A stretch of 36,237 nucleotides of DNA from a virus, in IMG/VR virus record IMGVR_UViG_3300008258_000010, positions 1 to 36,237 of that record; one strand, 5' to 3'. A program made the translations under genes and the position numbers. This document shows, in pieces, positions 1 to 36,237 of this stretch. The stretch's first letter is position 1; the number at the start of each line of letters is the position of its first letter. The notes beneath the pieces were generated by a model, which was not told the DNA's origin, did no database searches, and saw only the letters and a program-made list of their open reading frames with translations.

Positions 1-68
1 AGCGTAGGGTTATTGCTTGTCCAGTTTGAAGCAGTGTCTCGCCTCATTTGAAGTCTTTTGATTGCCAT
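1..68 (-). CDS. N-terminus of a tail protein, cut by the left window edge
   Basis: Only the first 22 codons lie in the window. The ATG (68-66) shares one base with the TAA stop of the 140-aa gene upstream (TAATG). The peptide starts MAIKRLQMRRDTASNWTSNN and the frame is open to base 1. The pattern 'LQ-x-RRDTAxNWTxxNPTL' is typical of the N-terminus of phage tail fibre or other tail structural proteins, where a 'GEIGxETDTGK' segment usually follows; this is family knowledge, because that part is outside the window. On a circular genome the protein would continue towards the FN3-repeat protein at the right edge, and the two may be ends of one gene. The reading frames do not match if the two edges are simply joined, so some sequence must be missing between them. 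Confidence 0.7.
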   Translation of the reverse strand, partial: MAIKRLQMRRDTASNWTSNNPT

Positions 69-490
69 TATGCAACACCACCATCTATAGTTTCAATACC
101 AGTGAAGTTTGTATTAGAGAGTGCTTCCCCAATAGTTTCAACACCAGTGAAGTTTGTGGATGCTGTGCCATTGTCATAAACCTCAATGGTATAAACAAGC
201 ACATTTGGATAGCCAGCATCAACTATCTTTTGTGCATCAGAAGCACTAACCGTCTGTGTGCCATTAGCACCACGGATTACTGTAACCGCTTCATTAAAGT
301 ATGGGTCGTATGTTTCCATCTCAGAAACCAATACGCTACCGTCAGCAAAGATAAGAACATCACCAGCAACTTGGAAAGTTCCACGCTGGAATAGGCGGTC
401 ATCACCAAGTCCGCTGTATGTGTTTACATACGAGACATTGAATGTAGTTACGCCTGACGCAACCAAGAGATTGTATTCATCTAGTGTCAT
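68..490 (-). CDS. Conserved phage protein after the capsid gene, function unknown
   Basis: The protein has 140 aa. A good Shine-Dalgarno (GGAAGGATAAG) precedes the ATG. It lies between the major capsid protein and a tail protein start, so a head-completion, decoration or tail role is plausible, but I do not recognise a characterised domain. The N-terminal part (MTLDEYNLLVASGVTTFNVS, then 'DRLFQRGTFQVAGDVLIFAD') looks beta-rich and folded. The C-terminus carries a short tandem repeat, NFTGVETI and NFTGIETI, 15 residues apart, encoded by two almost identical 26-bp DNA repeats, so the tail of the protein may vary in copy number. The gene lies downstream of a strong minus-strand terminator, so it and the tail genes after it may be made at a lower level than capsid. 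Confidence 0.75.
   Translation of the reverse strand: MTLDEYNLLVASGVTTFNVSYVNTYSGLGDDRLFQRGTFQVAGDVLIFADGSVLVSEMETYDPYFNEAVTVIRGANGTQTVSASDAQKIVDAGYPNVLVYTIEVYDNGTASTNFTGVETIGEALSNTNFTGIETIDGGVA
87..157. repeat. Two 26-bp direct repeats, 45-bp period
   Basis: The stretches 87-112 and 132-157 differ at one base (ATAGTTTCAAYACCAGTGAA and six more bases). The 45-bp period equals 15 codons, so the repeat encodes an in-frame NFTG(V/I)ETI duplication at the C-terminus of the 140-aa protein. Confidence 0.85.
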
Positions 491-510
491 AGTTTCTTAT
501 CCTTCCTACT

Positions 511-550
511 AAGAAGAAAAGGGGTCCCAATCCCTTAAGACCAGGACCCC
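511..550 (-). terminator. Rho-independent terminator after the major capsid gene
   Basis: GGGGTCC (521-527) pairs perfectly with GGACCCC (544-550) across a 16-base loop. On the minus strand the stem is followed by TTTTCTTCTT (520-511). It lies between the capsid stop and the next gene. It probably acts as a partial terminator that lets capsid mRNA accumulate above the downstream tail genes; partial read-through is inferred because no new promoter is evident before the next gene. Confidence 0.8.
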
Positions 551-585
551 TAATCTTAGGTGTCTACGAAAGACTTAGACCGCTA

Positions 586-1599
586 TTAGAAGGCGGTTGT
601 AGTCTTGATAGCCCATAGGCTGTCTTCACGGAAGAGAGCCCAACCAGCGATACCATACCATCCGATAGCCATTCTACGCTTCAGTGGGTCAACGACCACA
701 CCGTCAAGAACGACACCGAACTCTTCTGATACTGCTTCAGCCAAAGCGTCTGCACCCATAACGAAGGTAGTGTAACCAGCCTGAGTCACATTGTTAGCGT
801 CTGCACGGTCACGAAGAATGTCACCAGGAGCAGGAACACGAGGAGTCTCAATGAAGCGAACACCTTCGAATGTTCCGATTTCACCAGCGTAGATGCCTTC
901 GCTGTCTACGAATGAGTGAGGAGCAGCCCAGATTGCAGATGCACCGTTGGTTGCGGTCTGAGCACGGAAGTCAGCAGCAACGCTTGGGTGGATGAATGCA
1001 ACATAGTTCTGACCATCAACGGTTGGAACATTCTTTGCACGGAGTTTTGCAACTACATAACGGATAGCGTTTGCAGTTAGAACACCAGTGTTTACTAGAG
1101 TGTCACCTAGACCAGTTGTAGTCAACTGAGCACCAGTCTTAACAGAAAGGGCACCAGTAGAAGCAAAGACATGCAAGTTGTTGTTAGTTGTGTAAAGCAC
1201 CTGACGAACAACATAGTCAATAGAGTTGGCTAGGTTATAGGTGATAAGGTTTGCAACATTACCATCTAGGTTGTTGTCCAAAGCGAACTCACGAAGAGCC
1301 TTTGAAACAACGGTGAAGTTACCATACTCTTTCAGAGTAACGGTAACACGAGACACATCTGCCAGAGCAACACCTGTTGGGTCAGTAATGTTGTTGTCAG
1401 AAAGTGCAGTTGTAGCAACAGCCATTTCTGGATGAATGCTGAACACCACAGATGAACCTGGGTGTGTTTGGTCAACCACCTTGGTAGTCGCTGCACTACG
1501 GAACATTGGAACTGAGCGTAGCGAGAGACGAACCTGGCGGTCGTATGCTGTGGTAACTAGGTTAACCAGCGTAGCGGAGTCTGTATTAGGAGCAGCCAC
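586..1599 (-). CDS. Major capsid protein (N4 gp56-like / HK97 fold)
   Basis: This is the building block of the capsid shell. With the chosen start it has 337 aa, a normal length for HK97-fold coats. The N-terminus reads AAPNTDSATLVNLVTTAYDR. A later block, 'AFIHPSVAADFRAQ', then 'SEGIYAGEIGTFEGVRFIET', matches the conserved pattern of the N4 gp56-like / Phage_capsid_3 coat family (HP..v.dlr...G.ig...Gvr.i.T). It lies directly downstream of the scaffold gene, as expected. The open frame begins at GTG 1608, but the Shine-Dalgarno GAAAGG ends only 2 bases before that codon; GTG 1599 has an 11-base spacing and gives the usual MAAPNTDS start, so I chose it. No ATG is available nearby. A terminator follows the stop codon. 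Confidence 0.88.
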   Translation of the reverse strand: MAAPNTDSATLVNLVTTAYDRQVRLSLRSVPMFRSAATTKVVDQTHPGSSVVFSIHPEMAVATTALSDNNITDPTGVALADVSRVTVTLKEYGNFTVVSKALREFALDNNLDGNVANLITYNLANSIDYVVRQVLYTTNNNLHVFASTGALSVKTGAQLTTTGLGDTLVNTGVLTANAIRYVVAKLRAKNVPTVDGQNYVAFIHPSVAADFRAQTATNGASAIWAAPHSFVDSEGIYAGEIGTFEGVRFIETPRVPAPGDILRDRADANNVTQAGYTTFVMGADALAEAVSEEFGVVLDGVVVDPLKRRMAIGWYGIAGWALFREDSLWAIKTTTAF

Positions 1600-1634
1600 T
1601 ATAATCACGACCTTTCAATAATCGTATTAGATTT

Positions 1635-2126
1635 TTAGAGTAGATAAGCCTTTGCTTCTGCCCATAGAGCCTTGAGTTCTGCTTCGCTACTTGCGTTTGC
1701 GATGCGAGCCTCAATGTCTTGGATTTTGCTTGGGCTTTGTGCTGCAGAACTTAGCGAACTAAGTCTGTTTGCACTAGCAACTGCTGATGGGTCAACAGTT
1801 ACTTTCGGAGCAACTACTTCATTGCCTCCAGTTTGGACACCGAAGATGTCCGCATTTTCTGTTATCCACTGTTCGATGGACTCTTTATCAGTCACATCAC
1901 TTGGGATGAACTTGGCAACTTTAGCATTTACGCCTAGGCTAGCCAATGTATCTGAGATACTGCGTTCTCTTAGTGCATTGTTTGCCTGAAGAACTTGGTC
2001 TTCAAGGGCTTTCTTTTCTGCGAGAACTGACTCTAACTGGGCTCGTAGTCCCTTACCATTGTTAGGTGCAGGAGTCTCGCCTTCATACTCGTCATTTGAG
2101 TCGTATTCAGTTTCATTATTTAGCAT
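1635..2126 (-). CDS. Capsid scaffolding protein
   Basis: It directs capsid assembly from the inside of the procapsid and normally leaves before packaging is complete. The protein has 163 aa, is acidic at the N-terminus (NNETEYDSNDEYEGETPAPN), then has a predicted coiled coil ('LRAQLESVLAEKKALEDQVL'), then an 'ITENADIFG' stretch and a helical, Ala/Ser/Lys-rich C-terminus that would contact the coat. Length, composition and position directly upstream of the capsid gene fit phage scaffolds. The frame opens at ATG 2132, but the Shine-Dalgarno GGGAG leaves only one base before it; the ATG at 2126 has 7-base spacing and is preferred. The gene is the first one downstream of late promoter element A. 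Confidence 0.85.
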   Translation of the reverse strand: MLNNETEYDSNDEYEGETPAPNNGKGLRAQLESVLAEKKALEDQVLQANNALRERSISDTLASLGVNAKVAKFIPSDVTDKESIEQWITENADIFGVQTGGNEVVAPKVTVDPSAVASANRLSSLSSAAQSPSKIQDIEARIANASSEAELKALWAEAKAYLL

Positions 2127-2132
2127 TTTCAT

Positions 2133-2259
2133 ACTCCCTAAATAGATTTATCGCAAGCCAGAAGGGTTCCAGGGGAAGAACCATTCGCTCTTACTACCAG
2201 ACTTATTTATCCTCTGGGGCTGGCAGGTCCAGATGGAATACTATGAAGTTATCTTCATA
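2133..2259 (-). promoter_or_regulatory. Structured 5' leader of the scaffold-capsid mRNA
   Basis: Transcription from element A would start near 2256 and leave an untranslated leader of about 125 nt before the scaffold start. It holds TATGAAG/CTTCATA (2242-2248 with 2253-2259, 4-base loop) near the 5' end and GGTTC/GAACC (2165-2169 with 2178-2182). No ORF of note is present on either strand. A role in mRNA stability or translation is inferred only. Confidence 0.45.
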
Positions 2260-2262
2260 AGG

Positions 2263-2292
2263 AGTATAGGGGTTTCCTATACAGTTCCTGAC
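2263..2292 (-). promoter_or_regulatory. Late promoter element A (copy 1 of 3)
   Basis: On the minus strand it reads GTCAGGAA (2292-2285), 16 bp ending in CCC, then TATACT (2268-2263). The same layout with identical spacing occurs at 11646-11675 and 16884-16913, always in a gap between late genes and pointing into the next gene. TATACT is a good -10 box. GTCAGGAA differs from the housekeeping TTGACA. The spacer of this copy also forms a GTATAGG/CCTATAC hairpin (2264-2270 with 2276-2282) that overlaps the stop codon of the upstream gene. Confidence 0.7.
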
Positions 2293-3302
2293 ACCTGTTC
2301 TGCTAGAACATTTGTGCCACCTGAAGCACCCTCAAACCTTGCTCTTTCACGAGACTTGAGTCCACCAATCTTAGTAGCAGCCTCAGTGTTCACACCTAGG
2401 GCAGCACCTAATACCTCAGAAGTTCCGAGTTGGGTGCCTTCCATACCTGCCAGTCTTTGGACACCAGTTAGGCTTCCAGCAAGTGGGTTGTATGCAGTGG
2501 CTGTTCCAGATGCAATGTCTTGTAATACTTCAGCAGCCTTTTGACCAGCCTGATAAGCATCCTTAGCCATACCACCTGCAGTAAGTGCGACTACCAAGTC
2601 TTCACTTTGCTTCATGTTCAAATCAACAGCACTTGCTAAAGCCTGAGCACCGAGTTGTGCAGCACCAGCAGCCTTCTGAATCTGTGATAAACCAAGGTCA
2701 GGGTTCAATGCATAGCCTAGTAGTTCATTATCTCCAATCCCATAATAGGTCTGGAGTTGAGCCTTTAGATTAGCGTCTTGAGACATTACCCATGAGTTGG
2801 CAACAGTTACACGGTCTTGTAGTTCAATAGGAGAAATGTTCTTAGCAATCAACATACCAATCTCCGCATTAATGCTTGCACCATACATACTCTTTACTGG
2901 AGAAAGAATCTGCTTGTATGTGCTCTCCATCTGCAGGTATTCTGCTTCACTAGGAACAACCATAGGATTGGTTGGATTAGATGCATTGTTTTTTCTGATT
3001 TCAGTTAGACCACTAAAGCGTTGTTTGTATGGCTCACTCTTGTATAGTTCTGACATGAATAGTGCTTTATTATCAAGAAGAGTTGGGTCAGTCTTAATAG
3101 TATTTGCAATCCATCCAGGTAGAGAGTTTACATCGTCAATGTCTCCTGTAATACCAATCGCACTAAACATGGTTACGATTGTTTCATAGGCATTTACCTT
3201 ATCTGGATGTGCTGCCTTAAACTCAGCCTCACTTATGTAGCCATCCTTATTTTTATCAGCAGGGTCATAAATGGGGGTGGTTGGTGTAGTTGGACTTGCC
3301 AT
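2277..3302 (-). CDS. Probable internal virion protein with an EF-hand loop
   Basis: The protein has 341 aa; ATG with Shine-Dalgarno GGAG 8 bases upstream. It lies between the giant virion protein and the scaffold, so a virion (core or ejection) role is inferred. Residues 16-27 (DKNKDGYISEAE) fit the 12-residue calcium-binding EF-hand loop at every ligand position: D16, N18, D20, G21, I23, S24, E27. The middle region (about 125-225) is helical, with 'IAKNISPIELQDRV', 'YYGIGDNELLGY' and an Ala-rich 'QKAAGAAQLGAQALASAVDL' segment, a pattern I associate with unnamed structural proteins of actinophages. The C-terminus is Gly/Ala-rich. Its stop codon lies inside late promoter element A. Confidence 0.65.
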   Translation of the reverse strand: MASPTTPTTPIYDPADKNKDGYISEAEFKAAHPDKVNAYETIVTMFSAIGITGDIDDVNSLPGWIANTIKTDPTLLDNKALFMSELYKSEPYKQRFSGLTEIRKNNASNPTNPMVVPSEAEYLQMESTYKQILSPVKSMYGASINAEIGMLIAKNISPIELQDRVTVANSWVMSQDANLKAQLQTYYGIGDNELLGYALNPDLGLSQIQKAAGAAQLGAQALASAVDLNMKQSEDLVVALTAGGMAKDAYQAGQKAAEVLQDIASGTATAYNPLAGSLTGVQRLAGMEGTQLGTSEVLGAALGVNTEAATKIGGLKSRERARFEGASGGTNVLAEQVSGTV

Positions 3303-3314
3303 AGTATCTTCTCC

Positions 3315-4229
3315 TTAGAATCCAAACATCTTCTGGATGTTTCCAGCCAGAGTCGTTATAGACTCATTGGCATTCTTTGTGTATTTCCAGCGATAGTCTT
3401 GCTTTAGTAGTGTTTCAAAGTCTGTATAGTCAACAGTCTTTACGACATCTTTGCCATTACTGTCTTTGATTTTCTTTCCAACAAGGGCTTGATTTAATAG
3501 ACTTCCACTTCTATTTATCTCACGAGCAAGGTTGATTGTGTCTGGGTCAATCTCTAGTGTTTGTGCCATCATCTGTAGGTAATCTCCTGCAAGGTCACGC
3601 AGGTCTCCACCTGAAATAATCTCGTCTGCATACTGCTTAAACTTTGGAGCGACACGGTTGACACGATACCATTGCTTTACCGATTCAAGTGTTGCTGGCT
3701 TTGTTTCAGAGGAGTTAATGATTGATGAAACCTTCTTATTAATCTCAGTGTCTGAAATAAAGATTCCATTATCATTAGCGAACCTTCTAAGAGCAATAGC
3801 ATAATCTTCAGCATTCTGCTTTTCTGCTGCTTCATTAGGTGGTGACTGAAGTGCGGAACCAAATGTTGAGTAAGCCAACTGGTCAAACGCAGCATACTTG
3901 GCTGCTTCATTAAGGTGCTTACTTAAGTCCCAGTCTTTCTTTGCTTTGCCAGTTTTAGGGTCATAGCCATTTTCAACACCGTAGTTAATAATGATTTGCC
4001 AAGCGGACCTAGCCACATTGTCAGTAATGTTTTTATCAAAATAGCCAGAAGCGACAAGAGCAGCCTTGATTTTCTTAACGCTCTCTGGGCTTAGGTTATG
4101 AACCTTCCAATCGGTGTCCTTCTTTGGAACACCATTGAAATAGAATGAGCCATTACTTTGCTCAGTTTCAGTCCCATTGTCACTACCTGGTGGTGGTGGG
4201 AGTTCTGTTCTTACATTTACATCTACCAT
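3315..4229 (-). CDS. Probable internal virion protein, function unknown
   Basis: The protein has 304 aa; ATG with GGAG upstream, 10 bp after the stop of the giant protein and 12 bp before the next gene. I recognise no catalytic motif. The N-terminus has a Pro-rich stretch (ELPPPPGSDNGTE). The body is soluble and mostly helical: 'LSPESVKKIKAALVASGYFD', then 'DYAIALRRFANDNGIFISD' and 'LRDLAGDYLQMMAQTLEIDP'. It shares the general helical style of the following 341-aa protein, and both probably belong to the core or ejection complex with the giant protein. Assignment rests on position between portal and capsid. Confidence 0.6.
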   Translation of the reverse strand: MVDVNVRTELPPPPGSDNGTETEQSNGSFYFNGVPKKDTDWKVHNLSPESVKKIKAALVASGYFDKNITDNVARSAWQIIINYGVENGYDPKTGKAKKDWDLSKHLNEAAKYAAFDQLAYSTFGSALQSPPNEAAEKQNAEDYAIALRRFANDNGIFISDTEINKKVSSIINSSETKPATLESVKQWYRVNRVAPKFKQYADEIISGGDLRDLAGDYLQMMAQTLEIDPDTINLAREINRSGSLLNQALVGKKIKDSNGKDVVKTVDYTDFETLLKQDYRWKYTKNANESITTLAGNIQKMFGF

Positions 4230-4239
4230 AATAATCTCC

Positions 4240-7200
4240 TTAGTTTAGGGAATCTTCATTCCATCTAAAGTTGTAATACCAGTCTTCAAAGTCTGGGTTG
4301 CTTCCGTTTAGAAGTGGTTCTAAATCGTTATACCAAGCATCTTTGATGTCTGGGTTCTGGGCGAGAGTTCCTCTACCAGTAAGTTGTCCACGCTCTCTTA
4401 GTTCTTTTTGCCTGTTGTATCTAGCAATCAAGAATGTAGCAATGTCTCTGTCTAGTTGTGTTTCTACCTTTGTGTTTCCTGATAGTGGCTTACCGTCTGA
4501 ACCATAGCCATTCCAAATGATTGACTGCCAAACTCCAGCAAGGTCATTGTATTTGTTTGGGTCAATAGCCTTCTTCTTATCTGACTGCCAAACAGCACCA
4601 AACTGCTTGTCGTTGTATAGAGCGTTGGTTAGTTTGTTCTTCCAATAGCCATAAGTTCCACTGATGTATCTTCCTTGATAATAGAAAGGTTTAATCTCAG
4701 CGGTATCAGATGGGTTGGCGGTTGGATTCATAAGGTTATTTTGTAACCACTTGATTCCTGGCAACTTCTCACCCTGACCACTTGCAGTAGGGATTGTGTA
4801 TCCATTGTTATAGGCATACCAACCACGCTGAATACGAATGTATGTTGAGTATTCAGTTGGTGTCCTTGGATTTAGATAGTCACTCTGTAGAGCAGCATAA
4901 CTGTTCTCGTCAAATGCAGCACCAGGGTTTCTTCTACCGTCATTAACAATCCAACTTAGGACATCTCTAATGTCGCCATCGTTCATTCCAACAACGGTTC
5001 CATAGTCTTGCACTGATTTGATTAGACCCTTATTGCGTTCAAGTCTTGTCAACGAATCAGTGTTGTATTCGATACCATACTGGTTAAATGTTGGGCTAAT
5101 AGATGCAGCCCACCACTCTTCATTCTCATACATAGTGTTGTATAGAGCCATGTCTTTTACTGTATAACCTCTACCGTATTTACTCTCCCAAACCTTGAGG
5201 CGTTCATCATAGGTTGTTCCGTAAGAATCAAACTCTGCTTGTGCCTTGTCTTGATTAGACTTGTATGCTTTACGAGCAATGTCTCCAGGGGTAATGTAAG
5301 TAGTAGCAACTGGTGAAACAAAATCAGAGAAAGCCTTCAACCAGAAGATTGCACCAGTATAATCTTTAGCCTTTTGAAGCAAAGCCTTATCCTTTTGTGC
5401 CTGACTAGGTAGAGAATCAATCTCTGGATACTTGCCTAGTAGGTATTGACCATTGACATACTGAACAGAGTTTAGGTATGAACGAGTCCAGATACCTTGC
5501 CCTTCTTCATTCCACCACTTAGGAGAATCCCACAACTGTTTTGCTGTGTTTCCTGGCATTAGTAAATCCCAAGACCACTGTGTTGATGATGGACCAAATG
5601 GTAGAACCCTATTAGCCCACTCAGTGAATGTAGTTGCTGGACCTTTGCCACCTTGCTTTGCCTCAGACTTAACAAGTTCTGATAAAGCAATAGTTGGAAT
5701 AGGCATCAACGAGAATGATTGCAGTGGATTAGGAATAGCAATAGGTGTATCGCCAATGTCTGCATAGTTACCTTGGAATACTGGGTCTAAGGACTGGCGG
5801 TTGAATAGTATCTGTTTTACTTCTCCACCTGCAAGAGAGTTTGTGAACCACTCAGGTAGTGAAGCCTGAACATAGGCAGCCTTACGCTCACCGTTTTCAT
5901 CTCGTTCATCGAATCCAACTGGGTTTCCGTTCTTGTCTACCCAGTGAGTGTTGTTGTTTAACTTGTTAGCCCAGTAAATCATTAGTGCTGCTGATGCAGG
6001 ATTATAACGAGCACCATTTACAAGCGACTTCATTGAGAATAAGAATGCGTTTCCAAATGGGACAATAGCAGCAAGAGCCTGACGAATCTCCATTCCATCA
6101 GTGTATGAATAAATCCACTTTTTGGTTTGGTTTAACGCATACTGACGAGCATTACGAACGATGTTCAATCTCTCTGCTTCAGTAACTCTTACATCATCAA
6201 TACCGATGCCTCTGGCTGTAGCCTTTTGAATCATCTGTCTTTCAAGGCTTTCCCTGTATGCAACATGGAACATAGGCATCTGGAAAAATACTTGCTGTGG
6301 ATAGTCAGTGATTGCTTTATTCCATTTGTTAAGTGCCTCACGACCAAGCCTTTGAGTTAGTGTTCTCTGTGATGGGTCAGCAATACTAGCCCAGATGTCT
6401 GGCAATCCTATAGCACCATAACGAGTAGACATGTCAACATTGGCAATGAGTTCACCAACCTGTTCTCCTTCTGCTTTTCTACCGAGGTGGTATGCCTGTA
6501 GTTCTGTTGGGCTTATTTCCTCACCCTTTAGAAGTTTGGTTGCAATAAGATTTTGACTTACCGCCATTTCATCAAGCCATTGTTCAGCAGTAATGCGTTC
6601 AGTAGTAATGTCTCCAACATCAACGCCCATACGCCTCAGGTCATTGATGTATTTTTGTGCTTCTTCTATAGTTAGGAATGGAGCATCCGCAGCAATAGGA
6701 CCAACATGGTTATCAACATTTCTAATGTTCATAACAGCAAAGTCTTCAGCACTAAGTTGCTCAAAACGAACCTTGTCAGGTCTAATGAACTGTTCAGTTC
6801 CTGGACCAACTACAGAATACTTTTTGCCAACTCCAACAGCGTCTGCATACTTCTTGCCCTCTGTTGTCTTCAGCCATTCTTTAACTGCAAGAACTAAATC
6901 ATCTTCATCGTAGACTCCTGCTATTCGTTTTTCTATAATCAAACGAACAACTGGGTCTAACTTACCGTCATGCATAAAGTTACGGTTTAGGACATTAGCC
7001 CATGAATCCCAATAACCAACCTCGGTTGGCTTTACAACACGAGTTACGAGTTGAGCATCCATTGGCTTCCATAAAGAGTCTCTCAAACGGACATCCTCTA
7101 CGCTCTTAGCCAACTTACCTAGGAAGATGTCTCCTTCAATGCCAGCCAATGATTGAGCAAAGTCTTCCTGACCAACACGGATAGTGCCATCAGTTTCAAA

Positions 7201-10200
7201 GTGTTTGCGGTTAGCCTTAATAGCATTTATTTTGTCCCAAGTTGCCCTGCTCTTAATGAGAGATTGTTGTAATACTTCCATCTGAGCAATGTTGTTTGTA
7301 AGACTTTGTTTCACAGCAAGGATTGCAGGTAGAAGTTCGTTGTCACCAACACCGTAAAGGTTTGCAAGTTTTGCGTTGATTGGAAGAGTTGATGTTTCCA
7401 GTTCATCTAACTTAGCCTTAGCATTTTTTCCTAAACGGTTTATAAGACTTCTTGAGAACATACCAGCATCAGTCAACTGACCAACTGTCATCTGAGAGAG
7501 TTCATCAGCCCTTATTGGTTTTGCACCCTTTCTGGCTGTCATCCAGCCTTGTGCAACCAACTTATCTCTAAGTGTGGCTTGACCAGCAAGGAAAGACATT
7601 CCAGTCCAGTCAACACCTGCTTCTTCTAGGTCTCTAATAACCGCTATGACTAGTGCCTCGTTTACTTCTTTTCCGCTTGCATCAGCAGCAAAGGGATTAA
7701 GAATAGAGATAGTTTTTCCATCTTGAGTAACTGTAAAACGAGCAGCCTTGTATTTAGACATAGCAACTAAATCAGAGAATCCTAGATTGTCGTATCCCTT
7801 AGAAGCAATCCAAGCATCCAGTTGCTTCTGGGTTTTGATTCCAAGTTTGATAGCCAGTTCCTCTGGCAAATCTTTGATTGACCCTAGGTGTATTTCTTTT
7901 CCATAAGAACGAAGTTCAACGATTTTAGGTATCTGACCCTTAGCAAAGATTTTTCCACTAAGGCTAGATACATCAGTCATTTGTTCAACTTCTGGTCTAG
8001 TTAGAGGCTTATACTTTTCACCTGCACGAGATGCCCATACTGAATCTCCACGGTCAATAGCAGCAAGCAAATCAGCCTTGGTCATTCCTCCAGCATCTTT
8101 AGGGCTAACAACACGAATCTCATACTTAGCAATGTCTGCATCTGTTTGACTGCGGAACTTCTTGGTGTCAAGTAGTTGCCATTTACGACCACGACCAGCA
8201 AGGCGAACATGGATAATCTCTCCATTAGCAATGGCTGTCTCAACCTTAGTTCTCACATCTTTGGTGATACGCTTACCAACTGTGTCTGGAAGGGTAAGTG
8301 AGTCTGAAGCCTTGGCAGTGTTGATGTCTGTTCCAAGTTTGTTGATGTAGTTAAGGGCATCATCTTGGTTATCGAATGTGGCAATGCCTCTAGTAGAAAA
8401 CTCTTTAGCACCAACATTAAGGTCAAGGAACGCTTGTTTATCAGTAGTCACATGGTAATGAGATGCAGCACTTAACTCGTGAGCAGATGCAAGGAATCTA
8501 GGAATGTCATCGTAAGGAATGTCTGAAATCTTTTGATTAGCAACATCTTGAACAATCTTTCTTAAACGAATACCTTCTTGTTCAAGCAAAGCGATGTTTA
8601 GGTCATCTAGAGCCTTGATTGATTGTTCAATCTTTTCTGGTCTTGCATAACCCCTTAGTGCAAGATTCATTCTCATTTCTCTTGCTATTGCTCTACTCGC
8701 ATTATTTTCAACTGCATTCAGTAGAAGAGCAGGGTTGATAGCATTCTTTGCCATGGCTCCACCATAACCAGAAAGCATAGATGACACACCATTTTGGAAC
8801 ATGTCACGAGCAGTTCTACCAGCACGGAATAGAACGATTGATTGGAATAGAGCACCGATGGAGTTGTAGAAAGATACCGTTCCATTTTTAAAGATTACGC
8901 CAGCACGAGCAGCGTTGTATTTGATTGGCGAGTCTGCGAGAATCTGTGGCTTTGCCTTAATGATTTCATCTCTTACTTTGGCGAAATCCCAGATGTTGAT
9001 TTTATTTGGAGTTTGATTAACCATGAATGGGTCGTTATAGACAATCTTCTGATTGCCTTCTTTCATAACTACAACACCATCACGCTGTAGGTTTTCAGTA
9101 AAGACTCTCTTTTTTTCCATAAGAATAGAAGAAAGTGCTCCTGCTGTTTCTTTATTAAATCCTTGTTTAGTTGCAATAAGTGTAAGACCAAGTTCTTGTG
9201 CGTTCTGGATTACCATTGCCTTTGCGTCTGGAGTGGTTGCAGTTCTCCAAGCGTTTGATAACGCTACTCTGTAGCCACCATTAGATAGAGCACTGCCAGA
9301 TAGACGGTCAATGTCTCCTAGCATTCCGAAGAACTTACGAGATGCATCGCCTAATGGGTCTTCAAGGTCAATCATTCCTTTAGCAGATGTCTGAAATGGA
9401 CGAACTACTTGGTGGTATAAGAATGATGTTCCATTTCCGAAACTGCGTTCTACACGGATAGAGCCATCGTGTGTTTTACCGTGAACAAAGAAAGAACCAA
9501 CCTTTGCTTTTCCACCTTCAAACTTGTTTATAAAACCAAATCTGGATGGCATCAACTCACGGATAACCGTATTTCCTGCAAGACCTTCTGGACCAGCCTT
9601 TACAATAAGATTAGACAATACTGTAGAGAACTCGTCTTTTGCTAATAGGTCAGATGCTTCTATTACTGACTTTAAAAACTCTGGGTGGTCTAGTGAATCC
9701 AGCATTCCAATGGTTGTGATGCTTCCGTTTCTTTCACCACGAGCCAGATAGCCACCATCCATAAACTCGTCAAGTGCAAGTTTCATGTTTGGTTGTTTGG
9801 ATACAAGAGATTGGAATGCTCGTTGAGAACCATACTCAGTGGCAAGAATAATCTGTGCAACTTCTTGTTCTGTTTTTGCCTGACCTAATAGCCAAGCAAT
9901 GTTTTCTTTTTCTCCAGATGTGATTGATTTAACTACTGTGTGTTGAGAGATTACATCTGCATTATTTTCTGCAGCAAACTTAGCAAAGTTCCAGTAACGC
10001 AGTTTTTGTTCTGCTGCTGCTTCGGCTGCTTCTTTAGTAATGTAGCGACCACTTGCATTAACTCCAGAATCAGCAAGACCAGCAATGCCAGCCCATTCAC
10101 TCATGTCTGTGGCAATGTTTTTAGCAACTGTTTTTTCACCAACGCCAGTTAGAAAACGACCTGAGAAAAGAACTTTTCCAACTTTGCCTAACCAAGAGAG

Positions 10201-11112
10201 CGGTATGTAGGATAGTGGGTCAAGGATTAGACCACCAACAAAGTTTCCAAAAAACTGTGTTGCTACATTTCCTGGTGTCCATCCAGAACCAGTAATAGGT
10301 CTACCAGATGAATCTAACTTTAGAGTTCCATCAGGATTGTATTCTGCACCAGTAACGGTTGCTCTTTGTCCTACTGAGAATGGGTCAAACTGAAGTTCTG
10401 AAAAACTGATACCCCAGTTTTTAGACATCCATGAAAAAGTTTGTATTGCCTCTTGGTTAGATTTTTGTTTTTCCCAAGTGCCAGAAATGTTTATCGCTCC
10501 GCCAGATACTCCAGCAACCACTGCGTCTGCTAATAATGCTGTTGTCTGACCTACACCATAGGTAAGTGCTGTTCCTAAATCAGCATGTGGCTTTTCTCTT
10601 TCTTCAAGAAAGCCCTCATTATTAAAAATCATGCTAGTAGCCCATGGGTCAGTCCATGACTTTTCTAGTTGCCTACCTAACCATGCGTTTTGTTCGTCCC
10701 AAGAGAACTCAGGTCCAGCATCAACCAAGTGGCGAACTGCCTGAGCACCTGTTCCTAGAGTAAAGAGTAAAGATGTTCCTAGACGAAGGGGTATAGATAA
10801 AATGTCTCCAACAGCACCCCAGAAATCCTGACCTTCTGCTGGAGTGGTAGGTGTGTATTTATAGCCTCTCTGAAATCCTTTAGGAAATGAAGGTGCAGGA
10901 GAGGGTGTAGGAGAAGGTGTAGAAGAAGGTGTAGAAGAAGTTGGCTTTAGGTTGTTCCTTCTTTCATCAGAAGAAATACGAAGAGCACTGCCATTACCAG
11001 AAGCCTTAACATCAACACCAGAGTTCGCTTTATCAATAGCAGAAATCCCAGTATTGTATTTTGTAAAAGTATTTAGCCTGTCGCTCCAAGCACCGTAGTC
11101 ATTAGCACTCAT
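4240..11112 (-). CDS. Giant (2,290 aa) virion protein, probably internal/ejected
   Basis: It is the largest gene of the window, about 19% of its length. Its ATG overlaps the TAA of the preceding gene by one base. Position between portal and scaffold/capsid, size, and lack of tail-tube or tape-measure neighbours suggest an internal virion or DNA-ejection protein of a short-tailed phage. A Pro/Ser/Thr-rich linker at residues 57-76 is followed by hydrophobic segments near 98-123 and 180-205; more hydrophobic stretches occur mid-protein ('SIGALFQSIVLFRAG') and later ('AAIVPFGNAFLFSMKSLV'), which could insert into the host envelope. The C-terminal 400 residues are rich in Trp, Tyr and Asn. I do not see T7- or N4-type RNA polymerase motifs, nor a clear transglycosylase or M23 site. 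It could also act like a tape measure. Confidence 0.65.
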   Translation of the reverse strand: MSANDYGAWSDRLNTFTKYNTGISAIDKANSGVDVKASGNGSALRISSDERRNNLKPTSSTPSSTPSPTPSPAPSFPKGFQRGYKYTPTTPAEGQDFWGAVGDILSIPLRLGTSLLFTLGTGAQAVRHLVDAGPEFSWDEQNAWLGRQLEKSWTDPWATSMIFNNEGFLEEREKPHADLGTALTYGVGQTTALLADAVVAGVSGGAINISGTWEKQKSNQEAIQTFSWMSKNWGISFSELQFDPFSVGQRATVTGAEYNPDGTLKLDSSGRPITGSGWTPGNVATQFFGNFVGGLILDPLSYIPLSWLGKVGKVLFSGRFLTGVGEKTVAKNIATDMSEWAGIAGLADSGVNASGRYITKEAAEAAAEQKLRYWNFAKFAAENNADVISQHTVVKSITSGEKENIAWLLGQAKTEQEVAQIILATEYGSQRAFQSLVSKQPNMKLALDEFMDGGYLARGERNGSITTIGMLDSLDHPEFLKSVIEASDLLAKDEFSTVLSNLIVKAGPEGLAGNTVIRELMPSRFGFINKFEGGKAKVGSFFVHGKTHDGSIRVERSFGNGTSFLYHQVVRPFQTSAKGMIDLEDPLGDASRKFFGMLGDIDRLSGSALSNGGYRVALSNAWRTATTPDAKAMVIQNAQELGLTLIATKQGFNKETAGALSSILMEKKRVFTENLQRDGVVVMKEGNQKIVYNDPFMVNQTPNKINIWDFAKVRDEIIKAKPQILADSPIKYNAARAGVIFKNGTVSFYNSIGALFQSIVLFRAGRTARDMFQNGVSSMLSGYGGAMAKNAINPALLLNAVENNASRAIAREMRMNLALRGYARPEKIEQSIKALDDLNIALLEQEGIRLRKIVQDVANQKISDIPYDDIPRFLASAHELSAASHYHVTTDKQAFLDLNVGAKEFSTRGIATFDNQDDALNYINKLGTDINTAKASDSLTLPDTVGKRITKDVRTKVETAIANGEIIHVRLAGRGRKWQLLDTKKFRSQTDADIAKYEIRVVSPKDAGGMTKADLLAAIDRGDSVWASRAGEKYKPLTRPEVEQMTDVSSLSGKIFAKGQIPKIVELRSYGKEIHLGSIKDLPEELAIKLGIKTQKQLDAWIASKGYDNLGFSDLVAMSKYKAARFTVTQDGKTISILNPFAADASGKEVNEALVIAVIRDLEEAGVDWTGMSFLAGQATLRDKLVAQGWMTARKGAKPIRADELSQMTVGQLTDAGMFSRSLINRLGKNAKAKLDELETSTLPINAKLANLYGVGDNELLPAILAVKQSLTNNIAQMEVLQQSLIKSRATWDKINAIKANRKHFETDGTIRVGQEDFAQSLAGIEGDIFLGKLAKSVEDVRLRDSLWKPMDAQLVTRVVKPTEVGYWDSWANVLNRNFMHDGKLDPVVRLIIEKRIAGVYDEDDLVLAVKEWLKTTEGKKYADAVGVGKKYSVVGPGTEQFIRPDKVRFEQLSAEDFAVMNIRNVDNHVGPIAADAPFLTIEEAQKYINDLRRMGVDVGDITTERITAEQWLDEMAVSQNLIATKLLKGEEISPTELQAYHLGRKAEGEQVGELIANVDMSTRYGAIGLPDIWASIADPSQRTLTQRLGREALNKWNKAITDYPQQVFFQMPMFHVAYRESLERQMIQKATARGIGIDDVRVTEAERLNIVRNARQYALNQTKKWIYSYTDGMEIRQALAAIVPFGNAFLFSMKSLVNGARYNPASAALMIYWANKLNNNTHWVDKNGNPVGFDERDENGERKAAYVQASLPEWFTNSLAGGEVKQILFNRQSLDPVFQGNYADIGDTPIAIPNPLQSFSLMPIPTIALSELVKSEAKQGGKGPATTFTEWANRVLPFGPSSTQWSWDLLMPGNTAKQLWDSPKWWNEEGQGIWTRSYLNSVQYVNGQYLLGKYPEIDSLPSQAQKDKALLQKAKDYTGAIFWLKAFSDFVSPVATTYITPGDIARKAYKSNQDKAQAEFDSYGTTYDERLKVWESKYGRGYTVKDMALYNTMYENEEWWAASISPTFNQYGIEYNTDSLTRLERNKGLIKSVQDYGTVVGMNDGDIRDVLSWIVNDGRRNPGAAFDENSYAALQSDYLNPRTPTEYSTYIRIQRGWYAYNNGYTIPTASGQGEKLPGIKWLQNNLMNPTANPSDTAEIKPFYYQGRYISGTYGYWKNKLTNALYNDKQFGAVWQSDKKKAIDPNKYNDLAGVWQSIIWNGYGSDGKPLSGNTKVETQLDRDIATFLIARYNRQKELRERGQLTGRGTLAQNPDIKDAWYNDLEPLLNGSNPDFEDWYYNFRWNEDSLN
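10892..10939. repeat. Four 12-bp tandem repeats in the giant gene
   Basis: Units are GGTGCAGGAGAG, GGTGTAGGAGAA, GGTGTAGAAGAA and GGTGTAGAAGAA. On the minus strand they encode the STPSSTPSPTPSPAPS linker of the giant protein. The unit is a whole number of codons, so copy-number change would keep the frame and only alter linker length. Confidence 0.85.
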
Positions 11113-11588
11113 TAAAGAAGTTCACTCCTCAACTGGCGGTAAAGGTTGAGTGTTCCTTGGGTAGCAGCACCTCTACTAATAGAGTCTTGCAGAACACCGA
11201 GAACAAGCAATGCTCTCTGTCTGTCTTCCTGTGTGATTTGCTGGTTAGGTAGATTTAATGCTTCACTTCCAGCACCAGGACCGAAAGGCATACCAGCAGT
11301 TAGGGGTTCCATAGGTCTTTGGGTTGGTTCAGATAGGGGAATAGGAGCAGCAACTGGCTTGACTTCCTGCATTGGAATGCCAGTTGGAATAGCCTGAGCA
11401 GCAGCAAGTGGAGCCTGAGCCTGAATAGCATTCAGTTCTTGATTCTCACCATAAGCCATACCAGTGACTTTTTGCTGTGCTTGTCTTGTATCAGCAGGAC
11501 CACCATCGGTTCTCTTGCTCATTTTACCTGGACCTGATACTGGTGCAGGATTTTCGGGCTTTCTGTAGCCACCACGGTTTTCAGCCAT
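11112..11588 (-). CDS. Small Pro/Ala/Gln-rich phage protein after portal
   Basis: With the chosen start it has 158 aa. The N-terminus (AENRGGYRKPENPAPVSGPG, then 'KMSKRTDGG') matches a small protein that I know in this position in many actinophages, whose function is not established to my knowledge. The centre is low-complexity (Pro, Ala, Gln, Met), and the C-terminus is a helical 'QEDRQRALLVLGVLQDSISR' segment ending 'YRQLRSELL'. It is probably virion-associated or an assembly adaptor between portal and internal protein. ATG 11594 directly abuts the Shine-Dalgarno TAGGAG, so ATG 11588 (6-base spacing) is preferred. It is the first gene after late promoter element B, and its stop overlaps the start of the giant gene. 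Confidence 0.7.
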   Translation of the reverse strand: MAENRGGYRKPENPAPVSGPGKMSKRTDGGPADTRQAQQKVTGMAYGENQELNAIQAQAPLAAAQAIPTGIPMQEVKPVAAPIPLSEPTQRPMEPLTAGMPFGPGAGSEALNLPNQQITQEDRQRALLVLGVLQDSISRGAATQGTLNLYRQLRSELL

Positions 11589-11642
11589 CTTCATCTCCTA
11601 AATGTTCATTGAGGAACTACCTCAAAGATAGATTTATTCACC
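11589..11642 (-). promoter_or_regulatory. Leader downstream of element B, with hairpin
   Basis: It is a short leader of the mRNA expected from element B. TTGAGG (11609-11614) pairs with CCTCAA (11620-11625) across a 5-base loop. The stretch just after the -10 box (GTGAATAAA on the minus strand) is shared with element C. Confidence 0.4.
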
Positions 11643-11645
11643 CTT

Positions 11646-11675
11646 AGTATAGGGTTTTCCTGTAGTATTCCTGAC
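11646..11675 (-). promoter_or_regulatory. Late promoter element B (copy 2 of 3)
   Basis: On the minus strand it reads GTCAGGAA (11675-11668), 16 bp ending in CCC, then TATACT (11651-11646). The first G overlaps the portal stop codon (TAG, then TCAGGAA), exactly as in element C. It would drive the genes from 11588 leftwards, including the giant virion protein. Confidence 0.75.
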
Positions 11676-13555
11676 TAAATAGCAGTCCTACGCTGGACAG
11701 AAGCCCCAAGGTTAGGTCTTCCACCTGCTCCAAGCCCTGCTAGAAGGGTCATTAGGTCAGGTTGACCACCAGGAGCCATGCCCTGTTGTCCAGGTGCTAC
11801 GCCTTGCATAGTGCCCTGTGGGGTCATTCCTTCAGGTAGTTGTTCTTCTGGAGCCATACCACCCATCATTTCCTGCATAGCCATTTCTTCTGGGCTCATT
11901 GTAGGTTCTTCTGGTGTTTCTACTTCTGGTTCTGGCTCTGGAGTAAACGCTTCTACAACAGAATCAGCAAGGGACTTACCTTTTCTACGGTCATCAATAA
12001 CCTTGGCAAGAGCCTTAATAGGACCTTGAACATCTTGACCCTGTGCAGCCAAAGCAGGAATAGATTGTGCATAACCCATCAGAGCCTGTTTAGCAGATTC
12101 TTCTAGGTCTTCAATGTCAATCTTTCTGGCTTCATCTTCAACATTGATGTCAACAGGAAGTTCTCTACGCATAAAGTCACGAGAGAACATCTTCTCTGCA
12201 CGAGCCTGTAGAGCAAAGACCAACCAACGGTTAGGGTCTAGACCAGCCATCAAACCATAGCGAACATCAATACTGTAGTCGTTGTTGATTGCTTTGCTAG
12301 GTGTGTATTCAATGTCAAATGGAGTTCCATTCATAGAACCACGAAGCGACTTCTTTACATCATTGAAAATGTGGCAGTCAACTTCAAAACATAGCGAAAT
12401 GATTTCCTGTAGTACACGAGCAAAGATTGCTTGGTGAGCGGTAATCTGTGATTCGTAACCACCGAGAAGAGCCTGAACACCCTTACCAGTAACAATGCTG
12501 GCGTTGGTCTGACCTGTTCTCATTTCTGGGAAACGGCTACCAAGTTGTAGTTCACGGTCTAGTTGTGCTTGCTCTTGGAAAGCAGCAGCAGGAATCTCTA
12601 GAGGAACACGACCTACACCCTGTGGGTTGTTAGTGCGGATAGTGGCACCAGGACCAATAGGAACTTCTGGCACATCCATAGGAACAACTAGTGGAGCGTT
12701 TACAGATTCGTGTGCAGCCTGTAGCGATAGAAGTGCAAGACGAGCCTTAGCCATCTGCACAAAGATTACATCGTCAAACTGACCACGAGGAATGTCAGAG
12801 ATGCCTGGGCGTTGTGCAATACGCACCATGACTTTGCCGATTGGGTTAGGGGTCTTCTCAAGAATCATTCCCTTAACTGTGTCAGTGCCAAACATACCTT
12901 GACCACCAACGCTAGGAATAAATGCTAAGTCCCAGTCCTTGTCGTGATACATAACAACTTCAATGTCGTTACCGCCATAAAGACCTCTGTCTTTTTCTTT
13001 AGAAAGTTTGACAGCATACTCTGGGTATAGAACTGCAAGAGTGTCTTTGTTTACAAGCACACGCTGGAATAGTGATACCACACGACCAAAGCGGTCAATC
13101 TCTGGATAGCATCCAACTGGGTCAAGTGTGCGGATAACTGGCATCTGGCTTTCATAGTCAACCTCTACACGAATAGGTAAGAAACCATAAGTGACATACT
13201 GGTCTGCAGCGGTATACATCTGCACCTGTAAATCAGAGTTGGTTACATAACCGAGAGCAACCTTAGTCTTGATGGATGCCATCTCTCTTGCACGGTCTGA
13301 TGTCATGGTCATGCTACCTGCAGTAAATGTAGGAAGCGGAGCAATCATCTCAGACATGTCACGAGCAGCGACATCTATGATGTTGGCTACGATAGGTTCC
13401 TGCCACGGTCCAGTCTCTGGGAACACATCTGGAGCGACTTCAGACATCCTACCCATACGGATAGAACGAACCTGAGCCATGCGTGAATCACGCTGTGAAT
13501 AGCGATTACGGATGCGTGTGAAACGGTCGCTAATGTTTTCAATGTTTATTGTCAT
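11675..13555 (-). CDS. Portal protein
   Basis: It forms the dodecameric ring at one capsid vertex through which DNA enters and leaves and to which terminase and tail connector bind. The protein has 626 aa. Family-like blocks: 'WQEPIVANIIDVAARDMSEM' near the start, 'QYVTYGFLPIRVEVD' (wing/stem), 'LDPVGCYPEIDRFGRVVSLF', and 'SIVTGKGVQALLGGYESQI' before the long helical part. The C-terminal 110 residues are acidic and Pro/Met/Gly-rich (PEPEPEVETPEEPTMSPEEM), a disordered tail that often faces the capsid lumen. ATG has GGAG at 5-base spacing, 9 bp after terminase. The order terminase-portal supports the call. The stop overlaps promoter element B. Confidence 0.85.
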   Translation of the reverse strand: MTINIENISDRFTRIRNRYSQRDSRMAQVRSIRMGRMSEVAPDVFPETGPWQEPIVANIIDVAARDMSEMIAPLPTFTAGSMTMTSDRAREMASIKTKVALGYVTNSDLQVQMYTAADQYVTYGFLPIRVEVDYESQMPVIRTLDPVGCYPEIDRFGRVVSLFQRVLVNKDTLAVLYPEYAVKLSKEKDRGLYGGNDIEVVMYHDKDWDLAFIPSVGGQGMFGTDTVKGMILEKTPNPIGKVMVRIAQRPGISDIPRGQFDDVIFVQMAKARLALLSLQAAHESVNAPLVVPMDVPEVPIGPGATIRTNNPQGVGRVPLEIPAAAFQEQAQLDRELQLGSRFPEMRTGQTNASIVTGKGVQALLGGYESQITAHQAIFARVLQEIISLCFEVDCHIFNDVKKSLRGSMNGTPFDIEYTPSKAINNDYSIDVRYGLMAGLDPNRWLVFALQARAEKMFSRDFMRRELPVDINVEDEARKIDIEDLEESAKQALMGYAQSIPALAAQGQDVQGPIKALAKVIDDRRKGKSLADSVVEAFTPEPEPEVETPEEPTMSPEEMAMQEMMGGMAPEEQLPEGMTPQGTMQGVAPGQQGMAPGGQPDLMTLLAGLGAGGRPNLGASVQRRTAI

Positions 13556-13564
13556 AATGACTCC

Positions 13565-15424
13565 TTAGAATCCGCTCCCCCAGTAACTACGAACATAAAC
13601 AGCATCTTGTGAACCAACAATGGCTCTATCTTGCATGTCCTGTCTAGTCATAAAGGGACTATTACGGAAATAGTTTTTTCTTTCAGCCCTTGAAACTAAC
13701 TCAAGAGCCCTAAGTTCTGCGAACCAAAGAGCCATAACAATGTCTGTCTTGATGCCCTTTGGTGGGTTTGGTTGCCAAGTAACTAACTGTTCAATCAGCG
13801 ACTTGACACGCTGAATGTCAGACCTAGGTAGTGTAATCATGTTCTGAGAAAACAAAGTGCTCATAGCCATTACACCAAAGTTAGGGTCGTGCTTGTTATT
13901 GTTTGTCATGTGTTCAGTTAGCATTACTCCTCGTGAAGCCAGATACTCATTTATTTCTGGGTCACGAGTAAGGAATGTTTGGAAAGCGTTTCTTTCGATA
14001 CGCCATTCCTTGATACCGTAGCGGTCAGTCCAGTCTCTAATCAGAGCCTTTGTTTCCTCTGGTTTAGAACCAGCACGGTTACTTATGTCAATGACATGTC
14101 TTTTACCTGTCTGTAAATCTACTCCTAATACCACCGCAGCAGTGTAGCCAGTAGAAGCAGGGTCAAGACCAGCAAGAATGTAGAGTCCATCCATACCACC
14201 ATCTCTTCCGAGATTCTCGTCATCTGGAATGTCTCCTGTCTGTCTTGCTTGGCAAGCACGAGACACATGCTCAGGGTCAAACACAGAGTCCTGTGCTACC
14301 TGTTCCTGTTGATAAATACGACTCCATAGTGCAGGAGCAATACCATCACGCAAATCTTTTAGCGTTTCGCCATCCCAGCGTCTGTATAAACCATTTGCAT
14401 CTGGTTCTTCGTCTGGGTCAGCAGGGGCATCGCTATACGCCCACAGTGTTTTCCAGTTCTTAGGGTCATCATCGAACTCTAGAACTGCTGGTTGTAGCAA
14501 GTAAGTCCAAGGCTGTGCTTGTCCATAGTATCTATCTGGGTTACGCAACTCAGAATACAAATCCTTAGCAGCGATACGAGTTCCAACAACAAGCAAGCGA
14601 CCTGTTCTTGGAGCAAGACGAGAGCCTACGATACCTAGTAGCCAGTCAATCTGCTTCTCATACTCACCAACATTTGTATTATCAATAGCGTCATCCACAA
14701 CAATCAAATCTGCACGAGCACCATAGACCTGACCACGAATACCAACAGCCTGAACTGTAGGGTCCTTCGCTTCAGCAGACCTACCTGAAATGTAGAACTG
14801 ACTTTGCTTCCAAGAAGCAGAACCTTCCTGCCATCCACCTGGAGGACCAAAAGTTTCTTGCAGTTTGCTGTATTGAGGATTAGTTAAACGCTCTTTAATC
14901 TGTAGCAAGAACTGCTCAGACAAACGCTGTGCCTTAGATACAACAATAACCTTCAAGTCTGGGTTCTTCATAATCCGCCAAATCACATAGTTCACCGTGA
15001 TAGTTGTGGACTTAGCGTGACCTGGAGGAGTATTGATAATAAGCCTTGAAGGTCTACCCTCTTCATAAGTCATCGCTGGATGCAGTTCTCTAGGAGGTCT
15101 ACCCTCAAGCATGTCAAACCATTGAAGTTGGTGTGGAAACAGTTTGTTCCCTAAATACACTTCACAAAACTCAGGAAAATCTGGAACAGGAATCTCGTCA
15201 TAGAGACCATTCTTTTTATCTTTAAGAACGCCCCTGATACGAGTAATCTCGTCAGCGAACTCTCTGTCACGCTTACGCCATTCCTCATAGGTTCGAACTG
15301 AACGACCAATCTGAGCAAGACCATCCCTAATAGACATACCCTGATAGAGCAGTTTCTTAAGTTCCGCCTTGGCTTCAGTGGCGTTCAGTTTCGCACCAGC
15401 ACCAGTTTTCTTGTAGTTAGCCAA
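13565..15424 (-). CDS. terL: Terminase large subunit, with an N-terminal HTH-like domain
   Basis: This is the ATP-driven motor and nuclease that packages DNA into the procapsid; it has 619 aa. The ATPase shows Walker A PPGHAKST (133-140) and Walker B LIVVDD (240-245). The RNase H-like nuclease begins with 'LAGLDPASTGYTAAVVLGVD', the first catalytic Asp being in GLDPAS; 'WRIERNAFQ' and 'KTDIVMALWFAEL' supply later acidic residues. Residues about 15-65 (a helical stretch with 'LLYQGMSIRDGLAQIGRSVR' and 'TYEEWRKRDREFADEI') look like a helix-turn-helix of the kind normally found in small terminase subunits, so this protein may carry its own DNA-recognition domain. No separate small terminase is recognisable. 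The start codon is TTG, with TAGGGA upstream; no ATG fits better. Confidence 0.93.
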   Translation of the reverse strand: MANYKKTGAGAKLNATEAKAELKKLLYQGMSIRDGLAQIGRSVRTYEEWRKRDREFADEITRIRGVLKDKKNGLYDEIPVPDFPEFCEVYLGNKLFPHQLQWFDMLEGRPPRELHPAMTYEEGRPSRLIINTPPGHAKSTTITVNYVIWRIMKNPDLKVIVVSKAQRLSEQFLLQIKERLTNPQYSKLQETFGPPGGWQEGSASWKQSQFYISGRSAEAKDPTVQAVGIRGQVYGARADLIVVDDAIDNTNVGEYEKQIDWLLGIVGSRLAPRTGRLLVVGTRIAAKDLYSELRNPDRYYGQAQPWTYLLQPAVLEFDDDPKNWKTLWAYSDAPADPDEEPDANGLYRRWDGETLKDLRDGIAPALWSRIYQQEQVAQDSVFDPEHVSRACQARQTGDIPDDENLGRDGGMDGLYILAGLDPASTGYTAAVVLGVDLQTGKRHVIDISNRAGSKPEETKALIRDWTDRYGIKEWRIERNAFQTFLTRDPEINEYLASRGVMLTEHMTNNNKHDPNFGVMAMSTLFSQNMITLPRSDIQRVKSLIEQLVTWQPNPPKGIKTDIVMALWFAELRALELVSRAERKNYFRNSPFMTRQDMQDRAIVGSQDAVYVRSYWGSGF

Positions 15425-15433
15425 GAGTAATCC

Positions 15434-15748
15434 CTACTTACTACCCTTTTGTCTTTTAATGACAGGAGCAGTTGGGTTATACCCAGGAATGTCTGTGCGA
15501 GCCTTGTTAGCCCAACGACCATACTCAGCAACAGACTTGTTTACATCAAGCAACGACTGTCTAGCCTTGTCTAGTTTTCTTGCCATAGGACCTTCAGGCT
15601 GACCAGCAATACCAAGTTTGGCATTAGGACCACGGTAAGCATCATAAACAGCAGACTTCAACTCACCCCTTGCTTTAGCAACAATCATCTCTTTGCCGTT
15701 TTCAACATCAGACTTAGTTACACGCTTTGGCTTCTTAGGGGTAGGCAT
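15434..15748 (-). CDS. Basic 104-aa protein upstream of terminase
   Basis: The protein is very basic, with an N-terminal TPKKPKRVTKSDVENGKE segment, a helical middle ('AKARGELKSAVYDAYRG', 'ARKLDKARQSLLDVNKSVAE') and a 'YGRWANKARTDIPGYNP' C-terminal part. It lies 9 bp upstream of the terminase start. Position would suit a small terminase subunit, but the size is small and I see no clear HTH, so I leave the function open; a virion- or DNA-binding protein is equally possible. The ATG shares one base with the stop of the preceding mini-gene (TAATG). Confidence 0.65.
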   Translation of the reverse strand: MPTPKKPKRVTKSDVENGKEMIVAKARGELKSAVYDAYRGPNAKLGIAGQPEGPMARKLDKARQSLLDVNKSVAEYGRWANKARTDIPGYNPTAPVIKRQKGSK

Positions 15749-15897
15749 TATTTCTTACCCTTCTTCGCCCCTGCTTTACCGTATTCCTTGATACGCTCAG
15801 ACATAGACTCTTTTTTCTCGTGTGCCTTCATAGACTTAGCACTCTTGTATTTTTCTCCAGTTGACTTCTCAACCTTCATTTTCTTTTTCATTGGCAT
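15748..15897 (-). CDS. Lys-rich mini-protein (49 aa)
   Basis: It starts MPMKKKMKVEKSTGEKYKSA and ends KAGAKKGKK; about a third of residues are lysine. Start and stop each overlap the neighbouring gene by one base (TAATG at both ends), which strongly supports it as a real translationally coupled gene. It is one of four consecutive basic proteins between the peptidase and the terminase. A nucleic-acid-binding or DNA-condensing role is possible but unproven. Confidence 0.65.
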   Translation of the reverse strand: MPMKKKMKVEKSTGEKYKSAKSMKAHEKKESMSERIKEYGKAGAKKGKK

Positions 15898-16055
15898 TAT
15901 TTCTTCTTCTTTCTGCTGACAGCAGCATTATCCACAAGATTGGGATAAGGTCTGCCAGCCTTTTTTGCTCTAGCCTTTGCTTCAGCCTTCTGCCTAGGCG
16001 TTAAAGGCGTAGATTTCTTTTTCGGATTTTTAGAATCCCAGAACTTTTTTTCCAT
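15897..16055 (-). CDS. Lys-rich mini-protein (52 aa)
   Basis: It starts MEKKFWDSKNPKKKSTPLTP, has a helical basic middle (RQKAEAKARAKKAGRPYPN) and ends SRKKKK. The ATG lies 2 bp after the stop of the 88-aa gene and its TAA overlaps the next ATG by one base. It is coupled in the same chain of small basic genes as its neighbours. Function unknown. A TTATCCACA match to the DnaA box lies inside it at 15928-15936 but stands alone and is probably chance. Confidence 0.65.
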   Translation of the reverse strand: MEKKFWDSKNPKKKSTPLTPRQKAEAKARAKKAGRPYPNLVDNAAVSRKKKK

Positions 16056-16057
16056 AA

Positions 16058-16324
16058 CTACCACTTCACCTTATCTGCCCAGTACGCTGCAGACATTTTG
16101 CCTTTGGCAATGTTTGCTTTGTGACGAGCCTTGAATGCTTCGTTCCTCTTAGAGCCATCAGGAGAACCCTGCACACCCTGCTGACCGAAACGAATAGTCT
16201 TTACTTGGTCACCTTCCTTAGCCACAACAACATGGCTCTTAGTTGGATGGTTAGGAGTTCTCTTAGGTTTGTTATAACCAGAAACACCTACTCGCTCAAG
16301 ACGAGAATCTTTTTTCTTCGGCAT
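16058..16324 (-). CDS. Conserved basic phage protein (88 aa), DUF5872/DUF6321-like
   Basis: The sequence 'YNKPKRTPNHPTKSHVVVAK', then 'VKTIRFGQQGVQGS', 'FKARHKANIAKGKMSAAYWA' and 'DKVKW' at the C-terminus, is a pattern I recognise from a small conserved family of unknown function in marine and freshwater phages (DUF5872/DUF6321 type; the exact family number is from memory). The ATG overlaps the TAA of the M23 peptidase gene by one base. No catalytic residues are evident. Basic charge suggests contact with nucleic acid or an assembly function. Confidence 0.7.
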   Translation of the reverse strand: MPKKKDSRLERVGVSGYNKPKRTPNHPTKSHVVVAKEGDQVKTIRFGQQGVQGSPDGSKRNEAFKARHKANIAKGKMSAAYWADKVKW

Positions 16325-16743
16325 TACTTAAAACGCTCCCAAAGGTCTCTAAGGTCTTTGATGTCAGCAGTAATAAGGTTCTTCTTGATACCGTAAGTCA
16401 CATGCAAATGATTTCCAGTTGAGGCGGTACCAGTTGTTCCAACAAGACCAACGATGGTCTCACCAGCAACAACCTTATCGCCCTGCTTAAGTTCGGACGG
16501 TTTTTGGAAATGAGCGTACAAAATAAAGTGCTTGTCATAAGTTGACTGAATGAGATAGTTACCCAAGACTTTGGTTTCACCAACCTCCATTACAGTGCCA
16601 CCAGTAATAGCCTTAATCTTGCTACCACCTGCTACACTCCAGTCAACACCTCTATGAGGGTTAGTGCGGTAAGACGCAAAGTTCTTAAACTCGTCTCCAC
16701 GCTTTGCCTTTGGAAAAGGCTCAATGTAAATCGCTTCAGGCAT
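16324..16743 (-). CDS. M23 family metallopeptidase (endolysin or virion peptidase)
   Basis: It is a zinc endopeptidase predicted to cut peptidoglycan cross-bridges. All zinc and catalytic signatures are visible: H30-x3-D34 (HRGVD), H78 in 'LYAHF', and H112-x-H114 (HLH), in the order of LytM/M23 enzymes. At 139 aa it is little more than the bare catalytic domain: no signal peptide, no cell-wall-binding domain. It could be the endolysin, needing a holin, or a virion-associated enzyme helping DNA entry; the position at the head of the late operon, directly downstream of promoter element C, does not decide. ATG with AGGAG at 6-base spacing. Holin candidates lie far away in the other late block (25.5-27.1 and 30 kb). 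Confidence 0.85.
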   Translation of the reverse strand: MPEAIYIEPFPKAKRGDEFKNFASYRTNPHRGVDWSVAGGSKIKAITGGTVMEVGETKVLGNYLIQSTYDKHFILYAHFQKPSELKQGDKVVAGETIVGLVGTTGTASTGNHLHVTYGIKKNLITADIKDLRDLWERFK

Positions 16744-16883
16744 GTATTTCTCCTATGTAGTTAGTTGGTGTGAGACCCACCTCAGCACACCGAGACCCTC
16801 AGACCGTTCTGTGTGGGAAGAGTAGCACATCAGGACAGGCACTGACCCTATTGGTATTTCTACCAAACTGTTTATTCACAAGG
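16744..16883 (-). promoter_or_regulatory. Structured 5' leader of the peptidase mRNA
   Basis: It is about 130 nt of non-coding sequence between element C and the peptidase start. On the minus strand TTGGTA and TACCAA (16866-16861, 16856-16851) enclose a GAAA tetraloop near the 5' end. Further along, GGTGTG and CACACC can pair in the stretch near 16763-16791. No ORF of note is found. A role as a stabilising or regulatory leader is inferred. Confidence 0.45.
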
Positions 16884-16913
16884 AGTATAGGGAAAAAATG
16901 TGGTGTTCCTGAC
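16884..16913 (-). promoter_or_regulatory. Late promoter element C (copy 3 of 3)
   Basis: On the minus strand it reads GTCAGGAA (16913-16906), 16 bp ending in CCC, then TATACT (16889-16884). It starts at the stop codon of the 64-aa gene (TAG, then TCAGGAA) and points at the peptidase-terminase-portal genes. The 14 bases after the -10 box (CCTTGTGAATAAAC) resemble those after element B. It is probably the first promoter of the late operon. Confidence 0.75.
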
Positions 16914-17107
16914 TACTCATCCTCAAAGTAACTAGGCGGTTGAAACCCAGGAGCAATGTCATGGGTAGAAGACAAATCAAAAAAACTAGGACTACTCGTA
17001 TTAGGCATCTGATGAATGTGCTTCTTACGCCACTTCTCCACAATGGCTAAGGCATTATCCTCATCAGTCTCTATCTCAGCAGAGCACGAACACACTTCAC
17101 GAATCAT
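16913..17107 (-). CDS. Small Cys-containing actinophage-type protein (64 aa)
   Basis: The N-terminus MIREVCSCSAEIETDEDNAL, followed by 'IVEKWRKKHIHQ', matches a small family seen in many actinophages, with a C-x-C pair and a downstream H/C position resembling a degenerate zinc finger (here C6, C8, H30, H32). The C-terminal half (PNTSSPSFFDLSSTHDIAPG) looks disordered. There is no Shine-Dalgarno; instead an extended -10 box (TGGTAAAAT) ends 6 bases before the ATG, so the mRNA should be leaderless, a common mode in Actinobacteria. It is the only minus-strand gene with early-type promoter features and lies next to the origin region, so it may be expressed early. Confidence 0.7.
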   Translation of the reverse strand: MIREVCSCSAEIETDEDNALAIVEKWRKKHIHQMPNTSSPSFFDLSSTHDIAPGFQPPSYFEDE

Positions 17108-17122
17108 AAGGCTATTTTACCA
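17108..17122 (-). promoter_or_regulatory. Extended -10 promoter, leaderless start of the 64-aa gene
   Basis: On the minus strand TGG then TAAAAT (17122-17114) fits the TGnTATAAT extended -10. Only AGCCTT separates it from the ATG, so the predicted +1 is the A of ATG. No convincing -35 is visible (ATTTCT at the 17-bp position). Confidence 0.55.
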
Positions 17123-17157
17123 GTTTGGATTGCGGTAGAAATGTTTGTTCATAACCA

Positions 17158-17196
17158 TTTGACATCTGACTCCGATTTAATAATCGGGGGGTCAAA
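17158..17196. repeat. Nested inverted repeat at the edge of the intergenic region
   Basis: CCGATT (17172-17177) pairs with AATCGG (17182-17187) around a TAAT loop, and the outer arms TTTGAC (17158-17163) and GTCAAA (17191-17196) also pair. TTGACA at 17159-17164 would be a perfect plus-strand -35, but no good -10 follows. It could be an operator or a terminator-like stem without a U-tract. Confidence 0.5.
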
Positions 17197-17262
17197 CAAC
17201 TTAGCCACGCCTACAGGTTTATTAGCGAGACACCGTAACTATTTATCTGTGGGGTGTCAGCC

Positions 17263-17358
17263 ATGTATGTATTTTTTGCAGTAGCGTTTATTACTTTTAC
17301 TATGGCTACCGTGGCTACCTTACCTGCGTCTACCACTGATGATAATGATTCTCAATAA
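17263..17358 (+). CDS. Putative 31-aa membrane micro-protein
   Basis: The frame starts MYVFFAVAFITFTMATVATL and ends in an acidic, polar tail (STTDDNDSQ). Residues 2-20 would form one transmembrane or signal-like helix. GGGGTG lies 7-8 bases before the ATG. It is the only plausible plus-strand ORF in the 1.25-kb gap and sits 50 bp before the iterons. With no family recognised, it may be a chance ORF. Confidence 0.35.
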   Translation: MYVFFAVAFITFTMATVATLPASTTDDNDSQ

Positions 17359-17404
17359 GGCTTGGGCGTTCTATGTTTACCCTGACCAAATAGGCGATAG
17401 CCCT

Positions 17405-17725
17405 AAAAAACTAACCTAAAGTTAGGTCTAGGTTAGGTGTCAGTTAGGTTTTCAACGAGGCTACATCCCTTATGTTTACTGGGATTTTTGCTTTTCAGTT
17501 AGTAAAGTTAGTGTTTTCCCAAGTCATCTATAGTGTCTACTACTATATTTTTATTTCCTAACTCTATAAGAAAAAGACTAACAATACTAACTTTAGAGGC
17601 TACTTCCCTTTGTTTATAAGGCATTCAGAGGAGGTAAAAACCTAACTTGGACCTAACTTGATACTAACTTTGACCTCAAAAAACTAACTTATCCACAGGT
17701 TTATCCACAGGCTGTGTATAACTAT
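17405..17725. other. Putative DnaA-dependent replication origin
   Basis: Three perfect DnaA boxes (TTATNCACA) occur within 33 bp: TTATCCACA at 17689-17697 and 17701-17709, and TGTGTATAA (reverse of TTATACACA) at 17713-17721. They directly follow the iteron array. An AT-rich stretch (about 17521-17580, with TACTATATTTTTATTTCC) lies between the iteron halves and would suit a DNA-unwinding element. The combination is the textbook layout of plasmid and chromosomal origins. It sits in the divergent gap between early and late genes. The phage-encoded partner would be the PrimPol-helicase; host DnaA would bind the boxes. Confidence 0.75.
17410..17688. repeat. Iteron array of the putative origin (14 hexamers)
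   Basis: GTTAGG or GTTAGT occurs forward at 17421, 17432, 17443 (11-bp period), 17498 and 17507 (9-bp period). The reverse form (CCTAAC or ACTAAC) occurs at 17410, 17557, 17577 and 17586 (9-bp period), 17641, 17652 and 17663 (11-bp period), and 17683. A near-copy of GAGGCTACATCCCTTATGTT lies on each side (17457-17478 and 17596-17616). The halves therefore form a mirrored arrangement: 3 sites, block, 2 sites, AT-rich centre, 2 sites, block, 3 sites. The 11-bp period puts sites on one face of the helix, typical of initiator binding sites. Counting the partial palindromic site at 17414-17419 gives 14. Confidence 0.75.
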
Positions 17726-18105
17726 AGGGGCGTTTACGATAACGAATCAAACAAATACCCTGGCTATGTGGCTACATCTACCACCGCACACAGTTGAATA
17801 AAAGAGTTTATAAAGGCTATGAAACCATTTGGTTAGCATTGTTAGGGTTTTGCTGGCTTATGCGTTGATTTGGAGGATAATGTGAGTGTCCACAGTAGCC
17901 AAACAATCTATCAGCCATCCATCTAATGTTCCATTGCCAGGATACTAGCAGTAGCCAAACATCTAATGAAGCCTTATCAAATCTCTATAATAACTATCTG
18001 TTCAAACAAAGATAACCAGCCTTAGCCCTTTATTCTTCTAGTGTTTATACCTCTATGTGTTCTTCTATTTACTTCTTCTATACCCTGCCTTTCTCTGAGT
18101 ATCTA
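17722..18105. other. Non-coding stretch between origin and early promoters
   Basis: No credible gene is seen on either strand. It contains the direct repeat at 17893-17968 and pyrimidine-rich runs (for example TCTTCTATTTACTTCTTCT near 18061). A GTGTCCACAG partial DnaA-like site occurs near 17887. I see nothing else that I can support. Confidence 0.5.
17893..17968. repeat. Direct repeat, second copy without a 15-bp insert
   Basis: CAGTAGCCAAACA occurs at 17893-17905 and 17949-17961. It is followed by ATCTAATG in both copies (17921-17928, 17961-17968), with 15 extra bases in the first copy. It may bind a protein or be a slippage product; no function can be assigned. Confidence 0.6.
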
Positions 18106-18132
18106 AGGGGGAGACCCCCTCAAACCCCCCTT
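18105..18132. repeat. G/C hairpin with two competing 3' arms
   Basis: AGGGGG (18106-18111) pairs with CCCCCT (18115-18120) over an AGA loop, or AAGGGGG (18105-18111) pairs with CCCCCTT (18126-18132). There is no U-tract downstream. It could be a termination or pause signal upstream of the early promoters, or a boundary of the origin. Confidence 0.5.
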
Positions 18133-18253
18133 CTACTTGGGCGTTCTTAGGATAGCCCTACATCTTGTGTCTGTGGTGTGCTGTTACCACTAGATGTTGT
18201 GGTTCTTACCTTACCGATGTGGCTTCTAATAACAAATAAAGATGTTCCGTGTG

Positions 18254-18339
18254 TGGTAGAATAGTTCTTGTGAGTTCATTAGTTTATGGAGATTTTTTCA
18301 TAAACGGTGCTTATAATAATAGTGTAGGAAAATCCTACA
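18254..18339 (+). promoter_or_regulatory. Early promoter region with palindromic operator
   Basis: There are two tandem candidate promoters: an extended -10 TGG-TAGAAT (18254-18262), and TATAAT (18312-18317). Between them lies a perfect inverted repeat GTTTATG/CATAAAC (18282-18288, 18299-18305, 10-base spacer) that covers the -35 position of the second. A second hairpin, TGTAGGA/TCCTACA with an AAA loop (18323-18339), follows, then GGAAGAGG and the first early ATG (18353). No TTGACA-like -35 is seen. The palindrome looks like a repressor or activator site, but no regulator gene is recognised in the window. Confidence 0.6.
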
Positions 18340-18352
18340 GGAAGAGGTTCAA

Positions 18353-18688
18353 ATGAACGATAAACCAGAAGACCGTATTCTTGACCCGAATGACGGTGAA
18401 GCAGCAATAGATGCAGCAAGGGAGTTCTTGGAAAGAGAATACACTGTGTCAGGTGATACCCCTACAGCATCTACTACCCCAACCATTGAGACTACAGACC
18501 TACCAGATAATGCTACTCAGGTAGTTACTGTTGGAGAACTAAAAGAACTCTTGGACTACGCATTTAGGCAAGGTTTGATGCGAGGATTTGCTGAAGCACT
18601 AGAAGCAGTAGAAGCCAAGATTACAGAAGACCCAGAGATTACAGAAGACATCAAGGAGTATCTAAACACCTTGTTAGGAGGTTTGTAA
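18353..18688 (+). CDS. First early gene, acidic 111-aa protein of unknown function
   Basis: It has a strong Shine-Dalgarno (GGAAGAGG). The protein is acidic: residues 1-30 contain 'DPNDGEAAIDAAREFLEREY', the middle is a Thr/Pro-rich linker (GDTPTASTTPTIETTDLPD), and the C-terminal half is helical ('VGELKELLDYAFRQGLMRGF', 'AEALEAVEAKI'). I recognise no family. Being the first gene of the early operon, it may target the host or regulate expression, but the sequence does not show this. Its stop overlaps the next start by one base. Confidence 0.65.
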   Translation: MNDKPEDRILDPNDGEAAIDAAREFLEREYTVSGDTPTASTTPTIETTDLPDNATQVVTVGELKELLDYAFRQGLMRGFAEALEAVEAKITEDPEITEDIKEYLNTLLGGL

Positions 18689-18816
18689 TGGAAGCGATAG
18701 CAGTATTACTGGTGTCTGTAGCCAATCTTGTTACCGTGCTTTATGCACTGGCACTACAGAAGAGATTACAGAAGACCGAAGACCAACTAAACCGCCTAGA
18801 AAGACGAGTGGGCTAA
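18688..18816 (+). CDS. Small membrane protein with cytoplasmic helix (42 aa)
   Basis: It is too short for most callers but well supported: AGGAGG Shine-Dalgarno 7 bases upstream, and one-base overlaps at both ends (TAATG). The peptide MEAIAVLLVSVANLVTVLYA is one transmembrane helix, followed by a charged helical tail (LQKRLQKTEDQLNRLERRVG) likely to form a coiled coil. Such one-TM/coiled-coil mini-proteins are frequent in phages, some as holin or antiholin-like, but an early-operon position argues against lysis. Confidence 0.65.
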   Translation: MEAIAVLLVSVANLVTVLYALALQKRLQKTEDQLNRLERRVG

Positions 18817-18899
18817 TGAACTTCTTACTCAGGGCAGTCCACGATAACCCAACTGTGATAGATGGGCTGCTCTGGGTAGGGACTAAGGAGAAACTATGA
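18816..18899 (+). CDS. 27-aa early micro-protein
   Basis: The frame starts MNFLLRAVHDNPTVIDGLLW and ends VGTKEKL. The ATG overlaps the preceding TAA by one base and the TGA overlaps the next gene's start (ATGA), so it fills exactly the space between two coupled genes. That fit argues for translation, perhaps only as a bridge for coupling. Function unknown. Confidence 0.45.
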   Translation: MNFLLRAVHDNPTVIDGLLWVGTKEKL

Positions 18900-19327
18900 A
18901 CACATACGCAATAGTAGTTCACGATGACTTAGAGGTAGATACCTTGAGAGTTGAGAACATAGACAGTAAAGACCAGAGAGTTGGCATACACAACATTGCT
19001 GACTGGTTAGGCACTACTGAAATAGGAAGGTATGAGTTCAGCCCTGATTTGAGTATGTGGTTTGCGAATAGTGAAGCACCGCTCAATCTTGTTGGCACTG
19101 GCTTTCTTGGTAATCGTAAATGTATCTATGGTCCTATTGTTATTACAACTTGGGAACGCAGAGGCATTGATTCTGAGGGTGTTCCAGAGAGCCAACTACC
19201 ATACACTTGGTCAATCATAGAAGAGACAATCACTTATGCCAAGATGTATGCAGACACACATGACCTTACCATTGACCAACTAAAACATCAGGTTGAGGAA
19301 GGTATTTTAGGAGACAAAAATGACTAA
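18896..19327 (+). CDS. Hypothetical early protein (143 aa), DUF3846-like
   Basis: ATG with AAGGAG at 6-base spacing. Two segments, 'DLSMWFANSEAPLNLVGTGF' and 'CIYGPIVITT', resemble the DUF3846 pattern (small acidic proteins in phages and plasmids: ..mwvde.g...N..At.....i.GpvvvT). The match is by eye and moderate. DUF3846 has no known biochemical role. The C-terminus is a helical 'DTHDLTIDQLKHQVEEGIL' tail. Start and stop overlap both neighbours (4 and 8 bp). Confidence 0.6.
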   Translation: MNTYAIVVHDDLEVDTLRVENIDSKDQRVGIHNIADWLGTTEIGRYEFSPDLSMWFANSEAPLNLVGTGFLGNRKCIYGPIVITTWERRGIDSEGVPESQLPYTWSIIEETITYAKMYADTHDLTIDQLKHQVEEGILGDKND

Positions 19328-19640
19328 AGCACAATACAGAAAGACTTGGGAAGCCAAGTTGCTAGCCGAAGGCAAGGTATGTGAGAAGCATTCTGATAGA
19401 CCAAAGACTACTAAGCATGGTTGTTATGGTTGCTATCATTCATACCGCTGGCATAACGACCCTGAGTTTAAAGCCAGACGGAACGCTAGACATAAAGAGT
19501 ATGTAGGCAATAACCGCCAACGCATCAATGCAATCGCCAAGAAATGGAGAGATGCAAACCCTGAGAAACACAGGGACAATGTAAAGAAATCAATAGCCAA
19601 ACGCAAAGAGCGTGAAGCGGAAAGAGGTACCAATGAGTAA
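19320..19640 (+). CDS. Basic protein with Cys/His cluster (106 aa)
   Basis: A possible zinc site lies at residues 21-40: CEKHSDRPKTTKHGCYGCYH (C21, H24, C35, C38, H40). It is followed by a strongly basic helical tail with 'KARRNARHKEYVGNNRQRIN' and 'KKWRDANPEKHRDNVKKSIA'. The tail resembles the basic linker found in front of phage endonuclease VII and HNH domains, but no nuclease core follows. It is therefore a zinc-binding, DNA- or RNA-binding protein candidate, or a decayed nuclease. It overlaps the 143-aa gene by 8 bp and the next by 8 bp. Confidence 0.6.
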   Translation: MTKAQYRKTWEAKLLAEGKVCEKHSDRPKTTKHGCYGCYHSYRWHNDPEFKARRNARHKEYVGNNRQRINAIAKKWRDANPEKHRDNVKKSIAKRKEREAERGTNE

Positions 19641-20061
19641 CGAAGAAAACCTAGAGCCAGTAGTAGAAGAAACCACTGAGCCTACAGAAGAGCAAGCACA
19701 GGAAGAGTTTGACCCTGATGCCCCAACGATGTCTGCTAGACAGATGTCTTACCTTCTAACCAATCAGACCTTTGCGTTCTGTGCCAGCATTGGACAGGCG
19801 TTAAAGGATAGGTACGACCAGATGACAACCAATGTTCCACCAAAGGTTAAGAAGTCTGAATACAACAAGGGCTACCTGACTGCCCTTAATGATGTCGCTG
19901 CTGGATTGATGGCATACCAGAACGAGGTAACTCTTCGTGCTGTTGCTGATGGAATCCTAACTCCTGAAGATGCAGCACAGTTCCTACCAACATTCCCAAC
20001 AAGTCCAGTGCCTGTTGAGGAAGAGCAACCTGCTCCCGAAGTAGATGGGCAGAGTGAATAG
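19633..20061 (+). CDS. Acidic early protein (142 aa), function unknown
   Basis: I chose the ATG at 19633 because GAAAGAGG lies 5 bases upstream; the frame could begin 21 bp earlier. The N-terminus is very acidic (EENLEPVVEETTEPTEEQAQ), the centre is a folded helical block ('SARQMSYLLTNQTFAFCASI', 'YNKGYLTALNDVAAGLMAYQ') and the C-terminus is Pro/Glu-rich. The acidic ends suggest DNA mimicry or an SSB-like tail, but no OB-fold motif is seen and the idea is speculative. It overlaps the next gene by 17 bp. Confidence 0.6.
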   Translation: MSNEENLEPVVEETTEPTEEQAQEEFDPDAPTMSARQMSYLLTNQTFAFCASIGQALKDRYDQMTTNVPPKVKKSEYNKGYLTALNDVAAGLMAYQNEVTLRAVADGILTPEDAAQFLPTFPTSPVPVEEEQPAPEVDGQSE

Positions 20062-20728
20062 CCCCTATGAAAGGAGAATCACACGGACACAAGGATACAG
20101 AGACAACGCTTGGAAAGAAGAGAAGTCCAAAGCAGTTTTCAAATCCTTTACGGAACACTACCAACTGCACTTCACGGAAATCACAGACAAAAAAACTCAG
20201 ATTGAACTAGGAGATTATAGAAATGGCACAGACAGATACATCGAATGTAAAAGCCAGAACATTGGTGCTTACCAAAGCAACTTCATTGAGGTTGGTGAAT
20301 ACGATACAGGTAATCCTATCCACAGTGGTGGGCATTCTCTTACTAGCGAATGGCTATCTAGCAATGGGGTTGACCTTTATGAGTGCAACATTCGTGAACG
20401 CTTTAATACAAAGGCGACACAAAAGTTTGGGAATCCTGACACTTACAATCCAGGTATTACTCCTCTTGTGCGTGGGGCTGATGTCTTTTACATCAATCGG
20501 GATACAGAACTAATCTACTTCTATAAAGCAGAGACACTAAAGGCTCTGATACTAGAAGAGATAAGGCAAGACAGACTGTTCTGGGGTGGTGGTCGTAGTA
20601 ACGAAACCACTATCGCAGTGTTTGTCAAGAACTCCGAAGCCAGATGGCAGAAAGTCAAAGGCGAATGGCGGTTCATAGGTAATGACCCAACGATTGAACA
20701 ACAAGTTTGGGATTACCTGAAAGGATAG
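20045..20728 (+). CDS. PD-(D/E)XK-like nuclease (227 aa)
   Basis: Residues 53-69 read IELGDYRNGTDRYIECK: an upstream acidic residue (D57 or D63), then E67-x-K69 in a hydrophobic strand, preceded by E54. This is the arrangement of the PD-(D/E)XK nuclease core. A Q70/Q71-like neighbour (KSQ) also fits. Later parts ('LVRGADVFYINRDTELIYFY') look like a beta-sheet continuation. Possible roles are a Holliday-junction resolvase, recombination nuclease or host-DNA degradation; the sequence does not distinguish. Start is uncertain: ATG 20045 has a poor Shine-Dalgarno, and GTG 20054 is an alternative. Confidence 0.6.
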   Translation: MGRVNSPYERRITRTQGYRDNAWKEEKSKAVFKSFTEHYQLHFTEITDKKTQIELGDYRNGTDRYIECKSQNIGAYQSNFIEVGEYDTGNPIHSGGHSLTSEWLSSNGVDLYECNIRERFNTKATQKFGNPDTYNPGITPLVRGADVFYINRDTELIYFYKAETLKALILEEIRQDRLFWGGGRSNETTIAVFVKNSEARWQKVKGEWRFIGNDPTIEQQVWDYLKG

Positions 20729-20730
20729 AA

Positions 20731-21315
20731 ATGCTTGGACAAGAAGAGATAAGCATCTGCGAAAAGGTAGGTAAATACTACGCAAGCAGATGGAAAGTTG
20801 TAGAACGAGATGACCTCGTAAGCCACCTAATACTTTGGTGTGCAGAGAGAGATACTACTACGCTACAAAGATGGCGTGACGAAGGAAGTCTTAGTCCTAA
20901 GTTATACAAGTCATTGAAGAGAGAAGCAGCACACTACTGCGAGAAAGAAACAAGTATAAAGGTGGGAAGAGATTTACATGCTAATAACTCTTACACCTTG
21001 GACATCATAAAAAATACGCTACCCTTTGTGTTCAGCCAACCAGATGTTGAAGACCCAATCAACTCAACAGCATTGCAAATCATTGCAGATGTATCGTCTG
21101 CTTTGTATGGTCTATCAACTGACGATGTTCAAATCATTACTATGAGATACCAAAACGAAATGACACACGAAGACATAGGGAAATACTACGGAGTTAACAC
21201 AGACACTGCCAGCCAGAAGTTACACAGGGCTCTTGAGAGATTGCTCACTAAACTTTCTGGCGTGGCTTTGTTTGATTGGTCTGATGTAGGAAGTGGGGGT
21301 AGTGACGATGACTGA
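20731..21315 (+). CDS. RNA polymerase sigma-70-like factor (194 aa)
   Basis: Residues about 127-176 ('LSTDDVQIITMRYQNEMTHE', then 'DIGKYYGVNTDTASQKLHRA') have the layout of sigma-70 region 4: a first helix ending MRY, the HTH 'HEDIGKYYGV', and a recognition helix followed by the basic 'LHRALERLLTKL'. Residues 26-70 ('DDLVSHLILWCAERDTTTLQ', 'KSLKREAAHYC') resemble a reduced region 2. The size fits ECF-type or phage sigma factors. It may direct host RNA polymerase to the three phage-specific late elements, whose GGAA-type -35 is reminiscent of ECF promoters; this link is inference. Start: ATG 20731 with AAAGGAT; the frame extends back to a TTG at 20707 that would overlap the nuclease gene. Confidence 0.65.
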   Translation: MLGQEEISICEKVGKYYASRWKVVERDDLVSHLILWCAERDTTTLQRWRDEGSLSPKLYKSLKREAAHYCEKETSIKVGRDLHANNSYTLDIIKNTLPFVFSQPDVEDPINSTALQIIADVSSALYGLSTDDVQIITMRYQNEMTHEDIGKYYGVNTDTASQKLHRALERLLTKLSGVALFDWSDVGSGGSDDD

Positions 21316-21424
21316 ACCAATACACACAGAGGTATGGTGGTGTGAAGAGCACGGTATCTCTACTCATTGTTGCTGTCAAGAAGCCAAGAACATTGGTTGG
21401 TGGGATACATTCAATGTCAAATAA
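21308..21424 (+). CDS. Small Cys/His protein, putative zinc-binding (38 aa)
   Basis: The peptide contains C12, H15, H20 and C21-C22-C23 ('WWCEEHG' then 'HCCCQEAKNIGWWD'), enough ligands for one zinc. It overlaps the sigma-like gene by 8 bp (GATGACTGA) and the next gene by 11 bp, the compact arrangement typical of this operon. It starts MTEPIHTEVWWCEEHGISTH. Similar short 'C..HG' proteins occur in actinophages; function unknown. Confidence 0.55.
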   Translation: MTEPIHTEVWWCEEHGISTHCCCQEAKNIGWWDTFNVK

Positions 21425-21578
21425 AAGACAACAGGCAAGACAAAAGGCTGAGGGTCACTGGCTCTTTGAACTTCTAACCAAGCAGGGGTTCAAGACTGGT
21501 GACCATCAGAACAAGAAGGACAAGCGAACAAGGACTCGTCAAGCCAAGAAGACTAAAGCAATCAAAGACTTTGATTAA
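21414..21578 (+). CDS. Basic mini-protein (54 aa)
   Basis: From ATG 21414 the sequence starts MSNKRQQARQKAEGHWLFEL, then carries 'LTKQGFKTGDHQNKKDKRTR' and ends in KKTKAIKDFD. An in-frame upstream ATG at 21342 would overlap the 38-aa gene almost completely and is unlikely. The protein is Lys/Arg-rich and probably binds nucleic acid. A C5TG/CAG5 hairpin begins 7 bp after the stop. Confidence 0.5.
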   Translation: MSNKRQQARQKAEGHWLFELLTKQGFKTGDHQNKKDKRTRTRQAKKTKAIKDFD

Positions 21579-21585
21579 CAAGAAA

Positions 21586-21610
21586 CCCCCTGCACAGCAG
21601 CAACAGGGGG
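21586..21610 (+). terminator. GC hairpin after the mini-protein gene
   Basis: CCCCCTG (21586-21592) pairs perfectly with CAGGGGG (21604-21610) around an 11-base loop. It is not followed by a U-tract, so it may be a pause site, mRNA end protector or attenuator between the sigma-like cluster and the genes downstream. A weaker CTCTG/CAGAG stem follows at 21626-21643. Confidence 0.5.
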
Positions 21611-21660
21611 AATCTCGGAGCACTTCTCTGGGACCAGACAGAGTGGCTCTAGGAGGAGCA

Positions 21661-21771
21661 ATGAGTTATACAACCCACACTTATTATTTTACATCAATCC
21701 AGAAAAGTTTATTTGAGTTTAGTGAGACAAGAGTTTCTTTTGGTGTCATCATAGTTCTAGGGAGGACCTAA
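21661..21771 (+). CDS. 36-aa micro-protein with strong Shine-Dalgarno
   Basis: AGGAGGAGC directly precedes the ATG with good spacing, the main support for this ORF. The peptide starts MSYTTHTYYFTSIQKSLFEF and ends 'VSFGVIIVLGRT', short, hydrophobic and aromatic-rich, without a clear TM span. It stops 14 bp before the next gene. Function unknown. Confidence 0.45.
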   Translation: MSYTTHTYYFTSIQKSLFEFSETRVSFGVIIVLGRT

Positions 21772-21785
21772 CCAAAGGAGTAGTT

Positions 21786-22073
21786 ATGAAACTATCAGCA
21801 GAGAATGCAGCAAAACTAAATAAGAGATACAACGGAAGAGCGATTACCTTCACACAGAATGGTAGATACAAGGGTGCTATCCACGGATACCTGCTTGTCG
21901 TATCGGAGTCAGGCTTCGTCTACTATGACGAGGACTGGTGTCGTGAGTTCTTCCAAGACTGGGACACCTTCGGTGGTTTCAGGCACATCTCAGAGAATAA
22001 GTCATCGCTTTACAGGCACTACAGCAAGGATAGAAGCGGTAGATTTACTGAGAAGTCTGAGAAAAACCTGTGA
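21786..22073 (+). CDS. Hypothetical early protein (95 aa)
   Basis: AAAGGAG lies 6 bases before the ATG. The protein starts MKLSAENAAKLNKRYNGRAI, has a small beta-rich middle ('HGYLLVVSESGFVYYDEDWC') and a polar, basic C-terminus ('HYSKDRSGRFTEKSEKNL'). Layout suggests a small SH3-like or beta-barrel fold, but I recognise no family. It is the last gene before a 120-bp gap that probably holds a new promoter. Confidence 0.6.
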   Translation: MKLSAENAAKLNKRYNGRAITFTQNGRYKGAIHGYLLVVSESGFVYYDEDWCREFFQDWDTFGGFRHISENKSSLYRHYSKDRSGRFTEKSEKNL

Positions 22074-22111
22074 GTTTAGGCTTAGAACAGTAAGATTTAT
22101 TATAAAACCTA

Positions 22112-22149
22112 CCAGTTTACCAAACACTGGATAAATAGTATGGTATCAT
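22112..22149 (+). promoter_or_regulatory. Candidate promoter upstream of the HNH gene
   Basis: An extended -10, TGG-TATCAT (22141-22149), is of the same TGGTANNAT form as at 17114 (reverse) and 18254. An alternative pair is TTTACC (22116-22121) and TATGGT (22139-22144) with 17-bp spacing. CCAGT/ACTGG arms (22112-22116, 22126-22130) form an operator-like inverted repeat over the upstream part. Confidence 0.45.
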
Positions 22150-22194
22150 TAGTATAGTCAGACAATAGACCACTGACTAGGAAGAAGAAATAAA

Positions 22195-22566
22195 ATGACC
22201 GCAACAAACAAACAGCGTAAACCACGCACAGTAGTTCCACTGAAAGAACGCATCCTAAGAATGAGTTCATGGGACATGAAGACAGGTTGCTATGTATGGC
22301 AGGGTTCGTTCCGTCCTGGAACTGGATACCCTCAAATGTCTAGCAACGACCGAAACGCACAGGGCAAATACAAAATCGTATTCGCTCACCGTGTTGCATA
22401 CCAAGAGTGGGTAGGACCATTGGAAGCAGAGATGACCATTGACCACCTATGTGGAAACACTAAGTGTGTAAACTATAAGCACCTAGAACAAGTTACTAGA
22501 GCGGAGAACATCCGTAGGTTCTGGGAGAACAAGAGAAAACTAGCAGCACAAAACACAGCCCAATAG
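22195..22566 (+). CDS. HNH endonuclease (homing-type, 123 aa)
   Basis: The core is clear: 'FAHRVAYQEWVGPLEAEMTI' followed by DHLCGNTKCVNYKHLEQVT. Catalytic and metal residues are H65 in AHR, D83-H84 (DH), N93 and H96, with C86 and C91 as the zinc pair. The flanking 'GPLEAEMTIDHLC.N..C.N..HLE.VT..EN' is the HNH_3 pattern of free-standing homing endonucleases and of phage DNA-cleaving enzymes near packaging or replication genes. It may be a selfish insertion or may serve DNA processing. Shine-Dalgarno: GGAAGAAG. The gene is flanked by gaps of about 120 and 80 bp, unlike its overlapping neighbours, which fits a mobile gene. Confidence 0.85.
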   Translation: MTATNKQRKPRTVVPLKERILRMSSWDMKTGCYVWQGSFRPGTGYPQMSSNDRNAQGKYKIVFAHRVAYQEWVGPLEAEMTIDHLCGNTKCVNYKHLEQVTRAENIRRFWENKRKLAAQNTAQ

Positions 22567-22600
22567 ATTTGTGCTACCATTACATTAGCAACAAAGAAGT

Positions 22601-22617
22601 CCAAGCAGAGTGCTTGG
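22601..22617 (+). other. Small hairpin between HNH gene and next gene
   Basis: CCAAGC (22601-22606) pairs with GCTTGG (22612-22617) across AGAGT. There is no U-tract. It lies in the 80-bp gap before the 164-aa gene and may mark an mRNA end or a leader. Confidence 0.35.
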
Positions 22618-22646
22618 CATAGATACAGATAAGGTGGTTATAAACC

Positions 22647-23141
22647 ATGGAAAAACAAACAGAAGCAGTTTGGCACGAACCAGAATCGGCAGAGCCAACT
22701 ACAACAGCACCAATCGTTGGATTCGTTCCAGAGTTCAACAGCATGTGGGAGTATTCTCGTGATGGGAAACTACGCACACTAAACTCAGGTCAGTATTTGA
22801 CTTCAGAATCTTACAAACAGATTCGTAAAATCATGTCATCAATCAGCAAGACCAGAACTCTATACATCACGCTGAAGAGTGGCAAAACATTCAAGACAGA
22901 AGACTATGACCTAACTCGTCATGGTATCTATTCATTCCGTTCATACCCAACACAAACAAGACAACTGTCATGGGAAGAGTTGGAGAACTACAAACAAACC
23001 TACGACTACTCAACGCTCTATCCATTCTCGGACATTAAGTGCATCATCGCCCAAGTTGGTGGAACAGTTCTGTTCAATGGTGGCAAGGTAGTCTATACAC
23101 CAAGTGCTATCCCAACTATCAGCAAAGGTGAGGATAACTAA
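22647..23141 (+). CDS. Hypothetical protein upstream of PrimPol-helicase (164 aa)
   Basis: Shine-Dalgarno AAGGTGG. The N-terminus is polar (EKQTEAVWHEPESAEPTTTA), followed by a beta-rich region with 'KTRTLYITLKSGKTFKTEDY' and 'CIIAQVGGTVLFNGGKVVYT'. I recognise no family. Its TAA overlaps the ATG of the PrimPol-helicase by one base (TAATG), so the two are probably co-translated; a replication accessory (initiator or DNA-binding) role is possible but only inferred from position. Confidence 0.6.
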   Translation: MEKQTEAVWHEPESAEPTTTAPIVGFVPEFNSMWEYSRDGKLRTLNSGQYLTSESYKQIRKIMSSISKTRTLYITLKSGKTFKTEDYDLTRHGIYSFRSYPTQTRQLSWEELENYKQTYDYSTLYPFSDIKCIIAQVGGTVLFNGGKVVYTPSAIPTISKGEDN

Positions 23142-25411
23142 TGACTAACCAAACTCCAATGCAAATCGCTCGTGAAAGAGCACTAGCACTAAACAAACTT
23201 GGACTAGCAATCGTTCCATTGACACCAGCAGAAAAGGTAGTTAATGGAAAGTTGAAGACACGCAAGTCTCCAATGACTAGCCAAGACTCACCACTGGTAA
23301 CTCCAATCCAAATCACTTCATACTGGCACGATGGTCGCCAAGATGGTGTGCCACTAATCGGAATCGTATCTGGTTCTTGTAAGACCCCAATGGTCTTTCT
23401 TGACATTGATGTTCATACAAACTCTAATGGCTATGTCACTCTTGATAATGCAGGTTTAGAGATTCCTGAGACTACCGTTCGCTATCAGAGTGAGTCAGGT
23501 AATGGGGAACACCTATGGTTCAAGGTTCCAGAAGAAGCACAGGGTCTAGACCTTACTGCTCGTGGTGGTATCTTCTACAATGGCAATCGTCTTAGTGGTG
23601 TTGATAACCGTGTAGGTAATGGTTACATTCACTTCCCAGACAACGCTCCAATCCCAACCGAAGAAGAGTTGGTTGCTTTACCAGATGCCCCAGAGTGGAT
23701 TTGGAAAACATCTATTCGCAACGAGGTATCAGAAGAAACAGCGTTTGAAGGTAAGCCATCTGTATGGATGGATAACTTGCAAGCAACCACTGAAGGTCCA
23801 TACGCATTTGGTGTTGAGACTGCACTACGCAATGTAATGTCTGACATCATGCAGGGTAACGACATCTCTTACGACACTATGCGTGATACTCAATACGCTT
23901 TAGTTCGTGAGGGTGCTAAAGGTTCTTCTGGTTCTTATCAGGCAATCAAGTTTCTTGAGAGCCAGTATCTTCGTTCACCTTACAACACTGTAGAGTTCCA
24001 GACTAAATGGACTAATGCTCTAGAGAATGCAATCCGTAAGTTCGGAACAGCAGAAGTTGAGCAAGAGTCTGGCAACCCACTTGCTAAATACTTTGAGGTG
24101 ACTGGTAAGAAAAGCGTATTCAAAGCACACACATTTGCTAAAGACCTAGCAGAGAACACAGCCATTGATAAGGCTGGTGCTTACTGGTCTTATGTTGATG
24201 GTGTCTGGGTATACAACCCAAGTGTTCACACAACTACTCTGTCTGACATGCTTGAAGAACGCTACATGAAGAACTATGAAACTCTAGTGAATGACCACCT
24301 TAAGTCAATCCTTACACTGGAAAGAAAGTTCATCACAGATAATCCAGACGAGCACCTTATCAACCTGAAGAATGGTATGTATAACTGGAAGACAGGACAC
24401 ATCCTGCCACATGACCAGTCTTACATGAGCACTGTTCAGTTGAACATCTCGTATGACCCATCTGCTACCTGCCCTAACTTTGACAAGTGGCTAAGTGAAG
24501 TCCTACCTGGTGACGAACAACTTGGTTTGGAAATCATTGGCTACATGTTTATGTCTGGCAACCCAATGCACATTGTTCCATTGCTAGTTGGTTCAGGTCG
24601 TAATGGTAAGAGCACATTCTTGCGTGTGATTCAGCACGGTATTGGCGAAGAGAACTACTCTTCTAAAGACCTGCACTCACTAAGCACAGATAAGTTCGCA
24701 CCTGTTGCCTTGTTCGGTAAGTTAGCAAACATCAATGCTGACATCCACCAACGCCACCTTACTAACTCTGGAACGCTAAAGCAGATTACTGGTGGAGACT
24801 CAATCCAAGGTGAGCGTAAGGGTCAAGACTCTTTCACATTCAAACCTTGGGCTACCCTGTTGTTCTCAACTAACGAACTATGGTCATCGTCAGATACATC
24901 GGATGCATACTTTGAGCGTTGGCAACCAGTTCCATTCCTACAGAAGTTTACTGCTGGTAAGTTTGACGAGAACATTCTCTTCAACGAAATCAATGGTATC
25001 TTCAACAGGGCTATGGTTGCTTTGCGTGGACTGCGTGAGCGTAATGCTTTCACCAAGTCAACTGAAGTTCTAAAGTTGGAGCGTGAGTTCTTGCTTTCAT
25101 CTGACCCAGTTCAGCAGTGGCTAGAAGATAGTGACTATGTAACTGTCGCTGACCCTGCAAACACTATTGTAAAGACCAAGAAAACAGATGCGTTTGTTTC
25201 TTATCGTGATTACCGTAAGGGTAAGAGCAATGGTCTTGACCGTAAGAAGTTCTACGAATCTCTGGAAAAGAAGGGCTATGCAGTCGTTCGTCCAGGAAAT
25301 GTTGAGCACTTCATTGGAATCGAAGTTCGCCCTATTGGATTAATGGGTGAACCAGACTACAACAGTTATTCAAGTGACAGTATGACTATCAAGGAGTACA
25401 ACAACTTCTAA
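23141..25411 (+). CDS. Primase-polymerase / SF3 (D5-like) helicase
   Basis: The 756-aa fusion starts replication forks. Residues 10-190 form a bifunctional primase/polymerase (PrimPol) domain with the catalytic pair D88-x-D90 (FLDID) and H124 (GNGEHLWF). Residues about 340-450 resemble the D5 N-terminal domain ('YWSYVDGVWVYNP', 'FITDNPDEHLINLKNGMYNW'). The SF3 helicase has Walker A GSGRNGKST (484-492), a short Walker B around 'NINADI' (530-535), sensor 1 'LLFSTNEL' with N578, and a likely arginine finger in 'AYFERW' (R593). No other replication polymerase is visible in the window, so this protein plus host Pol III would replicate the phage from the iteron/DnaA-box origin. The gene ends the early operon, just before a strong terminator. 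Confidence 0.9.
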   Translation: MTNQTPMQIARERALALNKLGLAIVPLTPAEKVVNGKLKTRKSPMTSQDSPLVTPIQITSYWHDGRQDGVPLIGIVSGSCKTPMVFLDIDVHTNSNGYVTLDNAGLEIPETTVRYQSESGNGEHLWFKVPEEAQGLDLTARGGIFYNGNRLSGVDNRVGNGYIHFPDNAPIPTEEELVALPDAPEWIWKTSIRNEVSEETAFEGKPSVWMDNLQATTEGPYAFGVETALRNVMSDIMQGNDISYDTMRDTQYALVREGAKGSSGSYQAIKFLESQYLRSPYNTVEFQTKWTNALENAIRKFGTAEVEQESGNPLAKYFEVTGKKSVFKAHTFAKDLAENTAIDKAGAYWSYVDGVWVYNPSVHTTTLSDMLEERYMKNYETLVNDHLKSILTLERKFITDNPDEHLINLKNGMYNWKTGHILPHDQSYMSTVQLNISYDPSATCPNFDKWLSEVLPGDEQLGLEIIGYMFMSGNPMHIVPLLVGSGRNGKSTFLRVIQHGIGEENYSSKDLHSLSTDKFAPVALFGKLANINADIHQRHLTNSGTLKQITGGDSIQGERKGQDSFTFKPWATLLFSTNELWSSSDTSDAYFERWQPVPFLQKFTAGKFDENILFNEINGIFNRAMVALRGLRERNAFTKSTEVLKLEREFLLSSDPVQQWLEDSDYVTVADPANTIVKTKKTDAFVSYRDYRKGKSNGLDRKKFYESLEKKGYAVVRPGNVEHFIGIEVRPIGLMGEPDYNSYSSDSMTIKEYNNF

Positions 25412-25442
25412 GTTTTATCCGAACACCTCCTGGATAAAAAGG

Positions 25443-25476
25443 AACCGCCTAGTTTACTGACATTTTCTAGGCGGTT
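25443..25476. terminator. Bidirectional terminator between early and late blocks
   Basis: AACCGCCTAG (25443-25452) pairs perfectly with CTAGGCGGTT (25467-25476), loop 14 bases. On the plus side TTCGCTTTATTCGGTTTT follows; on the minus side CCTTTTTATCC follows. The two operons converge here, so one hairpin stops both the replication transcript and the tail/lysis transcript. Confidence 0.9.
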
Positions 25477-25491
25477 TCGCTTTATTCGGTT

Positions 25492-25563
25492 TTAGTCTTT
25501 ACATGTTTTGCATGTACAGTCTCTGCAATCTTGGTTACAGTCACAGCAGTAGCACTCATTCAT
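25492..25563 (-). CDS. 23-aa micro-protein with 8 cysteines
   Basis: The peptide contains 'ECYCCDCNQDCRDCTCKTC' (positions 3-21): cysteines at 4, 6, 7, 9, 13, 16, 18 and 21, more than a third of the residues. Spacing resembles metallothionein-like CxC and CCxC clusters and would bind several metal ions. AAAGGA lies 8 bases before the ATG, which overlaps the stop of the 57-aa gene by 8 bp, and the terminator begins 16 bp after the stop. These support real expression. It is the last gene of the late transcript. Function unknown. Confidence 0.6.
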   Translation of the reverse strand: MNECYCCDCNQDCRDCTCKTCKD

Positions 25564-25729
25564 CGCCATCGTCCTTTCTTAGAGGGTATGTAGCAATCCA
25601 TAATGTTGTTGTGCCGATGATACACCAGCCAACCACATCTCTGGCAGAACCTTCTAATACCAGCCAAGCCACGAACATTCCGAGTAGCGTCCATGCCTGA
25701 CCAATCAGGTCATTGAGGAACTTTTTCAT
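25556..25729 (-). CDS. Two-TM mini-protein, holin candidate (57 aa)
   Basis: It starts MKKFLNDLIGQAWTLLGMFV, then 'AWLVLEG', a short loop (SARD) and 'VVGWCIIGTTTLWIATYPL', ending in a charged RKDDGDE. Two transmembrane segments, a tight loop and charged ends are typical of class II holins. The ATG overlaps the stop of the PA14 protein gene (TAATGA). The M23 enzyme is far away, so this would be a split lysis module; a role as spanin-like or envelope protein cannot be excluded. Confidence 0.65.
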   Translation of the reverse strand: MKKFLNDLIGQAWTLLGMFVAWLVLEGSARDVVGWCIIGTTTLWIATYPLRKDDGDE

Positions 25730-26928
25730 TATTGGAATCTCCTTACACTTGAGGTTGTCATCACAGCAGCAGTAGCAACTTGTGCCACAACAACAGCAGA
25801 TACAACTATCTTTTCTGACTTCTCACGAACTATTGGACTCATGTCTGAGCCAACATTTCCTATGAAGTTAATGGCGTTTACTACGCCTTCTGCTACCGCT
25901 CCAATAACTGGAACAGCAGCAAGTTCTTCTGATACTTCTATGTCATCTGCTTGAGCAGTAACAAACAAAGCATCTAGGGCTGCCTCGTATTCAGGGCTTC
26001 CCTGTTCTGATGTAGCCAACACTTCGTAGGCAATCTCCTGTATCTGTTCTACCTGTGCTGGTGTCAGTTCTGCAGGGGCAATGTCTACCAAACTTTTTAG
26101 TGATTCTGAAGGTGTTTCAGGCACTATAACAGGTGGCAAAACAATAGGCAAATCGGGCTCTGAAGGGGGCGTAGAAGGCTTTTCAGGCACATCTGGGACT
26201 ACAACTGGGGGTTCAGGAGTCACAGGTTCTTCAGGCTCTACAACAGGTGGGTCTGGGTCAACAGGTTCAGGGTCAACTGGAGGGTCAACAGGCGGTTCTA
26301 CAGGTGGGTCAGTAGGCTCAGGCTCTGGGTCAACAGGTGGGTCTACAGGAATAACTGGAACAGCATCAATACTGAAAGCAGTATCTGGAACCTGAATCCA
26401 CTGTGTCGTAGGGTCGTTGTAGAGTAGGAAGTTACATGCTCCACCGCCATACTCATACCACCAGACATCTATCTTTTGTGATACGCCTGATTCAAATACA
26501 GCGGTTCCACTACCTCCGCTACAACCTTTCAACCACCAGTTGTCTATAACAACTTGGTCATCTAAGGTCATGTAGAACCCATCGTCAGCCCAAGACTGGA
26601 ACATAACTTCACCATCAACAGGAAGTGTGATGTAGCCATACCAGTGGATAAGAACAAAGTCCTCTTGGCAGTTAGCAACTACTCCGCCACCTACATCAAA
26701 CTGTAGATTAGGAACAATGCTGGTACTACATAGGGTATACGGAACTCTGTCTGGCGTAGCAGACGAGTCATAGGTGTATACATCCTGCGTCAGCCCAGGT
26801 GTTGTTTCACTGTGAGCAGGAGCAGGGGTATTTAGAAAAGTAAATCCGAAAGCAAGGAATAGAACAGCAAGAACTCTAAGAGTCAGGTGTTTCTTTTTTC
26901 CTTCTTGACTTAGGAAGTTTTTCTTCAA
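25729..26928 (-). CDS. Exported PA14-like protein with Pro-rich stalk and C-terminal TM
   Basis: The protein has 399 aa. Residues 11-40 are a Sec signal peptide: KKKHLTLRV, a hydrophobic core (LAVLFLAFGFTFL), and an AxA-type end (PAPAHS). Residues 45-188 look like a PA14 beta-barrel ('ITLPVDGEVMFQSWADDGFY', then 'VVIDNWW' and the following 'VSQKIDVWWYEYGGGACN'), a carbohydrate-binding fold. Residues 190-272 are a stiff Pro/Asp/Glu/Val-rich stalk ('DPPVDPEPEPTDPPVEPPVD'). A helical segment (286-330) and a C-terminal hydrophobic stretch (374-392) before RRFQ follow. The product would be exported and anchored, with PA14 outside. Start is TTG 26928, overlapping the preceding gene by 53 bp; no ATG precedes the signal peptide. 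It could block superinfection or aid lysis. Confidence 0.75.
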   Translation of the reverse strand: MKKNFLSQEGKKKHLTLRVLAVLFLAFGFTFLNTPAPAHSETTPGLTQDVYTYDSSATPDRVPYTLCSTSIVPNLQFDVGGGVVANCQEDFVLIHWYGYITLPVDGEVMFQSWADDGFYMTLDDQVVIDNWWLKGCSGGSGTAVFESGVSQKIDVWWYEYGGGACNFLLYNDPTTQWIQVPDTAFSIDAVPVIPVDPPVDPEPEPTDPPVEPPVDPPVDPEPVDPDPPVVEPEEPVTPEPPVVVPDVPEKPSTPPSEPDLPIVLPPVIVPETPSESLKSLVDIAPAELTPAQVEQIQEIAYEVLATSEQGSPEYEAALDALFVTAQADDIEVSEELAAVPVIGAVAEGVVNAINFIGNVGSDMSPIVREKSEKIVVSAVVVAQVATAAVMTTSSVRRFQ

Positions 26929-27145
26929 GTGAATCGAACCTCGCTTCTATCTTATCCATTCGTCTGTGTAAGTCAGACAAAGACCAACCACCATTAGATT
27001 CTGGTTGGATTTCTTTAGTGCGGTCATCAATCAACCGAACAAGGGGTCTTAGAATAAAGAATCTAAAACAAGCAATGAGTGCAGAGATGATTACTCCAAG
27101 AGCAATAACTATCTGACTCCAGTTAAGAAGAAACGATTCCCACAT
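26876..27145 (-). CDS. Holin-like one-TM protein with coiled coil (89 aa)
   Basis: Residues 8-32 (NWSQIVIALGVIISALIACF) form one transmembrane helix, followed by a basic FRFFILRPLVRL, a linker, and a helical, charged C-terminus ('LHRRMDKIEARFDSLEEKLP', then KSRRKKETPDS) likely to be a coiled coil. N-terminal TM plus coiled-coil tail is common among holin-like proteins of actinophages. The ATG follows the TAA of the tail protein gene directly. The C-terminal 17 codons overlap the TTG-started PA14 gene in another frame. Confidence 0.65.
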   Translation of the reverse strand: MWESFLLNWSQIVIALGVIISALIACFRFFILRPLVRLIDDRTKEIQPESNGGWSLSDLHRRMDKIEARFDSLEEKLPKSRRKKETPDS

Positions 27146-29287
27146 TTAGACCAGCCTCACAGTCAATGTAAGAACTCCGCCATCCATGTCAGGTGTGGTT
27201 TGTTTGACAACACCCTTACGAGATACAAACTGGACACGCTCAATGATGCAAGGCTTTTCTTCACCAGATACAATGTCTTGGAACATAACAACAGCACCAA
27301 TCTTTTCTAATGCTTCTATCTGAGATACACGGTCATAAACATTACGCTCAACAACACGACCGTTCTTTGTAGTTTCTCTAGCCATACACATTAGTGGAAC
27401 CTGTATAAGAGTCTGCTTTACATTTGCAGGGTTAGCCTTGACTTGGTATGTCTGCATGATAGGACCACGCTTAGTCTCACCACCAGGGTTTGTTCCAGCA
27501 GCGTTGCGTTCCTTGCCAAGAATAAACATGTATTGAATCCAGTTGTGTGGCGTAGCATCGCTACCATCTAGTTCAATCAAATGTAGATTAGGGTCAGTGT
27601 CATAGTAAGTTGGAGCACCAAGACTTGTATAGGTAGAAGTCTTTTCATCTGCATCAGCATCGGTAAGATACCTTGCTTCAATGTTTCCGAAGTTCTCACC
27701 AGTGTTGCTAAGACCAATGTTTAGATACTGGAAAATCTTTTTATCAGTAGTATCAAATCTTATTTTACCAGTTTTCAACCAACCGTTTACTACTACTTCA
27801 GGAACAGATGGATGTCCAGATTCTGGTGCAGTGTTGTATAGACCTTCTTCAGCAGAACCAGAGAATGAATCTAGTGTAAATAAGAAACGAGGGAACTCGT
27901 TAGAGTCTTCTGCTCTAGTGATTGAAGATACATACGCAGTGTAGTCATAGTTGCTTGATACTGGGTGTTCTCCAAATACATCTTTCTGCCAAGGGAAGAA
28001 CAGTGTGTTCTGTCCAATGCTCTGAGAGAGATTGATTTTATAGATAGCGTTCTGACCATAGTCTGTGTTGCCAGATGTTCCATAAGATTCTTCAGGGTAA
28101 GCGTTATCAGCAATCGCTCCACCTGCATAAACAAAGTTGCCTTCTGCATAAAGAGCATAGACAGGTCTATCTGATTCTAGAGTTAGTGGACCAAGAACAA
28201 TAGACGAGTCAGCGGTAATGATACCAACACGCACACCCTTGCTAGTTCCAAGGATTACATAAGTTCCCATGTAGGTAATCATGCTGTAACAAATCTCACC
28301 TGTAGGTAGTTCAGCAATAATGCTTGGGGAAGATAGATTCACACCTGTTTGGTCTAATACTGAACGATAGATTGCAGAAGTCTTACCTGCATACCCTGAG
28401 AAAAACACAGCACCTGGAGCATCAGCCTTGGCAGTCCAGTGAAATGCGGTATTTGGGTGAGCATACAAACGAGTTGCATTTGTAGTTGGGGTAGTGCTAT
28501 CTGGGCTTTGATAGATAATGTTCTGATAAATAAAGAACAATCTGTCTTTAATACGCTCAATGTTGTATGAGAAAGACTTGCCAGTCATAGCAGTAGAAGC
28601 ATTCAGGGTGATAGAGGAACCAACAACAGTAAAGTCTGTGATAGTTGTGCGAATAGCGGTAATGCTACCAGCAGCAGTGCCCTGTAATGTCTGTAGGTTT
28701 AGAGAGAAGATACCATCTTGTGCAACATAGTAAAGAGTTTCTCCTTCAATCTCAATGTCAAAGATTTGTTTAGCAGTTGCACCATTTAGGTGAGTGTAAG
28801 GACCCTTATCTACACCATTGCTACGCATGTAGATTGTGTTGTTCTTTACAAAGATGTAGCCATAGTATCTAGTTGGTGTAGTTCCATACTCAAAGTCAAA
28901 TGATGCAACCATTGACGGATACTTGTATTCACCTACAGCCTTAGACCTTGCTTGCTGGACACGAGGTAGAAGTTTTACTTCACCAATCTTGTCTAGAACA
29001 TCAACGCCCTTGCTGTCATAGAACCTACGGTTGTAGTCTTCATCACGAACAATGTCAAAGTATTTGAGACCAGCACCTAAATCAAATGATGCCTGACTGC
29101 GATACCACCAAGACTGGAGTGACTGCTCACCTACCTGACGAGCGTTGTCAAACTGTTGCTTCTGCACCTGTGCTGATTCACGCACATACAGATTGTTTTC
29201 CCCATCTACTCCAGACAGGAAAGGAATACCACCAATAGCGAAGTCGTATTGGTTTACTCCTGTATCATTCCAAGTTGCTAACGGCAT
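27146..29287 (-). CDS. Tail nozzle / tubular protein B-like, propeller-containing (713 aa)
   Basis: The N-terminal pattern 'WWYRSQASFDLGAGLKYFDI' followed by 'DSKGVDVLDKIGEVKLLP' is one I know from a conserved tail protein of many actinophages. The middle of the protein has repeated beta-strand units ('RYYGYIFVKNNTIYMRSNGV', 'GPLTLESDRPVYALYAEGNF') as in a propeller, a feature of gp12/tubular-B proteins that form the nozzle of short tails. Size (713 aa) and position right after the connector gene fit. ATG with AGGAG overlapping the connector stop. The C-terminus reads 'GVVKQTTPDMDGGVLTLTVR'. It could equally be called a minor tail protein. Confidence 0.75.
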   Translation of the reverse strand: MPLATWNDTGVNQYDFAIGGIPFLSGVDGENNLYVRESAQVQKQQFDNARQVGEQSLQSWWYRSQASFDLGAGLKYFDIVRDEDYNRRFYDSKGVDVLDKIGEVKLLPRVQQARSKAVGEYKYPSMVASFDFEYGTTPTRYYGYIFVKNNTIYMRSNGVDKGPYTHLNGATAKQIFDIEIEGETLYYVAQDGIFSLNLQTLQGTAAGSITAIRTTITDFTVVGSSITLNASTAMTGKSFSYNIERIKDRLFFIYQNIIYQSPDSTTPTTNATRLYAHPNTAFHWTAKADAPGAVFFSGYAGKTSAIYRSVLDQTGVNLSSPSIIAELPTGEICYSMITYMGTYVILGTSKGVRVGIITADSSIVLGPLTLESDRPVYALYAEGNFVYAGGAIADNAYPEESYGTSGNTDYGQNAIYKINLSQSIGQNTLFFPWQKDVFGEHPVSSNYDYTAYVSSITRAEDSNEFPRFLFTLDSFSGSAEEGLYNTAPESGHPSVPEVVVNGWLKTGKIRFDTTDKKIFQYLNIGLSNTGENFGNIEARYLTDADADEKTSTYTSLGAPTYYDTDPNLHLIELDGSDATPHNWIQYMFILGKERNAAGTNPGGETKRGPIMQTYQVKANPANVKQTLIQVPLMCMARETTKNGRVVERNVYDRVSQIEALEKIGAVVMFQDIVSGEEKPCIIERVQFVSRKGVVKQTTPDMDGGVLTLTVRLV

Positions 29288-29298
29288 AATCTAATCTC

Positions 29299-29778
29299 CT
29301 AATAAACAAGATGTCTACGCACTGGGAACTCCAAGCGTTGACGAGCCTCTCCCTCTGAGAGAAGTTGCGAATACATTCCAAGGAAGTATTTCGCTAGGTT
29401 GGTTTGCTGACCTGCTAATGCACGGTCAATGTTTCCACTAATGAGGTTTCCTGATTCAACAAACGATGCGACTCTCCAACAAGCACCCATCACTACAAGT
29501 TCTCTAGTCCATTCAGGCAGACCACTCAAAGTAAACTGGTTGCCAGACTCAAGAGTTGCAGGTAGAACAGTGTATACAACTTGGACTTTACGACCAGCAA
29601 TACCACCAGGAATGTCAATGACCTTTCCAGTTGTAGAGTTGCTTGCACCAGTGCTGTCAAATCTCCAAGCCTTTAGGTCTACCCAACGCTTGCTTGCACC
29701 TAGTTCTTCTATCTGCACAGAGATGACTCCATTGGCATCTTCTGGCAAGTCATACTGAACCTGAGATGTAACGAGTGT
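29299..29778 (-). pseudogene. C-terminal half of head-tail connector gene (broken)
   Basis: The open frame runs from 29778 (after an in-frame TGA at 29781-29779) to the TAG stop. It reads TLVTSQVQYDLPEDANGVIS, then 'QIEELGASKRWVDLKAWRFD' and ends 'RQRLEFPVRRHLVY'. In relatives the 'xQYDLPxDA' segment lies in the middle of one connector protein (tubular protein A / head-tail adaptor), not at its start. The only start for the separate ORF is TTG 29748, with no Shine-Dalgarno. With the 74-aa ORF upstream it seems to be one gene that has lost its central segment and shifted frame. The break is at about 29779/29780. It could be a real deletion, a frameshift needing recoding, or an assembly error. 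Confidence 0.65.
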
Positions 29779-29974
29779 TCACAAGTTCTTCATCAATCTC
29801 AATAAGACCAGTGCTGAATCCAGATTGGTCAGCGGTAACGATAGCACCGTCTACAAGGAATGTAGTATCAGTGCTTGTGATTGAGTTAGTAAGAGTTCCA
29901 TAGATACCTTGGTCAGCACTAAAGCCTTCCAGATTCAATAGGCACTCTTCTACGAGTTCTTCAAATGTAGCCAT
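29750..29974 (-). pseudogene. N-terminal part of head-tail connector gene (broken)
   Basis: It has 74 aa: MATFEELVEECLLNLEGFSA, then 'GIYGTLTNSITSTDTTFLVD' and 'GLIEIDEELV', after which the frame reads NTRYISGSV and stops. The sequence up to 'IDEELV' is the N-terminus of a connector family in which the protein goes on to 'YV..', a Gly/Arg loop and 'P.....I..AIN..I..', which is absent here. The ATG shares a base with the stop of the 88-aa gene and has AGAGGAG upstream, so the promoter-proximal part is intact. Together with the C-terminal part it lacks a central segment of perhaps 60-75 residues (estimate from family memory). Confidence 0.65.
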
Positions 29975-30240
29975 TATTTATCTGACTCCTCTTTCTTTGC
30001 AGCATCTGCCTCAGCATAAGAAGCGAATGCAGTGTTTACTTCTGCAGCGTTTAGTTCTCCATCCACAATGTATGCACGAGATAGAGATTCAGCAATCTCC
30101 ATAAGTCCAATGAATACAGCGATAGAAACGGAAGTCCATACTCCAGCCCCGAACAAGGAGCCAGCAGCCAGTGTTCCGCTAACCTTTAGGATTACGAGAG
30201 CGATAGAACGCTTTAGGATTTCTTTCCATAGTTTTAGCAT
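29974..30240 (-). CDS. Small two-TM membrane protein, holin candidate (88 aa)
   Basis: Starts MLKLWKEILKRSIALVILKV; hydrophobic segments at about 13-31 (ALVILKVSGTLAAGSLFGAG) and 33-49 (VWTSVSIAVFIGLMEIA), then a charged cytoplasmic tail ending DAAKKEESDK. AAGGAGG lies upstream, inside the end of the coiled-coil gene, with good spacing. The protein belongs to a type of small membrane protein common downstream of tail fibre genes in actinophages. It is a holin candidate in competition with those at 25.6 and 26.9 kb, so the true holin cannot be fixed from sequence. Confidence 0.65.
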   Translation of the reverse strand: MLKLWKEILKRSIALVILKVSGTLAAGSLFGAGVWTSVSIAVFIGLMEIAESLSRAYIVDGELNAAEVNTAFASYAEADAAKKEESDK

Positions 30241-30393
30241 TTAGTTTCCTCCTTCAAGGATTTGTATTTTAGTTTCTAGTTCTTCTACTTTGGCGACCAA
30301 TAGTTTGATTGCATCGCAAGCAGATTTCAAGCCAGCCTGGTTGTTGTATTCATCCATTTCCCAAGTGGCAAGAAGTTCTTTTATTTCATTCAT
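30241..30393 (-). CDS. 50-aa coiled-coil protein after the tail fibre gene
   Basis: It starts MNEIKELLATWEMDEYNNQA and continues 'GLKSACDAIKLLVAKVEELE' with a regular heptad pattern (I/L at a and d), so it probably forms a coiled coil. Start and stop are coupled to both neighbours: ATG overlaps the TAA of the tail fibre gene (TAATGA), and the next ATG follows its TAA directly. It could be a chaperone or fibre-associated protein; this is inferred from position. Confidence 0.6.
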   Translation of the reverse strand: MNEIKELLATWEMDEYNNQAGLKSACDAIKLLVAKVEELETKIQILEGGN

Positions 30394-33300
30394 TAAGCCC
30401 ACGCTCCTACTTCTGTAAAGGTTCCGTTACCTAGTGGAGTAACGCTAAATCTAGAACCACTCTGGTATGTAGGCACATTCACAGTAGAAGCAGTTCCAGC
30501 CAGAGTAGGGTAAAACTTGATTGAACCAGTTCCAGTAATCGCTATCGTTCCCTTTTGTTTGTAGATAATATAGCGAGAGCCTGTAGCACCAAGAGGTGCA
30601 GAAATCTGGAATGTTCCAGAAGTTCTACGCAGAGTGTTCATAGTAGCAGCGGTAGTAAAACCAGTAGTGTTGGATGCGTATTCAAGATACTCAACCCAAG
30701 ATACTGTTGGTGTTCCAGATACAGTTGATGTATTCCATCCAATGTTTAGTGCAGTGGTTGTGTCTCCAAATGATTGGTATCTCAAAGCAACTTGTAGTTC
30801 AAACTCATAAGTCATACCAGCAAGTAGGGTGATACCCTTTGTTGCTCCATCAATAATGCTTACTGCTGCACCAGAAGAAGAAAAGTCTGGACTGCTAGAG
30901 AAAGTTATGTAGTGGGGAGTCCAGTTAACTGCTCTACCTGGGGTTGTGTCTGGAGTTAGGTAAGAAACCTTGCCATCGTATTCAACAGCACCCTTTTGTG
31001 GAGTAGTCAATACGCTTGTGCCAGTTGCATCAAACTTTAGTGGGGCAGTTGTAGTAGTTCCATCGTCAAGAATCAAAGTGCTAGTTAGTGTTCCACCAGT
31101 AAATGTTCCACCACCAGATGCAGCAGCCCACTTGGGTGCGTTGGTTGCAGTGTCGTAAGTTAGAACCCAACCATTAGTTGCAGATGGGGCAAGACGAAGT
31201 GGAGCACCAGATACACCACCATAGATAATGTCTCCAGCAGTAGTCATTGGGTTAGACATTCTATCTACCCAAGTAGGTGTATTACCTGCACCAGCAGAAG
31301 CCAATACCTGACCAGAAGTTCCAGCAGAACCGTTTAGAGTAATAGGAGAAGTTGTGCCAGTTAAGCCAAGCCCGAAAGCAGTGTTGACACTTCCAGCAAA
31401 AGTATTTGTTGCAGCAGTATAAGTTAAAGTTCCTTGACCATTAGTTCCATTACCGCCAGAAGCAATGATGCGAGAGTCATAGTCAATCGCTGTGGCACCA
31501 GAGTGGAAGTCAATGTATGGAGTTGTAGCCGAACCGCCTGTATAGCCAATCTCAAAACCAACGGAAGCATTTAGTCCTGGACCAAGACTTACAGAGTTGT
31601 TCCATGTTTGATTACCAGTAAAAGTATTGTTTGTAGAAAGAAGTGGATTGGCTCCATCAGCATTTACTATTGTTGCTGCTGAACCAGAAGTTCCACGGTA
31701 TTTGAGAGCACCAGATTCAACAAATAGAATACCGCCACCAGTTGGGTTAGATGTAGGTGCAGTTCCATTAAGAATACCGATAACCCCAGAACCTCCACCA
31801 GTTCCTGCAAGTCCACCAACTCTAAGGTTTCCCATAGTAGTTAGGGTTCCTGATGTTAAGAAAGAACCGTCTGAGGTTATGTAAGCCCTTGTTGTGGCAG
31901 TAGAGCCATTCCAAGTTTGCCACTGTTCTATGTCTACTGTTTGACCGTTTGCACCTCTAACTATAAAAGTTTTATTGACATCTCTTAATAAACTTAAGTT
32001 TCCAGAAGTTGTATCTGCGGTTAATGAGAACCAGTTATTTCCATTAGCACCATCGCCCCATCTAATACCAGAAATACCATTAGGTGAAGCACCAGCGTTA
32101 ATGAATGAGATGTAGTTGTTGTCCGCAATGGCTGTGTTACCAAGAAGCATAGAGCCATTAGGAAGAATACGGTTAACTGGGTTAGTGCTGTTGTTATAGA
32201 CTTCCAAAAGGTTTGCAGTCTGACCTGAGATACCACGAAGTGCAATACCGATTGCTCCAGTACCAGCAGTCATAACTCTCAGTTGTCCACCAAGTGTGCT
32301 TAGTGCGTTGGTTCCTACACCAAGGATAGGAAGTTGTGCGTTACCAGCAGAGTTTACGAAACCAGTAACTGTGGCAGTAGAGCCATTCCATGTTTGCCAT
32401 TGCTGCATGTCAGCAGTCTGACCATTAGCACCACGAACAGAGAACGGAACTGTTCCAGTAGTAGTTCCAAGAATGTTCAATGCACCGTGCTTATTTTCTA
32501 CAGGCGGATAAGTAGCAACATTGGAAGAGTCAAAGACTAGAGTTCCTGTTGGGACAGTAGTTGTTGAGGTGGGGTTCGCAACAGTTACTACCTGCTGTGC
32601 AGATGAAATGTTGTATGCACATTTTACAAACTGACCTGATTCGCCAGACACCCAGATTTCTACAGAACCATTGGCTAGAGAGTATGCCCTGAACTTAACA
32701 TTGCCGATTGTTCCCTGACCAGATAGATAGTGTTTCCAGAAGAACCCATTTCTATTTGAGAAAATAAAAGTAGATGTTGAGTTTTGTCCATCAGTCCATG
32801 TTCCATAAGTTGCATCAATCCTCAAGTGGTCATAGGTTCCAGCAGTAGATGTTGGCAGGGTGGCTAGTAGGTAATAGGTAGTAGATGCAGGGGCAGACCA
32901 AAGAAGTGTATTTCCATACTGAGAACTGTTTGCATTTAAGAAACCAGTAGGGGTGATGGATGCGACAGGGGTTCCTCCAGATGCTTGCCACTCCTGCATG
33001 TTGGCACTCTGGTTTGTCTGACCTCTAACTACAATGCCACGCTCTGTTGTTGAACGAGCCAACACATTCAAAGCAGCAGTGTAATAGTTAGATGTTCCAA
33101 CTCTATGGTCACCGCCAGTCACACCAATACCAGAAATAATAAAGTTACCTGCTGGTTCTAGCCTTGCAAGTAATGAACCAGTGCTTGACTGTATTTCAAA
33201 TAGATGTCCTAACTGACCAGACAAACCTTTGATAACAAGACCGCTGCTAGCAATGTTGTCAGGAGTTATAGATACCTGTGAAGATACCCTGATTGTTCCG

Positions 33301-35060
33301 TTTACAGTTACAGGACCAGGGTTTGAACCAATGTTTAGAATAAGTGTAGAACCAGTCGTTCCGTTCTGTGCTCTCCAAGTTCCGTTATAGCCAGCAGGAG
33401 TAACGCCTTCTACAATAACTGTCTGACCTACACCAATGTTGTGCGTTGCTGGGAGAGTAATAGTTATGTCAGTTGTTCCTGTTGGGGCAACGGTAGGAGC
33501 AAATGCAATAGTTACGCTACCAGTTACTGGAGTTGTTCCACCAGTAAAGAACTGACCTCTAGCGTTTATACCAGCATAAACAGCGGTGCTACTTTCCCAA
33601 GTCTGGGTATTTGCTTGAGCATTAGATACTGTAAACCTAGCCCTGATTGGAACAACATTTCGGTCTTGTGCTCTAGAGTCTGTCTGCCAAGTAGCAATCA
33701 TTGCAGGAACAACTAGGTCACCAGAAGAAGTAAAATAAGTTCTTAGGTTTCCAGCACTGTCAAACAGACGGAACATGTCTGTAGCGTTACCAGATGTTCC
33801 ACCAGACATAATAGATAACGGAACAACGCTTGGGGCATTAGCCTTAAACGAAGCCATAGGCTCTACAGTGATATTGCCAGTAGCAGTCAAAGCACCACCA
33901 TTGGTAAATGGGGTAGTTCCGCTACCAGATGTTACGGTTGCTGTCCAAGCAGCATTCACTCCACCTACAGCAGTGACAATCCAGTCGCCATTATATTGTG
34001 CTTGGCTCGCACTGTTTACCTTTATCTTCTGTCCAACAGCGAATGGTTGAGCACCACCTGGAGTGTTTGTGCTTACAGTAAAAGTTGCTTGAGTGCTCGA
34101 TACGAATGGGTTAGTCGCACTTAGGTTATAGGCATTTGTTCCAATACCACCAGTAGAACCCATAAAGATGTTTCCTCTTGAACCAATACCACCAACAACT
34201 GTCGTATCGTTTAGAGAAAATGTAACTAGGTTACCTGCCCAGTTTTGACCAGCACGAACAACGAAAGGTACCTGTTGGTTAGACCATTGTGTAAGAGTTC
34301 CATAACCAGTTGTGTTTTGGTTGAAGGTCACGCTGCCAGTAAAGGTTCCACCTGCTAGACCCATGATGCCAGCAGCAGCAATAGTTCTGTTCTTCCAAAG
34401 GTCAGTAGAAGATTCGTACTGCAAGATGTTGTTGTTGGCTAGACTAGAGATAGCCACATCGTGAAGTTCTTCCAGTTCATAGCCGTTTTGTACCTTGATT
34501 AGAATACTTCCGCCACCTGCTCCAGATGCAGCCTTAGCGACTACACCAACATAGACAAGGTGGTTAGGTGCAGATGGTTTGGTCTGTGTGTATGTACCTG
34601 CAGTAGTAGGAGAGAGGTACAACTGAGCACCGTCAGTAAAACTCTGAGTGTCTACACCGTTTAGGTATCCTTCAATCTGTACCCATCCCTCATCATTGAC
34701 AAGGATGTTTTCAGAGACAAGACCAAATGTTCTAGCAGAGTTTGCGTCATTGTTTGCTTGAGCCAAGGCTACAGTTACGATGTTGCCATTAGCACCATTA
34801 GGGTAGACAACCTGACCCTTAGTTAGAGTAGAGCCAGTGTTGTTACGGATACGCACGAAGAAGCCATCACCCTTGTTGATAGCGTTGTTAGTAGCCCAAG
34901 AAACATCGTAGTCAGCAGCACTTGTTTTAGTAAGGATAGTTCCAGCCGCACCACCTGCAGGTAGAATACCGCTGGCTTGTGCAGCCGTTACAGATGTTGA
35001 CTTACGATTGCGTAAATCAAATGCTATGTCTTTGCCAGGTATCATCCGAGATTCGTCCAT
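30393..35060 (-). CDS. Tail fibre / receptor-binding protein with repeats (1,555 aa)
   Basis: The N-terminus has 'GILPAGGAAGTILTKTSAAD' followed by 'YDVSWAT', typical of fibre proteins. Between about residues 250 and 1060 there are at least seven units of about 35-40 aa with the pattern R-G-x-x-G-Q-x-A-x-x-x-x-W, then G-x-x-x-x-x-I-x-x-x-G: for example 'FSVRGANGQTADMQQWQTWN', 'FIVRGANGQTVDIEQWQTWN', 'IVVRGQTNQSANMQEWQ' and 'IALRGISGQTANLLEVYN'. The C-terminal 200 residues ('AVSIIDGATKGITLLAGMTY', 'ELQVALRYQSFG') look like a C1q-like beta-sandwich head that would bind the receptor. It contains no enzymatic motif. The frame starts at ATG 35060; ATG 35045, which overlaps the FN3 gene's stop as ATGA, is an alternative. 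Confidence 0.85.
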   Translation of the reverse strand: MDESRMIPGKDIAFDLRNRKSTSVTAAQASGILPAGGAAGTILTKTSAADYDVSWATNNAINKGDGFFVRIRNNTGSTLTKGQVVYPNGANGNIVTVALAQANNDANSARTFGLVSENILVNDEGWVQIEGYLNGVDTQSFTDGAQLYLSPTTAGTYTQTKPSAPNHLVYVGVVAKAASGAGGGSILIKVQNGYELEELHDVAISSLANNNILQYESSTDLWKNRTIAAAGIMGLAGGTFTGSVTFNQNTTGYGTLTQWSNQQVPFVVRAGQNWAGNLVTFSLNDTTVVGGIGSRGNIFMGSTGGIGTNAYNLSATNPFVSSTQATFTVSTNTPGGAQPFAVGQKIKVNSASQAQYNGDWIVTAVGGVNAAWTATVTSGSGTTPFTNGGALTATGNITVEPMASFKANAPSVVPLSIMSGGTSGNATDMFRLFDSAGNLRTYFTSSGDLVVPAMIATWQTDSRAQDRNVVPIRARFTVSNAQANTQTWESSTAVYAGINARGQFFTGGTTPVTGSVTIAFAPTVAPTGTTDITITLPATHNIGVGQTVIVEGVTPAGYNGTWRAQNGTTGSTLILNIGSNPGPVTVNGTIRVSSQVSITPDNIASSGLVIKGLSGQLGHLFEIQSSTGSLLARLEPAGNFIISGIGVTGGDHRVGTSNYYTAALNVLARSTTERGIVVRGQTNQSANMQEWQASGGTPVASITPTGFLNANSSQYGNTLLWSAPASTTYYLLATLPTSTAGTYDHLRIDATYGTWTDGQNSTSTFIFSNRNGFFWKHYLSGQGTIGNVKFRAYSLANGSVEIWVSGESGQFVKCAYNISSAQQVVTVANPTSTTTVPTGTLVFDSSNVATYPPVENKHGALNILGTTTGTVPFSVRGANGQTADMQQWQTWNGSTATVTGFVNSAGNAQLPILGVGTNALSTLGGQLRVMTAGTGAIGIALRGISGQTANLLEVYNNSTNPVNRILPNGSMLLGNTAIADNNYISFINAGASPNGISGIRWGDGANGNNWFSLTADTTSGNLSLLRDVNKTFIVRGANGQTVDIEQWQTWNGSTATTRAYITSDGSFLTSGTLTTMGNLRVGGLAGTGGGSGVIGILNGTAPTSNPTGGGILFVESGALKYRGTSGSAATIVNADGANPLLSTNNTFTGNQTWNNSVSLGPGLNASVGFEIGYTGGSATTPYIDFHSGATAIDYDSRIIASGGNGTNGQGTLTYTAATNTFAGSVNTAFGLGLTGTTSPITLNGSAGTSGQVLASAGAGNTPTWVDRMSNPMTTAGDIIYGGVSGAPLRLAPSATNGWVLTYDTATNAPKWAAASGGGTFTGGTLTSTLILDDGTTTTAPLKFDATGTSVLTTPQKGAVEYDGKVSYLTPDTTPGRAVNWTPHYITFSSSPDFSSSGAAVSIIDGATKGITLLAGMTYEFELQVALRYQSFGDTTTALNIGWNTSTVSGTPTVSWVEYLEYASNTTGFTTAATMNTLRRTSGTFQISAPLGATGSRYIIYKQKGTIAITGTGSIKFYPTLAGTASTVNVPTYQSGSRFSVTPLGNGTFTEVGAWA

Positions 35061-36237
35061 CCTGTATTAGTAGCATTACGGATAAATACTCCGATAACCA
35101 CATTCCAACCTGTGTCTGTTGCATTACGAACCTTAGTTGCAGTTACAGGAACCCAAGCAGTATTACCAGCATTACGAACCTTGATAGCAGTAGCCTGACC
35201 AATAGAGATGTAGGTAATAAAGTCAGCAGTTCCATTAGCGTTGGTAGCACGGAAGGTTAGGTTAGATGTTCCGTTGGTAGTTGGTGTTCCAGTGATAGCA
35301 CCAGTAGTAGTGTTCAGAGATAGACCAGCAGGAAGTGTTCCAGATACGATTGAGTATCCATTGCTAGCCTGAACTCCTGTAGCGTTTAGTGTTGCTGAGT
35401 ATGCTACTGATACCGTTCCAACAGGAAGAGAAGTAGTTACCCAAACAGGTATTGCTAGAGTTGTCGCAACCAGAACGCCATAGCCAGAATAGCCAGTAGC
35501 GTTGCCAGCACGAACACGGAAACGATAATCAGTGCTGCCAGTAAGACCTGACGCAGTATAAGTAAGAGAGGTAGTTGTCGCAATCTGCGTATAAGTTCCA
35601 CCATTGAATGTATTCTCCTTTTCAATGTAGTAGGTAACTGGTGGGTCATTCCCATCATTTACCGCAGACCAGTTCAGTTGAACGCTAGTTCCAGTGATAG
35701 TTCCAGCAGTAACAGATGGAACACCAGGAACAGTCTTAGCAGCCTGAGTGGTTGCATTTACTTCAGTAGAAGTAGTGGTGTATGTATTGTTGATGCTCTC
35801 TACTTTGTATGTATAAGTAGTAGATGCAGATAAACCTGTAGATGTATAAGTTCTTGGGCTAGATGCTGGACCATAGATTAGAGCGTATGAACCAGTGCCA
35901 GACTTTTGATACAACTTGTAAGTGATTGTTCCACCATTACCGTTGTCAGTAGAGGCAGTCCAAGAAAGGGAAATGGATGTATCAGAGTTTACAGTTGGTG
36001 TAATAACCGAAGCAGTAGGAGCGGTCACTGTAAGGGCAGTAGTGCCTGTTGCTGTGTTTGATACCGCAGAACCCTTTAGACCTGCTTCATTATCTGTAAC
36101 AACATTTCGTGCATAGACACGGAACTTGTATGTAGTGTTTGATGTAAGTCCAGTAATAGTTTTACTGTTTGTAGTGCTGGTTGTATTTGATGAAGTTGCG
36201 AAGTTGTCGCTAGAGTATTCAATGTAGTAACCAGTAA
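35042..36237 (-). CDS. FN3-repeat tail protein, N-terminus missing at right edge
   Basis: The frame is open from the right edge to TGA 35044-35042; the visible part is 397 codons. It starts TGYYIEYSSDNFATSSNTTS, the end of an FN3 domain, followed by two more FN3 domains ('SLSWTASTDNGNGGTITYKL', 'VQLNWSAVNDGNDPPVTYYI'), then a putative Ig-like (He_PIG) domain ('LPVGTVSVAYSATLNATGVQ', 'GTLPAGLSLNTTTGAITGTP'). The C-terminus holds three short repeats: KVRNAGNTAWVPVTAT, KVRNATDTGWNVVIGV and FIRNATNTGW. A GTG at 36028 is only an internal codon, not a start. FN3 domains on phage tails bind carbohydrate or spread on cell surfaces. It may be the C-terminal part of the gene that begins at the left edge. 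Confidence 0.8.
   Translation of the reverse strand, partial: TGYYIEYSSDNFATSSNTTSTTNSKTITGLTSNTTYKFRVYARNVVTDNEAGLKGSAVSNTATGTTALTVTAPTASVITPTVNSDTSISLSWTASTDNGNGGTITYKLYQKSGTGSYALIYGPASSPRTYTSTGLSASTTYTYKVESINNTYTTTSTEVNATTQAAKTVPGVPSVTAGTITGTSVQLNWSAVNDGNDPPVTYYIEKENTFNGGTYTQIATTTSLTYTASGLTGSTDYRFRVRAGNATGYSGYGVLVATTLAIPVWVTTSLPVGTVSVAYSATLNATGVQASNGYSIVSGTLPAGLSLNTTTGAITGTPTTNGTSNLTFRATNANGTADFITYISIGQATAIKVRNAGNTAWVPVTATKVRNATDTGWNVVIGVFIRNATNTGWTNLG

Follow-up and report, generated by a model that had tools for sequence, protein, structure and literature searches.

Plasmid origins of the Rep_3 type (e.g., oriR of P1) combine direct-repeat iterons, bound by Rep_3 initiators, with an AT-rich stretch and DnaA boxes. 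Origins resembling the one described below may have been reported earlier in phages, for instance in those of Streptococcus thermophilus. In the satellite P4, ori1 lies where the early and late genes diverge and has short iterons of the GGTGAACAG type on both strands, spaced by 10 to 11 bp. Its initiator, alpha, belongs to the P4 primase family; the alpha gene is part of the early operon, several kb downstream of ori1, and has a further cis region, crr, on its 3′ side. Alpha binds the repeats of the origin through a winged helix (PMC4234260). The origins of PICIs always comprise two iteron sets around an AT-rich region, just 3′ of rep (PMC6092414). SaPI Rep proteins recognize the origin via their C-terminal domain, and Rep apparently binds the iterons as two hexamers (PMC7581432). 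Lastly, the origins of extrachromosomal mycobacteriophages are RepA or RNA based and linked to parABS, and no repeated motifs have been identified in them (PMC7157519).

The DNA analyzed here (the window) is a complete IMG/VR virus record of 36,237 bases, from a freshwater bacterial virus classed as linear. As it carries genes for a large terminase subunit, a major capsid protein and an M23 peptidase, along with further virion genes (Pfam, PHROG), it represents a phage and not a satellite. Its nearest terminase relatives are IMG/VR contigs (85 to 89% identity), and remoter ones are Streptomyces phages (46%), which makes an actinobacterial host likely. No tyrosine integrase was found in the record. 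Up to 16.7 kb and again beyond 25.7 kb, the genes point leftward, and a rightward early operon occupies 18.35 to 25.4 kb between them (ORF lists). The region at 17405-17725, in the gap between the divergent late and early genes, had been described as a plasmid-like replication origin in an earlier note made from the sequence alone. We consider it likely that this non-satellite tailed phage starts replication here, at an origin of the P4/PICI kind, and origin function is the best explanation for its features, which are as follows.

586-1608, minus strand: major capsid protein gene (PF13252 and phrog_1357).
13565-15424, minus strand: terminase large subunit gene (phrog_38, E = 4e-74).
17108-18352, no strand: non-coding gap of about 1.2 kb between leftward late and rightward early genes (ORF lists), containing the putative origin.
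17405-17725, no strand: proposed replication origin, with mirrored iterons, blocks, AT-rich center and DnaA boxes.
17410-17415, minus strand: iteron GTTAGT, outside the dyad.
17421-17448, plus strand: outer left iterons, three copies of GTTAGG with an 11-bp period (17421, 17432, 17443).
17457-17483, plus strand: left block, GAGGCTACATCCCTTATGTTTACTGGG, with a core that is exact in the relative L001 and in unrelated phages.
17498-17512, plus strand: inner left iterons, two copies of GTTAGT with a 9-bp period (17498, 17507).
17513-17576, no strand: AT-rich center and candidate melting site, with the axis of the dyad at 17544.5.
17557-17562, minus strand: extra iteron inside the AT-rich center, outside the dyad.
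17577-17591, minus strand: inner right iterons, two copies of GTTAGT with a 9-bp period (17577, 17586).
17596-17622, plus strand: right block, GAGGCTACTTCCCTTTGTTTATAAGGC, symmetric to the left block.
17641-17668, minus strand: outer right iterons with an 11-bp period (17641, 17652, 17663).
17683-17688, minus strand: iteron GTTAGT, directly adjoining the DnaA boxes and not part of the dyad.
17689-17697, plus strand: DnaA box, TTATCCACA.
17701-17709, plus strand: DnaA box, TTATCCACA.
17713-17721, minus strand: DnaA box, TTATACACA.
18353-25411, plus strand: early operon, read away from the putative origin (111-aa protein, 227-aa protein, sigma-70-like factor, HNH endonuclease, primase-helicase).
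23141-25411, plus strand: gene of the candidate initiator, a primase-helicase with Prim-Pol, D5_N and SF3 (DUF5906) domains (Pfam).

All 13 exact GTTAGK hexamers counted in the earlier note were located, within 279 bp (17410-17688). The expectation is 42 for the whole 36 kb, i.e., about 0.33 for 279 bp, giving a Poisson tail of about 1e-16. The mirror symmetry of the 11-bp and 9-bp periods proved to be base exact for 10 of the 13 hexamers. Those at 17421, 17432, 17443, 17498 and 17507 on the plus strand are mirrored by those at 17663, 17652, 17641, 17586 and 17577 on the minus strand, start and end adding up to 35089 for every pair (axis at 17544.5), and 55 bp separates the outer from the inner set on the left and right alike. 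The near-duplicate blocks seen on each side obey the same dyad, as the centers of their 17-bp versions CCCTTATGTTTACTGGG (17467-17483) and CCCTTTGTTTATAAGGC (17606-17622) give the same sum. The middle of the dyad, already described as AT rich, is the most AT-rich stretch (78% AT, 40-bp windows). The 11-bp hexamer triplet has no other occurrence and did not appear in 100 shuffles, and a de novo scan for mirrored 6-mer arrays ranked the site first in the window with a score of 14.8, the best of 60 shuffles reaching 7.7. The array was also found in three further contigs of the same virus (L082, L089 and L090). An Rfam search gave no match above threshold.

The earlier note had suggested that a cumulative GC skew minimum near 17.5 kb would support an origin. 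The minimum is at 18136 (GC and AT skew minima at 18136 and 18298, respectively), but we dropped it as evidence because the skew at fourfold sites follows gene orientation wherever the gene lies (+0.355 for the left minus-strand genes, −0.178 for the plus-strand genes and +0.29 for the right minus-strand genes).

The gap and the divergent gene order around it are common to two related contigs, L001 and L005. Searches with the 227-aa protein, the sigma-like factor and primase alignments found the early module in four contigs only. The best relative with a complete origin is L001 (contig L085; terminase 89% identical), whose gap contains neither a GTTAG array nor a DnaA box. We found there an array of 12 copies of AAGTGA (scan score, 20.4), and its inner triplets at 5558, 5569 and 5578 (plus strand) and at 5652, 5660 and 5671 (minus strand) share the dyad of the blocks within 1 bp. 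In the gap of L005 (contig L084), the array is weaker and built of a third word, CGGAA, and the blocks are missing. It thus appears that in at least two of these three related viruses, the window included, the iteron word was replaced and the design kept. Relatives with the same genes but without the boxes or iterons had been named as evidence that would speak against an origin; the exact words are indeed absent from them, but the architecture is retained with another word. The AAGTGA iteron of L001 (L085:5440-5762) includes AAGTG, which has been reported as the iteron of the SCCmec helicase Cch2 (PMC7581432); the resemblance is probably coincidental.

We performed a blind scan for mirrored k-mer arrays on 18 annotated phage loci with homologous helicases, using 78 terminase-centered loci (0.92 Mb) as controls. 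Strict matches were obtained for 5 of the 18 helicase loci, compared with 0 of the 78 controls (Fisher p = 1.4e-4), and under the same settings the other 13 phages gave no match. The five arrays were found in Lactobacillus phage CL2 (GTGACG), Mycobacterium phage Cheetobro (GGGACAT), Gordonia phage GMA4 (GGGTGC), Pseudanabaena phage Pan4 (GGGAAGA) and Streptomyces phage phiSAJS1 (CGCGGGA). Each phage has its own iteron word, and each array is in the non-coding gap that immediately adjoins the primase gene; in CL2, Pan4, Cheetobro and GMA4, it lies 3′ of that gene between co-directional genes. A sixth match, in Proteus phage RS10pmA (TGAAAC), was obtained with looser settings only and is 3 kb away. 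P4 ori1 was the best 6-mer match of the scan, only when the scan was relaxed to two copies per side.

The putative origin is probably opened by the phage's own helicase. The 756-aa primase-helicase that closes the early operon is the sole replication protein recognized in the record. It belongs to the P4 family (TIGR01613, 169.1 bits for a cutoff of 108.7), and its profile matched PDB entry 7ola (named "DNA primase"), which we take to be Rep of SaPI5, over nearly the full length (residues 70 to 707; E = 2e-30). Identity between the window and L085 proteins is 72% in the SF3 core, 49% in the Prim-Pol domain, 41% in the C-terminal region and 39% in the linker. The low C-terminal identity is in line with an altered iteron specificity, even though other parts diverge too, and we suggest that the C-terminal region is a putative iteron-binding domain. 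AlphaFold models (pLDDT of 41 for the whole protein and 48 for the C terminus) were too poor to call a DNA-binding domain, and a Foldseek search with the low-confidence C-terminal model gave no usable match.

A natural mechanism would be the loading of two helicase rings in opposite orientations over a melted center. The P4-family primase-helicase would bind the mirrored hexamers, its C-terminal domain being the part most likely to contact them, and the oppositely oriented half-arrays would set two rings head to head across the AT-rich center, which would melt between them. Moving outward, the rings would unwind the DNA and lay down primers on both strands. Extension of these primers would fall to the host replicase, which we propose because the record yielded no gene for a family A DNA polymerase. 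The array geometry resembles that of viral origins where two SF3 helicase rings assemble. The origin reading is supported by the position of the region, its dyad and AT-rich center, the layout conserved in a relative, and the similar arrays beside primase genes of unrelated phages. Counting against it are the distance of 5.4 kb from the array to the downstream helicase gene, the 13 surveyed phages without a strict match, the weakness of the L005 array and the lack of boxes in the relatives.

The three TTATNCACA DnaA boxes reported earlier are present within 33 bp, directly after the iteron array. They are absent from the origin regions of the near relatives L001 and L005, and DnaA is therefore not a core part of the module. 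In GMA4, the only two DnaA boxes of an 11.2-kb locus (L110:6585-6593 and 6891-6899) are both located at the mirrored GGGTGC array, which makes this phage an independent case of iterons with DnaA boxes. Of the role for host DnaA put forward in the earlier note, the boxes themselves hold up, and a core function does not: DnaA would be at most an accessory factor, and probably is one. The boxes at one end of the array may let host DnaA assist, as an extra of the window virus that its near relatives lack.

The region shares with P4 ori1 its position in the early/late divergence, short iterons on both strands with similar spacing and a predicted initiator of the P4 primase family encoded several kb downstream. 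It differs by its iteron, its near-perfect dyad, the DnaA boxes, a Prim-Pol-type primase domain and the virion genes of the phage, P4 being a satellite. No GTTAG was found in 25412-25730, where a crr-like second array 3′ of the primase gene was looked for, so that the locus departs from a P4 origin in the strict sense. Iteron sets on both sides of an AT-rich region and a (primase-)helicase initiator are also found in PICIs and SaPIs (PMC6092414; PMC7581432). The PICI origin is immediately 3′ of rep, whereas the primase-helicase gene here lies 5.4 kb downstream of the putative origin, and the window has virion genes, of which PICIs, being satellites, lack a full set; the locus is thus not a PICI origin in the strict sense, nor is the element a PICI. 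With Rep_3 plasmid origins it has in common iterons, an AT-rich stretch and DnaA boxes (17689-17721; not conserved in relatives). Its iterons are mirrored, however, and no Rep_3 initiator gene (PF01051) was found in the record. "Plasmid-like" is therefore not apt in the Rep_3 sense; the candidate initiator is of the P4 family, and the nearest known origins are those of P4 and PICIs. Extrachromosomal mycobacteriophages likewise have actinobacterial phage replicons (PMC7157519; the host of the window virus being only likely), but unlike those parABS-linked plasmid prophages, the window has no ParB gene (no PF02195 match in the record).

A different early protein could bind the iterons. It is unlikely, though deserving of consideration, that the region is an origin whose iterons are bound by the sigma-like factor (20707-21315) or a small early protein, with the helicase recruited later, or whose true initiator is host DnaA. 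The sigma-like factor has a helix-turn-helix, but that motif is nearly unchanged and the protein 71 to 82% identical in the relatives, even though two of them have unrelated iterons, and arrays elsewhere accompany a P4-type primase gene. For DnaA, the boxes abut the array, and the only two of the GMA4 locus are at its array too, yet L001 and L005 have none.

We regard it as improbable that the array is an operator, on whose hexamers a phage regulator would switch early and late transcription. It does lie between divergent transcription units, and one inverted pair can form a terminator-like hairpin (minus strand, 17436-17411). However, over 600 bp separate the array from the first early start codon, and in CL2, Pan4, Cheetobro and GMA4, arrays with this layout are 3′ of the primase gene between co-directional genes. 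A base-exact dyad with an AT-rich center and adjoining DnaA boxes would also be unexpected for operators. Even less probable is a role in partition, as a centromere, or in packaging, as a pac/cos site. Iterated sites make up centromeres and cos regions too, and the terminase gene is 2 kb away, but the record has no ParB gene, and in other phages such arrays accompany the primase gene, none of the 78 terminase-centered loci having one. Chance or low-complexity repetition is hardly credible despite short hexamers and several word sizes tried, given the density probability of about 1e-16, shuffled scans at or below 7.7 versus 14.8, and the layout kept in L001.

If the region is an origin of the P4/PICI kind, the array provides a base-exact candidate for the start of replication in phages with a P4-family primase-helicase and without a recognized DNA polymerase of their own, and Cheetobro, GMA4 and CL2 offer culturable proxies. 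The findings argue against the published idea that only PICIs have two-sided iteron origins. Each iteron word with its matching helicase C terminus would be one member of a natural specificity series. More tentatively, and with somewhat more doubt than confidence, we propose that mirrored-iteron origins with P4-family primase-helicases form a widespread class in ordinary tailed phages rather than a mark of satellites, in which the iteron word and the helicase C terminus change together around a fixed dyad. Some actinophages, including the window phage and GMA4, might have joined DnaA boxes to it, yielding a doubly controlled origin.

Other features of the window were noted. Two non-coding stretches, 17131-17200 and 18090-18150, are kept in L001 and L005 (GCGGTAGAAATGTTT, TAATAATCGGGGGGTCAA), with a G-run/C-run inverted repeat near AAGGGGGAGACCCCC among them; promoters or RNA structures are possible. 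In the early operon, the 111-aa protein has no assigned role, and the 227-aa protein (20045-20728), 65 to 76% identical in relatives and without family match, looks nuclease-like by eye. The sigma-70-like factor (TIGR02937, 50.5 bits; 71 to 82% identity in relatives) possibly drives late transcription. A late protein of 2,290 aa (4240-11112) had no confident family match and a weak Mu-type helix-turn-helix match at residues 2059-2111.

A short-motif BLAST search with the block yielded no plasmid match and phage matches at chance level only. A 23-nt element, CTACANCCCTTATRWWWACTGGG, present in the window at 17461-17483, recurs nearly letter perfect in non-coding DNA of unrelated phages. Further copies are at L085:5521-5543, L087:6385-6407, L124:9496-9518, L125:255-277, L127:490-512, L128:2545-2567 and L129:7147-7169. 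A CAGGGC array beside the block in L087, a phage without a P4-family primase, was rejected as too weak (score, 8.8). The L128 copy adjoins a phage-type integrase gene, and a single Clostridium symbiosum MAG has the element in two of its scaffolds. A short hairpin with changed stem pairs can form in some of the copies.
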